From contig JAPJBO010001108.1 of assembly GCA_030068145.1 (NCBI GenBank), positions 1 to 64,000 on the forward strand: a stretch of 64,000 bases of DNA, given 5' to 3'. Of this stretch, positions 1 to 64,000 are shown piece by piece. Made by a program: the position numbers and the translations under genes. This stretch comes from Diplonema papillatum. Its lineage: Eukaryota > Euglenozoa > Diplonemea > Diplonemida > Diplonemidae. The notes below the pieces were generated by a model. The model saw only the letters and a program-made list of their open reading frames with translations, was not told the origin of the DNA and did not search any database. The stretch's first letter is position 1. Each line of letters begins with the position of its first letter.

Positions 1-767
1 TCGTGATCCACTGGCCCCAGGCCGTGCCGGCTCACCCCGAGGGTAAGAAGGCAGCAGTCAGAATCTCTGGTGCATGCCCAGGACCGTACGATGAGGAGAG
101 ACCGGAAGGTACCATGTACATGTTCCCTGTGAACAAAGACGGATACTACACCAGCGACGACAAGTCGCACTACGTCGAGACATACCACGCGATGGAAGAC
201 CTCGTTGACCAGGGACTCGTGAGGAGCTTGGGTATCTCGAACTTCAACAAACAGCAGACCCGGGAGATTGTTCAGAACGTGAAGAAGCACCCCGTGTGTG
301 TGGTCCAGAACGAGATCCACCCGTACTTCCAGCAGAAGGACTACGTCGACTTCTGCCACTTCAACAACATTGTTGTGCAGGCGTTCTCGCCGCTTGGCTC
401 CGGTGACAGACCCGCGTGCTTCACCAAGGACAGCGACCCGACGCCTGTGTTGGAGAACGAGACGATCCTGGCCATCGCGAAGAAGCACAACAAGACTACC
501 GCCCAGGTGGTCGTCAGGTGGCACATCCAGAGGGGTGTCTCGTCGGTGCCGAAGTCGATCACGCCGAGCCGCGTGGCGTCCAATTTCGAAGTCTTCGACT
601 TCTCGCTGGATGCCGCCGACATGCAGAACATCGCGGACATGAACGTCGGCTGGCAGTTCCTCCTGTGGGACGCCACCGCCATGCACCCCGACTACCCGTT
701 CAAGGAGTCCCTCCCGTACGGTCACACCATCCCCAAAGCCCCGGGGACCACCACAGCCAGTGCCTGA
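1..767 (+). CDS. Aldo-keto reductase copy 1, C-terminal part (cut by window edge)
   Basis: This is the 3' two thirds of an aldo-keto reductase gene; the reading frame enters with codons from base 3 and stops at TGA 765-767. The first residues, VIHWPQA, align with residue 118 of the complete copies at 12023 and 23483, so the catalytic His (IHWP) is present while Asp, Tyr and Lys lie outside the window. The NADPH-binding signature VPKSITPSR is intact. It has diverged from the other two copies: tracts near the middle and at the C-terminus differ (ASNFEVFDFSLDAADM instead of AANRDMFDFALDAEDM, and a tail ending GTTTASA). There is no sign of decay in what is visible. AKRs reduce aldehydes and ketones, sugars included, with NAD(P)H in the cytosol; substrate cannot be read from sequence. 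Confidence 0.93.
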   Translation, partial: VIHWPQAVPAHPEGKKAAVRISGACPGPYDEERPEGTMYMFPVNKDGYYTSDDKSHYVETYHAMEDLVDQGLVRSLGISNFNKQQTREIVQNVKKHPVCVVQNEIHPYFQQKDYVDFCHFNNIVVQAFSPLGSGDRPACFTKDSDPTPVLENETILAIAKKHNKTTAQVVVRWHIQRGVSSVPKSITPSRVASNFEVFDFSLDAADMQNIADMNVGWQFLLWDATAMHPDYPFKESLPYGHTIPKAPGTTTASA

Positions 768-780
768 GAAGGACAAACGC

Positions 781-885
781 AAAAACCACCCAGTACGTAT
801 TAGCTTCAAAAGAACCCATTCGACGAAGGTCACCCGGAGACTCTAAAATTCCGGATTTCTTAACCGAGCTACAACTCTAAAAACT
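781..885 (+). repeat. Dispersed repeat family M, copy 1
   Basis: The core AAGGTCACCCGGAGACTCTA and its flanks (CAGTACGTATTAGCTT upstream, CCGGATT and CGAGCTACAACTCTAAAA downstream) recur at 31398-31505, more loosely at 1049-1130 and 27405-27436, and inverted at 23103-23190. It starts just after the AKR stop codon. No ends or coding capacity are visible. It could be part of a transposon end or of a shared 3' region. Confidence 0.6.
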
Positions 886-1623
886 CGGCGTCGGTAGCAA
901 GAAGCACAGAAATGGCAAGCCGCGTAGGAAATAAGAGCGCGCGCTGAAATAAGTCGAATAGTCGGCAACAGGCAACGAAGACACACACACACACACAAGT
1001 ACACGTACTGCCACTACAGCAGATACGATACGCACACTAACATACTATACCTTAAAGGAATCTTTACGACAATGGTCACCCGGAGACCATAACCCCCCGG
1101 ATCCCTAAGCGAACTTGCAATCTATAAAGCGGCTCAGCTCTGGCCAGCGCCTCTCTGGTATCATGCTAGTTTGCCACCTCCTGCTCAAACTGCGAGGACA
1201 AAGAACATTCCCTTTCGACGCTCGGAAGCTGTGATGACTACCACTGCCTGTCTCGAGGCCCTGTTTTCTCACGGACACGTCGATGCAGAAAATCGCCATT
1301 CTCTGCATCCTATCCTCCGACTTCCGCAAGAGAGATCCCAACCCTGCTTCGAACTCCCTCCTCTCCGGAAATACGACGAACGTTAAAATGGTTCCAACTT
1401 GAAAGATTCGTCTTTTACTAACTGCCGTGGCACCAGCAGCAGCCTCGTTGGCTAGCCACGGTAGTGGCGACGGCCGCCTTCGTAGGTGAACCGTTCACCT
1501 GTTCACGGTTCGCGGTCGCGCCGGTTCCATGCTTTTCCCACGCGTTACCTATGGAAGTATGCCAAAAGGGGGAGGAGGGGAATTCTGGTCACAGTGCGAT
1601 GCTGTGCATGTGGGGATTCTATA
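886..1623. other. Gene-free spacer with family M copy and (AC)n
   Basis: I see no gene. The stretch holds an (AC)n microsatellite at 981-998 and a diverged family M copy at 1049-1130 (ATGGTCACCCGGAGACC). Short open frames on both strands have no recognisable features. Confidence 0.5.
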
Positions 1624-2397
1624 TACCGTAATTGGATTAAATGTTGAACCCGGTAAAACCTGGGACACCTGGGGCTGGGAAGTAACCTCTTCATCGGGAT
1701 GAAGGACACCATATACGCATACGGGACGACCACCGATGTTACTGTGAGCAAATCTGTCCCAGGGGTTTCCCGGTTCGGCATTCTTTTGCCAAACATGCAA
1801 TGTTGGATGACATAAGAACGCGTCACAGGCCATCCACGGCGTTTCCTTGCGCCCTGTACCAAGAAACACACGTCCAGGGCAAAGCGTTTTCAACGAAAAA
1901 CAATTCTCTCCCTTCATCATCTTCCGGTTTCAACCGTGGTTAGCCAGTGATGCGTCATATTCTTTTGAAAGTATGCCAACACTGCAGGGAATAGTTGACT
2001 AGACCTCTTGAGTTTGTGCTAACCACGAATTGGGGAGTCGGGAGAACCTACAAAGCCAAAGGCAGGACCGACCCCCCCGTTCGCGAGAAAAAGCGAAGAA
2101 CAAAACACCATCTTTTTTCCATCTTTTGTCAAGAGCCTGCAACTCAACTATTCCCGGATTTTGCGACTTTGCGTACTTTGCAGAACATCGCGACCCTGGT
2201 GCTTGCCCGCGCCTTGGGGTGCTCAATACTCAGCTCGACCCCTAGATGCCGCTGTCATGGGAGGCTGCAGGACCACCACTCTCGCAGTCACGCAGGAGAC
2301 TATCTGGGAGACCCCCCGGGTGTCCCAGGGTTTACCCGGTCTGTGTCATTTACCCGTTCCAGCTTTAGTCCAGTTCAACATTATTCCAATTACGGTA
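1624..2397. repeat. Inverted-repeat pair, possible decayed TIR element
   Basis: The sequence at 1624-1675 (TACCGTAATTGGATTAA, then CCTGGGACACC) is matched in reverse complement at 2311-2397 (GGTGTCCCAGGG, then TTCCAATTACGGTA). The interior carries open frames of up to 219 codons without recognisable domains. No target-site duplication was found, so an element is inferred from the inverted ends only. Confidence 0.4.
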
Positions 2398-2875
2398 AGC
2401 AGCACGGACCGCTAAACGGAGAGAAACGGGATTGTGCACTAGATTCTAGAAGGCGTTCCGGATGGATTTGGGCCCCCATTCGGCCTCAGAATACGGAGTT
2501 CCGAGGTTGTGGGTCGCATGCCCCATTCTTCCGCCTCCCCCTTTTGGCCCTACGGAACGCGTTTTTTTACACAACGTACGCGCCAGCGGCGAGTCAGCGC
2601 TGCCTAGCGAGTCGCAGTCACAATCAGGGCGGGGGCCCTGAGTTTTTTAACTGATTGCTCGACACGGTTGTCGGGGACTCCCCTCCGTGACGGATTCGCC
2701 TGTGCTCTAGTAGCATCGGTGGTCCTGGCTGTGACGAGCTACGGACAGCCGCCCGACAAACCAGACTCACACCGCTGTCATGTCTGCAGACACTCAGGCT
2801 CCGCGCTGATGATGGTCCGCCTTCTGTGTCCGCGGCCTAAAGGACCGAAACACGGCGCAGACGGGACTAGTGCGG
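2398..2875. other. Spacer without recognised gene
   Basis: Nothing coding is recognised. The segment near 2535-2580 (CCCCTTTTGGCCCTACGGAA) is a diverged relative of the 70-bp unit repeated at 6294-6503. Confidence 0.4.
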
Positions 2876-2903
2876 TTTTTTTTTTTTTTTTTTTTTTTTT
2901 TTT
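2876..2903 (+). repeat. Poly-T tract (28 T) abutting the LINE target site
   Basis: An uninterrupted run of 28 T ends immediately before the left copy of the LINE target-site duplication. It may be the poly(A) tail of an older minus-strand insertion or simply the pre-insertion target context. Confidence 0.7.
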
Positions 2904-2913
2904 GGTATAGAGC

Positions 2914-5694
2914 TGGGCGACTGAACAACACGCACATCAGTTGGCCCTCAGTGCTCTGTTAGATCGTGTCCGCGACAACGAGTACTGTGTAGTTGCGGGC
3001 GACTTCAACGCTGCACTACAACCCGGCGAAGGCAACGCGAGACATGAGGCGCCAGAAAGCGTGGGACACCGGCGCTCGCCTGAAATGGCGGAGGCATCAA
3101 GATGCCTAGGCGACCTCATGCACGCTAATGATCTCGTGAGTGCGGCGACCATGAGACAACACAGCGCGCGACCAACGTGGAGAAATCGCATGATTGACCA
3201 CGTATGCCTGAAGCTGCGCTACGGCAGCAGTGTGCAGCAAGTGCGCACTTACGAACCTAGCCGGTGGTTCAATACCCTCGTCTCCGATCACAAGATGGTC
3301 GAGGTGACCCTTCGGGTCAGATACGCGGACCCGAGGAGGCCCGCACCCCCAAAGCCCGACTTCGCTAGCGTCGCAAGGAGCGCGCCACTAGAAGCGAAGA
3401 TAGCAGATACTCTCACCCGTGCAGCCACGTATGAGGAGTTCTGCAGTTTGTCACGGTCCCTTGTTGGTGAGCTGCCGCGGCTACCGACACCAGAGCTCGA
3501 GGAAGCCTTGCTGGGACCGCCGGAAGGAGGCAACGCGGACTACAACGCTGCAGCCGCACGCCCTGTAGCCACCTTGCTGCGTTTCTTTGAAGAACATCGG
3601 GGTGACAGCCCCCACGCAGCCTGGAAGGCCCTTTCCTGCCTATGGAAGAGTCGTGCCTGTCTCCCCCCTCTGTCAAAGGGGGAGTACGATGAGCACTTCC
3701 GAGCTCTCCGCAGACAACACGGTGATTGTGAGGACACATCCGCGATACCACGACTAATAGCCAGAAACCTTGACTGGAAGACAGAACCGCCCACGATCTC
3801 TGAAGTTGCGGGTGCCTCTCGTAGGCTTAAGGTCAGCAAGGCGGCCGGTCCGGATGGAGTTCCGAACGCATTCTTGCGCGTCCCTGACGTACAAGAAAAG
3901 GTCACCGAGTTTTGTCGGGAGGCGTACATGCAGGCACCGCCTGCAGAGTGGATGCGGTCTGAGACCCAACCGCTGTACAAGAAAGGCAACCGGCGTGATT
4001 TAGGGAACTACCGCCAAATCACCCTCGCATCGTGCTGCGGGAAGCTGTACAACGCAGTACTGCGAGGGAGGATCCGGCAGGCCCTACGTGACCAAATTGG
4101 GCAAGTTGACAGCGTCCTTCTTCCAACACAGAATGGGGGAAGGCCGGGCAGGGGCACGTCTGAACACGTCCTCTGCCTGAGAAGCGTAGTACAGCAGATC
4201 AGGATGGAAAAGGAAGGCGAAGCTTTTTTAGTGTTCGTAGACTTTTCGACCGCTTTCGACAGCGTTTTCTGGTCCGCATTGGAAAAGCTTCTCGGAGCCT
4301 ACGGTGTACCGGATTCGCTCCGGAGTGCTATCATTAGTACATACCGTGGGGCGACAACACAGGTTCGCACGCCACATGGCCTAACTGAGGCCATCGAGCT
4401 TTGCTCGGGCGTCCTCCAAGGGGACACATTGGCCCCAACGCTGTTCAACCTCGTGATCGATGCGATCATGAGAGAAGTTGAGGGGGTGGACATTCCGAAC
4501 GCGGGCGTGTGCTTTGGTCCTACGTGTGGACGATGGCATATCCGCCTAAAGCACCTTGAATTTGTCGATGACATTGTTCTAATAGCCCGATCCGCAGCAG
4601 CAGCCAGAGTGCTCCTGCACAAGCTCACTGCGGCAGCCGCGAAGTATGGCCTGAAGGTCAACTACGGCGTAGGCAAGACAGAGGTAGTCGTCCTGGGTTC
4701 GCCAGTTGTACGTACCGTAACGCGTCCAGATGGGGCCTCCCTCCGTGAGGTTCCGGACTACAAATACCTCGGCTCCATGCTCGTGGACAGCAGAGCGGAT
4801 TTCCTACGGAACAAGTCTTTGGCCTGGGTAGCAGTACACAGACTGAAGTCTGTTTGGCGGTCCACGATTAGGCTCGACCTAAAGGTTTTGTTTTTCAAAA
4901 CGCTCGTGGTTCCCGTCTTTCTGTCAGGCGCCGAAACTTGGATCGTTGGCACTTCCCTGCTTCCTGAGATCTCTGGAGCATACACTTGTCTAGTTCGGTT
5001 TGTTCGAGGCATTAAGGTCTACAGTCGCGAAACGCGCTGTAGCAACAATGACCTCTTTGCGGATCAGTTCCCGAGGATCGAAGTTGAGTTGCAGAGAAAG
5101 CGGCTCCGCTTCGCTGGGCACTGCCTGAGGGCGGACCAGCCCGCGTCGAGCGTGCTTCTTGCAACGACGCGTCGAAAGAAGAAACGCGGTCGACCTCCGC
5201 TTTCTTATCTCGATGTGCTCCAACGCGACCTCGGCATGTCGAACACTGAGGAGATCCGGGAGCTGATGGCAGACAGGGTAGCGTGGGAGGTCCAGCGGGT
5301 GGTGGAGGCCACCAGGCAGAGAACCGTGCGGCCGCCGCGGAAGACGCGGAAAGGCATGAAGGCACGTGGGACCGGATCCGGACGACCCCGGAAGCGCGTG
5401 ATCTCGCAGGCTGCGCGGCGCATGCGCAAGGTTAATGCGCTGAAGTACATCGACCAACTCATTTGTGCGGCACCGACCTGCCACGTTCAAGCTTGCTCCG
5501 ACCACTGCACCCTCTGCCGACACTCGCTAGCCGTCGATGCTCATGACGGCAGCCCCATCCTGAAGTGCAAATACTGCCGACGCGTCACTGCTGCTGTGTG
5601 CGCTCGGATTGGCGCCGCTCAAGCGGCCACATTATGTCACTCGTTTGTTTGTAAAGACTGCTCCGTTCTTCTCCCCGACTTGTTCCCGGATTAG
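2914..5694 (+). CDS. LINE endonuclease/reverse transcriptase ORF, 5'-truncated
   Basis: The frame is open from the left TSD to TAG at 5692-5694 and lacks a natural start, because the N-terminal part of the APE-type endonuclease is missing. What remains, numbered from base 2941, is: endonuclease motifs AGDFNAAL (about residue 19) and SDHKMVEV (about 115); RT finger motifs AAGPDGVPNAF (about 301) and GNYRQITLAS; catalytic FVDFSTAFD (432), GVLQGDTLAP (490) and FVDD (541, a variant of F/YADD); thumb motifs KYLGSML and SGAETW; then RLRFAGHCLR and RGRPPLSYLDVLQRDL, typical of RTE-like elements. The C-terminus has a Cys/His-rich region from about 842 (CHVQAC, CTLC, CKYC, CKDC) that may bind nucleic acid. 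The protein copies element RNA into DNA at a nicked target. Confidence 0.92.
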   Translation, partial: WATEQHAHQLALSALLDRVRDNEYCVVAGDFNAALQPGEGNARHEAPESVGHRRSPEMAEASRCLGDLMHANDLVSAATMRQHSARPTWRNRMIDHVCLKLRYGSSVQQVRTYEPSRWFNTLVSDHKMVEVTLRVRYADPRRPAPPKPDFASVARSAPLEAKIADTLTRAATYEEFCSLSRSLVGELPRLPTPELEEALLGPPEGGNADYNAAAARPVATLLRFFEEHRGDSPHAAWKALSCLWKSRACLPPLSKGEYDEHFRALRRQHGDCEDTSAIPRLIARNLDWKTEPPTISEVAGASRRLKVSKAAGPDGVPNAFLRVPDVQEKVTEFCREAYMQAPPAEWMRSETQPLYKKGNRRDLGNYRQITLASCCGKLYNAVLRGRIRQALRDQIGQVDSVLLPTQNGGRPGRGTSEHVLCLRSVVQQIRMEKEGEAFLVFVDFSTAFDSVFWSALEKLLGAYGVPDSLRSAIISTYRGATTQVRTPHGLTEAIELCSGVLQGDTLAPTLFNLVIDAIMREVEGVDIPNAGVCFGPTCGRWHIRLKHLEFVDDIVLIARSAAAARVLLHKLTAAAAKYGLKVNYGVGKTEVVVLGSPVVRTVTRPDGASLREVPDYKYLGSMLVDSRADFLRNKSLAWVAVHRLKSVWRSTIRLDLKVLFFKTLVVPVFLSGAETWIVGTSLLPEISGAYTCLVRFVRGIKVYSRETRCSNNDLFADQFPRIEVELQRKRLRFAGHCLRADQPASSVLLATTRRKKKRGRPPLSYLDVLQRDLGMSNTEEIRELMADRVAWEVQRVVEATRQRTVRPPRKTRKGMKARGTGSGRPRKRVISQAARRMRKVNALKYIDQLICAAPTCHVQACSDHCTLCRHSLAVDAHDGSPILKCKYCRRVTAAVCARIGAAQAATLCHSFVCKDCSVLLPDLFPD

Positions 5695-5719
5695 GATGAC
5701 ACATACTACTGCTACTACT
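2915..5719 (+). mobile_element. 5'-truncated non-LTR retrotransposon (LINE) with 11-bp TSD
   Basis: The insertion is bounded by the direct repeat GGTATAGAGCT at 2904-2914 and 5720-5730, as expected of target-primed reverse transcription. The 5' end breaks into the middle of the endonuclease domain, the usual 5' truncation. The 3' end after the stop codon is not poly(A) but a TAC/ACT-rich microsatellite (ACATACTACTGCTACTACT), like the simple-repeat tails of RTE and I-type elements. The single long frame inside is uninterrupted, which suggests recent insertion, but with the 5' end lost the copy is not autonomous. Confidence 0.88.
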
Positions 5720-5975
5720 GGTATAGAGCTCACTAGGACAACAAACGGAGGCTGGGCCTTAGCCTTTTGAGAGGGAAACATCGGGAACATGAATGTACCT
5801 GGCCATCCTTTAGCTCCGTTAGGTCGGGAGGAGGAACGGTTTCCGGGGTGCCTTGTTGTCGGCTCCGGTTAGAAGTCCGGTTGGGGAGCTTCTTTCTGGC
5901 TCGTGCCGTGGCCCGAGAGGGGAAGTTCAGGGAGGGAATGCTGGAGCAGTTGCACGCGCGGTGTTGAGCGCATAT

Positions 5976-6187
5976 CATGCAGGGTCAAAACCTTGTGTCT
6001 TTTCGAAAATGGCAAAAAAAAAATTTCCGGAAAAAAATTGGGATTTTTGAATTTTAAAAGTTTGGAACAAACTCTGCAATAATTTTTGAGGAAGTTGAGC
6101 AAAAATCTTTGTTTCCGAAAAAGTTTTTAGGGCTCCATCGGCCCCGCGGGAGCGTTTTAAAAAGACACAAGGTTTTGACCCTGCATG
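5976..6187. mobile_element. 212-bp MITE with 28-bp terminal inverted repeats
   Basis: CATGCAGGGTCAAAACCTTG (continuing TGTCTTTT) at 5976-6003 is mirrored at 6160-6187. The interior is AT-rich and non-coding. A second copy matching the right part in reverse orientation lies at 62913-63046. Size, inverted ends and multiple copies fit a non-autonomous DNA transposon. No clear target duplication was identified. Confidence 0.75.
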
Positions 6188-6205
6188 CTGCACCTTGTCC
6201 GGGAG

Positions 6206-6258
6206 CCAACTACACCTTGTCGGACAAGGTGTAGTTGGGTGCCGGACAAGGTGTAGTT
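6206..6258. repeat. Perfect 16-bp-arm hairpin plus third arm
   Basis: CCAACTACACCTTGTC at 6206-6221 is followed after one base by its exact reverse complement (6223-6238), and a further arm GGACAAGGTGTAGTTGGG follows. It abuts the MITE at 5976-6187. It may be the end of another element; no function is assigned. Confidence 0.7.
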
Positions 6259-6293
6259 GGGCCAATCCAAAATAGCCAGGGGCCAAATGATAT

Positions 6294-6503
6294 CACGTTC
6301 TTGCAAACTCCCCGTTTTGGCCCTACAGAACGCGTCTTTTTCACAACGTATGCAGCTTCCAAGCACGTTCTTGCAAACTCCCCGTTTTGGCCCTACAGAA
6401 CGCGTCTTTTTCACAACGTATGCAGCTTCCAAGCACGTTCTTGCAAACTCCCCGTTTTGGCCCTACAGAACGCGTCTTTTTCACAACGTATGCAGCTTCC
6501 AAG
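6294..6503 (+). repeat. Three tandem 70-bp repeats
   Basis: Three essentially identical units start at 6294, 6364 and 6434 with CACGTTCTTGCAAACTCCCC; each contains CCTACAGAACGCGTC and ends in GCAGCTTCCAAG. Near-identity points to recent amplification. A diverged single copy is at about 2535-2580. Confidence 0.9.
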
Positions 6504-6583
6504 CTTCTTTCAAGCCTGTTGGCAAAACCCCGTCTCAATCATTCCTTTCTCTCGGTCTTGCAGAACTGCCAGCCGGAAAAGGC

Positions 6584-6733
6584 ATGCGATGCGAACAGAC
6601 ATTACGAGAACTTCGTCATTTTCTCCGCGAAGACGGACAAGGGTGGCTAGACGAAGACTATTGGCACTGGGATTGCCCCACTGCAAACGGCACGTTACAC
6701 GAGATTGTGAGCCTTCAAGACACTTGTCCTTGA
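6584..6733 (+). CDS. Possible 49-residue coding remnant or terminal exon, unknown
   Basis: The open frame MRCEQTLRELRHFLREDG, then a segment with GWLDEDYWHWDCP, ends at TGA 6731-6733. It is preceded by TTGCAG at 6558-6563, which could be a splice acceptor. The composition is protein-like, but I recognise no family and see no partner exon, so it may be a chance frame. Confidence 0.22.
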   Translation: MRCEQTLRELRHFLREDGQGWLDEDYWHWDCPTANGTLHEIVSLQDTCP

Positions 6734-6854
6734 AAAGAGGATACTCATCAATATCAAAAGAACGGAATCACACAACACACACAGCATACACCCACACACA
6801 AGCGTGGTAGTACTATCGTGAAGGGCGGCACCACGTTAAAACGGGTTTGTCCGC

Positions 6855-6962
6855 AACACACCCACACACACTGTGACGCCGAAGATGTCCGCGTCGCAAC
6901 AGGCGCGGCGGAAACTGCTGGAGGAGCGGGAGCAGGGTTACGACGCGTCGCATGGGTTATGA
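6855..6962 (+). pseudogene. Detached 5' fragment of the coiled-coil gene
   Basis: The leader ACACACCCACACACACTG, the ATG at 6885 and the first codons (MSASQQARRK, EEREQ) repeat the start of the gene at 8388, after which the sequence diverges and stops at TGA 6960-6962 (25 codons). The fragment carries the upstream leader as well as the start codon and lies about 1.5 kb upstream of the intact gene, so it looks like a broken local duplicate. Confidence 0.75.
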
Positions 6963-8387
6963 CAGGGTTCACACGCCAGCAGACGGGAGAGCCATGCAAA
7001 CAGAAGAAACTGTCCATATAATTGCTCGCAGTAGGCGATCAAACTTGTGAAGGGCTGGTACTAGAGCGTGAACCGACTTGTGTGTGCTTCAACCGAACCA
7101 AGCTGTAATCATGCAATAATAAACAACAGAAACAGAACCGTGCTTGCATGTTGTCGTGTAAGCCCTAAACCCCCTCTGTCCCACTTGGGTGCCATCCGGA
7201 AGAGAACGAAGATAGAAGAGCAGCGACCGCAGATTTGGTGCTTGGGGTGCAAGTTGGTACCGGCAGTGATGCGGGCACTGGTGAAACAGACAGACGGTTT
7301 CGCGATTGAATACGGTGATTGCGATTAGGAATGCGAGATCATCATCACCGAGGACCACTACAGAGAGAGATACCGGGTGTCGTTTGGCGAAAAAGGTTGC
7401 TCCAACTTTCTCGTGGTGAATCTTTGGGGCACTCCACTGTGCGAAGATTCACAGCACGCACAAGCTGGATTGGTGACTGTACCGAGGTAGGGGCGGTACA
7501 CTGGTCTTGGTCCTGAGGCAAAGAACCGAATGGTATCATGAAGGAGGCACGTGTTTAAGTCTTTGCTTGTTAACCTCCAAACGAGAGAAAACAAGACGCG
7601 ACTGGATAACGAGTGTACGCCTCGCCTCAAGTGTGGCCGAGTGCGGGCTCGAACTCTTGCGAATGAGAGCGAAAGTGACGACGAGAGTGAGAATGAGAGT
7701 GACCCGTGCGAGCCATTCTCGCAATTCCATCAAAAAGAGGACAAACTCCTGGCACTCGTACTCGTCGTCGTCACATCAGAACTGTCTATGGTACGTGAGA
7801 ATGTTCGTGTGGATGCACTTCGAGACGCTCTTGTTGGGCTACCTTATAAGAAGGGCCCCACCCCTCGTCACGAAATACCAGCGTCAAAGAAGCGTCGCAC
7901 TCGGAACAAGACCCTCTCCGGCGTACAAGAAAGAGCTGGGCTTCCCTTCTCTCGGCATTTCGACAGCAGTTTCGACTATTGTAACAGCTCTCAGCGCTTT
8001 ACGTTGTCACCAACAGGTGCGTTGCAACACGGTGGCAGGCTTTGGGACAGTTTTTGAAATCATGGCATTTAGTGTGTTTCTGTGTCTCGTGCTACTCAGA
8101 TATCCACTCAGTTTCTGTTTTTTTCATGGTTCAGCTTCATTCCTACTGCCATGGTTCCATGGGGACTCCCTAATCCCCTAAGAAAAAAATGACCCTTTGT
8201 GACGCTTTTTTGCCTTAGATTGACCCCCCCCCTACCCCCCCCCCCCCCCCCCCTTTAAGATGACCTTTCCCATTTCTTAACTCGAATTTCACCCAGGTCT
8301 CCCCCGCTTGGAGTTCCTCCGAGCAAACGGACGGAATCACACACAATACGCACCCACACAACACCCACACACACTGTTTAGCCGAAG
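6963..8387. other. Spacer without recognised gene
   Basis: The longest forward frames (7507-8181, and 7551-8057 with an acidic Ser/Glu/Asp stretch ESESDDESENESD) overlap each other in different frames and match nothing I know. A C homopolymer run lies at about 8225-8254. The last 60 bases before 8388 repeat the CA-rich leader seen at 6760-6880 and probably form the 5' leader of the coiled-coil gene. Confidence 0.4.
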
Positions 8388-9233
8388 ATGTCCGCGTCGC
8401 AACAGGCGCGGCGGAAACGGCGGGAGGAGCGGGAGCAGCACCGAGAGAGAGACCGCCTGCGCGGGGAAAACGACCTGCTGCGCGAGCACGTTGAGCGGAT
8501 CGCGGAGACCGGCGAGGAACACCGGCACAAAGTGGAAGACATGTTCCTCCAGGCGAAGGTCGACCAAGAGCGGCTCGAGGCCCGCCTTGCCCGGCTGGAG
8601 AGCGAGCGGGTGCTCCTCCAGAAGGAGGCCGCCGAAACCGGGGGACAGCTGCGCATCTCGCGCACCGCCCAGCGGGAACTCGCTGAGATGTGTGAATACC
8701 TTGAGCGCACGCTGGTCGACAACACGCGCGAACTCAGCGACTTGGCGGCCCAAGTGGCTGCGGATTCGGCGGAGTACATCCGCATGAACACGGAGGCAGA
8801 AACGGCCCATGCAGACTTGATCGCATGGGCGAGCGAGGCGGACGCTTTGAAACGGGCCCTCGCCGCAGAGCGGAGCCTCCTGCAAGCAGCGCGGAGGGAG
8901 AACCACGAGTGTGCGAGGCAGCACGCCAGCTACCTGGAGAAGGCGTCCCGCCTGAAGCAGTCTGCGCGCATTGCGGAGGGGAGCCGGGCGCAGGCGGCGG
9001 CCCGCATCGCGGAGCTGGCGGCGGAGGTCGCGCGCGTCGAAGAAGAGACGGTCGCGTTTTGCGACAAGGCGGTCGTGACCCTCCGCTGCCCTCTGGACGA
9101 CCCGCCCCTGACACCGCCCCGCTCTGTGCGCTCCATCCCCCCCGAGGAAGCCGACGAGAAGCGGCAAGCGTTCATCCGGGCGCAGGAGCTGAAGGCAAAC
9201 GACTACTTCGAAGACGAAGACGAGATGCTGTAA
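8388..9233 (+). CDS. Coiled-coil protein of unknown function
   Basis: This 281-residue intronless frame starts at ATG 8388, supported by the same start and leader being preserved in the fragment at 6885, and stops at TAA 9231-9233. The protein is almost wholly predicted coiled coil: a basic N-terminus (QARRKRREEREQHRERDRLR), heptad-rich Leu/Ala/Glu/Arg segments to about residue 230, then a Pro-rich hinge (PLDDPPLTPPRSVRSIPPEE) and an acidic end (FEDEDEML). There is no signal peptide, transmembrane segment or enzyme motif. It resembles structural or scaffold coiled coils in composition only. The 3' third of the gene is tandemly copied downstream in 707-bp units, so neighbouring frames are debris of this gene. 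High GC relative to flanks supports real coding. Confidence 0.75.
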   Translation: MSASQQARRKRREEREQHRERDRLRGENDLLREHVERIAETGEEHRHKVEDMFLQAKVDQERLEARLARLESERVLLQKEAAETGGQLRISRTAQRELAEMCEYLERTLVDNTRELSDLAAQVAADSAEYIRMNTEAETAHADLIAWASEADALKRALAAERSLLQAARRENHECARQHASYLEKASRLKQSARIAEGSRAQAAARIAELAAEVARVEEETVAFCDKAVVTLRCPLDDPPLTPPRSVRSIPPEEADEKRQAFIRAQELKANDYFEDEDEML

Positions 9234-10545
9234 ATACCCATTGCCACCGTCGTGCCTGCCGAAACCTCTTTTTGGTCCACTGCACAAAAAACCTGTTTGA
9301 AGAAAGTAGTTTACACTGTCGCTTTGGAACGGGCCTCGCTACGGAGCAGAGCCTCCTGCAAGCAGCTCTGTGCGCTCCATCCCCCCCCGAGGAAGCCGAC
9401 GAGAAGCGGCAAGCGTTCATCCGGGCGCAGGAGCTGAAGGCAAACGACTACTTCGAGAGACGAAGACGAGATGCTGTGAATAATATCGCCGCCGTCGTGC
9501 CTGCCGAAACCTCTTTTTGGTCCACTCTGCTATACACAAAAGAACCTGTTTGAAGACAGTAGTTTGCACTGTCGCTTTGAAACAGGCCCTCGCTACGGTC
9601 CTGCAAGCACCACGAGTGTGAGAGGCAGCACGCCAGCTATCTGGAGAAGGCGTCCCGCCTGAAGCAGTCTGCGCGCATTGCGGAGGGGAGCCGGGCGCAG
9701 GCGGCGGCCCGCATCGCGGAGCTGGCGGCGGAGGTCGCGCGCGTCGAAGAAGAGACGGTCGCGTTTTGCGACAAGGCGGTCGTGACCCTCCGCTGCCCTC
9801 TGGACGACCCGCCCCTGACACCGCCCCGCTCTGTGCGCTCCATCCCCCCCGAGGAAGCCGACGAGAAGCGGCAAGCGTTCATCCGGGCGCAGGAGCTGAA
9901 GGCAAACGACTACTTCGAAGACGAAGACGAGATGCTGTAAATACCCATTGCCACCGTCGTGCCTGCCGAAACCTCTTTTTGGTCCACTGCACAAAAAACC
10001 TGTTTGAAGAAAGTAGTTTACACTGTCGCTTTGGAACGGGCCTCGCTACGGAGCAGAGCCTCCTGCAAGCAGCTCTGTGCGCTCCATCCCCCCCCGAGGA
10101 AGCCGACGAGAAGCGGCAAGCGTTCATCCGGGCGCAGGAGCTGAAGGCAAACGACTACTTCGAGAGACGAAGACGAGATGCTGTGAATAATATCGCCGCC
10201 GTCGTGCCTGCCGAAACCTCTTTTTGGTCCACTCTGCTATACACAAAAAAACCTGTTTGAAGACAGTAGTTTGCACTGTCGCTTTGAAACAGGCCCTCGC
10301 TACGGTCCTGCAAGCACCACGAGTGTGAGAGGCAGCACGCCAGCTATCTGGAGAAGGCGTCCCGCCTGAAGCAGTCTGCACGCATTGCGGAGGGAGTCGG
10401 ATCCAAGCGGCCAGCCCGCATCGTGGAGCTGGCGGCGGAAGTCGTTACGCGTCGAAGAAGAGACGGTCGTGGGCGCAGGAGCTGAAGGCCACCGCCGACT
10501 TCGAAGACGCAGACGAGTGCTGTAACTTGGCACTGCTAACAAACA
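8903..10545 (+). repeat. 707-bp tandem duplication of the coiled-coil gene 3' end
   Basis: The unit starts at CCACGAGTGTG: copy 1 (8903-9609) is the real gene end plus 3' flank, copy 2 is 9610-10316, and copy 3 (10317 to about 10545) decays. Most of copies 1 and 2 match base for base at an offset of 707. Inside each unit the C-terminal codons (EEADEKRQAFIRAQELKAND) appear twice, at 9144 and 9391 and again at 9851 and 10098, so a smaller duplication preceded the larger one. Downstream copies lack the gene 5' part and are pseudogenic. Confidence 0.9.
9610..9940 (+). pseudogene. 3' copy of coiled-coil gene (tandem copy 2)
   Basis: This is a copy of the coding 3' end of the gene at 8388 (EKASRLKQSARIAEG through FEDEDEML and TAA 9938-9940), without promoter or start. 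A change at the unit start (GTGTGAGAGG for GTGTGCGAGG) breaks the upstream frame. Further truncated copies follow at 10092-10187 and 10317-10545. Confidence 0.8.
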
Positions 10546-12022
10546 CCGCGCGGCGGCACTCCAACCGACGCGTCAAAAAAAGAGATGACCAACTGTTTGG
10601 TGGTTTAGTCAGTGCTCGAGGCACACACGCAAACGATAAACCGTTTGAGAGAGAGTAGTTTGTACTGCCGCTTCGCATCGAACACGCCACGTACCTCGTG
10701 CCGTAGCAGTCCAACCGACGCGTCAAAAAATGGACCAAGGGTAGTGAACCCGAACAGCGAAGAAACGCTGTGAGAGGCACCCGGAGTTTCAGCTCAGTGT
10801 GGGTTTGATCAAAGTAACACCAAGGCAGCCCTTACAAAGACCAGCTACAGTCAACGCCGCGTTTTTGCTATTAATCATCATGTTTCAAATCCCCGATTGT
10901 GCGTAACCTGGAAGCACCCAGGTGGTACAAAGGCGCAGTTGCCCGCATCCATCCGGCAATCAGCTCGCATCGGGGAGGTGACGCTACCCACCTGGACGAG
11001 GTGTCCTGCTGCCCATTCGGAGATGCCGTAGGACACCATCCCTTGCTTCAACATCCTACGAAAGCAGTGTTGCTATTACGCAATCGAACCTGCCGCCGTC
11101 CCCAGATGTGGCAGCCGTTCCTCGACACGATGCTTCCGCAGATGCTGAGATGACTGCGTCCACGCGGGGTGTCCCCAGCAATTTGTATCTTCCGAGAACC
11201 ACGAAGGGGCGCTTGCACATACCCACGCACCTGCAGTACCCCACTGTATCATAGCCGTTTACTGCGCAGCCTGAGGGCTCTCCGTTTCCTCCCTTGCTGC
11301 GCCCTTGCTTGCCGACTGTACCTTCTTTGAATTGTTTCGTAGTAGAGCTCTTTGCGTCATGTCGATAGCCTGCCCACCGTTTTGCTTCGCCCCTCCCCCC
11401 AGAAGGGCACAGCAGGTTGACCCGCCGGCCTCAGGCAATAATGCTGACCAGCTGAAATTATTGAATGTGCATCCTGTGGCGCAGCGTGTTGGGCTACCTG
11501 ATTACCGCTGCGTCTGTTGAATCGGCCGCTTCCCGCCTTCAGCCCGTCACCTTAAAATGGGGACGCAGCGCCGAACGGCAGGAAGTCTTGAAAGATCGAG
11601 GTCCCGACGAGCAGCAGGAAGGACTGCAAGCTTGCCTGTAGCCACCTAACTCTTCATGTTAGCTCAGCACAGGCACTGTAACACTGTCCAGCTTATCGAA
11701 ACCTGCGAAACTTCGAAGGTTTTGTACATTGCTCTCGAGCTCGTGAGCTACTCGGGGCTGACTCTGTGCAGTCAGGCGACGAAGAAGATTCCGACGAGAA
11801 GTGTCAGGGTGACGAAGCTGAAGCTGGGGAACCTGTATCGACGGGTGGTGAGGCGAAGGCCGTGGATCAGGACCCCGAAGGGCGGCCGAGCTGAGCTGCG
11901 TCTCAGTCACCCAGACCATTACCATATACGATAGGCAAGCGAGCGTTGTTGGATGATCACTCTCAAGCTTTTCAGTCAAAGTGTTCAACTTGTCCAGGTG
12001 ATTCGAAAGGAAGAACGAGAAG
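10546..12022. other. Spacer upstream of AKR copy 2
   Basis: I find no convincing gene. A short direct repeat (CCAACCGACGCGTCAAAAAA) occurs at 10562-10581 and 10710-10729. The last 40 bases (GTCCAGGTGATT near the 3' end) resemble the sequence before AKR copy 3, so the duplicated block begins roughly 40 bases upstream of the start codon. Confidence 0.4.
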
Positions 12023-13141
12023 ATGGGACCCAAGGACATGAGAACGCTGCACGGGGAGTGCTTCAAGCTGGCAAACGGGAAGATGTACCCGGCTGTCGGT
12101 TTGGGAACGTGGAAGTCGCCCGAAGGCAAGACCGGCGAGGCGGTGAAGGCAGCGATTCGTGCTGGGTACCGTCTGATCGATACCGCGAACGACTACAACA
12201 ACGAGCACGAGATCGGAGCTGCCATCAAGGAGCTTTTGGACGCTGGCGAGGTCAAGAGAGAGGACCTCACCATCCAGTGCAAGCTGTGGAACTCGAACCA
12301 CAGGCCGGAGCACGTGGTCACGGACTTGAAGAAGACCCTGCAGGACCTGCAGCTCGACTACGTTGACTGCTTCGTGATCCACTGGCCCCAGGCCGTGCCG
12401 GCTCACCCCGAGGGTAAGAAGGCATCGGTCAGAATCTCTGGTGCCGCCCCTGGGCCGTACGATGAGGAGAGACCGGAAGGTACTATGTGGATGTTCCCGA
12501 TGGGCAAGGACGGATACTACACCAGCGACGACAAGTCGCACTACGTCGAGACATACCACGCGATGGAAGACCTCGTTGACCAGGGACTCGTGAGGAGCTT
12601 GGGTATCTCGAACTTCAACAAGCAGCAGACCCGGGAGATTGTTCAGAACGTGAAGAAGCACCCCGTGTGCATTGCGCAGAACGAGATCCACCCGTACTTC
12701 CAGCAGAAGGACTACGTCGACTTCTGCCACTTCAACAACATTGTTGTGCAGGCGTTCTCGCCGCTTGGCTCCGGTGACAGACCCGCGTGCTTCACCAAGG
12801 ACAGCGACCCGACGCCTGTGTTGGAGAACGAGACGATCCTGGCCATCGCGAAGAAGCACAACAAGACTACCGCCCAGGTGGTCGTCAGGTGGCACACCCA
12901 GAGGGGTGTCTCGTCGGTGCCGAAGTCGATCACGCCGAGCCGTATCGCGGCCAACCGCGACATGTTCGACTTCGCCTTGGACGCTGAGGACATGCAGAAC
13001 ATCGCGGACATGAACGTCGGCTGGCAGTTCCTCCTGTGGGAAGCCACCGCCATGCACCCCGACTACCCGTTCAAGGAGTCCCTCCCGTACGGCTTCACCG
13101 TCCCGAAGGCCCCTGAGGGGACTGGTACCGCCGGCAAGTAA
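12023..13141 (+). CDS. Aldo-keto reductase copy 2 (complete)
   Basis: This intact intronless frame of 372 residues is an NAD(P)H-dependent aldo-keto reductase, a cytosolic (alpha/beta)8-barrel oxidoreductase. The catalytic tetrad is visible: Asp53 (GYRLIDTA), Tyr58 (NDYNNE), Lys87 (CKLWN) and His120 (VIHWP). AKR signature 1 spans residues 48-65, and the cofactor signature VPKSITPSR lies near the C-terminus. At 372 residues it is longer than the usual 310-330; the extra length is mostly an insertion after His120 (about residues 125-165, ending TSDDKSHYVETYHAME) and a short tail. The ATG is chosen because homology starts there and because it is shared with copy 3. No signal peptide is seen. The coding sequence appears identical to copy 3 at 23483. 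Substrate (sugar, aldehyde or other) is undetermined. Confidence 0.96.
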   Translation: MGPKDMRTLHGECFKLANGKMYPAVGLGTWKSPEGKTGEAVKAAIRAGYRLIDTANDYNNEHEIGAAIKELLDAGEVKREDLTIQCKLWNSNHRPEHVVTDLKKTLQDLQLDYVDCFVIHWPQAVPAHPEGKKASVRISGAAPGPYDEERPEGTMWMFPMGKDGYYTSDDKSHYVETYHAMEDLVDQGLVRSLGISNFNKQQTREIVQNVKKHPVCIAQNEIHPYFQQKDYVDFCHFNNIVVQAFSPLGSGDRPACFTKDSDPTPVLENETILAIAKKHNKTTAQVVVRWHTQRGVSSVPKSITPSRIAANRDMFDFALDAEDMQNIADMNVGWQFLLWEATAMHPDYPFKESLPYGFTVPKAPEGTGTAGK

Positions 13142-15224
13142 GCAGCCACCAACAGCTAGCTAACGTCGGATCCACCCCCCCCCCCCCCCTTCAAACCCAA
13201 GAAACATTTTCCCCCCGCCCAACCGCCCAGCCTCTACCGTAGGATGGAAACGCAGGTTTCCACAATGGCCGACACCTGAACGACGAACTCGCGGCGTGTT
13301 TTTCGCGCACGCACGCAGAAGAAGACCATCGAACGCGTAGGAAACCCAGTGCATCCATGATCCACACCCAAGTTTCCCGCTCTCGAACAACGGCTGCATT
13401 TCCATCCTTTCTCAACCCCCTTTTCTGCTCTTCCGAAGGCTCTTCTTCAGGGACATGCAACATTCATGCACCGAAAGGACCTTTTTGCCATTTCTTTTGC
13501 TTTCCTTCATCTCCGCCGACGTTCTCCTGACCAGATCGACCCCCCTTTTCGCTTTCTTGTTCTCGGAATGACGTGCAAGCCGGGCTCTCGTATTTCGGTG
13601 GGTTGATGGTCAGTCAATTATAAGCACAGCACCGACAGGAACGCAATTTGCCAAACAGGAACGGGTCCCCCGAAAACCGAGGGTGCAGACCCAAGCCCCA
13701 CCGGCGTGAACTCGAACTCGGTACAGAAGAAGGTCGAGCGAGAGCCGTACGTTGACACACGCCTGCCACTGCTGGGTGGACAATGCGCGGCTCCGCACCT
13801 TTTGTGCACACCGTGTGCACACTGCACAGGTTTCTCGTTATCGCGAGCCTCGTTCCTCTCCGAATGGTGGGTGGGGCGGGTCCCTTCGGCGGGCGGATGG
13901 AGCGTGGGAGGTTGTCAGCTTCTCTCCATCCGGCACTCGGCTCAAGACTTCTGTTTTCATCTCGCGGTGCTAGCTGCACAGGGCTTTCGGCCCCGTGCAA
14001 CAGCTGGGGCTTTTGGGACCAGCCCTCACCGGTCATCTCTGGGTAGAGGCCAGTTCGGCTGCGCAGTGGCGTCAGTACGAGTTTGCGTACGATGAGAAAG
14101 TCAAGTGAGGTTTTCGCGAGCTGCTCGAGGAACTCTCCTCCTGACCGAGGCCTGACCGAGGCCGTCGAACGCCTGAAGCCTCCGGTTGAGGGCATGCGCC
14201 AGAGGGCATAGCAAGTCCACGCGTCCGTTAGCTCTCGACCACGACCGGTTGCTCTGCCGGGGCAAGCGCGCGGGTGATCGCAAATGAAACGGCTCGCGGC
14301 CCGAGGGAGCCGCATTGTTGAACAATTTTTCATCCACCCACTGCCCACGTCTATCAACCGACCATCTAGTACCTTTCCATCCGCATGAGATCGGGATCTC
14401 GGGGCTCAGAAGAAGATTTTGAGCCGCGGTTCCTTGCCACCGGGGGAGACCGCGTGGTTGGCAGCAATTTTCCTGTGCAGAGAAATTTGTTATCGGAGAG
14501 TAAGGCGGGAACTCTACCCAATCATCCACACAAGGACTCGGCGTTAAAAGTCATCGGTTTTCAGAATGAATGTAGCCTATAGTGGTACGGCTGCTTCTTT
14601 TTCTTTGCTCGCGCAGGGGATTTCTCTTGGGCCAAAATCCTCCCAGCAAAACTTTTCTTTTCGACGAATTTTTGGGTTTGGCCACCTGGTCCGGGCTCCT
14701 GGTAAGTTCCCCGAAACTCCCCGACACTTCCCCGAAAGTCCCCGAAGTTCCCCGAAACTCCCCGATACGCACCCCAGGTTAGCCTTCAGGCAATAAGCGA
14801 TGATTGGAAGGCCGCGAAGGAAACAGTGGGTCAACCCATCCCGGCATGGCTCTCCGAGCACGTCTGCAGCTTGGATGATGATTTCCGGGGGCCCGTCACT
14901 TCATCTGGATCGAAGACCAGTCGAAGGAGCCTCTGTTGAAGTCGCTTCTCATAACGGACATCTTTCACTCCTTTACAACTCATCCCTCTCGGGAAAGGTC
15001 AGTCGACGACCGTATGCAGGTGGGTGGGAGGCCGGGAGGCCCTGGGACTGCGTGACTACCCCACACAAGGACTCTCTGTATGGCGTTATCTGTCTGTCCC
15101 AGCCACCATAGCCATCATATGACCAAGCATCGGAATAGTATGCGTGCAAAGGAGCAGACCTTCGGTTGCGGCAGTTGTGGTCTGGACAGGGTTCGGGGCA
15201 TGAATCCACGTGGAAATGGAAATC
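13142..15224. other. Spacer: AKR 3' region, C-run, short repeats
   Basis: Bases 13142-13180 are identical to the start of the 3' region of AKR copy 3, then a C-run differs in length. The minus-strand frame 13614-14357 (247 codons) has no recognisable domain and I do not call it. A short tandem array of CCCCGAAACT-like units is at 14706-14765. GAATCCACGTGG at 15202-15213 recurs before AKR copy 3 at 23195. Confidence 0.4.
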
Positions 15225-16022
15225 GTGGAAATTTCCACGGATTTCCACATTCCACTGCCCACACCGGTGAAATTATCAATTCCGCCAGTTGGGGGTTTTT
15301 GACGACTTACCCGACTGTCGAGATACATTTTCAACCACCATTTTGACCTTCTGGGGCTCAACCCCCAAGGTTCACCTTTTTCTCGGTTGTCTTTTTCTCG
15401 GTTGTGAGTTAGTTTTAAGGAGAACACCCACCGAGCTGTCTGAGGCTGTGAAGCACCAGAGTGTGGCCTTGGAGCTGGCACGGGACAAGCTGACGACTAT
15501 CGCCCCCAGGACCGCCGCTCTTAGAACTCCTCTCGGGAGGGAGCGAGCCCGGTCCCCAGACTGCGGAGTACCACCGTGCAGACGCGGACGTCAGCCACCC
15601 GCACGCCAGAGCCCCCCATGTGCCGGTCGAGCGCAGCGCAGTGGGAGAGCCTGCTAACAGCACCAGTGCCACCGCCGACGGCAGAAGAAACTGAGTCAGC
15701 GAGGGCACGAGCCCTCCTGGGAGTGCGACGCCTGTGGGGGGGCCAGAGGACCACGGTACTCCTGCCCTCAGGGCAGAGGACACAGCCCTGTGCAGGGCGT
15801 GTTTTGCGAAGAACCACAGCTTCGCCAACTTCGTAAACGAAGTGGAAATTTCCACGAATTTCCACGTTCCACTGCCCACACCGGTGAAATTATCAATTCC
15901 GCCAGTTGGGGTTTTTGACGACTTACCCGACTGTGGAGACACATATTCAACCACCATTTTGACCTTCTGGGGCTCAACCCCCAAGGTTCACCTTTTTCTC
16001 GGTTGTCTTTTTCTCGGTCGTG
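15225..16022 (+). mobile_element. TRIM-like unit: two about 182-bp direct repeats around about 435 bp
   Basis: The direct repeats 15225-15406 and 15842-16022 start with the palindrome GTGGAAATTTCCAC and end in CTCGGTTGTG or CTCGGTCGTG; they share GACGACTTACCCGACTGT and CAACCACCATTTTGACC. The internal 435 bp has no retroelement protein. The layout resembles a terminal-repeat retrotransposon in miniature, but the ends are not canonical TG..CA and no target duplication or primer-binding site was found, so a plain tandem duplication remains possible. Confidence 0.45.
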
Positions 16023-16061
16023 TTTTACAGGGGGGGGTCAATTACAATATACCTACCCCCC

Positions 16062-17251
16062 CCCGTGTTAGTGTCGCCTACCTAAAGGCACCTTTTCCGA
16101 AAAGGCGACACTAACACGGGAAGGCGACACTAACACGGGGTGTGACCAAGGGTAAGGAAAATTGGTGTGACTGGCACCGTGGTAGACAGACAGTTACGTT
16201 CCCTCGTGCATTCTTCCGATGCTCACCGTAAAACTGCAAACCCGCAAACCAGCCATCCAGGACCAGAACGCCGTAGTTGTCCGATGGTAGTCGTGGAAAG
16301 GGCAGAAGTCTACATACAGCACACTCCCATGACATCGCGCGCTTTCTTGGCATGTGAAAGCGCGTTCGTTGACTCTGTCTCCCGCTACAAACAAGGCCGC
16401 ACGCGGGTGTGATCTCGCACGTTTTTGGTGTTGCTTTGGTCCTTCTCTGTTGGCTCAAAATTTAGACCCCATGTCAGTTATCCTGTCATGCTTCTTCGAG
16501 TACTTGCGCTTGTTCTGCACCGCACCGGGGGCTCGAGTTGTTTCTTCTGGCAAACTATGACCGGGGAAACACTGTCGACTCGTCCGTGGCAAGTATGCGG
16601 TTGTACCTCCCTCCATTGCACCCATTCCCATTCTTCGAGAACCAGTGAGGACTGTCTGGCTTCGGAAACGAGATGATCGACGCAACAGCACTACTCGACC
16701 GGCTACCAATACGTGTTGAAATCCCATTCAGTCGGCGAAAGACGGCCACCAATATTCTAAGTTTGCATGGAGGCGTTGTTGAGGAACACAGATTTACATT
16801 GGCGAGGTGAAATCAGCACCTGTCGATCACGCGAGGAAGCTTTCAGCTTCTTCATGGACGCGTGTGCGCCCGCTGTTGCTACTGTTACAGGTACCAGAAA
16901 CCGCACTCTGCTTTTCGTAGATCAGCATGTTGCAAAGCCCACCTCTGCAGGCTTGTGCTTTGGTCATGCGTGATAGATGGCGCAAGACGGGTTTCTTGCC
17001 CCGTCTTGTTTCCTGCTGGTTCAGTACTTTCTCGCAGTCATGAGCACCAGGATGCTTGCTTTCTGCCACAAGCTTCAGTCAATCGTTGTCGATAATTTTT
17101 TCCTTCAGGTTGCGTAGGTGAGGAGGAGACATTTTTCATAGAAATCCGGGGAACCCTACTGAAACCCGTATTCCCGTGTTAGTGTCGCCTCGCGTCTTCA
17201 GGACAAAAGGCGACACTGACAAGGGAGAAACGGAGGCGACACTAACACGGG
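16062..17251. mobile_element. Inverted-repeat element N (CCCGTGTTAGTGTCGCCT ends)
   Basis: The 18-mer CCCGTGTTAGTGTCGCCT is at 16062-16079 and 17173-17190, and its reverse complement is at 16103-16120, 16122-16139, 17234-17251 and imperfectly 17208-17225. Each end is therefore itself a small hairpin, and the outermost copies bracket 1.19 kb. The interior (open frames at 16111-16458 on the minus strand, 16455-16727 and others) shows no transposase. It may be one non-autonomous element or two small hairpin MITEs. Confidence 0.65.
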
Positions 17252-17261
17252 GGGGGGGTTA

Positions 17262-18468
17262 GGGGGGGTCAAAAGGTCTTTTTTTGCGTCAAAATGGTGA
17301 CATTTTCAGCCTGTAGACTTAACGGCAGTTTAAGCCTAAAAGAACATGCAACCCGCCTCAGAAATGCCCGGAAACGTGTTTTCGGGGGAAGTTTCATGGA
17401 AAATGGCCCAGGGGGGGGTGTATTAGTTGATGGTTTTAGGGTGGACACCGTTTGGTACCGGCTAGCTGCCTGTGGGTGTGCTTCACTGTTCATACCATGC
17501 AAAGATGAGACTACAATCACGTACAGGCAGCCACAAATGGAAGCAACAAAAGGGCGAACGACACCCAGGAGGAAGGCAGCTATGAACGTTGCTCGTCTGG
17601 ATGGTTAACAACGTCCCAAAAGGTTCTCTGGGTCTTGCGCAAGCTGAGGTGCTGTTGACACCGCAGGCAGCAGCTCTTCCCCGAACTTCTGCTAGAGCGA
17701 TATTCACAAAGTTCGATGTCTTTCCGAGAAAAACAATGAGATGCTATCATCCGTAGTGGGATTTTCCAGATTCCAACGTTTTTGTTGAAGGGATGCACGC
17801 GACAGTGTCTTTTATTCAAGTTCGCCTTTCGTACACCACCCGAAAGGGTCGCATTGCACACGCACGGAAGACAATACTGGTCACCGGGGTGTATCTCTGG
17901 TACCTAACCCCAACGCACGTTGAGCTTGAACAAAAATAGAAAACTGGACTTGAACGAAAAGGTTCGGCGGTGGATTTATAGGACTGCCACGACATAGCAG
18001 CTCAGGGCAGGGTATCTGCAGCTTGCGGTAGCACGCTACACGACACAGGCCACTACGAAAGCTGGCGCTGACGTCAAGGACTCGAGGGGGCGGCACGTTA
18101 CGAAGCCGTACCTCATTGAGTCGCTTGTCGGTGCCTCCTACGAAGCCCCACCATCCCCAACTCTCAGGAAAGTCTTTTGAGTAAAAACACATAGGTTTGG
18201 GCAGTGTTGTTTTCCTTCTTCGGTTCATGCTGTCACTATTTTTGGGGTTGTCACCTAAAAAGAAGAACACCGGTACCAAACGGTGTCCACCCTGAGTCCA
18301 AAAATTGGGCACTCGTAAAAAGGCCTTTTCGGGGCACTTCAGCAGCCAAAAAGCATGTTTTAGGCATTTCTATACGGTTCTGGGGTGGTTTGCCAAATTG
18401 TATTGCCTCTTAGGAGCCCCTATGTGGTTCCCAAAAAAATGACCATTTTGACAGCTTTTGACCCCCCC
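17262..18468 (-). mobile_element. TIR element A, copy 1 (TA-flanked, non-autonomous)
   Basis: The ends GGGGGGGTCAAAAG (17262) and CTTTTGACCCCCCC (to 18468) are flanked by TA on both sides, fitting a Tc1/mariner-type insertion. An inverted, nearly identical copy is at 38881-40089. Inside is a second inverted-repeat pair, GGTGGACACCGTTTGGTACC, at about 17440 and 18271, so a smaller element seems nested within it. A 143-codon minus frame (18312-17881) is conserved between copies but has no recognised domain. There is no transposase. Confidence 0.8.
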
Positions 18469-19747
18469 TAGGGCTAAGTTGGATGGAAACGCCGTTTCTT
18501 TTAGTTTTTTCGAAATATGGAAACGGAAACGGAAACGGAAACGGAAACGTTTCCGTTTCTTTTAAAAGAAACGCCGGAAGGCTCCTCATGCTGAAGGGTC
18601 CTATAGGATACCACTTCGCGGGTCCTTCTGTGTGTCCGTCGGGTGTCAGTTTCCAGCCAAATTTTGGCTTTCTTTTCAGAGGGCGGGATCACCTTCTTCT
18701 TTTGATCTACGGGCACTTCTCTTCCTCCGTCTTCTGGCGGGCTCTTTGACTCTTCAGGGCCCTTCCTGGGCTGTTCTTCGACTTGGCTCGGCCCCTTCTT
18801 GTGTGTCGTCGCGGTCTCGTTTGTGCAGTCGCTGATGCTCACCGCTTTCTTTCGTCGGCGATCTGAGACGAGCAAATAGGAAACCACAAGCTAATGATGC
18901 AGAATGCCGTCACATGCGGATGCTGAGGTTTTCTGACACCAGATTCCACTCTTCTGTGCCTACCACTTCGTCCTCTGCTGCTGCCAACCCACGTTCTCAT
19001 GTTTACTTGTATCGGCGGCCGTGCCGAGTGGGGCTTTTTGAATCTGCAGTCCTCTTCTGCATTGTCGGTGGGGTTCTTCCTGCCGTCGCTGTCTATGCTC
19101 CGACAACACCGCCCGATGGTGCCCCTTCCGGTGACGGTTGCCACCCGTCGTCGTATGCAGGTGCACTGTGGCAATCGATGTTTAACACACACGTTACTGC
19201 GTGGCCATCGCTTTTCTGGCGGGTTCAACATTGCCCCGGCATACGTGTGCCCTTCTCATCTCCTGATGCTGCTTGCACTCCCTCTTTGTCTTACACCGCT
19301 GAAAACCCCCGGTCTTGTAGCCTGTGGTGCGGCGGTGCTCCCGCTGTCCTGAACGATCGTATCTGTATAGCCTATTATTGGAAGCGGATGTGCTTTCCCG
19401 ATCGTCTTCAGCGCGTTGGCCAACGGCCTCGCATCAACAGAGCATCGTCGCCACAACAGCCATTGGTATAAAGAGCTGCAGACCTCAAAGTCATCACAAC
19501 CGGATGCGTGTGGTTGCGCGGTCGCAACTCTTATGCTTCTTTCCTCCCTTGTCCATGGTTCCCACTGGATGGCGGGGTCCGCCGTTCGGAACACATTTCC
19601 GGTCGGACCTTCAGCCAGTATACTAGTGGCATACCAGCCGTTTCTTTTGAAAAGAAACGGCGTTTCCATCCACCGCCAAAAAGAAGGAAACGGAAACGGA
19701 AACGGAAACGGAAACGTTTCCAACGTTTCCATCCTACATAGCCCTAG
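18468..19747. mobile_element. TIR element B with (GGAAAC)n terminal arrays
   Basis: The left end CTAGGGCTAAGTTGGATGG (18468) matches the reverse complement of the right end (to 19747). Both ends carry tandem GGAAAC hexamers in opposite orientation and the block AAAGAAACGGCGTTTCCATCC-like next to them. The interior 1.1 kb has an unmatched 185-codon forward frame (18914-19471) but no transposase motif. It directly abuts element A copy 1. Confidence 0.7.
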
Positions 19748-19760
19748 GGGGGGGGGTAGG

Positions 19761-21396
19761 TACCGTATTTCTAAAAATGTTGGCCCCCCTAAAAAGTTGG
19801 CCGGAAAAAATGTTGGCCGGAAATAAACCTGGCGGTTTTGGGGGGGCGCCAGGTTTATTTCCGGCCAACATTTTTTCCAACCAACATTTTTTTGGTAAAA
19901 GCAAGTTGTACTTAGCAGATTTCATACTACACCTAGTCAGGCAGGGCCTTCACCGGAAGCTGTTCTCCCGCGCTACAGGGATAGCGCAAGGGTTTGCTGA
20001 GATCGCCGACGGCTTAGATACACGGGCCGTCATGATCGCCATCACCGACGACTTCTTAGCCTCCCAGGGCCTTCCCAAGCCACCCAAAAGCACGTCCAAG
20101 TGGAGCTTTGGTCTTGGAGAGTAAGAGCGGGAATCCGGTTGAGGAGCCACGTCGTTGCCGACTTACCGTGATGATGCTCATGGTCGACTCGAGTTTCGTC
20201 GGCTCTGCCGCCTTTTGCCACGGTGGAAGGACCCACCAACGACCGCGCCCGACCTCGCTCCCGCGAGCGATTGCGTTGATCGATCAGAAAATATTGCATG
20301 CCTAATACTCTCCAGGGAAAAGACTTTCGAAAAGGGGTACTTTGGACCTACGGAAGTGGCCGGGAACACGGTAGGGGTATTTGGCCATCTGTGCTACTTT
20401 CCTTCACCACAAGACTGGTATCCTGCGACCCGCTGTTCCTCATTTCCTTCAGCTCCTGTATTCCAAGAATTCCTGCTCCCGAACTGTCGCTTTTCAGCCT
20501 ACGGTTTTCAGGGCTACGGTTGGGTAATTTGAGGATGACCAGCCGCACGAAGAAGACCAAGATTCGCAACAGCATCGGCACGGTAGGCAAGCGGGGGTCC
20601 GGTACACTTGAATGTCTACAAACCAGCAAAGTACCTCATCACGACTTCAGGTCAAGCATATGGAGGCGGTGCCGCGACGACCACGTGCTGTGCACCTCGT
20701 TGAGAAGGGAGCGATTCTCAGCAGGATACTTGGTGCTTGCAGTGACTTCTTTGCACCGAGAGATGAGAGCAGGGAAATGTTACAGGGAAATGTTAACGAG
20801 GGTTTAGCACGAGATGGTTCCACGTGGGTTGCTGCCACCTCCAATCAAAGAAGTTCTGGACTTGGCTTCTGGGAGGAGCACCCCGGATCCAACAGCGGCT
20901 GTGCAGCACACTCAACATATCAAAGAGGAACTTCTTCCTTTGTCCTGCTCTCGCGTTCCCACCAACATGTTGCACAAGCGTACGCCATGCCCCAACTGTG
21001 TTGTGCGCCGAGACAGCTGCGAACAGAGAAGGATGCATAGACCGGGACATGTCAGACGTTCATCAAAGACACGACTCCGCAAGCCTCATGTCCACCACCA
21101 GCTGGGTACCGAGTAGGGACGGCGAGCGATTCTAGCATCACAAAGAAAGCCAGATATTGGCTTCGGGGAGGCGGGTTATCTTCCGCGTGCGTTGCGTTCC
21201 AGGGGAGGAGGACGGTGTGCGCGAAGGTTACAGCCATCCTGGATGTGCGGGGTGGGGTGGGTGGTTGAGGGGGGGAAATCTGCTAAGTACCCAAAAAACC
21301 TGCAAAAATGTTGGCCGGAAATAAACCTGGCGGTTTTGCCCGGTTTTTGGGGGGGCGCCAAGTTTATTTCCGGCCAACATTTTTAGAAATACGGTA
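19761..21396. mobile_element. TIR element C (TACCGTATTTCTAAAAATG ends)
   Basis: TACCGTATTTCTAAAAATG (then TTGGCC) at 19761-19785 is mirrored at 21372-21396. Both end regions contain further inverted copies of AATGTTGGCCGGAAATAAAC, giving hairpins inside each end (19805-19890 and 21305-21385). The interior has only short frames without recognised domains. No clear target duplication is visible. It sits 13 bp after element B and 21 bp before element D. Confidence 0.75.
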
Positions 21397-21417
21397 ACTC
21401 AATTGTAATATATGAGT

Positions 21418-23022
21418 CGATGCCAAAAGGGGGGGGGGGGGTTTGGGCGGAAAAATTCCCGCATAGTTCACCAGGGTCTGACGGGTACTGAGGCCCCATA
21501 CCCTTCCTAAAACATCATTCTGCGTTCAAATACGCCCTCAGAAGCCTCCGGAGAGCCTTCTATGATGTCCCAAATGCGATTTTGTGGGTTTTTAGGGGGT
21601 CCCCCCGTCTGCTGGCCGTAAACCGCCATAGAAGACATATATGCAACCTGATGCTGGGTCGCTCCTCGGAGCAAAATCTCGGCCTAAACACACGTTTTCG
21701 GCGTTCTCTATCATTCTCCAGGTGCATTCGACCCTCGGACTTCATAAATTATCTCGCTTACAGGTGTTCCGGGGTGTGCAAAAACAAGGCGAATGGACCC
21801 TACAGACCGTACCACGCCCTGCCTGTCTATACAGGCTTTGGGGTCGAATTGCGCCGCCTTGGCGCCATGTGCACCGTTTTGGTCTCGTTTGTGCTGCTTT
21901 GGGATCCACTAAGAACTCTGGTCTGATTTGCGGGACGCTTTGCTCGGTTTTGGTGCCCACTTTCACCGTTCAAAGTGCATCCAGTGGTGAAGACTTTGCG
22001 CCGAAGCTGGAGAGGAAGCGACCCAGTAGGCGCCACTTCACCGTGAGCGGGTCTCGGAACAGGACTCAAACTGGCCCAGGTGATACTGCCGACCATGGCG
22101 GGTGTGTGCGCCACACAGTTTGTCTGACCAAGCTCACTGCACAGGAGCTTGCCACACATCCCTCGGGTCATGTGCCGCCTGTGCAAAGTCATCCAGCGAG
22201 AAGCACTTTGCAGCCATGGGTGAGAAAGGTGCCAGAAGGGAAGACATTGCCAGGAAAGCTCTGAAAGCCTGCCCTGAAAGCGGTGAAGCCTGCTTCAAAA
22301 TCATGAAGTGAACGCGTCGTAGTCAACCGCTTCGACGACGATTGAGAACGGCTGATGATCGCCTGTTACTTAACGCTTGTCCTACTTCGTTCACCAAGCC
22401 TTGCAGAATCACCAGAATAGCATAACATGATGCAGGTAGAAGCCTGAACAGGCCTTAGAACAGTGAAAGTGGGCGCCAAAACCGAGGAAAGCGTCCCGCA
22501 AATCAGACCAGAGTTCTTAATGGACCCCAAAGCAGCACAACCGAAGCCCGAAACGGTGGATGTGGCGCCAAAGCCGGTGCAATTTGACCCCAAAGCCTGT
22601 ATAGACAGGCAGGGCGTAGTTCGGTCTGTCCCCAATGCAGGGGGCCATTCTCCTTATCTTTGCACGTCCCGGAACACCTGTGAGTGAAAGAAACCACGAA
22701 GCCCGAGGGTCGAATGCGCCTGGAGAGTGCTAGAGAACGCCGAAAACGTGTGTTTGGGCTGGGATCTTGCACAGAGAAGCGACCCAGCGTCAGGTTGCAT
22801 ATGTTTCTACTATGGCGGTTTACGGCCAGCAGACGGGGGGACCCCCTAAAAACCCACAAAATCGCATTTGGGACATCATAGAAGGCTCTCCGGAGGCTTC
22901 TGAGGGCGTATTTGAACGCAGAATGATGTTTTAGGAAGGGTATGGGGCCTCAGTACCCGTCAGACCCTGGTGAACTATGCGGGGATTTTTCCGCCCAAAC
23001 CCCCCCCCCCCTTTTGGCATCG
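21418..23022. mobile_element. Foldback element D with about 560-bp inverted arms
   Basis: The ends CGATGCCAAAAGGGGGGG (21418) and the reverse complement (to 23022) are followed inward by very long inverted arms: 21418 to about 21980 pairs with about 22460 to 23022, leaving a loop of roughly 480 bp. Similarity is high at the ends (for example TCTGCTGGCCGTAAACCGCC against its complement at about 22815) and lower inward. This is the architecture of foldback or long-TIR non-autonomous elements. Open frames inside are mirror images of each other and not genes. Confidence 0.82.
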
Positions 23023-23102
23023 TACCATATAAGGATGAGGCAAATGAAAACCGGGATTCTGAAAAAAACCCCATAATCGCAAGTTGAATACAATTGAACT
23101 GT

Positions 23103-23190
23103 CCAGTTTTTTTTTAAAGTGCAAGTTCGCTTTTTTAGAGTGAAAGTTCGCTTGAAACTCCGGGGTTTTAAAGTCTCCGGGTGACCTTCG
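23103..23190 (-). repeat. Dispersed repeat family M, inverted copy
   Basis: AAGTTCGCTTGAAACTCCGG, then AAAGTCTCCGGGTGACCTTCG, is the reverse complement of the core seen at 781-885 and 31398-31505. It lies between element D and AKR copy 3. Confidence 0.55.
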
Positions 23191-23482
23191 TCGTGAATCC
23201 ACGTGGATCCACGTCCCGAACCCTGTGCTGGAATTGCAGCTGCAGGAAGGACTGAAGGCGCAGACTTGGTACTCTCTGAGTTCAAACAATCTAGCGCTGT
23301 GCTCTCGGCTGCCGAGCTTTTCAGGTCAGCCAGCATTCATCCGCGCGCACCTGAGCACCTATTCAGCCCATCAAGGACAACCGTCACCCATTAACGAGCA
23401 TTGTTGGGCGGTCTCTCATGTTTTTCAACCAATCAAAGATCAATCTGTCCAGGTGATTGGAAAGAAAGCAAAGGGCAAAAAG

Positions 23483-24601
23483 ATGGGACCCAAGGACATG
23501 AGAACGCTGCACGGGGAGTGCTTCAAGCTGGCAAACGGGAAGATGTACCCGGCTGTCGGTTTGGGAACGTGGAAGTCGCCCGAAGGCAAGACCGGCGAGG
23601 CGGTGAAGGCAGCGATTCGTGCTGGGTACCGTCTGATCGATACCGCGAACGACTACAACAACGAGCACGAGATCGGAGCTGCCATCAAGGAGCTTTTGGA
23701 CGCTGGCGAGGTCAAGAGAGAGGACCTCACCATCCAGTGCAAGCTGTGGAACTCGAACCACAGGCCGGAGCACGTGGTCACGGACTTGAAGAAGACCCTG
23801 CAGGACCTGCAGCTCGACTACGTTGACTGCTTCGTGATCCACTGGCCCCAGGCCGTGCCGGCTCACCCCGAGGGTAAGAAGGCATCGGTCAGAATCTCTG
23901 GTGCCGCCCCTGGGCCGTACGATGAGGAGAGACCGGAAGGTACTATGTGGATGTTCCCGATGGGCAAGGACGGATACTACACCAGCGACGACAAGTCGCA
24001 CTACGTCGAGACATACCACGCGATGGAAGACCTCGTTGACCAGGGACTCGTGAGGAGCTTGGGTATCTCGAACTTCAACAAGCAGCAGACCCGGGAGATT
24101 GTTCAGAACGTGAAGAAGCACCCCGTGTGCATTGCGCAGAACGAGATCCACCCGTACTTCCAGCAGAAGGACTACGTCGACTTCTGCCACTTCAACAACA
24201 TTGTTGTGCAGGCGTTCTCGCCGCTTGGCTCCGGTGACAGACCCGCGTGCTTCACCAAGGACAGCGACCCGACGCCTGTGTTGGAGAACGAGACGATCCT
24301 GGCCATCGCGAAGAAGCACAACAAGACTACCGCCCAGGTGGTCGTCAGGTGGCACACCCAGAGGGGTGTCTCGTCGGTGCCGAAGTCGATCACGCCGAGC
24401 CGTATCGCGGCCAACCGCGACATGTTCGACTTCGCCTTGGACGCTGAGGACATGCAGAACATCGCGGACATGAACGTCGGCTGGCAGTTCCTCCTGTGGG
24501 AAGCCACCGCCATGCACCCCGACTACCCGTTCAAGGAGTCCCTCCCGTACGGCTTCACCGTCCCGAAGGCCCCTGAGGGGACTGGTACCGCCGGCAAGTA
24601 A
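23483..24601 (+). CDS. Aldo-keto reductase copy 3 (complete)
   Basis: The 372-residue product is the same as that of copy 2, with tetrad Asp53, Tyr58, Lys87, His120. By line-by-line reading the 1119 coding bases look identical at a constant offset of 11460, whereas copy 1 at the window start has diverged. Identity continues about 35 bases into the 3' region, then a C-run differs; upstream only the last 40 bases are similar. The frame is open further upstream (to 23225), but that extension is not shared with copy 2, so the conserved ATG at 23483 is preferred. Identity of coding but not flanking sequence suggests recent duplication or gene conversion. Confidence 0.95.
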   Translation: MGPKDMRTLHGECFKLANGKMYPAVGLGTWKSPEGKTGEAVKAAIRAGYRLIDTANDYNNEHEIGAAIKELLDAGEVKREDLTIQCKLWNSNHRPEHVVTDLKKTLQDLQLDYVDCFVIHWPQAVPAHPEGKKASVRISGAAPGPYDEERPEGTMWMFPMGKDGYYTSDDKSHYVETYHAMEDLVDQGLVRSLGISNFNKQQTREIVQNVKKHPVCIAQNEIHPYFQQKDYVDFCHFNNIVVQAFSPLGSGDRPACFTKDSDPTPVLENETILAIAKKHNKTTAQVVVRWHTQRGVSSVPKSITPSRIAANRDMFDFALDAEDMQNIADMNVGWQFLLWEATAMHPDYPFKESLPYGFTVPKAPEGTGTAGK

Positions 24602-26440
24602 GCAGCCACCAACAGCTAGCTAACGTCGGATCCACCCCCCCCGCCCAACCTCCCAGCCTCTACCGTAGGATGGAAACGCAGGATTACACAGTGGCCGAAA
24701 CCTTAACGACCAGGCTTCGACACTCCCGTGCTCTCGAGCACGCACACACAACAAGAAGGCTATTGAAAGCGTCGGGGAACTAGCGCATGCACAGCAAAGC
24801 TCTCGAGAACAACAACACGACTGCGTTCCCATCCTTTCTCTCCCTCTTTTCTTCTCCTTTCCTCAATCGAAGGATCTTCTTCGGATACAGCAGAGTTCAT
24901 GCACCGAAGTGTCCTTCTCACTATTTTTGCTTTGCTTCATCTCCGCCGTCTTGTTCTCCTGGGAACCGGGTGACCTTTTTTTGTCTTTCTTGTGTTCTTG
25001 AAATGACGTGCAACAGGTGCCTTTCTACGGGGGGGGGGGGGTACCGAGCGAATGACTGCCCAAATTATATCAACCAAGCGTTTTGCTCACATTTTGCATT
25101 TTCGTCGTATTCTTGCATTTTGCAAGTGGCGAGTATCGAGCGAACGACCTGTGCAAGACAGTGTTGGATACCATACTTGAAACGACCTGTGCAAGACTAG
25201 TGTTGGATACCATACTTGAAACGACCTGTGCAAGACTAGTGTTGGATACCATACTTGAAACGACCTGTGCAAGACTAGTGTTGGATACCATACTTGAAAC
25301 GACCTGTGCAAGACTAGTGTTGGATACCATACTTGATCAGACCGCACCACCCCCCCTCCCGCCGCACTGTGTACTGGACTCTCCCCCTTTTTTCATTTGC
25401 TGTGTTTCAAAAAGAAAATGAATTCAACGTCACCAAAAACGTTCAAGTCGAGAAGGTAAGAATAAAATGTGAGAGAGCCAGGAAGCGCGATACGCTGCAT
25501 CAGCGCCCATCCGGCCCCTCCAACGTCACCCCACGGGTGCCCGATGCCCACTTTCTTGCCTCGGTCATGACGCTGTCCTGTCTGCGGACGCCCAGGCCCT
25601 ACGCTGTTGAAGTCAACCTGGATGTTCTCGTGGACTCGGAGGGCAGATGGAACTTGGGGTTGAACACACACCAGCCTCTTGGAGCCTGGTCCACGTTTTA
25701 CCTCCCCCTCCCGACACCCTTTTGGTCGTTTTTCACCGCGTTGCTTCGTGCTGCACATGCACTATTTTTCCGTTTTCTCCGGTGACGACGCCAAAAGGCG
25801 AAATGGGACTCAGTGGTTTGCGTCTTGCGGGGCCGTCGTAAGCAGTGCGAGGGCGTTGGTATCGTGTAGTGGAGGTCGGCGGGGTATTTGAAATTCTTGT
25901 TTCTTGCCCTGTGGGCGCGGGTGCAGATTCTCGCAACACGATCCTTTGACCTCCACAAAAATGCCGTCACGAGCAACTCGCCGGAAGCACAAAACTACAG
26001 GCCAACTGCAGTTGAAACCGCAATTGTGCGCAAGGATGACCGACCCGATAACCGGGAATTATCCACAAGAACGCCGTCACGAGCCGCCTACTAGGCATCC
26101 CTCATCCAAGAAGAATAGTTGCAATCATCGATCCTCATCACGACGCAAGTTCAAAAGATTTCCCATCCTCTTCAAGATAGGTAGCCGGAAGGCTCTCAAG
26201 CTCGTTTAATGCTTCAGTGTAGTGCGCGTGCAGCCTAGGGCATTTCGGAGCATCAGACCTGCTATTGGCACAAAAAAAAAGCCGTTGTGAATCGTTCCGG
26301 CCGCACATCAGCTTAAATACGAAAAAAAGGAAGGCAAAAGGAGGGGCAAAAAAAAGACAAAATACTTGCACTCTCCCAAAACAAAGCAAAACAAGTAAGA
26401 AGATCGCCAAGATTGGGGGTTTCCACCTAGGGCCCCTCTG
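24602..26440. other. Spacer between AKR copy 3 and the GT31 gene
   Basis: The AKR 3' region is shared with copy 2 for about 35 bases and again, loosely, around 24660-24690 (AGCCTCTACCGTAGGATGGAAA). The 39-bp array is annotated separately. The frame 25333-25785 and smaller ones have no recognised motifs. The pair ATGCCGTCACGAGC (25960) and ACGCCGTCACGAGC (26069) is a short repeat. The bases before 26441 are the presumed promoter and leader of the GT31 gene; no clear TATA box is called. Confidence 0.4.
25144..25336 (+). repeat. Five tandem 39-bp repeats
   Basis: Units ACGACCTGTGCAAGACTAGT, then GTTGGATACCATACTTGAA, start at 25144 (one base short), 25182, 25221, 25260 and 25299. The period is divisible by three, so a 13-residue peptide repeat is open in several frames, but no real gene context is seen. 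There are no spacers, so this is not a CRISPR array. Confidence 0.92.
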
Positions 26441-26975
26441 ATGAGGCGCACGTACCGCGCGCCGCCGCGCCTGTCGCCGCTGGAGAAGGCGGCGATCGCG
26501 GTGATCGTGCTGTGCGTGGGGTCGCTGTACCTGCGGTACCTCTCCGTGGTCAGCGGGGCCAGCGCCGATGGCGCCCCGCGCACGGCCGGGCCGGAGGGCG
26601 CGCGCGAGAAGGCGTGGCTGATGCCGGAGTGCTACTACCTGCAGGCCCACACGTGCTCGCGCATGGAGTGGAAGGTCATGCCGCCCGACGACGCCGCCGG
26701 CGGCGGCGGCACCCGGTCCGTCGAAGTGGCCGAGGCTTGGACCACGCGCTGGCGCATCATGCAGCCCGGCCTCTGGGGCGAGGACACCCTCTCCTTCATC
26801 CTCTGCGACGACCCCGTCCGCGGCGGCGTGAGGCACTTCCTCTCGCACACAGGGTGCGACATAGAGGTGGGCCCCGAGGTGGACGACATCTTCTACCGGC
26901 AGTCCGCCTCCTTCGTGCGCCACCAGGGCAGGTACTATAACGGGTTCTTCACGCTCGAGGCCGCCGACTTCGAAG
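26441..26975 (+). CDS. GT31 gene exon 1: membrane anchor and stem
   Basis: The start ATG 26441 opens a GC-rich frame. After a short basic cytosolic N-terminus (MRRTYRAPPRLSPLEK), residues about 17-36 (AAIAVIVLCVGSLYLRYLSV) form a signal anchor, giving type II Golgi topology. The rest is lumenal with several Cys and aromatic residues and is unlike known domains. The exon ends after GCCGACTTCGAAG, one base into a codon, before GTCTGC; reading on, the frame loses protein character and stops about 50 bases later. The 510-bp intron ends CACCCACAG at 27485 and the codon is completed as Gly. Confidence 0.8.
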
Positions 26976-27485
26976 GTCTGCATTCTTCCCGCGACCTTGC
27001 GCGCGAAAATCATTTTTTGTCTTGAACGGGAAAAATACGCAGTTTTTTATCCCCCGAGGGTTTATTATCCCGCAATCGAACCAGGTTGTAATACCTAAGC
27101 ACATACACACCTTCTCCGGTAGCTCCCGGCTCAGCCGACTTCCGCGGCCTTCTTAAAAGGTTCTCCCCTCGTGTTGGCACCACGAAGCGAGGTCCGTCGC
27201 TGTTAGCGGGCCCAGAGAAGGGAAAGAAATTTTGTCTTAAATGGTGTGATCCACAGTAGAAAATTTACCTTCCCATGAACTTACCAAGAACTTCCCATCC
27301 GCGATTTGTGGCATTCAGTACTTCCGGAGTCTTCCCGTGAACTTCCCAAGTACTTCCCGAGTACACCCCTTGTACACCCAAGTAAGGGCCACCGGGTCAC
27401 ACCATTAAAGGAACCTTTAAGACAATGGTCACCCCAGATCTCTGTGTGTAGTTTACACTCTAAACAACCAACCACCCACCCACAG
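26976..27485 (+). other. GT31 intron 1 (510 bp) with MITE
   Basis: It starts GTCTGC and ends CCACCCACAG. It contains the 163-bp MITE (27242-27404) and a short family M piece (27405-27436). Confidence 0.7.
27242..27404. mobile_element. 163-bp MITE with TTAAA target duplication
   Basis: The ends TGGTGTGATCC and GGGTCACACCA are flanked by the direct repeat TTAAA (27237-27241 and 27405-27409). The ends resemble those of the 2.3-kb element at 28188 (TGGTGTGGTCGGT), and both have 5-bp duplications, so this is probably a short relative. The interior has ACTTCCC-type repeats. Confidence 0.85.
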
Positions 27486-27946
27486 GGCACTACATCACGT
27501 CGCGAGGCGGGGTGCTTGCGTTGGAGCCGGAAGACACGAGGGCGGAGTTCCGGCGCGACGCTTCGTGGGTCATGGAAAGCGACGGGAGGCAGCGGTCTAG
27601 CTCCCTGCGGACGGGCGTGTTCCTGTTGAAGCAGCCGCTGCCCCCCGGGACAGAAGTCCCGGTGGTGATCGACGACGAGCGCACGTGCGCGAAGGAGCAC
27701 AACGGCTGCTGCCAGATCACGGAGGACGGCTTCGTGATGCCAAAGACGAAGGACCTGGGTCCCGCGGACCCTGCCACCACCGACGTGACGGCGATCATCA
27801 TCAGCAGCAAGAACACCATCGGCAAGCGCCGGAGCCTGCTCGACACGTGGCTGCTCAAGCCGCTGCAGCAGCCCCGCAAATTCAACTCCGTGTGGACGCA
27901 GGCGGTCATCTCCCTCGACTGCTTCACGGACGACATCGAGACGTCG
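27486..27946 (+). CDS. GT31 gene exon 2: N-terminal catalytic fold
   Basis: After the acceptor CACAG at 27485 the frame reads GHYITSRGGVLALEPEDTRAE, a lumenal stem, then TDVTAIIISSKNTIGKRR, SLLDTWL and SLDCFTDD. This follows the Fringe/DUF604 order in which a hydrophobic beta strand is followed by Arg and TW, and then FTD. The donor is uncertain: I place it after codon TCG at 27946 (GTTCCG) because it gives phase 0 with the candidate micro-exon at 49015; TGG/GTCGTC at 27964 also keeps phase. The frame itself continues open to TAG 28106-28108, so a truncated isoform ending there is possible. Degenerate copies of this exon lie downstream at 30985-31262. Confidence 0.7.
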
Positions 27947-28187
27947 GTTCCGAACACCGATTGGGTCGTCGGCCCCCTCGGGGCCGGACCCGTGGGCGTC
28001 CCTATCATCGTCATCCGCGTTACCATGATCACCCACTGGGCATTCGACAGGCATGGACTTCTGCTTTCTTCTTTCGTCCTTTATAGAGAGGGTACGACAA
28101 CTCTGTAGTACCGAAACGTCCAGAAACTCCATGGCAAGGGAAGAAACCTCAGCATACCGTCACTAAAAGGCATGAAGAGACGCTGAA

Positions 28188-30504
28188 TGGTGTGGTCGGT
28201 GGGCCAGTTCCCCGTAGTTCCCCCGTAGTTCAACATGGGGGGGGGGTGTCTTTTTTTTTTTCGTTTCTTGTTTTTTCGCTGAGTGCTTCAGGGATGCAGC
28301 CTTGGGTCCTGGAGAGCATTTCTAAGCTACTTTGCACTTTTTCGTCACAAAATAAGGACAATTTCAGGTAATTCGAGCGTATCAAGATCAAAGACCCAGG
28401 AGACAAGCCACCTGGTCCAGGCCAAAATCGGTGAATTTCGGGGGGTAATTCCTTTGTGGCGACCACTTTCTGCAGTCGGCCTGGGCGGAAGAGCTACAAA
28501 GGTGCAGTATTACGGCCCCACCTTGCGCAGAGCGGCCATGTGCTATGCGTGCCCCGAAGAGGAAGGAATAGGATGAGAAGGAAGGACAGACTGGGAGTCA
28601 CGGTTTGACAGGTAGTGACAGGATCAGCTGCGGTAAGGAGAGCAGGAAATGTTCTATCAGAGCGCGCCGGCCGGGTTTCGAAGCGATCGCGGGACCGGAG
28701 ACCTTCGCGGCGGTCGGAGGAGAGGTGGTTCCGGGAGCTGGATGGGATGTGCTGGTCGGTGGCGGGTGACGTCTCGATGGCGAAGCTCGCCGTCGACTTT
28801 GAAGTGTGCACTAAACTGGATCTTCCGGGCAGTGTCGGAGCGACGACGGACGAGACACCGTTGAGCATGCGTGCGAGGGTACTCTCAAAACTTTTAAAAA
28901 CCGTCGGGGATGCGCTGGAGCGAAACGGCGACGGACCGCTTCTGCCAACTGAAGAAGATAGGGTCGCTGAAAACGGTGGGAGCCCCGCCGTGCCTCACGG
29001 GGTACGAGGTGGTGGTTCGGAGACGATGGAAGTGCTCGAGACACAGCTGACGACGGCACGAGTTCAGCGGCGAGGGTGGGGGATGGATCTTTTCCCAAAA
29101 GGGCGGAGCGTGCGGCGAGATGGGCGGTGTTCAACGCTACGGAACACGAAAAGTGGAGTGAGCGGGTGTGCCACGAGCACCAGAAAGTGAAGTGCGGCGT
29201 GTGAAAGCGCCGGTGCAGCAACCGATGAACCTGGACGAGCAATCGAAGAAGAAGCGAGGCACCAAACGCGCGCTTGAGCGCGCCGATCAAGTCGAGCTAT
29301 AGAGGCGAAAGTGATGACACATCACGTACTAAGAGATAACCGCGACACCGCAAATCGCCACGGATTATTTGTATCAGGCGGTCGCGGTCGAAGACGGCAA
29401 CCCGCGCGAGGAGTAAGGTTGATAACCAGAATGACAGTCATAATGGCCATGCCGAAGGCAAGGTTGCGTTGCAGGAGGAGAAACTGGTGCTTGGCCGAGG
29501 ATAAGATGGCTATGGCGGCAGGGGCAGAACAGAGAGACAGCGAGTCCTTCTTGTGGGGTAGTCACGCCTTCACAGTCCCAAGACCCCCGCCCACTTGCAT
29601 ACAGCCGTCGACTGGCCTTTCCCAAGAGGACGAGTTGGAATGCAGGTACCATCTCCGGACAGCTTCCGGTTTCTCCCAGGAGTAGAGGAGCTGATGCAAA
29701 CGCCACCTGGGCTTCTGAACGTGATTGCGGATCACCTTCTTGCCCAAACCCAAGAGGGATTGGAGTGTCGGAATGGCGCGCAAGGAGAGGCTCTGGCTTG
29801 TTTGCTTCTTTCGCTGGTGAGAGGGAGACTTCGGACACGGCAAAGCCTTGCGTTCTTCGGGCTCTGCATCCTTCTGTTCCAGAGATCTTGCCCACAACAA
29901 CATTAGCCTTAAATGGCATGCTTCGGGTGAGGGCATGTAGTTTATCAAGAAGAAACTTCTAATCAGCTTCCCTTCCATGCAGACACAAGTTGGACTCAAG
30001 CACATCCTTTCGTCTATCACCGGACTCTTGATTGCGTGCTGCCAATTTTACCTGTGGGCTGTCCAAGATATCTCGATCGGTCAGGCCTCTGCCATCCGTC
30101 ACGATAACGCGATTATTTTCAAGGACCAGTACAAGCACGCAATGGTAGCAACTCTTTTCCTTCAGTCCTCTTGGGGAACGTTGAGGGGGCCCGGTAGCGA
30201 GCTTTACTTAGGTTCCTGCAAGCGTGAGCCAACCGACTTCTGCGAGTCCTACGATAGCGTTCGAGTCTACATTCCAACGAATCCTTCATGCCACGGCGTC
30301 ACGAAAGCACCACCCCCGACACCCCGAAGGCTCCATTTCTGTTGAAAGCCCGAGCAAGAGGAACCGTTTTGCTCACTCCAAAGCTCCCGGTTTGGCGCCG
30401 GTGCGTGGCGTTTGAGAAAATTCACTACAAAAAAAAAAAAGACACCCCAAGGTCAGTTCCCCGTAGTTCCCCCGTAGTTCCCCCTGGCTATACCGACCAC
30501 ACCA
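28188..30504. mobile_element. 2.3-kb TIR element K with CTGAA target duplication
   Basis: The inverted ends TGGTGTGGTCGGT and ACCGACCACACCA are flanked by CTGAA at 28183-28187 and 30505-30509. A nearby tandem copy of the host sequence without the element (GACACTGAAAGTAAGCG at 30836-30852) is an empty site that confirms the boundaries. Subterminal sequence GTTCCCCGTAGTTCCCCCGT is present near both ends in the same orientation. Internal sequence 28405-29110 is shared with 41430-41950. No transposase is recognised, so it is probably non-autonomous or carries an unknown one. Confidence 0.88.
28615..29190 (+). CDS. Hypothetical 191-codon frame inside element K
   Basis: The frame is Arg/Gly/Glu-rich (SKRSRDRRPSRRSEERW) and contains segments such as GDVSMAKLAVDFEVCTKLDL. 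The similar sequence at 41430-41950 keeps parts of the nucleotide sequence but not this frame, arguing against conserved coding. I recognise no domain; it may be a degraded element gene. Confidence 0.25.
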   Translation: MTGSAAVRRAGNVLSERAGRVSKRSRDRRPSRRSEERWFRELDGMCWSVAGDVSMAKLAVDFEVCTKLDLPGSVGATTDETPLSMRARVLSKLLKTVGDALERNGDGPLLPTEEDRVAENGGSPAVPHGVRGGGSETMEVLETQLTTARVQRRGWGMDLFPKGRSVRRDGRCSTLRNTKSGVSGCATSTRK

Positions 30505-30509
30505 CTGAA

Positions 30510-31262
30510 AGTAACTGTTGTTGTCGACAACGAAAAGCAAAAGAATAGGCCAAAACTACGCATTTCTTTTGTGTTTTTGTGTTGAATTCCTCTTTTTATT
30601 GCGAGCACGTGTGCGGGGAAAGACTGCGACACGGGAGCCAAGCTTCCCGTGTCGCGATTGTCACCAGCACCCGTGGGCGTCCCTACCATCGTCATCCGCG
30701 TTACCATGATCACCCACTGGGCATTCGACGGGCATGGGCTTTCGCTTTCTTCTTGCAACTCTGCGGTACCGAAACGTCCAGAAAGTCCATGGCAAGGGAA
30801 GAAACCTCAGAATACCGTCACTAGAAGGCATGAAGGGACACTGAAAGTAAGCGTTGTTGTCAACAACGAAAAGCAAAAGAAGAAGCCAAAACTACGCATT
30901 TCTTTTGTATTGAATTCCTCTTCTACCTCGTATTGCGAGCACTAGTGGAAAGTGTGCGGGAGCCAAGCTTTCCGTGCTCGCCGGTACTGCAGAGCTACGG
31001 CGCGATCGTCACCAGCAGCAAGAACACCATCGGCGAAGCGCCGGAGCCTGGTCGACACGCGGCTGCTCAACCCGCTGCAGCAGCCCCGCAAGTTTAACTC
31101 CGTGTGGACGCAGGCGGTCATCTCCCTCGACTGCTTCACGGACGACATCGAGACGTCGGTTCCTAAAACCGGTCGTCGGCCCCCTCGGGGCCGCTCCCTA
31201 CCATCGTCATCCGCGTTACCTGAGCACCCACTGGGCATTCGACAGGCATGGACTTCTGCTTC
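30510..31262 (+). repeat. Tandem degenerate copies of GT31 exon 2 region
   Basis: Host sequence resumes at 30510 after element K, and the exon 2 3' region is then repeated: 30669-30845 copies about 27990-28187 (GTGGGCGTCCCTACCATCGT), and 30985-31262 copies about 27780-28070 (AGCAGCAAGAACACC, GACGACATCGAGACGTCGG) with deletions. Linking sequence with GAATTCCTCTT and ATTGCGAGCAC occurs twice (30585-30605, 30912-30942). Frameshifts and stops make these pseudo-exons. Confidence 0.85.
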
Positions 31263-31860
31263 CTTCAACAAAACTTGTAAGACGCGGGGAGCCCAAGAAC
31301 ACTCCCTAACCTGGTGGGATCTTGGTGTCGGTCACAAATTGTTTCGAACCTGACTTGCCAAAGCAAGCAAGTAAAGTGCATGCATGCCCCCCCCCAAAAC
31401 CCACCCAGTACGTATTAGCTTTAAAGAAACCCATTCGACGAAGGTCACCCCGGAGACTCTAAAATCCCGGATTCTCAAGCGAACTATAACTCTAAAACTA
31501 CGCACTTCTTTCGTCTTTTATATCAATATAGCGAGAGTAAGACAACTCCATGGCACCGTAACGTCCAGAAAATCCGTGGCAAATAAAGGAAACTCGAAAT
31601 ACCGCCCGTAAGAGGCTCATGTGCCAATGCGGTAGCAGTCAGGGCCAGTGCAGTCACCGGCCGGTCGAATTGACAAAAAAAAATATTGCTCTCGGATTGA
31701 CATTCGACCGGTCAAGGCGGTCGAATGTGGACACTGGTCGAATTCGACCAGCGCCCGTGTTGATTCGACCCATAGGATAATACAGGGGGTCTTTTGCGCA
31801 CCTCAAATGCGCAAAAAAAAAAAGAGAAAAAGTCCTTAGAGGACTAACACAATTCGTTTA
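31263..31860. other. Intronic spacer with family M copy
   Basis: 31398-31505 is a good family M copy (CAGTACGTATTAGCTT, GAAGGTCACCCCGGAGACTC), followed to about 31610 by sequence resembling the exon 2 downstream region (AACGTCCAGAAAATCCGTGG). 31660-31765 holds inverted GACCGGTCGAATT-like pieces. No gene is seen. Confidence 0.45.
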
Positions 31861-34800
31861 CCGTAAGCGGGTTTAATATGAAACGTGTATAGTACGAAAC
31901 GGTTTTAATACGAAACGTGTTAATTAAGAACCACCCCGGACCTGAAGCTATGAAACATTAACACGTTTCGTATTAAAAACTGCACTTCCATAGGGGTTTT
32001 GAAGGGGTTTGTACTTAGAGTAAACTGGGGCTCGACAATAAAAAAAAGGATGCAGGAAAATTGACAGAAAATTTGAACCAGTCAAAAAAATGCACCGATT
32101 TCTTCGCCCGCGTCAGCCCTTCACCCCATGCGAAGCAGATTCGACAATCTTTGCCCGCTCAGCACAACAGGTAGCAGGTGATGCGGTTGCAAAGGAAGTC
32201 GCGAAGGAGTTGCCGACAAAGAAAACAACGAGAGCGACGTGGAACGCTGACGAGAAAGAACGCATTGCTGAGATTGTTGCAGAAAAGGGGGTGCGAGACA
32301 CTGTCAAGTGGTGGAACAGTCCTCTCCAAGGACATACGAAACAGCTCAACCAAACCATGGCGTCTCGAGCCTTTTCCGAATACAAAGAAGCAATACAAGA
32401 GCGCGTAGCAAAGCGGAAGATGGGGCTGCATGTTGAGGAAAGCGAGAGCCATTTCCGGGAAGTCAAACGAGGGAGGAAGTGCACACTGTCACCCACAGAA
32501 GAAAACAAGGTGCTCAGCATCATCCGCTCTGCTAGGTCATCAGGTGGCGCTGTGACGGCACAAACCGTGTCAGCAACAGCTAGAGGCATGGTGAAAGCTA
32601 GTGATGAAAGCGAGCGCATTCACGACGCCACCACGCTGAACAAGGAGTGGGCGCGTGCATGGATGCGACGGTTGGGCTGGTCCATGAGAGCTGCAACAAC
32701 AGCAGTGGCCACCACAACGCGACCCTTCCTGGAAGCTCGTGCAGAATTCGTTGCAGAAGTACAGAGTGCAAGGAAGCTCCACGACATCCCCTTAGAAAGG
32801 GTAGTAAACGCCGACCACACACTGTTGCAACTCCTGCCAGCACCCAAGAAGACCTACGCGCCGGTGGGCAGCAAGCGAGTGGCCCTAACAAACCTGAACG
32901 ACAAACGGTCGATCACAGGTCTGTTTGCGGCCTTTGCAACAGGGGAGCTGCTACCCCCGCAGTTGATCTACGGCGGGAAAACCAGCAGGGTTCTTCCACC
33001 GGAGGCAAAAAGACCAGACGGGTGGTCTTTTGTCGCCAATCCTAACAGATGGGCAAACGAACAAACCACGAAGGTGTGGGTAAATGACGTGCTGCTGCCG
33101 GCGATGAACACACGGAGAGGAGAGACAGAGTGGGGCCTCCTTATCCTCGATCGTTTCTCTGCCCAGCACACACAAAGTATCAAGGAACTACTTGTGCACA
33201 ATCGCATCGCAACAGTCTGCATTCCGGCTGGCTGGACAGGAAGGTTGCAGCCGTTGGATGTTGGTCTAAACGGTGTTCTGAAGCGGAGCTTGCGGGACGA
33301 GTACTCAACTTGGTACAGCGACAGTGTGCTCAAGTTGATGAAACAAGCAAATGCAAAGAACGCGAAGAACCTGATGAAGAACAAAAAATACAAGAAAGAC
33401 AAGAAGCATAAGAAGGCTACAAAAGACGTGGAGAGTGTTAACGACGGTGACGCTGCTGAGGACATCCAACGTCTTCAAAGTGTATCCGTTGTCCCCACAC
33501 CCGTGCTCTTTCGTGAAGTCGCGCACTCAAAGACGAAGCACAGTGTCATCCTCTACGACAGTCTCGGGGAGCGTAGCAGTATGACGGTCTCGTTGTCCGA
33601 AGCAGCAGGGGCAGCTGGCGACCTGCACTTCGCTCCGGAATGGTGGAGACAGCAAGAGGCGCACGCTTGTGGGTGGTTCGCCTATCAAAGCATCTGGCTG
33701 GCTGCCAGCGGAAAGTGCGTTCAGGAGGCCAGCGATAAACCAACGCATGAAACAGCTAAGCAACTGCTCAGCAAGTGCACAGAAGCCGATCTCGCTGCAT
33801 TAAGCGACACCAACGTCACAAGGACTCGTGCGACAATTGTAGAATTGATAGCCGAATTTGCGAAGACCCCCGCGTCGTCTGAATTTGAAGAAAAACATCA
33901 TCTTGATGTATTAGTCGCGCTCGTTCTCAATGAAGTAGTGCTGCGTCTATTTGGGGTGAAAGTGCGCTTGCACGAAACGTGCACCTTCTCTGCTGCTGAA
34001 CACTTGAAGTCCGGGTGCCGGCAAAGCTCACTGGTTGTCTTGTTCGACGGGGCTCATTTTGCTTCCCTTGTCACCGTGTCTGCTGAAGAACACACGTCTG
34101 TTGTGGAAGGTGAGATGCTGAAGATGATGGCGCGTCTCGACCTCCGCGCAAAATCTCTGCGTAGACGACATCTGAAGTGGCTAAAGACGGCGTTGTCGAA
34201 AGTGAAACCCGAGAGCATCCGGGCGAGTTTCGTGGTGACCGGGTTGAGTGACGCAAATTTACTGGAAGAGAAAGTTTCCGATCCAACAGGAGATGGAGCC
34301 GACCAAGGTTTCGTTGAAGACAGCCCCCAGGCCACCGGTTGCGGGGACAACGTTCTCGCCGAACTCCTTCGCAATTTCAATGAATGTCTCGTACTGAGTG
34401 AATGCGCAGATTGCATCAACGATTCTGACTTCGCTGATTTTGACCAAGAGCTTGAAGAACTGGCAAACGATGAATGCGTTGCTGTGGAGGTGGATGCGGT
34501 TCATGCTAGTCTTGGGGCTGGCGAGCACGAGAAGAAGCTGGATGGCAATCACCTGGAGAGGCTTTACTCCTTCTTTAAGGACAACTCCGCCTTTGCTTGC
34601 GCTGCCCTTCCATACGACCGGCTTACCCTGTCATCACTGACGCGTGCCCGCCTAATGAACACCTTCGTAAACACTAGCGTGTCAGGAACTCGTGGTTGGC
34701 ACTGGATGCTTGTAACAACCGACCGGTCGCTCCGAAGATGCGTTGTATCTTGCTCGCTTTCTGACTTTTGCGGAAGCAAGATAGTCAGCCACCTTGCAAC

Positions 34801-35226
34801 GGTCTTTTCCGCCGACACCGACTCTTGGTTCATTGAGACGGACGCTCGAGGATGTCAACAAGACGATTGGAGCTGCGGTTACCATTCCTTGTTTGCGGCG
34901 CTGCAGTTCACAGACTGCATCCCAGAGCCGTTGGTGATCCCGCCCACGCCTGTCGTCTTCATTCACAAGTGCCAGAACGCTCTGCAATTGCTGTCATCGT
35001 GATGTCTTGTCGCTAATACTCTGACCGCGGTACGTTTTTCCTGCTCAAAGGCTCGATACACCAAAGGTTGTCGGGAACCAAAATGGGGGATCATCATGGG
35101 GTTTTCAAATTTCACTAAGTACGTCAGACCCCTTGTTTTTAGTACGAAACGTGGTAATTAAGAAACACTTTGGCCAAAAAAGTAGCTAAGAAACATTTAC
35201 ACGTTTCGTATTAAACCCGCTTACGG
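31861..35226 (+). mobile_element. TA-flanked DNA transposon encoding transposase-peptidase fusion
   Basis: The element has 29-bp terminal inverted repeats with one mismatch (CCGTAAGCGGGTTTAATA start), flanked by TA at 31859-31860 and 35227-35228, the signature of the Tc1/mariner/pogo superfamily. Subterminal copies of ACGAAACG and GTTTCGTATTA occur three times at the left and twice at the right and are candidate transposase-binding sites. It carries one uninterrupted 970-codon gene with all three catalytic Asp, so it may be recently active. It lies in the large GT31 intron. TCCTTAGAGG occurs just outside both ends. Confidence 0.92.
32090..35002 (+). CDS. pogo/Tigger-like DDD transposase fused to cysteine-peptidase-like modules
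   Basis: The 970-residue protein starts at ATG 32090. N-terminal: two helix-turn-helix-like stretches (about 48-105 and 130-215, the latter CENP-B-like, WARAWMRRLGWSMR). Centre: DDE_1-type catalytic core with Asp242 (VVNADHTLLQLLP), Asp354 (LLILDRFSAQHT) and Asp390 (LQPLDVGLN), a DD35D spacing. Residues about 414-448 are Lys-rich, a likely nuclear signal. C-terminal half: a first module with Cys527 (WRQQEAHACGWFAYQS) and His656 (FDGAHFASLV), in OTU/papain-like order; and a second with His871 (GWHWMLVTTD) and QQ-x4-Cys929 (GCQQDDWSCGYHSL), the order and Gln spacing of Ulp1-type C48 SUMO peptidases. Transposase assignment is strong; peptidase assignments rest on motifs only. The fusion would let the transposase act on ubiquitin or SUMO conjugates, but that is inference. 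Confidence 0.85.
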   Translation: MHRFLRPRQPFTPCEADSTIFARSAQQVAGDAVAKEVAKELPTKKTTRATWNADEKERIAEIVAEKGVRDTVKWWNSPLQGHTKQLNQTMASRAFSEYKEAIQERVAKRKMGLHVEESESHFREVKRGRKCTLSPTEENKVLSIIRSARSSGGAVTAQTVSATARGMVKASDESERIHDATTLNKEWARAWMRRLGWSMRAATTAVATTTRPFLEARAEFVAEVQSARKLHDIPLERVVNADHTLLQLLPAPKKTYAPVGSKRVALTNLNDKRSITGLFAAFATGELLPPQLIYGGKTSRVLPPEAKRPDGWSFVANPNRWANEQTTKVWVNDVLLPAMNTRRGETEWGLLILDRFSAQHTQSIKELLVHNRIATVCIPAGWTGRLQPLDVGLNGVLKRSLRDEYSTWYSDSVLKLMKQANAKNAKNLMKNKKYKKDKKHKKATKDVESVNDGDAAEDIQRLQSVSVVPTPVLFREVAHSKTKHSVILYDSLGERSSMTVSLSEAAGAAGDLHFAPEWWRQQEAHACGWFAYQSIWLAASGKCVQEASDKPTHETAKQLLSKCTEADLAALSDTNVTRTRATIVELIAEFAKTPASSEFEEKHHLDVLVALVLNEVVLRLFGVKVRLHETCTFSAAEHLKSGCRQSSLVVLFDGAHFASLVTVSAEEHTSVVEGEMLKMMARLDLRAKSLRRRHLKWLKTALSKVKPESIRASFVVTGLSDANLLEEKVSDPTGDGADQGFVEDSPQATGCGDNVLAELLRNFNECLVLSECADCINDSDFADFDQELEELANDECVAVEVDAVHASLGAGEHEKKLDGNHLERLYSFFKDNSAFACAALPYDRLTLSSLTRARLMNTFVNTSVSGTRGWHWMLVTTDRSLRRCVVSCSLSDFCGSKIVSHLATVFSADTDSWFIETDARGCQQDDWSCGYHSLFAALQFTDCIPEPLVIPPTPVVFIHKCQNALQLLSS

Positions 35227-35228
35227 TA

Positions 35229-35288
35229 TTTCCTTAGAGGTACCAAACAATTTGTTTATTTCCTTAGAGGTACCAAACAATTTTTTTT
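35229..35288 (+). repeat. Two direct repeats of TTTCCTTAGAGGTACCAAAC
   Basis: The 30-bp unit TTTCCTTAGAGGTACCAAAC plus AATTTGTTTA is tandemly doubled between the DNA transposon and the retroelement. TTTCCTTAGAGG also follows the right end of the retroelement at about 38806, so the two sites bracket it. Confidence 0.75.
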
Positions 35289-35424
35289 GTCGTATACGAT
35301 CGCAGATCTTAGAAGATTAATATATCCGACGAATACCTAACACTCGTTACAGGTTAAATAACCCCGTCGCTATCCCGAAAACATCGTAACTTCACCCCTC
35401 GCTTGCCCACCCACCCTTGCCCCC
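35289..35424 (+). repeat. Split direct repeat A1
   Basis: 136 bp from GTCGTATACGATCGCAG to CCACCCTTGCCCCC, matching A2 at 38513-38648 with about one difference near the start (CGATC/AGATC). Confidence 0.9.
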
Positions 35425-35435
35425 GCTTGGAAAAC

Positions 35436-35869
35436 ATGCAAAAGACAGTGACGGAAGAATACCTGTCCAGCCTGAAGCTGGTAGAGCTGCGAGCGGTCGC
35501 CGCGGAGCTCGGCGTCGAGGTCAGGGGCCTGCGGTCCAAGGCGGAAGTCATGCTATACAGAACACCGTCGCCGGCCTCATCCGGGACGCCATCACACGGA
35601 GGTGGAACCCGAGGGCGCTGGCGGCGGCTGAGCAGCGCCAGAAGTGGGCCGACTTTCCGTCGGAGATTGTCGAGCTCAGGGAGGAGTACGACAAGGAGGT
35701 CAAAAAGACGAAACCCCGCTTCCGGTCCAGGGGCCCCGAGTCTCGTGTACGGCAGGGCGGCAAGGGGTACCGCGGGAGCAGCGCCCACCGAGACGTTCCT
35801 TTTCGAGGTGACAGCCGAAAAGGCGGAAAGAAAGGGGGGTGGCCCTCCGGTAAGGGAAATCGGTGGTGA
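35436..35869 (+). pseudogene. gag-like N-terminal ORF with SAP-like motif (frameshifted)
   Basis: From ATG 35436 the product has a SAP-like helix pair (EYLSSLKLVELRAVAAELGV, then RSKAEV), a DNA/RNA-binding motif. Coding character then moves to another frame (RDAITRRWNPRALAAAEQRQ, then FPSEIVELREEYDKEVKKTK) and ends in a Gly/Arg/Lys-rich tract before TGA near 35869. The frame switch around 35570 indicates a frameshift, or programmed shifting. The position suits a gag-like protein; no zinc knuckle is visible. Confidence 0.5.
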
Positions 35870-36022
35870 AGGTTACCCCTTCGCAAGCGACGTCCCGCTG
35901 CGTCCCCGAAGCCGCAGCGCCCCACGTCCGGGACGGCCGCTGAGAAGGTTTGGAGACGTGACGCGGGAGCGAATCACCGACGCCCTCCACCGCATCTACA
36001 GCGCGTCGTACGCGGAAGCGAC

Positions 36023-36757
36023 GTGAGAAACATGCGGTACTCGGCCTCCAAGTGGGCCAGGTTCGTTGCGCAGGCCCACCTGCAGAGTCACCCGCACGCG
36101 GATCAGCTCCTGGCGTTCATCGGGTGGTGCCACGCCGAGGGGCTGAAGCCCTCGTCGATCCTCACGGAAGTGGCCAACGTGCGGGCGACTCTTCGGCTGG
36201 AAGGAGTTGTGCTCAACGACCACCGCCTCACGATGGCTTTGAGGGGTCTCGCCAAGCTCAAAACCGGAGAGGTGCGGCAAGCGAGGCCGATATCGAAGGA
36301 GACGATGTATCGGACGGTGGACGTGCTGACGACGGTCGACCCCCAGGCCGCTGTGGTTCTCGCGGTCGCGTGGCTGACGGCGTCGAGAGTGGGAGATGTG
36401 AGGAGACAGCGCGTAGGCTCGATGTCGTGCACAGCGGAAGGCGTTCTCGAGGTCAAATGGACCGACAGGAAAGACTGGCGAAACGTCGGTATCGTGACGC
36501 AAGTCTGGACGGGGAGGCTGCAGCCGCTCATAGCTTCCTACCTATTTCGAAGGCCGACGGACGAGTCCCTAGGCGTGTCAGGACGACTGCCCAGTACGCG
36601 GCACTTCTGCCGCGGGGCCACACGGCGCACTCCATCCGGAGGGGAGCCGCACGACACGCCCTCACGGCCGCCGACCCCGAGTCGGTCCGGACCCTGACCC
36701 TCCACGCGACCCTGATGGGCCTGATCCGCTACGCCCCCAACTGCCACGTCCGAACGC
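36023..36757 (+). pseudogene. Tyrosine recombinase, frameshifted
   Basis: The first frame gives a core-binding region (SASKWARFVAQAHLQSHP, then DQLLAFIGWCHAEGLKPSS) and the catalytic Arg in WLTASRVGDVRR. At about 36545 the coding frame shifts; the continuation has the HxxR box GHTAHSIRRGAARHAL, and then LTLHATLMGLIRY, where the His and Tyr stand in the usual positions. All catalytic residues (R, HxxR, H, Y) are therefore present but split over two frames. It would cut and rejoin a circular DNA intermediate during integration. Confidence 0.8.
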
Positions 36758-36837
36758 AACTCCTTCTTCTCGATGACACTGCCGTGAAGCCGTCGCTGAG
36801 CAATGCCGTCTTGCTCTGGGATTTGAACGCGAGGAAG

Positions 36838-37640
36838 AGCACGACACACGTGCCTGCGCCACCGACGGCGAGGATCTCCCAAGCGCCACCGCCGCTGTTG
36901 GACTTTTTGCGCGCAGACGAGATAGCGAGAAGCGCTGGCGGTCACGCGTGGTTGGAGGCCTCCAGATGGATTCGTGACCCCGGGGTTTTCTACGCCAACT
37001 ACGACTGTTTCGAAGGGCGGCGGCTGCTGGAGCCGCTCTCGAGGCTTCACCCCAGCCATGCAGCAGATGTGGCTACGTCTACGATCACGGGCCGTGTTCC
37101 GAGGAATGCCCCCATCGTTGAGATGCGGGTTTTTACGGTCGCACTGATATGCTGGCCGAAGGCGCTGAACGAGCACCCGACCCGCGATCCGAGCCCCGCG
37201 ACGATTTTGCCCTCGCGAGAGGAGGTATGGGAGACGATACGCCCGTCCACCATGGGCATCGAAGTTGACGCTGTGAGCTTCTTCCACGCGTTTCCGATGC
37301 ACCCCTCGATATCGATGGCTTTTGGCATGCGGCTTCCAAGGCACGGAAAACGGGTACTGAAGGTGATGCCCATGGGCTGGGACAAATCGATGGGAGTTGC
37401 GACGACTCTGGCCGATCTGCTGGCGCAGGCGGTCAAGCAGAGGTGCCCGGCGGGACGCGTTACACCCTGGGTCGACAATTTCTTCCTGTCGGCTCCGGAT
37501 TCCCGCACGATGCGGTCCACTTGGGAGGCGTGGAAGGAAGCATCGGGTTACATCGGTCTGAAGACGAAAGACGAGAAGTACACCCCGCGATCGCGCGTGA
37601 CGTGGCTGGGACTAGACGTCAAACCTTGCAGAAAATCTTG
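36838..37640 (+). pseudogene. Reverse transcriptase, WVDN active-site variant
   Basis: The same frame as the recombinase C-terminus continues through an RT with the DIRS-type motifs IEVDAVSFFHAFPMHP (first catalytic Asp at 37267-37269), PMGWDKSMGVATTL and PWVDNFFLSA. At the normally (Y/F/L/V)xDD position the second Asp is Asn (codons at 37471-37476), which would impair or alter polymerase activity unless compensated. WLGLDVK marks the connection end; the frame then shifts and thumb sequence continues near 37700 (YRILGSVNFYMYFLGVDAWD). Confidence 0.8.
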
Positions 37641-37949
37641 TTCGGGCGCCCCCGAAGGTAGTCGGCGCACTCGGCGACGCGGTTTCAGAGGCAGAACGCA
37701 TGTGCACGTACCGAGGAGCCTACCGGATCTTGGGGTCCGTGAATTTTTACATGTACTTCCTGGGGGTTGACGCCTGGGACTTCCCAACCCTCTCGCGTTT
37801 TCAATCGCGTTTCGGCAGGCTTCTAGCCGAACAACCAGCACTCTGGGACACAGTTTGCCTTCTTTGGCCCTCGTTCTTGTCCGCGCTTCGAGCCGTCACG
37901 CAAAGAATGCCGGTGGCAATCTGTACAGAAAAAGGCGGGAGGGCCCACG

Positions 37950-38313
37950 TACCTTCTCTACACGGACGCTTCCCTGTCCGGCTGGGGCATCCTCGCCTCG
38001 GGGTTCTTTGCCGAAGGGGGATCCTGGAGCACCTCCCAGTCGAAGGAGCCAATTCACAGGCTGGAGGCCCGTGCGCTGTTGAAGGATCTCCCCACTGCTC
38101 CCAAGGGGGGCCACCATCAGGGCGATGGCAGGTAACACCGTGTGTGTTCACTCCGTAGCCCGGGGGTGGTGCCGCGATTTTCTCACGGCTGAAGTGCTGA
38201 GAGCAGCGAAACAGACAGCCGGCCATAGAGGGCAGCGTCTAGAGCTGAGATATGTGTCCACGCTGGAACAGCTCGCTGACCCTCTCTCGCGCGGGAAGCC
38301 CGCGCGCCTTTGA
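37950..38313 (+). pseudogene. RNase H remnant
   Basis: The frame with LLYTDASLSGWGILASGFF and IHRLEARALLKDLP contains the RNase H Asp and Glu, but stops at TAA about 38132. Another frame (38125-38313) supplies the tail ELRYVSTLEQLADPLSRG, which corresponds to the N/ADPLSRG end typical of DIRS and Ty3-like RNase H. The middle portion is missing or scrambled, so the domain is broken. Confidence 0.75.
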
Positions 38314-38390
38314 ATGCAAGAGCCCAGGACACAGCTTTATTTTTACGTTCTTCAATCACCAAGTACTGCAGCGACTCCGCGCATAAGAAG

Positions 38391-38512
38391 ACGATCGTGA
38401 CAAACACACCGAATCACACTTTCGATTTATGCATCATCCGCGACGGTGAAGACGAAGCAGCAGACGAAGCAGCAGACGGAGCCAGTATACGCAGTAGGAG
38501 GAGGATGTATTA
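38391..38512 (+). repeat. Split direct repeat B1
   Basis: From ACGATCGTGACAAACACACC to GGAGGAGGATGTATTA; it matches B2 (38681-38804) apart from a 12-bp GCAGCAGACGAA duplication and the lack of a 14-bp segment. Confidence 0.85.
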
Positions 38513-38648
38513 GTCGTATAAGATCGCAGATCTTAGAAGATTAATATATCCGACGAATACCTAACACTCGTTACAGGTTAAATAACCCCGTCGCTATCCC
38601 GAAAACATCGTAACTTCACCCCTCGCTTGCCCACCCACCCTTGCCCCC
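38513..38648 (+). repeat. Split direct repeat A2
   Basis: Near-identical partner of A1, at an offset of 3224 bases. Confidence 0.9.
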
Positions 38649-38680
38649 TTTTTTCTGAAGCCGTGTCCTGAGGCGTCACG

Positions 38681-38804
38681 ACGATTGTGACAACCACACC
38701 GAATCACTGCCTGACCTTTCTACTTTCGATTTATGCATCATCCGCGACGGTGAAGACGAAGCAGCAGACGGAGCCAGTATACGCAGTAGGAGGAGGATGT
38801 ATTA
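38681..38804 (+). repeat. Split direct repeat B2
   Basis: Partner of B1; it forms the right end of the retroelement before TTTCCTTAGAGG. Confidence 0.85.
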
Positions 38805-38880
38805 ATTTCCTTAGAGGTAGGGGTAGAGGATTTTTACTATAGCGGACTTTTTTCCCACGGGGGGGGGGGGGGGGGGGGTA

Positions 38881-40089
38881 GGGGGGGTCAAAAGCTGTCA
38901 AAATAGGTCATTTTTTTGGGAACCACATAGGGGCTCCTAAAAGGCAATAAAATTTGGTAAACCGCCCCAGAACCGTATAGAAATGCCTAAAACATGCTTT
39001 TTGGCTGCTGAAGTTCCCCGAAAAGGCCTTTTTACGAGTGCCCAATTTTTGGACTCAGGGTGGACACCGTTTGGTACCGGTGTTCTTCTTTTTAGGTGAC
39101 AACCCCAAAAATAGTGACAGCATGAACCGAAGAAGGAAAACAACACTGCCCAAACCTATGTATTTTTACTCAAAAGACTTTCCTGAGAGTTGGGGATGGT
39201 GGGGCTTCGTAGGAGGCATCGACAAGCGACTCAATGAGGTACGGCTTCGTAACGTGCCGCCCCCTCGAGTCCTTGACGTCAGCGCCAGCTTTCGTAGTGG
39301 CCTGTGTCGTGTAGCGTGCTACCGCAAGCTGCAGATACCCTGCCCTGAGCTGCTATGTCGTGGCAGTCCTATGAATCCACCGCCGAACCTTTTCGTTCAA
39401 GTCCAGTTTTCTATTTTTGTTCAAGCTCAACGTGCGTTGGGGTTAGGTACCAGAGATACACCCCGGTGACCAGTATTGTCTTCCGTGCGTGTGCAATGCG
39501 ACCCTTTCGGGGTGGTGTACGAAAGGCGAACTTGAATAAAAGACACTGTCGCGTGCATCCCTTCAACAAAAACGTTGGGATCTGGAAAATCCCACTACGG
39601 ATGAGAGCATCTCATTGTTTTTCTCGGAAAGACATCGAACTTTGTGAATATCGCCCCAGCAGCAGTTCGGGGAAGAGCTGCTGCCTGCGGTGTCAACAAC
39701 ACCTCAGCTTGCGCAAGACTCAGAGAGCCTTTTGGGACGTTGTTAACCATCCAGACGAGCAACGTTCATAGCTGCCTTCCTCCTGGGTGTCGTTTGCCCT
39801 TTTGTTGCTTCCATTTGTGGCTGCCTGCACGTGATTGTAGCCTCATCTTTGCATGGTATGAACAGTGAAGCACACACACAGGCAGCTAGCCGGTACCAAA
39901 CGGTGTCCACCCTAAAACCATCAACTAATACACCCCCCCCTGGGCCATTTTCCATGAAACTTTCCCCAAAAACACGTTTCCGGGCATTTCTGAGGCGGGT
40001 TGCATGTTTTTTTAGCCTTAAACTGCCGTTAAGTCTACAGGCTGAAAATGTCACCATTTTGACGCAAAAAAAGACCTTTTGACCCCCCC
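38881..40089 (+). mobile_element. TIR element A, copy 2 (TA-flanked)
   Basis: The ends GGGGGGGTCAAAAG and CTTTTGACCCCCCC are flanked by TA (38879-38880, 40090-40091). It is the inverted near-identical counterpart of 17262-18468. The nested inner inverted repeat GGTGGACACCGTTTGGTACC is at 39059 and 39893 (complement). The 143-codon frame 39038-39469 (MPNFWTQGGHRLVPVFFFLG start) is conserved between copies but unrecognised. Confidence 0.85.
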
Positions 40090-40463
40090 TAGGGGCATGC
40101 ATAAAAATAAGGCCACGGGTAACGGGTAACGGGTAACGGGGGTATCTCCGGATCCCGGGTCACCCACACTATGAACACGCGATGTCACATTATGTACATG
40201 CCTAACCCCCGGCATATGGACCGGATGTGCTCAGGAGCTGACAGAAACCCCAGATCCTCCTTTCAAGGGCGAATATGGCGGGCCAGCCGGCCATAGTCTA
40301 CCCAAATATCGACATGCTCCAGGCCAGGCCCGCACCCCACGGGTGGTCGGCGGCAGTCAGCCAGCGTGCCAGCCAGCGTGCTCGGTGTTAGGGTACGTCA
40401 CCTGCTCACGCTATCCTTGGAATCTGCAGGCGGCAGGGTCTAGGCTCCCCTGTGTGATCGTCT

Positions 40464-41183
40464 GTGAAGCAAGTCAAAATTGCAGAGGCCGATGTGCAGG
40501 ACGCAACCCTCGAGTCGATGCACGTCAATTTCTACGTCAGCCTTCACAACAAACTCTCGATCTCCCAAAGCCTGAGGCAGCTTGACGCAGATGTAAGTCG
40601 GGGGATCGCCATGCATCCGCAGTACAGGAACGAAGAGCACATCAAACAAATGACCTACCTTTGGGCACGAATTCTTCGATTCCAGTTGCATGTGCGTCTG
40701 GCTCCAGTTTCTTTCTTCGTGATCAGCACTGACGGTGCTACGCTTTCCCTTACAAAAAAACAAGTGATCGAAGTACGTATTCGATTCTACGAGCTTTCGA
40801 AGTACACTGAGGTGTTCGTAGGGTTGGTTGCCATTCCGCGTGGCGATCGTGAGGACGGTGAATGCATCCATCGCCTGGTGTGCGCGGCTCTGCGCAAAGT
40901 TGGGGTTGCACAGAACCAACTGCTCGGTATAGTGACTGACGGGGCAAGCGCCCTAACAGGAGCAAACAACGGGTTGTTTGGGAGACTTGTTGCTGATGCG
41001 CACAAAGGGGCCCGGCTGTTCAAGACGTGGGATTTTGCGCATTACCTCCAAACGTGCTTGAAGGTTATCACTGAAGCCAAGGTGTTCAAGTCCATTGCTG
41101 CGATGGTGGCAGCGATCGATTCGTTTTACGCAGCTTCATCACTGCTATGCCGGGACATACACGACGCACTTGTCATGCACAAT
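40464..41183 (+). pseudogene. hAT-like transposase, N-terminal half
   Basis: Codons run in frame from 40464 without a proper start (a stop lies just upstream), so the true N-terminus is missing or lies in another exon. RNase H-like segments are visible: FFVISTDGATLS with a first candidate Asp, VFVGLVAIPRGDREDG, and LLGIVTDGASALTGANNGLF with a second candidate Asp, followed by KTWDFAHYLQTCLK at the position of the hAT HC/Y region. The frame is broken after RDIHDALV by the foldback at 41184, and the continuation is at 44735. Family assignment is tentative. Confidence 0.6.
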
Positions 41184-41433
41184 CACTTGTTATATAACAA
41201 GTGACCTAACAAGTGAAAATGTATAACAAGTGCCACTTGTTATATAACAAGTGATCACTTGTTATATAACAAGTGATCACTTGTTATATAACAAGTGTTT
41301 GCTTGTTATATAACAAGTGATTGCTTGTTATATAACAAGTGATTGCTTGTTATAACAAGTGTTTGGTTGCAATTTCATAAGGAACCTGGGGTTTGCACCT
41401 ACCTACGAGAGAAAATCAGTGATCTGCAAGACA
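41184..41433 (+). repeat. Left arm: clustered 20-bp palindromes
   Basis: Exact copies of CACTTGTTATATAACAAGTG occur at 41184, 41234, 41256 and 41278, with variants beginning GCTTG continuing to about 41362. Confidence 0.9.
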
Positions 41434-41950
41434 CAAGGCTCCACCTGGTCCAGACAAAAGTATCGGGGAGTTCGGGGAAATTCGGGGAGTTTCGGGGTAT
41501 TTCCTTTGTGACGACCACTTTCCCTGCAGCCGGCCATGGCGGGGAGGGGGCTACGCTATTATGGCCCTACCTTGCGCAGAGCGGTCCCGTGTTCGGTTAT
41601 GCCCCGAAGACGAAGATAGAGGCTGAGAAGGAAGGACAGACTGGGAGGTACAGGTTGACACGTTTTGACACAGGTAGCTACAGGATCCGCTGCGGTAAGG
41701 AGAGCCGTTCCAGCAGAGGTCGTGCGGGTACAGAGACGATGCTCGTGCTCGAGTCGCAGTTGGGGACGAACAGGCACGCCTTCAATGATGAGGTCTGGGG
41801 GATGGACGTATTTTCCACGTATGGGGAGGAAAGGATCGGACGTGCTGGTGGGACGCCTTCGAAGGGCGTGCCCAGGCCACCACCAAGGACGAGAGAGTGC
41901 GCACGAGACATCACAGTTTGAATACCAAGCACTTGCCCCCCAGCGTTGTA
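41430..41950 (+). repeat. Diverged copy of element K interior
   Basis: GGAAGGACAGACTGGGAG, CCTACCTTGCGCAGAGCGG and GGGGGATGGA parallel 28405-29110. Frames are not conserved between copies. Confidence 0.7.
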
Positions 41951-43096
41951 CTTCTGGACACCGAAGGGGAAGCTCGTCTTTACCCTTGGATCTGCTTGAA
42001 CCAAGCACGGCGATCGTCAGAGAGGCCGGACACTGTCCAGTGAAAACGGCTCGAATTGCCTCGGCGAATTGCTCTTCCGGCTCTCCCCAAGAAGAAGACC
42101 CCTCCGCTTTCACGGACTGCTCCCAGTCGCAAACAGGGTTTCTGGATGGAACTCCCGCACTGCGTTGCTCAGTTCCGCCCGCTCTCGGCTACGCAGTTTT
42201 TCAGCCCATCCCTCGAATTTGTGCGGTGGTGCTGGCCTGCTGCAGCTGCTCACGATGGCCACCATTCTTCGGCTTTTCTCTGTGCCGCTTTGCTGGCTGA
42301 CATCTGGACTCTTGCAGTACTCTGACTGCACGCAGTCAATTTTAGGTGCAGTTCTGGTGTAATCTTGCGGAATTTGGTTATCCCCGGTACCGAAAACCTG
42401 TGCATGCTACCGTTACACTACCGTTACGCACCCGGGACCAGCTTGATTGAGAAGGCATAGGATGGTTTTCAACACTATTCTGAGTCCAGTGTCCCAGTCT
42501 TGTGATCCGAGGGTGTGTTCTGGGGTCGTAACCACCCTGGATGTCGTTCTCTGTGTGCTCCAACAAGTCGACAAGGGAAATATTCTTGCTAGAACATGGC
42601 AGCTTTCTTGGGTGCACCACCCTGAGTGTACGGACCTTGGACTTTTCTGGAGCATCTGGGTGGGATATTATGGTCCCCTGAGTGTTTTTCTGCCCGCCAG
42701 ATGTTGTGTGCTGCCAGTAGGGGTAATTTTCTGGCAGTCTCGGGCTTCAGGAAGGCGTAGCGGTAACAGTCAATCTCGCTCCCCGAAATAGGCAAAGCCC
42801 CGTGATTTTGTTAACGTTCGTTAACAGGCCGAAAACCATCCTTTTTTGGCTGTGGTGCATCAAATACGCAGTTGTGCAGCTTTTTGGCCGTAAATTTGGT
42901 GTCATGCCACAGTGGAGGTGATGTGTAATACCTGGAGTACGGTCACCGCCTTCGGCGAAGATGTCAAAAAAGCACGAAATCACACTCGTTTGGCCGTGGT
43001 GGTACCCCGGCCCGGGGGTTTTCACACGACAAGAAACTTCGACCCACAGAAGAACCCCGAATGAGCGGTTCGGGTGTGCAAATGCCAAGCGTGCTT
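41951..43096. other. Foldback interior without recognised gene
   Basis: Short frames on both strands, none with recognisable motifs. Confidence 0.4.
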
Positions 43097-44439
43097 AGGG
43101 ACAGCGGATTATTACCCGGGCGGGCCAACTGCCCACTACTTTCGCCAAAATTTTGGTGGGTGGGTCCCCCCCCCCCTCTGGTGGGAATATTTTTTCCCCA
43201 AAACTGCATGAAGATTTTCCGACGGAAACCCACTGTTGCATCAATGTAATGGCCCAAATCTGACCGAAAACCGCTGTTACATCAATGTAATGGGCCAAAT
43301 CTGGCGGAAAACCACTGTTACATCACTGTAATGGGCCGAATTTCACAGAAAACCACTGTTACATCAATGTAATGGCCCAAATTTGACGGAAAACCACTGT
43401 TACATCAATGTAATGGCCCAAATCTGACCGAAAACCACTGTTACATCGATGTAATGGGCAGAATTTGACGGAAAACCACTGTTACATCAATGTAATGGCC
43501 CAAATCTGACCGAAAACCACTGTTACATCAATGTAATGGGCAGAATTTGACCGAAAACCACTGTTACATCAATGTAATGGCCCAAATTTGACGGAAAACC
43601 ACTGTTACATCGATGTAATGGGCAGAATCTGACGGAAAACTTGGCCCATTACATTGATGTAACAGTGGTTTTCCGTCAGATTCTGCCCATTACATCGATG
43701 TAACAGTGGTTTTCCGTCAGATTCTGCCCATTACATCGATGTAACAGTGGTTTTCCGTCAAATTTGGGCCATTACATCGATGTAACAGTGGTTTTCCGTC
43801 AAATTTGGGCCATTACATTGATGTAACAATGGGTTTCCGTCAAATTCTGCCCATTACATCGATGTAACAGTGGTTTTCCGTCAAATTTGGGCCATTACAT
43901 TGATGTAACAGTGGCTTTCCGTCAAATTTGGGCCATTACATTGATGTAACAGTGGTTTTCCGTCAAATTCTGCCCATTACATCGATGTAACAGTGGTTTT
44001 CCGTCAGATTCTGCCCATTACATCGATGTAACAGTGGATTTCGGTCAAATTTGGCCCATTACATTGATGTAACAGTGGTTTTCCGTCAAATTCTGCCCGT
44101 TACATTGATGTAATGGCCCAAGTTTGGGCCATTACGTTGATGTTTTTTGGGGAGGGGCAGTGCAACTTGGACCTGATAGAGCCGTACCGTTCGGCCGGGG
44201 GGCTTTGCCCCCCGAACCCCCCCTTATTTCGACTTTCCAGAACAAACCAAACCCGTACATTTCAGCTGTGTATGGCGGTGTCGGAAGCCAAGAAGGCAGG
44301 TGGTGAAATTGGAAACTCAAAAAAAAATTCCCACGGGCTCGGGAGATTTGGGGGTGGGTGGGTCCCCCCCCCCCAAGAAACATTTTCCCCCCCCTTTGGG
44401 CGGGCAGTTGGCCCGCCCGGGTAGTAATCCGGCGTCCCT
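43097..44439. mobile_element. TIR element G carrying a giant palindromic satellite
   Basis: Terminal inverted repeats of about 38 bp (AGGGACAGCGGATTATTACC at 43097 and the matching complement ending 44439) contain GGGCGGGCCAACTGCCC. Between them lie the 41-bp repeat palindrome (43231-44112) and non-coding flanks with C-runs. No transposase is seen. It is nested inside the 41184-44715 foldback, itself nested in the hAT-like gene. Confidence 0.75.
43231..44112. repeat. Inverted array of 41-bp units, each with a 14-bp palindrome
   Basis: About ten direct units (starts at 43231, 43272, 43313, 43354, 43395 and so on) are followed, from about 43643, by about eleven units in reverse orientation. 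Each unit holds TTACATCGATGTAA or TTACATCAATGTAA. The whole could extrude as a hairpin of roughly 400 bp. Confidence 0.92.
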
Positions 44440-44469
44440 TACAGCAACCGTTTGTTTGCCAAAAGCCGA

Positions 44470-44715
44470 GTGTCTTGCAGATCACGTGACTTTCTCTCGT
44501 AGGTAGGTACAAACCCCAGGTTCCTCATGAAATTGCAACCAAACACTTGTTATAACAAGCAATCACTTGTTATATAACAAGCAATCACTTGTTATATAAC
44601 AAGTGATCACTTGTTATATAACAAGTGATCACTTGTTATATAACAAGTGGCACTTGTTATATAACAAGTGACCACTTGTTACATCACTTGTTAGAAATAT
44701 AACTAGTTATGTCCC
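44470..44715 (-). repeat. Right arm: clustered 20-bp palindromes
   Basis: Mirror of the left arm, with the order TTTCTCTCGTAGGTAGGTAC, then GAAATTGCAACCAAACAC, then repeated palindromes. Confidence 0.9.
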
Positions 44716-44734
44716 AAAAAAAAACAGCTAACAA

Positions 44735-46024
44735 GTGCGTCGTGTAGAGGAGTTTGCTGCAGAAAACCCGTCGATAAGCGCTGCTGTCCCTGGTCAGCCT
44801 CGCACTGCTTCTGTTCTTCGCCCAAAGCAGGGGCACGTCATCCGGTGGCTTCCAAAGTGGAAAAATACCTTTTCTCGAGTGCAGCGTATGAACAAGCTGT
44901 GGATCGCACATTTGGAAAGTGATCGCCGTGCCTTCAAGACCTCAAAGGGTGGTGACAAACAGCAAAAACGGGCGTACAAGAGAAAACTCAGCCAGGCAAA
45001 GCGACCGACAAGGGGCGGCCCGTCTAAACTTGTGCACAAGTTCAAGCAACCGCTCGTACAGAAGCAGCTGCTGTACTTTGACCAGCTGTTTACCGCGATC
45101 TCGCCGGTGAGCCGCACAGCGCAGTCGACAAGCACTTCTGTCGTCCACATTGAAGCCGAGCTACGCTCTGCAACAGAGGTGCTCCTGCAAATCGAGGCAC
45201 CATCGGGTTTGCAGTCTCTCCATAAGCTTGTGCAGGAAGCTTTTGACACCATGTTGCAGTTCAACGATGACCAACGGGCTATTCTGAAGATCTTGAAGTT
45301 TTTCTACTTCGATCTAAGCAACATGAGCACTGCCGAGATTGCTGCGTACGGCAACAATGAGCTTCAGGAACTGCAGGGGCCAATCCTTTCACGACTGGGT
45401 GCTGAAGGGATCGACCTCAAACAGGCCTGGTGCAGTGCCAAGGCCCTTGCGGCAGGGATGAGCAGTGGCTCCAGCTTGCGCTGCGTGACATGCAGTCTTC
45501 GCGAGACGGACATAGAGCACAACGTTTTTCTTGCTGATGTGCTTGAGGGAATAGCTCTACTTGGCAGTGTGTCGTGCTGTTCTATTGAATCTCACTTTGC
45601 AGCGGTACGGCAGCGGCTTGGACTGTCTCGCACAAAGCTTCGTATCACACTTCTTGAGGCTGAGCTGTTTGTGCATGAACTAGGACCAAGCCCCGCTACA
45701 TGCCGCGAGTTTGTTCAGACTGGAGTGCGCTCTTTCTTTGGTGATCGAAAGAGGAGAGCCCCAGGAGGTGGCCGCAAGAGGCTAGGACCAAAGCCCACTC
45801 GGTTACAGGTAATTGAAGAGGGCCTTCGAAGTCAGTGCCTCCTGCGCGAATACGAGGACGAAGAAGACAGCGAGGAAGATGAGGAGTGCGAGGAAGATGA
45901 AGAAGATGAAGAGTGCGAAGAAGATGAAGAGGAGTCTGAAAACGAGGACCTTGAAGAAGATGAAGAAAGCGAGGAAACAGAAGACAGCCCAAAGAATGTC
46001 AGAAAAAGAGCGCGCCGAAAATAG
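44735..46024 (+). pseudogene. hAT-like transposase, C-terminal half
   Basis: The 429-codon frame continues the protein interrupted at 41183. It has a basic stretch (about residues 65-105, KGGDKQQKRAYKRKLSQAK), a helical region, and CCSIESHFAAVRQRLGLSRT, then ITLLEAELFVHEL, at the position where hAT proteins have their dimerisation segment (weak match). It ends with FFGDRKRRAPGGGRKRLGPK and a long acidic tail of Glu/Asp (residues about 365-415), then a basic end (RKRARRK) and TAG 46022-46024. Being cut from its N-terminal half, it is inactive here. Confidence 0.6.
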
Positions 46025-46419
46025 GATCCTCATCGTTCTTCAGGGTCATCTCGTTTTTTTCTTGAGGCTGACACCGAGCTCTTACCAGTGTTTTTTTGAG
46101 TACCAGCCCTCGGGGTTCGCTACGAGCAGCACCATTTCCGTGCCCCTTCGCCCTTTGTACAGTCCCGAGGTTTTGAAAGCACCTCCTCCATCCGGCTCTT
46201 TGAGAGTTCAACCATCTTCGGCACGTGTTGCTGATTCTTTGGTGCCGTCGCTTGTGCTTTATTGCCAACTTCAGCCCCTCCCCCCCCCGTCTCTTTCGCC
46301 CCTCCCTTTCGTATCGAGTCCGATCAGAACTCCGAGTACTTTGCTGGCTGCGTTTTTGCAGTACTCATTTTGTTTTGTATGTCTTTCGTGAGTCTTGAGC
46401 ATTCTTTTTGGTCCAGTTT
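46025..46419. other. 3' flank of hAT-like gene, no gene
   Basis: T-rich sequence without recognised features. Confidence 0.4.
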
Positions 46420-47131
46420 GGGCCTCAGCCGCAGTCCACCAGCATGCTGCACCTCAGGCGCGCTGGCCTCAAGCCCAGTCCACTTCAGCCACAGTCCACC
46501 CAGCGTGCTGGGCTTCGGCATTCCACCTAGTGTCATCTTTCGTGAGTCTTGAGCATTCTTTTTGGTCTCAGCGTTCTTCTTGTTTTAGCGTTTGGGCCTC
46601 AGGCGCGCTGGCCTCAAGCCCAGTCCACTTCAGCCACAGTCCACCCAGCGTGCTGGGCTTCGGCAGTCCACCTCAGCAATAGCCCACCCAGTATGCCGGG
46701 CCTCAGGCACAGTCCACCCGACGTACTGGGCCTCACGCACGCCGGGCCCCGGCGCAGTCCACGCGCAGTCCACTCGGCGCGCTGGGCCGCAGCAACGCAC
46801 CCACCATGCTGGGCCTCAGGAGCAGCCCACCTCAGCCACAGTCCACCCAGCGTGCTGGGCCCCCGGCGCAGTCCACGCGCAGTCCACCCGGCACACTGGG
46901 CCGCAGCAACGCACCCAGCATGCTGGGCCTCAGGCTCAGCCCACCTCAGCCACAGTCCACCCAGCGTGCTGGGCCACCGGCGCAGTCCACGCGCAGTCCA
47001 CCCAGCGCGCTCGGCCGCAGCAACACACCAAGCATGCTGGGCCTTCGGAGCAGTCCACCCGGCTTCAAGGGCCTCAGGTGCAGTCCACCCAGCGCGCTGG
47101 GCCCTGGGCGCAGTCCACCCACCGTGCAGTG
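46420..47131 (+). repeat. GC-rich minisatellite, 114-bp higher-order period
   Basis: Short modules (CAGTCCACCCAGCGTGCTGGGC and variants) build a higher-order unit of 114 bp clearly seen from 46752, 46866 and 46980 (each starting GCGCAGTCCACGCGCAGTCC). The three forward frames stay open as Ser/Pro/Ala/Gly-rich peptides, as expected of a repeat, not a gene. Confidence 0.88.
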
Positions 47132-47146
47132 AGGGTTTCGTGCGCC

Positions 47147-47222
47147 GATAAAAATAAGGACGGGTAACGGGTAACGGGTAACGCCCCCCCAGAAGGCCGA
47201 TTCTTATTTTTATGCATGCCTA
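47147..47222. repeat. Hairpin with (GGGTAAC)3 at the hAT-like right end
   Basis: ATAAAAATAAGG at 47147 and CTTATTTTTAT at 47203 enclose ACGGGTAACGGGTAACGGGT. The left end of the element at 40095-40142 has the same parts. Confidence 0.75.
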
Positions 47223-47540
47223 GGGGGGGGGGGGGGGAGGGACCTACCTACCCCAGGCCCTGCAAACGTCTCTATACGCTGGTTGACAGCTGCACCATCA
47301 ACACAGCGTGTCCGACTCGTCGATACCGGCTCCTGATGACTCGCGGCGGCACCTGCCGAGCTGCCACGACTTGATCGACGCACTCTCCAAAAAATTCCAA
47401 ATCCTCGAAATTTTGGCTATTTGTACTTATCCATTTCCCAAAGAATTCCTGAGTCCAAAAACTGTTTTCCAGGCAAGTCCCCTGGGAAACCGACTTAGAG
47501 ATTTTCGGACAACTTGCACCAAGAGAATCTTGGTGCAAGT

Positions 47541-47738
47541 TCCGAGCTGGCCGACGGTAGTGGACGGAGTATCCGAGCTAGCGGACGGTAACGGACGGAC
47601 TATCCGAGCTAGCGGACGGTAGCGGACGGAGTATCCGAGCTAGCGGACGGTAGTAGACGGAGTATCCGAGCTAGCGGACGGTAGCGGACGGAGTATCCGA
47701 GCGAGCGGACGGTAGCGGACGGAGTATCCGAGCTAGCG
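47541..47738 (+). repeat. 31-bp tandem repeat, about six copies
   Basis: Unit GAGCTAGCGGACGGTAGCGG plus ACGGAGTATCC, with small variants, between GAGCTGGCC at 47543 and GCGGAATTGG at 47734. There are no spacers. Confidence 0.9.
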
Positions 47739-47868
47739 GAATTGGAGCTGGCGTCTTCTGGCCTCTCGCACTGGCTTGGCTACCTGGGGCTTGTGCTGAC
47801 CCCTTCCTCCGGTCGGCTCGTGCATCTCCATCTGAAAACAAAGGGTGAAACCAAAGCGGATACTTACA
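47739..47868 (+). repeat. Direct repeat, copy 1 of 2
   Basis: ATTGGAGCTGGCGTCTTCTG through ACCAAAGCGGATACTTA is repeated at 48143-48270 with apparent identity. The 275-bp segment between has no gene. Confidence 0.88.
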
Positions 47869-48142
47869 GACAAACGAAGGGGAAGAACACCGACCATGAG
47901 GCAAGCTATGATCGCCGCTGGGACGACGTCACGCGGGGGATGGAGGGTGGGAAAAAGAATCGGGAAGGTGTGACTGACATTCTTTGATCCTGTTGGTTCA
48001 GGCTTGTTCAGGAGTGCTACCATTTACCGGGATATTACTAGTCGTCGAAGCCAGCCCCACCCCGAATTCTTCTGGTGTCGATTCGAGGTGGTCGTGCTCG
48101 TCTAGCCATGCGTCTTGCTCCAGTTCCCTCAGTAAACTGCAA

Positions 48143-48270
48143 GAATTGGAGCTGGCGTCTTCTGGCCTCTCGCACTGGCTTGGCTACCTGGGGCTTGTGC
48201 TGACCCCTTCCTCCGGTCGGCTCGTGCATCTCCATCTGAAAACAAAGGGTGAAACCAAAGCGGATACTTA
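48143..48270 (+). repeat. Direct repeat, copy 2 of 2
   Basis: Second copy of 47739-47868; the pair may be a tandem duplication or terminal repeats of a small element. Confidence 0.88.
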
Positions 48271-48277
48271 GGGCAGA

Positions 48278-49024
48278 CTATTTTTGGCAAGTCACCTGGC
48301 CTGTGGGTTCCTGGGTGGTCTTGGTGGCAAGCGGTCGGGGGGTGGGGGTCCGGAGGGGTACGCGCCCCTCACTTTGCTTTTTCGGCGACTTTTTGCACTG
48401 GGAAATAACCGTCGTCTGCTTGTGCTCAGGCTTCTGTTGTACGGAGGGACTAGGTGAGCCTTCAGCGTAGAGCTGCTGCCACCGACAGTAGTGGGCGTCT
48501 AGTCGTGGGCCTTGCGCTGTGTACGCGACTGCCTCGCGAATACCATTGGGAACCGTTTTGTGTACCTGGCAGCAACCGTGCTGTTCGACGTTCTCGGCCA
48601 GAATTGGTATCGTGCCCACTTGTTCCAGAAGCCGGATGCTTGCGGGGGCCTCAAACGTGGGGCGTGAAACTTCTCCATGACGCCTCTCGTCCACGACATC
48701 AAGAACGCGGCGGCCGAGAACAGCCAACCATGGAACCCAGGGCACAATGGAGGCTACGGCGCGGTGGTGAAGTAACGAAGCTCGCTCGCTAGCATCCGGC
48801 AAGAGCCAGCATGACACATGAATTTGGAATTGATGCTTCATTTGGAAACAGCGAGGGCAGAGGGTTAATCTGCTTGTACTAGGCTCCTCGGTTCCCGTAG
48901 TATCGGGGGAGTTTGAGGCAATTGCTGGCTGGTGGTCGGTTGTAGTCCGTTGCGTCAAGCACAACCGGGCTTGCCCTCTGGAGGCTTTGGAAAATAGTGG
49001 TTCCTGTCTGTCAGAGATGTGCAT
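48278..49024 (-). CDS. Hypothetical frame, doubtful
   Basis: A 248-codon minus-strand frame has a segment (HGCCQVHKTVPNGIREAVAY) that looks protein-like, but the plus strand over 48500-48775 also encodes plausible peptides (VYLAATVLFDVLGQNWYRAH, then after one stop VHDIKNAAAENSQPW). Only one strand, or neither, can be real. No family is recognised. It may be a decayed element gene in the GT31 intron. Confidence 0.2.
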   Translation of the reverse strand: MHISDRQEPLFSKASRGQARLCLTQRTTTDHQPAIASNSPDTTGTEEPSTSRLTLCPRCFQMKHQFQIHVSCWLLPDASERASLLHHRAVASIVPWVPWLAVLGRRVLDVVDERRHGEVSRPTFEAPASIRLLEQVGTIPILAENVEQHGCCQVHKTVPNGIREAVAYTAQGPRLDAHYCRWQQLYAEGSPSPSVQQKPEHKQTTVISQCKKSPKKQSEGRVPLRTPTPRPLATKTTQEPTGQVTCQK

Positions 49025-49052
49025 TCAGCGCTGCAATGGCAAAGCATTCCAG
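49015..49052 (+). CDS. Candidate 38-bp GT31 micro-exon
   Basis: A pyrimidine-rich acceptor (TTCCTGTCTGTCAG, ending 49014) is followed by codons RCAFSAAMAKHS and two bases AG before GTACCT. The two bases plus the first base of the next exon make Arg, giving HSRYPNSSWYLTIDDDT. In GT31 proteins a helix just before the W..DDD strand is expected, and phase fits on both sides (0 and 2). It is only 12 codons, so the assignment is tentative; exon 2 could splice to 50741 directly using an alternative donor (AC/GTCGGT at 27943). Confidence 0.4.
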
Positions 49053-49256
49053 GTACCTTCTGCGGTGGACCTACATATTAATTGGTGTTGGTTTTTACTC
49101 GACAGGACCCTGGTGCCGTCGGTTTAGCTTGATTGCAGCGATCACCTGCCATAACCTGAAGGGGTAGTGCAAAATAAAAAATCGGACCCCCCTTGAGTTT
49201 TTCCGGGTTTGTGCCGGGTTTGTGCCGGGTTTGCACCGGGCATATGGATCACACCA

Positions 49257-49972
49257 TTATAGCCACGGAAAAAGAATTTTATTCCTGGAGAGCCACCTTC
49301 TCCTGTTCGTGTTCATAGGGTGCCCACCCCTCGCAAGATCAGTCTAAAACTATGTTCCTACCTCCACGAGAGTTCTGAGGAGGATACCCCTGTGTCGTCC
49401 CCATACATCGTGAGGCTTGCTGCCTGATTTCCGATCATAAAATTGGTCCTTTGCATTTTATCCGAGGGAGAGGGAGGGGATTCAAAATGCAGATCAGACT
49501 GAAATAGAAGGAACACACACTTATCCGTTTCTTGACCTACGATAACTGTTGAGGGGCCCCGTCACAGGTCTCGCATGATTCGTTCGCCTTGGTAACACTA
49601 TCCGGTAGTAGGCTTGCAATTGTGCTCTTGCTAGATCATGGCCGAATGGTGGGTGGCGGAGTACCGCGCTCGTGCGCAAGTAAGCACAATGTTACTGCAA
49701 GCTGAACCTTAGTTGCTGTAGAGCGTTGTCAAGTCTTCAGGTTTCAGATCCGGATACTGCCTAGGCAACCAGATAGTTAGAGGTCAACCAATGGATATTT
49801 GTGTGCGTCTTTCGAAACGTTTGCGTATCTGCGACTCAGAGGACCCTTGCCGTTGATACCTTAAAGCCAGGACTTAGTGTCTGGTGCAACCAGGACTGGT
49901 TGACTGGTCTGGTTGGGTGGTTCAGGCTGTCCAGGCTGGTCAGGGAATAAAATTCTTTTCCCGTGGCTATAA
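49257..49972. mobile_element. TIR element H, complete copy
   Basis: The ends TTATAGCCACGGAAAAAGAA and the complement (CTTTTCCCGTGGCTATAA, to 49972) are inverted repeats of about 32 bp; the 716-bp interior has no gene. A truncated copy lies at 62347-62769. GGATCACACCA immediately to the left (49246-49256) resembles the end of the K/MITE family. Confidence 0.8.
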
Positions 49973-50740
49973 GGGAATAAACCCAAAAAAATTAGAAAAA
50001 TCTGCCATGGGTAGTGCCTCACAGTAGTAGAAAATGGTGGGAAAACGGAAAGCTTTGACAAAAGCCAAGGTCACGGGGGCAAGGGCAAGCTTTTGGATTC
50101 CCAACTCTGCTCACCAGCTCCCAGATTGCAGTATGTTCGGCTGCAGCCAGAATACAGAGACTACTGGGGTCTACAACAAGGTGGTGAAGCAGCAGCACAC
50201 CCACGAAGGCACATGCCAAGGTCACAGCAGTCATAATGAGGCCCACCTACAAAACCAAAACAGTGTTCCATTGCCTCAGGCATCTGAAGACTCCACTGCA
50301 ACCCCGAAACTCGTCGCTCTGGGCCCATCTTTTGTATTGTGACAGTGAACCTGGGTTGTCGGCCTGTGGCACTAATGATTCACAAGCGAAGCTACTGGAA
50401 AAGTCGTATTACGCCGTCCTACTACTGAAGCACGACAGTGTCTAACTTTGTGAGACTGCCCGTTTCAGCTAAAACCCAGAGTTTCAAGGGAACTTTTACT
50501 CTAAAACACCACATGTTGTTTTCCCACGCGTAGCATGGGGAAAATTTTTTCTGGCATAGGATGGATTTCGACCTGTATTCGCCAGTGCAAAAAAAAGTTG
50601 TGGCAAATTCCTGTCCAAAAAAAAAAGAAGTTTTTTCGGAAAGTGACTTGACCGGTCGAGCGGTCGAGCCTGACTGCACTGGTCAGGGCCCTTGCAAAAA
50701 AACTCAAAACATCAAAAAAGAAACTCTAAAACAAACGCAG
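49973..50740. other. GT31 intron sequence without recognised gene
   Basis: The frame 50034-50342 and others lack motifs; this is presumed intron before exon 3, ending CTAAAACAAACGCAG. Confidence 0.45.
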
Positions 50741-50830
50741 ATACCCGAACTCTTCCTGGTACTTGACCATCGACGATGACACGCTTGTGTTCACAGACAA
50801 CATCTTCTGGATGCTCTCATACCTGCCGAA
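50741..50830 (+). CDS. GT31 gene exon with DDD metal-binding motif
   Basis: The 90-bp exon reads YPNSSWYLTIDDDTLVFTDN, then IFWMLSYLP, with the Asp triad that binds Mn2+ and UDP-sugar in GT31 enzymes. It is bounded by the acceptor AAACGCAG (to 50740) and the consensus donor GTATGT (50831-50836). It ends two bases into a codon (AA), completed by the C at 52295 to Asn, continuing PHEKQWYVG. Both the strong splice sites and the motif order support it. Confidence 0.85.
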
Positions 50831-51108
50831 GTATGTTGTTGCCTTGTCGGCTTGCATTTTACTCCGCCATCCCTGACTTTCAGCACCACACACATGGGAT
50901 AAGAACATCATGGTAGTTGTAAGAGTTGGATTGTCGCTTCATCGCGCTCAGGTCTTGGCTTGCCTGTGCTGCACGTAGATAGACGCCACGCCATTTGACG
51001 TGATCCACCATAGGAATGGAAAGCAACAAGGCGGCTGCCGGCGTCTGGACCCTTGGCCGATGGTCAAACGAGAAACTCTGAAGTTCCGGACCTTCGGTAA
51101 CAGGGTAT

Positions 51109-51810
51109 TCTGATAGATCGAACGGTGTCGAGACGTTATCCGGATCTGTTTTGCGGTCTGACAGTCTGAAACCTAAAAAGCACCCGAGATGTTATACGTT
51201 TTATTTCCGCACTAGCTGTTCAAACCATGTAGTCCAGTCAAAGAAGGGACACCAGAAGCATTGCTAAACCAAGAAGGAAGACATACCATTTTTAGCGGAA
51301 AATAAAAGAGAGTGCAAAACCCTTTTTGTTTGGATTAAAAAACCCACACACAAAAAGCTCGCTGGCTCGGTTTTGTCTTCTTCAGAATCTGTTCTGGGTC
51401 TGATAGATGTTATACGAATGTGTTTTGCGGTCTGATAGACTGAAACTCAAAACACTTCCGGTCTCGAGATAGTTTACGGCATTGTTGTGGGCATTGGAAC
51501 CCAAAACACTTCCGGTCTCGAGACGTTGCGAATCTGTTTTGCGGTCTGATAGACTGGAACTCAAAACGCTCCCGGTCTCGCGAGAATTTACGGGATTGTT
51601 GTGGGTTTGCTTGACTGGAACCTGTTTTGCGGTCTGATAGACTGGAACTCAAAACACTTCCGGTCTCGAGACGGTAAACGAATCTGTTTTGCGGTCTGAT
51701 AGACTGGAACTCAAAGCATTTCCGGTCTCGAGATGATTTACGGGATTGTTTTGGGTTTGCTAGGCTGTAATCCAAAACACTTCCGGTCTCGAAATGTTAC
51801 ACGGGATCTG
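51109..51810 (+). repeat. Irregular tandem repeats (TCTGTTTTGCGGTCTGATAG)
   Basis: Modules TCTGTTTTGCGGTCTGATAG, ACTGGAACTCAAAACACTTC, CGGTCTCGAGACG and TTTACGGGATTGTT recur in varying order about six to seven times. The reverse strand is open as a repetitive peptide without gene features. Confidence 0.85.
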
Positions 51811-51814
51811 TTTT

Positions 51815-51880
51815 GGGTCAGGGTTCGAACCCGGGCCTGCTGGCCTGAAGGCCGACACCCGGTCACTCTGCCACCCGTAT
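51815..51880 (-). ncRNA. tRNA-like segment (SINE head or decayed tRNA)
   Basis: On the minus strand, TGGCAGAGTGACCGG fits a Pol III A box and GGGTTCGAACCC fits a B box/T-arm, about 30 bases apart. The ends GGGT and ACCC can pair, but the anticodon arm (GGCCTTCAGGCC) does not form a normal 7-base loop. A functional tRNA is therefore unlikely; a tRNA-derived SINE head or tRNA relic is more probable. Confidence 0.45.
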
Positions 51881-51881
51881 A

Positions 51882-51907
51882 GGGTTATCGGTTATCGGTT
51901 ATCGGTA
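51882..51907 (+). repeat. Heptamer repeat (GGTTATC)n
   Basis: GGGTTATCGGTTATCGGTTA, then TCGG: three to four units next to the tRNA-like segment, possibly the tail of that element. Confidence 0.75.
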
Positions 51908-52294
51908 CGGTGGATACCTGTCTCGAGTTAGTTGAGAACAGGTGAGGTGGTTCCTTGTGCCTCCCCGTCGCCATCCTTGGCGCGTTGTTTGTTTTCGTGT
52001 TCGGTTTCGTTCTTTGTTTTTACGGTCTCACGTTGTGGTGGGGGGGTTCAGTGAGCTTTTTACTCTGCCCGCCCTCCCCTACTCCCGGAACTGAACGGAG
52101 GGGAAATGGAAATAAGAAGTGGGTGGTCTGCAGGGCTTTTCCTGGGGTCGGCAGGGGGGGAAACAAGCTAGCACCGCACAATCCAAAAACAATACACTTT
52201 TTTCATGGAGAAAAGTGGGGTTGGCGAATAGAGGCTGTTCACATTGCATGAGATCATAGGACCTCCAGTCTCGAAATATATGAAAACCACACAG

Positions 52295-52614
52295 CCCGCA
52301 CGAGAAGCAGTGGTACGTCGGGCACACGGCCGAGTGGAAGATCAAGATGTGGTTCCACGGCTCGATGGCATTCGGCGGGGGCGGCATCCTCGTTTCGAAC
52401 AAGGGCGGCCGCACGTGGAAAGACTTCTGGCACGGGGGCTTGATGACCGCAGCCAAGACTTGGCTGCTGAGCGGGCGGTGCTCGCACGCCGGCGGCGACG
52501 GGGCCGTGTGCAGATGCCTGCGGGCAGCCTACGGCCGCGACGACATGCTCACCAACTGGAAGGGGCTCCACCAGTTCGACATCACCGGCACGGCCGAAAT
52601 GCTCGACCTCGTCC
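52295..52614 (+). CDS. GT31 gene exon: acceptor half of the catalytic domain
   Basis: After ACACAG (to 52294) the frame reads PHEKQWYVGHTAEWKIKMW, FHGSMAFGGGGILVSNKGG, GGDGAVCRCLRAAYG and GLHQFDITGTAEM. These match the family pattern of YVG, then (A/T)GG(A/G)G with Ser, then a DD/GD turn, then the HQ.D..G strand of Fringe/DUF604 proteins. The exon ends after GTCC, one base into a codon, before GTGACA; the next exon completes it as Arg. Without splicing the frame runs into unrelated sequence and stops near 52820. Confidence 0.85.
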
Positions 52615-54528
52615 GTGACACGTGCCCAGTCTGCCCTTCGGTCTGTCACAGCTTTTACCTTCGCTTTTCTGCACAGCTAGACGGTCCTTTACGGACCCCG
52701 ACTAGACGGTCCTTTACGGACCCCGACTGTTTGGCGGGACGTTTCCTGGCCGTTTTTTCAACCTACACCGATTTAAAGCAAGTTTTTCGGAATTTTCCGG
52801 GATGTGGGGCTGGGTGCTAGCCGGGCTGCTCTTTTTTGTGGCTGCTTTTTTTCGGTTCCCGAAGGATTCCGGTGAGGAATCGCACCCGAAGCGTTTCGGT
52901 GCTCAAGAGATTGAGTCGCCTGCGCTTGTGGGGAGGACACCAATCACCTGTTGCGACCCCAGCGGGGCGACACCAAATCACGATGCTGCCCCGGCTCTTG
53001 TTGCGTTAGTGTATGGTCCTTTGGCAGAGTGAGCCGATGCCTCTCATCTCACCTTTAAAACACGGCTGAGTCACGCATGCTCTTGACAGACGCTAGCGTC
53101 CGACATTTCGCACGCGCGTCACAGTCGTTGGGTGGTATTGACAAGGGGTTTCATCGGACACTCGGATGAGCTTCGTTACTTCATCGCCGCAGGTTCCCCC
53201 CTGCCCTGGGAGGTCTGCTTGGCTGCCTTCGGTTTGCGTCTCCGTGTTGGTGTTGTTGCTTCGCTTTTGGACTCCTTCTTCGGCTTGGCACGGTCCCAAC
53301 GTCCTGATCTGCTCTTGGTGCCCGTCTTGCGCTCATTCTGCGCTGCTCGTTGCTCCTGCTTGACTTCGTGTTTCCATGCTCTTGTTGTGTTAGTGTTTGG
53401 TCCGGTTTTGAGGTGTGAGAGTGCCTACCTTGGTCAGGAAGCCGACATGTATCCCGTAAACGGCACACATGCCGGGCTCCAGGGTTCTCAAAGCGGATCA
53501 CAGGCCCACTTGCCCTACGCGAGGCACGTGTCCAAGTCTCGTTCAGGACTACTGTAGCAGTCTCCAAGTTTGCACCTTCCTCAACTGCTACAGTCGGGGG
53601 GGGGGGCTTTCAAGTAATTGGGAAAACACGTTCCCCCCCGGCGTGTGCGCGTGGTTTTCCTCCACCAGGGTCACTGCCGAAGCAGCCGCATCTCGTCCTT
53701 CCGCCTTGCTGGCTTGGGGAGGCGGCGTCACCCAACCTGTCATTTAGCTAAGTTCCTTACCGACTGCTGCCCCTTCGGCGGTGACACGACGGGAGCACCT
53801 GAGTTTCGGGTCACGATACTCTATACTCCGCTACCCAGCATCTTCAGTCGCGCTACGGATTCCCGCCCCGGCTCTTGTTGCGTTAGTGTCGCCATTGTCA
53901 TTCCGAAAAAAACGAAGAACACTGTAAACACGACCCCACCCACCTGCCCGACTCTGATCTAACTGCACAAAGGAAAACACCCCCTCGTAGGCCAATCAGA
54001 GACTTCAGACTACCGACCGCTTACCCCAAGAAACAGTCTACGACAAGGTACAAACGGCAAACCAACCCGGCGTGCACTACTTGTGCCGAAGAAGATCCCC
54101 AAAACCCGTTGCTGCTCTTGCAGTTCGCTGCTGAGGGAATTGGCACAGCAGATTGTTCAACTTGCTTGATACCAAATTCAGCAGGCCGCAGTTAGGGCAG
54201 ACTATTTTTTTTTTTTTTTTTGATCCGCGTCCTAGGGGTGCCCACTCAGGCCCTTTTTTTGTCCGGAACCCGAGTTTTCATTATTCGTCTATGTTGGTAT
54301 TTTGCACCGTTTTTACCGATTTTGTCCCTAGTGTCAGTTACTGTCACCGATTGCACGCCAAAACCACGGCGAAAACATCCTAAGTCGCAGTGTGGTGGCC
54401 CATTGGATGCTAAAACAGTAGAGGAAAGGTCATCTTGGCTCAAATTCAGGCAAGCAGACCCTTTTGAGCCTTAGAACAGTGGTAAAAGATGGCGAATCGT
54501 GGTGTTTCACCTTAGAATATCGTGAAGA
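52615..54528 (+). other. GT31 intron, 5' part
   Basis: Starts GTGACA. A 25-bp direct repeat (CTAGACGGTCCTTTACGGAC) is doubled at 52677-52727. GGCTCTTGTTGCGTTAGTGT recurs at 52992, 53370 (variant) and 53870. A T-run lies at about 54206-54221. No gene is recognised in frames such as 53132-53557. Confidence 0.5.
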
Positions 54529-57207
54529 GGTGGGGGAGAGGTACAATTCAGTGGAGAAGACGTCTTTTCTGGTGGAGAAGAAGTCTTTTCTGGTGGGGGA
54601 GAGGTCCTTTTGTGTGGGGGAGAGGTCCTTTTGGGTGGGGGAGAGGTCCTTTTGGGTGGGGGAGAGGTCCTTTTGTGTGGGGGAGAGGTCCTTTTGTGTG
54701 GGGGAGAGGTCCTTTTGTGTGGGGGAGAGGTCCTTTTGTGTGGGGGAGAGGTCCTTTTGTGTGGGGGAGAGGTCCTTTTGTGTGGGGGAGAGGTCCTTCT
54801 GGGTGGGGGAGAGGTCCTTCTGTGTGGGGGAGAGGTCCTTTTGTGTGGGGGAGAGGTCCTTTTGTGTGGGGGAGAGGTCCTTTTGTGTGGGGGAGAGGTC
54901 CTTCTGGGTGGGGGAGAGGTCCTTTTGTGTGGGGGAGAGGTCCTTTTGTGTGGGGGAGAGGTCCTTTTGGGTGGGGGAGAGGTCCTTTTGTGTGGGGGAG
55001 AGGTCCTTTTGAGTGGGGGAGAGGTCCTTTTGAGTGGGGGAGAGGTCCTTTTGTGTGGGGGAGAGGTCCTTTTGTGTGGGGGAGAGGTCCTTTTGTGTGG
55101 GGGAGAGGTCCTTTTGAGTGGGGGAGAGGTCCTTTTGTGTGGGGGAGAGGTCCTTTTGTGTGGGGGAGAGGTCCTTTTGAGTGGGGGAGAGGTCCTTTTG
55201 TGTGGGGGAGAGGTCCTTTTGTGTGGGGGAGAGGTCCTTTTGTGTGGGGGAGAGGTCCTTTTGTGTGGGGGAGAGGTCCTTTTGGGTGGGGGAGAGGTCC
55301 TTTTGTGTGGGGGAGAGGTCCTTCTGAGTGGGGGAGAGGTCCTTCTGTGTGGGGGAGAGGTCCTTTTGGGTGGGGGAGAGGTCCTTTCTGGGTGGGGGAG
55401 AGGTCCTTTTGTGTGGGGGAGAGGTCCTTTTGGGTGGGGGAGAGGTCCTTTTGTGTGGGGGAGAGGTCCTTTTGTGTGGGGGAGAGGTCCTTTTGTGTGG
55501 GGGAGAGGTCCTTTTGTGTGGGGGAGAGGTCCTTCTGTGTGGGGGAGAGGTCCTTTTGTGTGGGGGAGAGGTCCTTTTGTGTGGGGGAGAGGTCCTTCTG
55601 TGTGGGGGAGAGGTCCTTTTGGGTGGGGGAGAGGTCCTTTTGTGTGGGGGAGAGGTCCTTTTGTGTGGGGGAGAGGTCCTTGTGAGTGGGGGAGAGGTCC
55701 TTTTGAGTGGGGGAGAGGTCCTTTTGTGTGGGGGAGAGGTCCTTTTGTGTGGGGGAGAGGTCCTTCTGAGTGGGGGAGAGGTCCTTTTGTGTGGGGGAGA
55801 GGTCCTTTTGTGTGGGGGAGAGGTCCTTTCGTGTGGGGGAGAGGTCCTTTTGAGTGGGGGAGAGGTCCTTTTGTGTGGGGGAGAGGTCCTTTTGTGTGGG
55901 GGAGAGGTCCTTTTGTGTGGGGGAGAGGTCCTTTTGTGTGGGGGAGAGGTCCTTTTGAGTGGGGGAGAGGTCCTTTTGTGTGGGGGAGAGGTCCTTTTGT
56001 GTGGGGGAGAGGTCCTTTGGTGTGGGGGAGAGGTCCTTTTCTGTGTGGGGGAGAGGTCCTTTCTGAGTGGGGGAGAGGTCCTTCTTGGTGGGGGAGAGGT
56101 CCTTTTGGGTGGGGGAGAGGTCCTTCTGGTGGGGGAGAGGTCCTTTTGTGTGGGGGAGAGGTCCTTTTGGGTGGGGGAGAGGTCCTTTTGTGTGGGGGAG
56201 AGGTCCTTTTGGTGGGGGAGAGGTCCTTTTGTGTGGGGGAGAGGTCCTTTTGTGTGGGGGAGAGGTCCTTCTGGGTGGGGGAGAGGTCCTTTTGTGTGGG
56301 GGAGAGGTCCTTTTGTGTGGGGGAGAGGTCCTTCTGTGTGGGGGAGAGGTCCTTTTGGGTGGGGGAGAGGTCCTTTTGTGTGGGGGAGAGGTCCTTCTGA
56401 GTGGGGGAGAGGTCCTTTTGTGTGGGGGAGAGGTCCTTTTGAGTGGGGGAGAGGTCCTTTTGTGTGGGGGAGAGGTCCTTTTGTGTGGGGGAGAGTCCTT
56501 TTGGGTGGGGGAGAGGTCCTTTTGTGTGGGGGAGAGGTCCTTTTGAGTGGGGGAGAGGTCCTTTTGTGTGGGGGAGAGGTCCTTTTGTGTGGGGGAGAGG
56601 TCCTTTGGGTGGGGGAGAGGTCCTTCTGTGTGGGGGAGAGGTCCTTTGGGTGGGGGAGAGGTCTTTTGTGGTGGGGGAGAGGTCCTTTTGTGTGGGGGAG
56701 AGGTCCTTTTGGGTGGGGGAGAGGTCCTTTTGGGTGGGGGAGAGGTCCTTTTGTGTGGGGGAGAGGTCCTTTTGTGTGGGGGAGAGGTCCTTCTGTGTGG
56801 GGGAGAGGTCCTTTTGTGTGGGGGAGAGGTCCTTTTGTGTGGGGGAGAGGTCCTTCTGGGTGGGGGAGAGGTCCTTTTGTGTGGGGGAGAGGTCCTTTTG
56901 TGTGGGGGAGAGGTCCTTTTGGGTGGGGGAGAGGTCCTTTTGGGTGGGGGAGAGGTCCTTCTGGGGGGGAGAGGTCCTTTTGTGTGGGGGAGAGGTCCTT
57001 TTGAGTGGGGGAGAGGTCTTTCTGGGTGGGGGAGAGGTCCTTTTGTGTGGGGGAGAGGTCCTTTTGGGTGGGGGAGAGGTCCTTTTGGGTGGGGGAGAGG
57101 TCCTTCTGGGGGGGAGAGGTCCTTCTGTGTGGGGGGGTCCTTTTGAGTGGGGGAGAGGTCTTTCTGGGTGGGGGAGAGGTCCTTCTGTGTGGGGGAGAGG
57201 TCCTTCT
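54529..57207 (+). repeat. 21-bp satellite, about 127 units
   Basis: Unit TGTGGGGGAGAGGTCCTTTTG with few variant positions (TGTG/GGTG/AGTG and TTTT/TTCT). The first units are degenerate (GTGGAGAAGACGTCTTTTC), and small deletions shift phase near 56050-56640 and 56960-57140. The period is seven codons, so all three forward frames are long open frames (CVGERSF, VWGRGPF, CGGEVLL repeats). The G-rich strand could form quadruplexes. It lies within the inferred GT31 intron; coding use is not supported. Confidence 0.95.
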
Positions 57208-57208
57208 A

Positions 57209-57322
57209 ATTACCTATACTTAACATTGAACCGCGATTTTGGGTGGTTCAATGTTAAGTATAGGTAATTACCTATACTTAACGCTGAACCGCAAAAAACC
57301 ACGGTTCAATGTTAGGTGTAGG
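57209..57322. repeat. Two tandem hairpins with the same arms
   Basis: TTACCTATACTTAACATTGA is mirrored at 57242-57270, and the motif then repeats with TTACCTATACTTAACGCTGA mirrored to 57322. It directly follows the 21-bp satellite. It looks like two abutting mini foldback elements. Confidence 0.85.
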
Positions 57323-57680
57323 TAATGGGTAATGCCAAGGTCCAAAAAAATTGGTCAAAATTTTGGGTTGAAATTTTGGTTGACAATTTTGGGTCAAAAA
57401 TCTTGGGTCAAAATTTTGGGTTATAAATGTTGAAATTTGGGTCGAAAATTTTGGGTTGAAAATTTTGGGTGTCAAAAATTGGGGTTGAAATTTTTGGTCA
57501 AAAATTTGGGTTGAATTTTTGGGTCAATTTTGGGGTCAAAATTTTGGGTCGAAATTTTGGGTCAATTTTTGGGGTCAAAATCTTGGGTCACAGACCTGAA
57601 AAAGGCACCAAAATTTTGTAGCTGAAGCATTTGGATCAAAATTTTGGGTCAAAAATTGGGGTATGGACTAAGAAGTTGGG
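57323..57680 (+). repeat. Low-complexity TTTTGGGTCAAAA-type repeats
   Basis: Irregular repeats of AAAATTTTGGGT and GGGTCAAAAT. No gene. Confidence 0.8.
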
Positions 57681-58736
57681 ATTGGGATCATGAAGATTCC
57701 AAATTTTTGGGTCGCAAATTGCAATCAAATCGCAAATTGCAGTCCCCCTGAGGAAACTTGCAATCCCCCCGAGGAGACTTGCAATCCTCCCAAGGAAACT
57801 GAGGCCGCGGAAGCAAGTCATTCGCCTGCAGCCGACAGAGAGAACGTTCTGGTCATCGATGCAGAACCAGCTGTCGTGTGCAAGAAAGAGTACGTGGGCC
57901 TAAACAGTACAGTTATCCGGGAGAGTTGCGACCCAGACCGCAAGTATCCGAAATCCGTCCACAGATTTACGAACAAACCGGCTTCTGGATCGACGACGTT
58001 GTGAGTCAGAACACGGTGAGCACCTTCCACCACTTGCTGGCCATTGGTGTCGGGTCGATATACCCAGGCCTTGATGGTATGCCCTTACTCAACGACTTGC
58101 AAAACTCGCATCACCCAACGCGGGTTATATTTCGTTATTAGTTAGAGTCTCAAAACCCAGTCAGAAATCACCCTCTGTTGCTGTGTGTTTTGCTTACTAG
58201 TCTGCTTGAAACGCCGGCGAAGCAGATTATCGCCACAGTTTCTTTGCATTCCAACCCAAACTGCCTGAAACGATTACAGTCGAAGAGGTATATTTAGTCA
58301 CCCTGTGGCCAATGCAGGCCATCGCTACAGATATTCTGCATTCTAACCTCAACAATTATAGTCTATCACAGTGCGGGCAACTGCACCTTCGTACCACCGA
58401 CACCCTGTTGGTGCTCCCAGGTAACGCGCAATCGGAGGTTCGAAACATGAGGATTAATAAAGCCCACCTACGCAGCGTTGCCTTTGAAAGGGCTGCCTTG
58501 ATGTTACGTTCTCCCGACCTTATTAGCTGGCGATATTCTGCATTCGAACTGCTGCAATTATAAATTGTAGTCGTTTCCAGTGTGAGCGATGCAGATTATC
58601 GCAACAGATTCTTTGCATTCCAACCCAAACTAACCCAAAACTATTGAAGTCTATCAGCAGTCTGTGTCGAACGACTGTCTATCCACCAGTACCAACCCTT
58701 TGGCTTGAAGTTTGCATATTTTGACGTCACACACAG
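57681..58736 (+). other. GT31 intron, 3' part, with decayed repeats
   Basis: At least three diverged copies of GCAGATTATCGCAACAGATT, then CTTTGCATTCCAACCCAAAC, lie between 58217 and 58660, with related pieces at 58320 and 58530. The frame 57690-58004 is unrecognised. The intron ends TTGACGTCACACACAG at 58736. Confidence 0.5.
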
Positions 58737-59191
58737 GGAACGTGACGGGCCTGCTGTTCTACGATGCGTACGACGCGTATCCCAGCCACCTCCTGCTGAA
58801 GAGGTTCTGCGGGCGGACGACGAACGAGCTGTATACAGTTTGCATCAACTTGGGCCACCAGATCCAGCTGTTCAGGAGCGAGCTCGACCCGGCGGAGGCG
58901 TTCGTCCTGATGGACGTCGGCGATGGGACGGCGAACCCGCGGCCGACCGAAGGCATCGTCTCGATAGGGCTCCGCCCGCACGTGCGGCAGGCGCTGTTTT
59001 GCTCGCTGCACTACCAGTGGCGGGAGGGCAGGGCCGAGACCGTCTACGTCGGCAGCTTCACCGTCCCGCGGGCGGAGCACGACCCCCCGTGCGAGGGGAG
59101 GGCCGCCGTGAGGGTGCACAACTCGACGCTGACGGCCCGCATCTCGCTCGCAGACGGCACCGACATGTTCTGGACCCAGTCCATTGACTAA
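58737..59191 (+). CDS. GT31 gene last exon: C-terminal extension
   Basis: The acceptor CACACACAG precedes a GC-rich frame NVTGLLFYDAYDAYPSHLLL, LYTVCINLGHQIQLFRSELD, then NPRPTEGIVSIGLRPHVR, ending FWTQSID and TAA 59189-59191. The phase (two bases completing a codon) fits the exon ending at 52614. I do not recognise the domain; an N-glycosylation sequon (NVT) fits a lumenal location. It could also be the end of a different gene whose other exons are elsewhere, but strand, order and phase favour the GT31 gene. Degenerate copies follow downstream. Confidence 0.65.
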
Positions 59192-60248
59192 ACTCGGCGC
59201 CCGGTACAGGCCTTCTACAGGCCGTGCTGGATGCCCGATTTGGTCTCATGTTTCGGTGCTCTGGAACTGAGCCTCGGTACTGGCCTTCTCCTGGCCATAT
59301 GCTGGATGACGCCCGATCTTACGTGTAGGCAGGTACCGCTTGGTACTTGCCTTCTACTGGCCATGTGCCTTGCATGACGACGAACGAGCTTTACACAGTT
59401 TGCATCAACTTGGGCCACCACTGTTCAGGAGCGTCCTGATGGATGTCGGCGATGGGACACCTAACCCGCGGCCGACCGAAGGCATCGTCTCGATGGGGCT
59501 CCGCCCGCACGTGCGGCGGGCGCTGTTCTGCTCGCTGCACTAGTGGAGGGCAGGGCCGAGGCCGTCTACGCCGGCAGCTTCACCGTCCCGCGCTCACTAC
59601 TATTGGCCTGCGACTCTCTTGTTTTCAGTCGTTCGCTAGCTGCACCCACATGTTGGATGAGACAAGGGTCGTTGAGAACGGTGGGAGCTCCGCCGTGCCG
59701 CGTGCGTGAGACCAAGAGGGAGCCCTCAAACAAGAAAGGCGGGTGCGAGGGGAGCCGTGAGGGGAGGGGAGGGCCGTGAGGGTGTACAACTCGACGCTGA
59801 CGGCTTCGCATCTCGCTCACCGAAGGCACCGACATGTTCTGGACCCAGTCCGTTGACTAGCTTCCGACGGAAAGACTCGGCGCCCGGTACAGGCCTTCCA
59901 CTGGCCGTGCTGGATGCTGATTTGGTCTTATCAAGTTTCGGTGCTCTGGACCTTGAGCGGCCTTCTACTGGCCATATGCTGGATGATGGCCGATGTGGTC
60001 TCACGGTGCTGGACCTGAACCTGGCCATATGCTGGATGGAGGCCGATGTGGTCTGACGGCTCTGGACCTGAACCGCCTGGTACTGGCCTTCTACTGGCCA
60101 TATGCTGGATGACCCTCATTGAAGTTCGTGGCATACCCACGAAAGTTTTTGGCCTTTCTACGTTTGTTACAGGGACAGGGCAGCGAACCGGAGGAGAGTA
60201 TTGTGGGAAGACCTTCCCTTTTTTTTTTAGTACTAACAATCTTGCGGG
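59192..60248 (+). repeat. 3' region with repeated GGCCTTCTACTGGCCATATG
   Basis: CGCCCGGTACAGGCCTTCTA occurs at 59199 and, with one change, at 59881. GGCCATATGCTGGATGA recurs near 59282, 59960, 60023 and 60097. The interval also contains the copied last-exon pieces listed separately. No independent gene is seen. Confidence 0.7.
59371..59862 (+). pseudogene. Degenerate copy of the GT31 last exon
   Basis: 59377-59600 copies 58820-59080 (ACGAACGAGCTTTACACAGT) with deletions, including one before GAGCGTCCTGATGGATGTCG. After an unrelated insert, 59740-59861 copies the coding end (TTCTGGACCCAGTCCGTTGA, then CTAG). Stops and deletions rule out function. Confidence 0.85.
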
Positions 60249-60662
60249 TTGCCCTTCAATGTATTGTGCAGGCTAAAAAGACGCAGGCAGCGTGTTTTGG
60301 TGGTTGATCGGAATTCCTTACCTGAATATACACAGGGTAAATACAAGTGGGAAAACGATCACCCGGCACGCACAAACAAAGTGGGCAGCGAGCAGGTTGG
60401 TTTTAAAGGCAGCATGCAATGTGGTACCCCCGACACGAAGTACGCAAGCACTGCGCACAAAGTACGCAGGAACTGCGGAAAAGCAGTAAAGCGACCCGCG
60501 TCGCAGGTGGCACAAAACGTAGAAGCCCGTGCGGCAGGGAGTGCAGACGAGGTGATGCAAGACGAAGGGGAAGCGCGAAGCCCCCAGCCCGGACGGATCA
60601 ACAAGACGCAAGACCAGGCGACCAAGAGAAGGAGGGGGACGCGACCCAGAGACCCGGGCTAA
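60249..60662 (+). CDS. Hypothetical basic protein, doubtful
   Basis: A 137-codon frame rich in Arg, Lys, Gln and Glu (AVKRPASQVAQNVEARAAGS, then TKRRRGTRPRDPG). It could be a nuclear or gag-like fragment, but there is no zinc knuckle or other motif and no homologue I can name. Confidence 0.25.
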   Translation: MPFNVLCRLKRRRQRVLVVDRNSLPEYTQGKYKWENDHPARTNKVGSEQVGFKGSMQCGTPDTKYASTAHKVRRNCGKAVKRPASQVAQNVEARAAGSADEVMQDEGEARSPQPGRINKTQDQATKRRRGTRPRDPG

Positions 60663-60996
60663 GTAGCTTGGAACTAGTGTGATGGACCTTTCTTCGGAGG
60701 GGCTCACGCACTCAAAGATCGACTTATACGCAGGAACTGCGCAATACCTGCTTAGTAGGAATACTTGGGGAGACTGCCAGTCGCGAAATCTCAAATAGTG
60801 TGGTACTCATCGGCATGCCGATGACTCCCCACTATCGCAACAATTTTCCAATCTCAAAGGAGGTAAATGTGCTGTAGCCCGCGCGAAACACAGGTAAATC
60901 TGGGTTCAGCGGCGGGCGTAAGCGTTCAACAAAAAAAAGACCCACTTTGTAGTTGTATTGTTTTCTCCCCCTCTAGCCTCCTTCGAAATGAGCAGA

Positions 60997-62346
60997 AGGC
61001 AGCCCCTCGAGTATTTCTGTGCAATCAGAAGGTTTGCGAGTCTCTGCAGGCGAGATCATAATCTAGCTCGGGGATGAAAAATGCATCCTCTCCTCAATCC
61101 CCGGAAGGCCACACTCGTGCACCAAGCTATTCATCACAAGCAAACAAAAGGTCGAAATGCTTCAATCTATGCGCCCATCCGGGATCGTCAGATACACAAA
61201 TAAAAAGGCAACAAAGACCCGGGCCCCGGGTTAGCGCTAGGGTCCGATAGGCCCACGGCGATCACTCCTCCATGGATGGAATCTTCAACATTGCAGATTC
61301 CACAACAAGCGGAGAACAACGACGACGAGAAAAAATCAAGAATTAAACTTGATAGAATTTGATAAAAAAAGTGGCTTGCGTTCCCTTCTCTTACTAATTC
61401 TTCGAGGACGCCAAGTGTGGGCGCTTGATAAGGCTTGGTTGTTTCCAACTAGCAAGTGAAATAATAACTACGTACATACTGAGAAGGGCCTACCGTACAT
61501 AAGGTACGTGGTTGATGGCCGAAACCACCAATGACCAACAACAAAGGTGCATACAGATTCTCTTACCTCGTGTAACCACCACTCTTAAGACTCAGCACAC
61601 AAAGGATATCTTTCAATGTTGACGGAGGCCACCCGGAGACTCGGTGTTTTAGGGTCTCCGGTTGAGTGTGAGGGATATAGGCATAATTACACACTTTAAC
61701 TACCGGGTAGCCAAGTTTTAGAGTCAGGGTTCGCTCGAGATTCCGGGATTTTTAGGGGGTGCGGTTGTAAAGGGAAATTTCGTGATTTTTGCGTTTTGTC
61801 GGGAAAAAGACGGCGGGGGAGGGGGTTTTCACGGTGTAACCACAACCAAACGGCTGTGGGTATTTTTTCGGACTCTTCAGATGCGCTTGGAGACGGATCG
61901 CGTTTCTGTGTTAACAATGCATTGTTAGTACTAAACATTAGTAGTTGGCAGCGTACTACATGAAACTTACCAAAGCAGGTGAGTTCCGCTAGTGCGCACA
62001 AAACAAAAAAAGGGCATTCTTTTTTTACTTCCAACCAACCTCCTGGATTCCTGGGCTTTGTAGATTTTGTGGGTGTCTTGTGGTCTCCTGAGAGCTCTCT
62101 GCGCCCAAACAACAGTCTAGGAAGCACTTTCCGATCGGGTTGGTCCTGGTTTTGGGCCAGTTTCCTGCCATCTTCCTTGTGTGTGCTGCATGCAATAACC
62201 GGGACAATAACCGGGAGAAAATAGGATTTTTTTCGCGGTTATTGTCCCGGCAGGACAAAAAGCCTCCTTCTTGTCCCGGCACCCCTCGGAAACTCTGAAG
62301 GCCGGAGGGAAAAAAAAGCCAGCCGGTAAAAAAGAATTTTATTCCC
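60997..62346. other. Foldback interior without recognised gene
   Basis: A weak family M-like piece (CACCCGGAGACTC) is at about 61630, and a small hairpin (AATAACCGGGACAATAACCG, GCGGTTATTGTCCCGG) at 62194-62252. The minus frame 61696-62127 is unrecognised. Confidence 0.45.
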
Positions 62347-62769
62347 TTATAGCCACGGAAAAAGAGTTTTATTCCTGGAAAGCCACCTTCTCCTGTTCGT
62401 TTTCATAGGGTGCCCTCGCAAGATCAGTCTAAAACTATGTTCCTACCTCCACGAGAGTTGTGAGGAGGATACCCCTGTGTCGTCTGCCTGATTTCCGATA
62501 AATTGGTCCTTTGCATTTTATCCGAGGGAGAGGGAGGGGATTCAAAATGCAGATCAGACTGAAATAGAAGGAACACACACTTATCCGTTTCTTGACCTAC
62601 GATGCCGTGTTATGAAAACTGTTGAGGGGCCCCTTTACAGGTCTCGCATGATTCGTTCGCCTTGGTAACACTATCCGGTAGTAGGCTTGCAATTGTGCTC
62701 TTGCTAGATCATGGCCGAATGGTGGGTGGCGCGCTCGTGCGCAAGTAAGCACAATGTTACTGCAAGCTG
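62347..62769 (+). mobile_element. TIR element H, right-truncated copy
   Basis: Matches 49257-49699 closely (TTATAGCCACGGAAAAAGAG start, TCATGGCCGAATGGTGGGTG near the end) with small deletions, then diverges after GCAAGCTG. Confidence 0.85.
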
Positions 62770-62912
62770 CACCCAACAAGGCATAACGCGCCGCAGGCCG
62801 AACCAATGTGCCACATTGACGATCGGACGTGTACAAAGCAGACCAGGCACGAACGTGAAGAGAGCGATGATTGAACCGTTGCGCAAAGCAGACCAGTGGC
62901 ATGAATGACGTA

Positions 62913-63046
62913 ACATGCAGGGTCAAAACCTTGTGTCTTTTTTAAACGCTCCCGCGGGGCCAATGGCCCCCAAAAAAAAAATTGGAAAAAAAAGATATTG
63001 CTCAACTTCCTCAAAAATTACAGCAGCTTTTGTTCCAAGATTTTAT
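62913..63046 (-). mobile_element. 212-bp MITE family, one-ended copy
   Basis: Starts with the TIR CATGCAGGGTCAAAACCTTG and follows the reverse complement of the right half of 5976-6187 (CTCCCGCGGGGCC, CTCAACTTCCTCAAAAATTA). The other TIR is missing; TGGTGTGATCCGC at 63047 begins K/MITE-like sequence, suggesting interruption. Confidence 0.75.
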
Positions 63047-63504
63047 GGTGTGATCCGCCCTCCAGTTTTCCGTAGTTCTTCCGTACTTCTTCCGTAGTCT
63101 TGCCGTACTAAGGGGTGTCCAAAAATTATTTTTACAGTGAAAGTTTGCTTTTACCCAACTACGTGCGCAGGGCTGTCAGTTTGGTCTCTGCATGCCTGGA
63201 GCATCAAAAATCTGCCTCTTCTGCAACCAAAAAAGAGTGTGCTTACTTCGAAGGAGGCTAGAGGGGGAGAAACAATACAACTACAAAATGGGTCTTTTTT
63301 GTTGAACGCTTACGCCCGCCACTAAACCCAGATTCACCTGTGTTTCGTGTGGGCTACAGCACATTTACCTCCTTTGATCTTTTGCAGCTGGCAGTCTCCT
63401 CAAGTATTTCCGACAAAGCAGGTGCTTATACAAAAAAAACGAGGCAGAAAATCGACCGCTAGATTCTACTGGTTGTGTCACAGAATATCTGTATTTGCAT
63501 CATG

Positions 63505-64000
63505 TCATGTTTGACGTCTTCGTTTAGGGTAGTCGCTGTTGTCGCTGTCTCCACCGCTCTCAAAGTGTCCGTCTTCAATATCATCCTCCGACACAGACTC
63601 GTTGCCATCATCGACAGTTAACATGGAGTCTTTCACCGATGATGGCAACGGCAACTTGTCGTCATACTCTTGCAGTTTTTTGAGCAGGGTGGGTGTTGTG
63701 CTCGAAGGACCAACTCTACTGATGCCGCGCTTCAAGAAGCGCCGCGTTCGTACTTCCTGCATCGCACCCTTGAATGCGGGAGACCAAGTCCTTCTTGTTC
63801 AACTTCTGTGACGCGGTGAAGCGACGAGCGTCAGCTTGCTCCATGGGGAACCGCAGTTCCACGTTCTGGCGGTACGCCTCCCGCCGTTGCTTTCTCCTGC
63901 GAGCTTTACCGGCTATCTTCTCTTTCTTGGCGAGGTAGTCCAACTTCAAGCGCCCCAGGCGTACTTTGCGATCGATGCTTTCGATGATTGCTGACGCCAC
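63505..64000 (-). CDS. Unknown protein, C-terminal part, frameshifted or spliced
   Basis: Entering at the window edge, the minus strand reads a basic helical segment (YLAKKEKIAGKARRRKQRRE, then RFTASQKLNKKDLVSRIQG) to a stop at 63716. An overlapping frame (63762 to 63505) gives TRRFLKRGISRVG, LLKKLQEYDDKLPLPSSVKD and an acidic tail (NESVSEDDIEDGHFESGG) ending KRRRQT. The two look like one protein broken by a frameshift or small intron near 63716-63762. No family is recognised; a nuclear protein or transposase C-terminus is possible. Confidence 0.4.

Follow-up and report, generated by a model that had tools for sequence, protein, structure and literature searches.

Peptidase domains directed at ubiquitin or SUMO have been described in several unrelated classes of transposons, where, in the passages of the sources cited here, a benefit to the transposon has been proposed and not shown. 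In Ginger1, the transposase is fused with a cysteine-protease domain of either the OTU or the Ulp1 kind, and Mutator-like elements (MULEs) are cited alongside as DNA transposons with a Ulp1-type peptidase (passages of PMC2836005). Helitrons and Helentrons carry VTD and OTU deubiquitinase domains, two classes in one transposon-encoded protein, and these have been proposed to shield proteins needed for transposition from degradation (sections of PMC9741609). Members of the pogo superfamily (Fot, Passer, Tigger, pogoR, Lemi and Mover) have in common a TA duplication, terminal inverted repeats (TIRs) of up to 40 bp and a DDE_1 domain, with total lengths of 1.2–5.2 kb and proteins of 300–977 amino acids; the word 'protease' does not occur in the main text of that survey (PMC7386202).

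Within the 64,000-nucleotide window, the whole stretch of Diplonema papillatum DNA that was analysed, a pogo-like DNA transposon lies entire on the forward strand at 31861–35226 (3,366 bp), beginning CCGTAAGCGG and finishing CCGCTTACGG. The sequence-only reading that preceded this analysis had described 29-bp TIRs with one mismatch, TA duplications and a single 970-codon frame, all of which proved exact at base level. End-to-end comparison placed the 5' TIR at 31861–31889 (forward strand) and the 3' TIR at 35198–35226 (reverse strand), while the best of 100 shuffles of the end stretches paired 20 of 29 positions. TA dinucleotides flank the element at 31859–31860 and 35227–35228, as they do other copies. 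A 5' subterminal palindrome (31903–31978, with 22-bp arms at 31903–31924 and 31957–31978) contains the repeated motif TAATACGAAACGTGT, which may represent transposase-binding sites; as a single strand, 31859–31990 gave a folding z of −3.95. Its direct-repeat counterpart, the 3' subterminal palindrome (35137–35215), is 91–94% identical to it over 32-bp stretches. The open frame (32090–35002, forward strand) encodes the transposase and two further modules, and element and protein both fall inside the pogo size ranges given in PMC7386202.

The DDE_1, or RNase H-like, catalytic core occupies residues 205–445 (32702–33424, forward strand) and matches PF03184 with an E-value of 1.2e-16, DDE_1 being the only Pfam family above cut-off. 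The DD35D triad proposed earlier is borne out: Asp242 (32813–32815), Asp354 (33149–33151) and Asp390 (33257–33259), the last two separated by 35 residues, do not vary when six relatives are aligned, and two broader alignments retain them in at least 90% of rows. The predicted model has a mariner-like RNase H fold, and on that model the core has a DDE fold. TA duplication, short TIRs and a DDE_1 domain with a triad of the DD(29–59)D type are shared with the pogo superfamily. DNA would presumably be bound through an N-terminal helix-turn-helix, for which the candidate is a weak HTH_Tnp_Tc5-like region at residues 135–199 (32492–32686, forward strand) that scores 13.8 bits in Pfam (E 0.059) against a cut-off of 22.2 bits. 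Two protein searches, each with about 7,990 scored candidates, returned at least 12 and at least 32 transposase relatives; neither Ulp1 (PF02902) nor OTU (PF02338) is annotated in any of them, and no second fusion was found there.

The genome (271 Mb in 2,910 contigs) was searched with the 970-residue protein, and 47 of 918 candidates were scored, so that the resulting counts are lower bounds. At least 48 genome matches to the protein were obtained, at least 16 of them with an identical full-length score and no stop. Other copies with the same ends, which the sequence-only reading had proposed to look for, thus exist by the dozen, near-identical and mostly at different sites, and the description of an apparently intact pogo-like element, with TIRs, TA flanks and an unbroken frame, stands. 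In a sample of 47 copies (46 fetched plus the window element), at least 21 keep the complete 970-codon frame and 14, including the window element, are base-identical. TA adjoins 36 of 37 visible 5' ends and all 37 visible 3' ends, and every copy with both ends visible (27/27) is flanked by TA on both sides. The 47 copies have 44 distinct flank pairs, and empty sites with one TA were found in repeat relatives; for one copy (L032) joining the flanks revealed no clean empty site, the matches ending near the junction, while other copies did reveal such sites. The element has recently transposed at TA. Differences among copies (33 replacement, 16 silent and 3 stop) look neutral, and the copies are too young for a selection test on these differences to be informative. 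We conclude that the element moves by cut and paste, belongs to the pogo branch of IS630-Tc1-mariner, has been active recently and is probably autonomous.

Because the whole frame is retained in so many copies, the 3' half is part of the transposase frame; the idea of an independent gene inserted there does not hold for the full copies, and transposase and both modules are fused in one frame. Cys527, His656, His871 and Gln923-Gln924-x4-Cys929 were found at the positions given earlier. The genome also holds diverged sister families, many of them with open frames of 717–824 codons; in C234, C758, C339, C33 and C539, for example, the frames have 731–769 codons.

The first module (residues 451–680, 33440–34129, forward strand; Cys527 at 33668–33670, His656 at 34055–34057) had been read as cysteine-peptidase-like and appended to the transposase. 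It is OTU-like, with its best likeness to OTUD7B (Cezanne) and A20 at His656, where the element motif CRQSSLVVLFDGAHFASLVTV aligns with a 21-residue stretch of OTUD7B. By profile score the His motif is OTU-like: a profile of A20 and OTUD7B gave 10.9 bits at residues 641–669. Pairwise comparison of A20 with residues 451–700 was suggestive only (7 of 500 shuffles as good with BLOSUM62, 23 of 500 with BLOSUM45), and no OTU model was among the Pfam matches with E up to 10. Unlike A20 and OTUD7B, the element lacks Asp-Gly-Asn ahead of the Cys, having Ala-His-Ala-Cys527 instead, though it retains the Cys and, four residues on, the Ala; detectable similarity is limited to the His motif and does not cover the Cys527 side.

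Contrary to the earlier placement, this module is probably inserted within the catalytic domain. In alignment A3 the transposase resumes past it, with a C-terminal segment at residues 683–723 (34136–34258, forward strand), at which a profile of the tail gave 5.8 bits (1 of 5000 shuffles as good). A structural match to Mos1 extends to residue 722, in a model that was built from A3 and is therefore not fully independent of this placement. The two alignments disagree on this point: A3, like the profile, finds the placement, and a second one, A4, sets the tail of the relatives at about 420–470; the placement is retained because of the profile tests.

The second module (residues 831–970, 34580–34999, forward strand) survives as a proposal in weakened form. 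Its residues follow the Ulp1 order His-(x)-Gln-x5-Cys-Gly, with His871 (34700–34702), Gln923 (34856–34858) and Cys929 (34874–34876) in sequence. Where SENP1, ULP1 and SENP8 have their catalytic Asp, the element has Cys888 (34751–34753), so the complete His-Asp-Gln-Cys set is absent, and Ser928 stands for the Asp preceding their catalytic Cys. A profile of the three proteins was not significant (−1.3 bits, 144 of 2000 shuffles as good), nor was pairwise comparison with SENP1 (83 and 168 of 500 shuffles), and residues 831–970 have no Pfam match.

These substitutions, together with the missing Asp-Gly-Asn, would suit pseudo-proteases, that is, real OTU-like and Ulp1-like folds that are no longer enzymes, bind ubiquitin, SUMO or other proteins and recruit the transposase to chromatin. 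However, both nucleophile cysteines, both histidines and the Ulp1-type Gln are all present, and OTU-like enzymes with a Cys-His dyad have been described (in part of PMC10318531); we regard loss of activity as rather doubtful.

It is also possible, though unlikely, that this is an ordinary pogo-like transposon whose C-terminal extension is long and evolves fast, in which the Cys, His and Gln patterns are coincidental and there is no peptidase fold. Pfam, NCBIfam and protein-database searches supported neither module, as such a reading would predict, and the Ulp1 profile fell short of significance. No homologue of residues 480–970 with E up to 1 was found among 7,996 candidates scored from 5.8 billion proteins, which precluded a deep alignment of the peptidase parts; in viral contigs, 9 pattern matches were obtained, none of them confirmed. 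Models of the C-terminal half were uninformative: mean pLDDT was 37 for a single-sequence AlphaFold2 model of residues 484–720 alone, and in the full model pLDDT was below 50 for nearly all of 449–673 and 723–970, and throughout 825–970. Papain-like, OTU and SENP chains were absent from the 50 rows listed per structure comparison of the full model; because the C-terminal half of that model cannot be relied on, this does not count against such folds. Against coincidence, none of 2000 shuffles reached the OTU profile score, which fell at His656, a residue named beforehand, while the same profile gave no match or −2 bits on three other parts of the protein. OTUD7B also headed a weak, non-significant list of PDB matches (E 0.41; 177,635 sequences searched), in which 8 of 10 were unrelated proteins, and the Ulp1-type motif chain was rare (50 of 200000 shuffles), though that pattern was picked after inspection.

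Capture of the terminal segment from another repeat family, with no role in transposition, is similarly improbable: residues 801–970 have at least 154 genome matches (150 of 383 candidates scored), of which about 44 coincide with element copies and the rest lie elsewhere at 56–100% identity, many in short frames of 132–199 codons and about 100 with no transposase match listed alongside, but at least three such places (C1383, C544 and C267) also hold the element's 5' end on the same strand, some 1.36 kb nearer than a full-length copy has it, as expected of derivatives of this family that arose by deletion, and L062, the one diverged example that was read, has decayed and its frame is broken.

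We favour, at a probability of roughly two in three, a pogo-type transposon with an OTU-like insert, an altered Ulp1-like tail and a ubiquitin-directed role. A single protein would bind the short inverted ends via its N-terminal helix-turn-helix region, and its RNase H-like DDD active site would cut, with insertion at TA. The OTU-like module (about 450–680) would have been inserted ahead of the last helices of the fold, just past the helical region that follows the third catalytic Asp; the Ulp1-like segment, its active site altered, would have been gained at the C-terminus. We infer the insertion topology, with good support, and also the DNA binding, peptidase fold, activity, substrate and benefit: most likely, the OTU-like module would deubiquitinate the transposase itself, or else chromatin and repair proteins at the transposon ends, allowing the transpososome to escape degradation or silencing, and the terminal module may bind or weakly process a ubiquitin-like protein. 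That an active deubiquitinase sits in a pogo-type catalytic domain, coupling DNA cutting to ubiquitin removal, with a second, ubiquitin-like-directed module in the tail, is put forward tentatively; if true, the diverged sister families would show an established transposon strategy. Because the element is recently active, compact and single-gene, with many identical copies and an insert in its catalytic domain, the role of the domains is directly testable.

The DD35D triad is that of Passer and of Fot and Fot-like elements (portions of PMC7386202); unlike the pogo superfamily, the element has an OTU-like insert, a Ulp1-like C-terminus and an N-terminal helix-turn-helix below cut-off. Literature searches (open-licence PMC text, titles and starts of abstracts) found no pogo- or mariner-type transposase that carries OTU or Ulp1, nor did PMC12730594 yield any passage in a term search. 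OTU or Ulp1 is thus known from Ginger1, MULEs and Helitrons, neither having been found in a pogo-type enzyme in open-licence PMC text. The Ginger1 transposase is a Gypsy-integrase-type DDE enzyme, whereas here only DDE_1 exceeds the Pfam cut-off, and the Ginger1 modules are C-terminal: OTU, Ulp1 (one with PHD) or, in one family, none, with both in no family (as passages of PMC2836005 have it). MULEs belong to a different transposase superfamily, and those passages mention no OTU for them. Helitrons and Helentrons, unlike the element, encode a rolling-circle RepHel and no DDE transposase, and have VTD where the element has a Ulp1-like module (sections of PMC9741609). If pogo-type elements join these classes, their convergence would look more like a general rule for how DNA transposons handle the ubiquitin system of the host.

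The DNA transposon at 31861–35226 of the window is 3,366 bp in size, ends in 29-bp inverted repeats with one mismatch, is flanked by TA on each side and has a sole open frame of 970 codons (32090–35002), confirming what the sequence-only reading had observed. Internal to the ends lie palindromes made of TAATACGAAACGTGT variants, four motifs on the 5' side and two on the 3' side, which are candidate transposase-binding sites.

The genome containing the window (271 Mb, 2,910 contigs) holds at least 48 matches to the 970-residue protein (47 of 918 candidates scored), at least 16 of them stop-free, 100% identical and with the same full-length score. The window copy and 46 others, retrieved with flanks, are approximately 99–100% identical in DNA over the larger aligned pieces and have 44 distinct flank pairs; copies L018, L021 and L022 have one insertion site in common, and L050 and L051 are at one common site. 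TA was found at each side of every copy in which both ends can be seen (27 of 27), and adjoins all 37 visible 3' ends and 36 of the 37 visible 5' ends, the sole exception being L030, where the left flank ends TAG. The flanks of 25 copies, joined across the insertion point, were matched against the sequences retrieved for analysis. Uninterrupted sites with a single TA are present in some repeats: L023 contains the empty site of L042 (92% over 172 bp), L001 the one of L024 (94% over 156 bp) and L006 the one of L038 (88% over 157 bp). A relative of the L038 site at window 60379–60214 (89% over 168 bp) has TG in place of TA.

The 970-codon frame is intact in at least 21 of the 47 copies, 14 of these being base-identical to the window element. 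Substitutions among the copies (33 replacement, 16 silent, 3 stop), nearly all private to single copies, look neutral. The copies are a young burst, and the fused frame is therefore very probably the transposing form. This argues against the alternative, raised in the sequence-only reading, that the 3' half is a later-inserted gene, which is strongly disfavoured for full copies. Copies L054 and L055, at different sites, carry the same internal deletion (element bases 2158–2533), meaning that the deleted form, too, probably transposed.

Residues 801–970 gave at least 154 genome matches (150 of 383 candidates scored), of which approximately 44 coincide with element copies by our own count. The others, at approximately 100 places elsewhere, are 56–100% identical and many occupy short frames; no transposase match adjoins them among the matches listed. 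At least some are deletion derivatives, since loci C1383, C544 and C267 also bear the element's 5' end, with approximately 1.36 kb less separating the two than in a complete copy; one diverged piece, L062, is a decayed copy. Among the matches listed, this terminal segment is far commoner than the full element; a number of its loci have identical scores, and some groups have one TGA in common.

No curated family matches residues ~451–680, which contain Cys527 and His656. In a list of ten PDB entries without a significant hit, OTUD7B took the first two places (E 0.41 and 0.42), the remaining eight being unrelated proteins; its alignment falls at GCRQSSLVVLFDGAHFASLVTV, with His656 as the aligned His. 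A profile of A20 and OTUD7B scored 10.9 bits on residues 451–680, equalled in none of 2,000 shuffles, and gave no match or –2 bits on the other three parts of the protein. The Cys527 side is weaker, with Ala-His-Ala-Cys-Gly-Trp-Phe-Ala here versus Asp-Gly-Asn-Cys-Leu-Met-His-Ala in A20. From these sequence comparisons we call the region OTU-like rather than an OTU member.

We consider it likely (probability about 0.8) that this module is inserted inside the transposase catalytic domain. In A3, one alignment of the transposase with its relatives, the relatives' short C-terminal segment, with conserved DL, MK, W, P, I, NGF and GI, maps to residues 683–723, LDLRAKSLRRRHLKWLKTALSKVKPESIRASFVVTGLSDAN. 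A profile of this segment matches residues 674–722, colinear with the preceding match at 386–423, and scored 5.8 bits on residues 424–970 (equalled in 1 of 5,000 shuffles); the whole-protein profile scored 1.7 bits on residues 451–970 (10 of 2,000). Comparison of the full predicted structure with Mos1 stops at residue 722, in agreement with the A3 placement. Two points count against insertion: the larger alignment, A4, puts the tail of the relatives at a different place, and A3 served as input to the structure model, which is thus not fully independent. A search with P0024, one relative (84 of 271 candidates scored), revealed further transposase families in the same genome, mostly 27–35% identical to P0024. 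Among the matches listed, many loci of these diverged sisters (C234, C445, C758, C339, C33, C539 and others) have open frames of 717–824 codons, long enough to leave room for an OTU-sized insert. Several sister families have copies of identical score.

Residues 831–970 contain His871-Trp, then Gln923-x5-Cys929-Gly, the same motif order as in SENP1, ULP1 and SENP8 at near-equal spacing (His to Cys 58 residues here, 61–70 there). The motif chain, a pattern picked post hoc, was reached by 50 of 200,000 shuffles of residues 801–970. The apparent Ulp1 resemblance is worth noting. However, at the catalytic Asp position (His+17) this protein has Cys888, followed by Ser as in all three enzymes, and a SENP1/ULP1/SENP8 profile gave no significant match to residues 831–970 (144 of 2,000 shuffles); a working Ulp1 protease is therefore doubtful. 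Of the two cysteine-peptidase-like modules proposed in the sequence-only reading, the first stands as OTU-like by the A20/OTUD7B profile and the second is Ulp1-like with a non-significant profile, leaving that interpretation as a whole partly supported.

The window has other features. Immediately downstream of the element, 35403–37770 has frames weakly resembling reverse transcriptase (RVT_1, E 5e-05, below cut-off) and, judged by eye, tyrosine-recombinase-like stretches, and is perhaps a DIRS-like retroelement. A 917-codon frame at 2941–5694, which matches reverse transcriptase (RVT_1, E 6.7e-24) and, weakly, an endonuclease, identifies a non-LTR retrotransposon by sequence. Three intronless frames for aldo-keto reductases, much alike in sequence, lie at 3–767, 12023–13141 and 23225–24601; the second, the one compared with Pfam, matches with E 1.5e-53. 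Palindromic 22-bp tandem arrays and two 41-bp tandem arrays, whose complementary units face each other, occupy 41222–41361, 43221–44113 and 44536–44681, flanked by long frames (40464–41204 and 44735–46024) with no Pfam match. At 54530–57205, approximately 128 copies of a 21-bp unit have strong GC skew and are open in several frames, and a fragment at 26104–26218 (minus strand) matches eukaryotic small-subunit rRNA barely above threshold (51.5 against a gathering score of 50).

The cut-and-paste part of the mechanism is well supported; every ubiquitin-related step is one that we infer by analogy. The OTU-like insert would act at the transpososome, its target being either the transposase or proteins of chromatin and repair. 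Ginger1 transposases bear OTU or Ulp1 domains, for which a role in transposition or repair has been proposed (PMC2836005). Helitrons bear deubiquitinase domains of the VTD and sometimes the OTU class, which have been suggested to shield proteins needed for transposition; the same paper reports activity for VTD and describes the OTU domains of transposons as untested until then (PMC9741609). The present layout was not found described in open-licence PMC text. The element thus belongs to a known transposon superfamily and combines it with accessory modules whose type has been described in other superfamilies.
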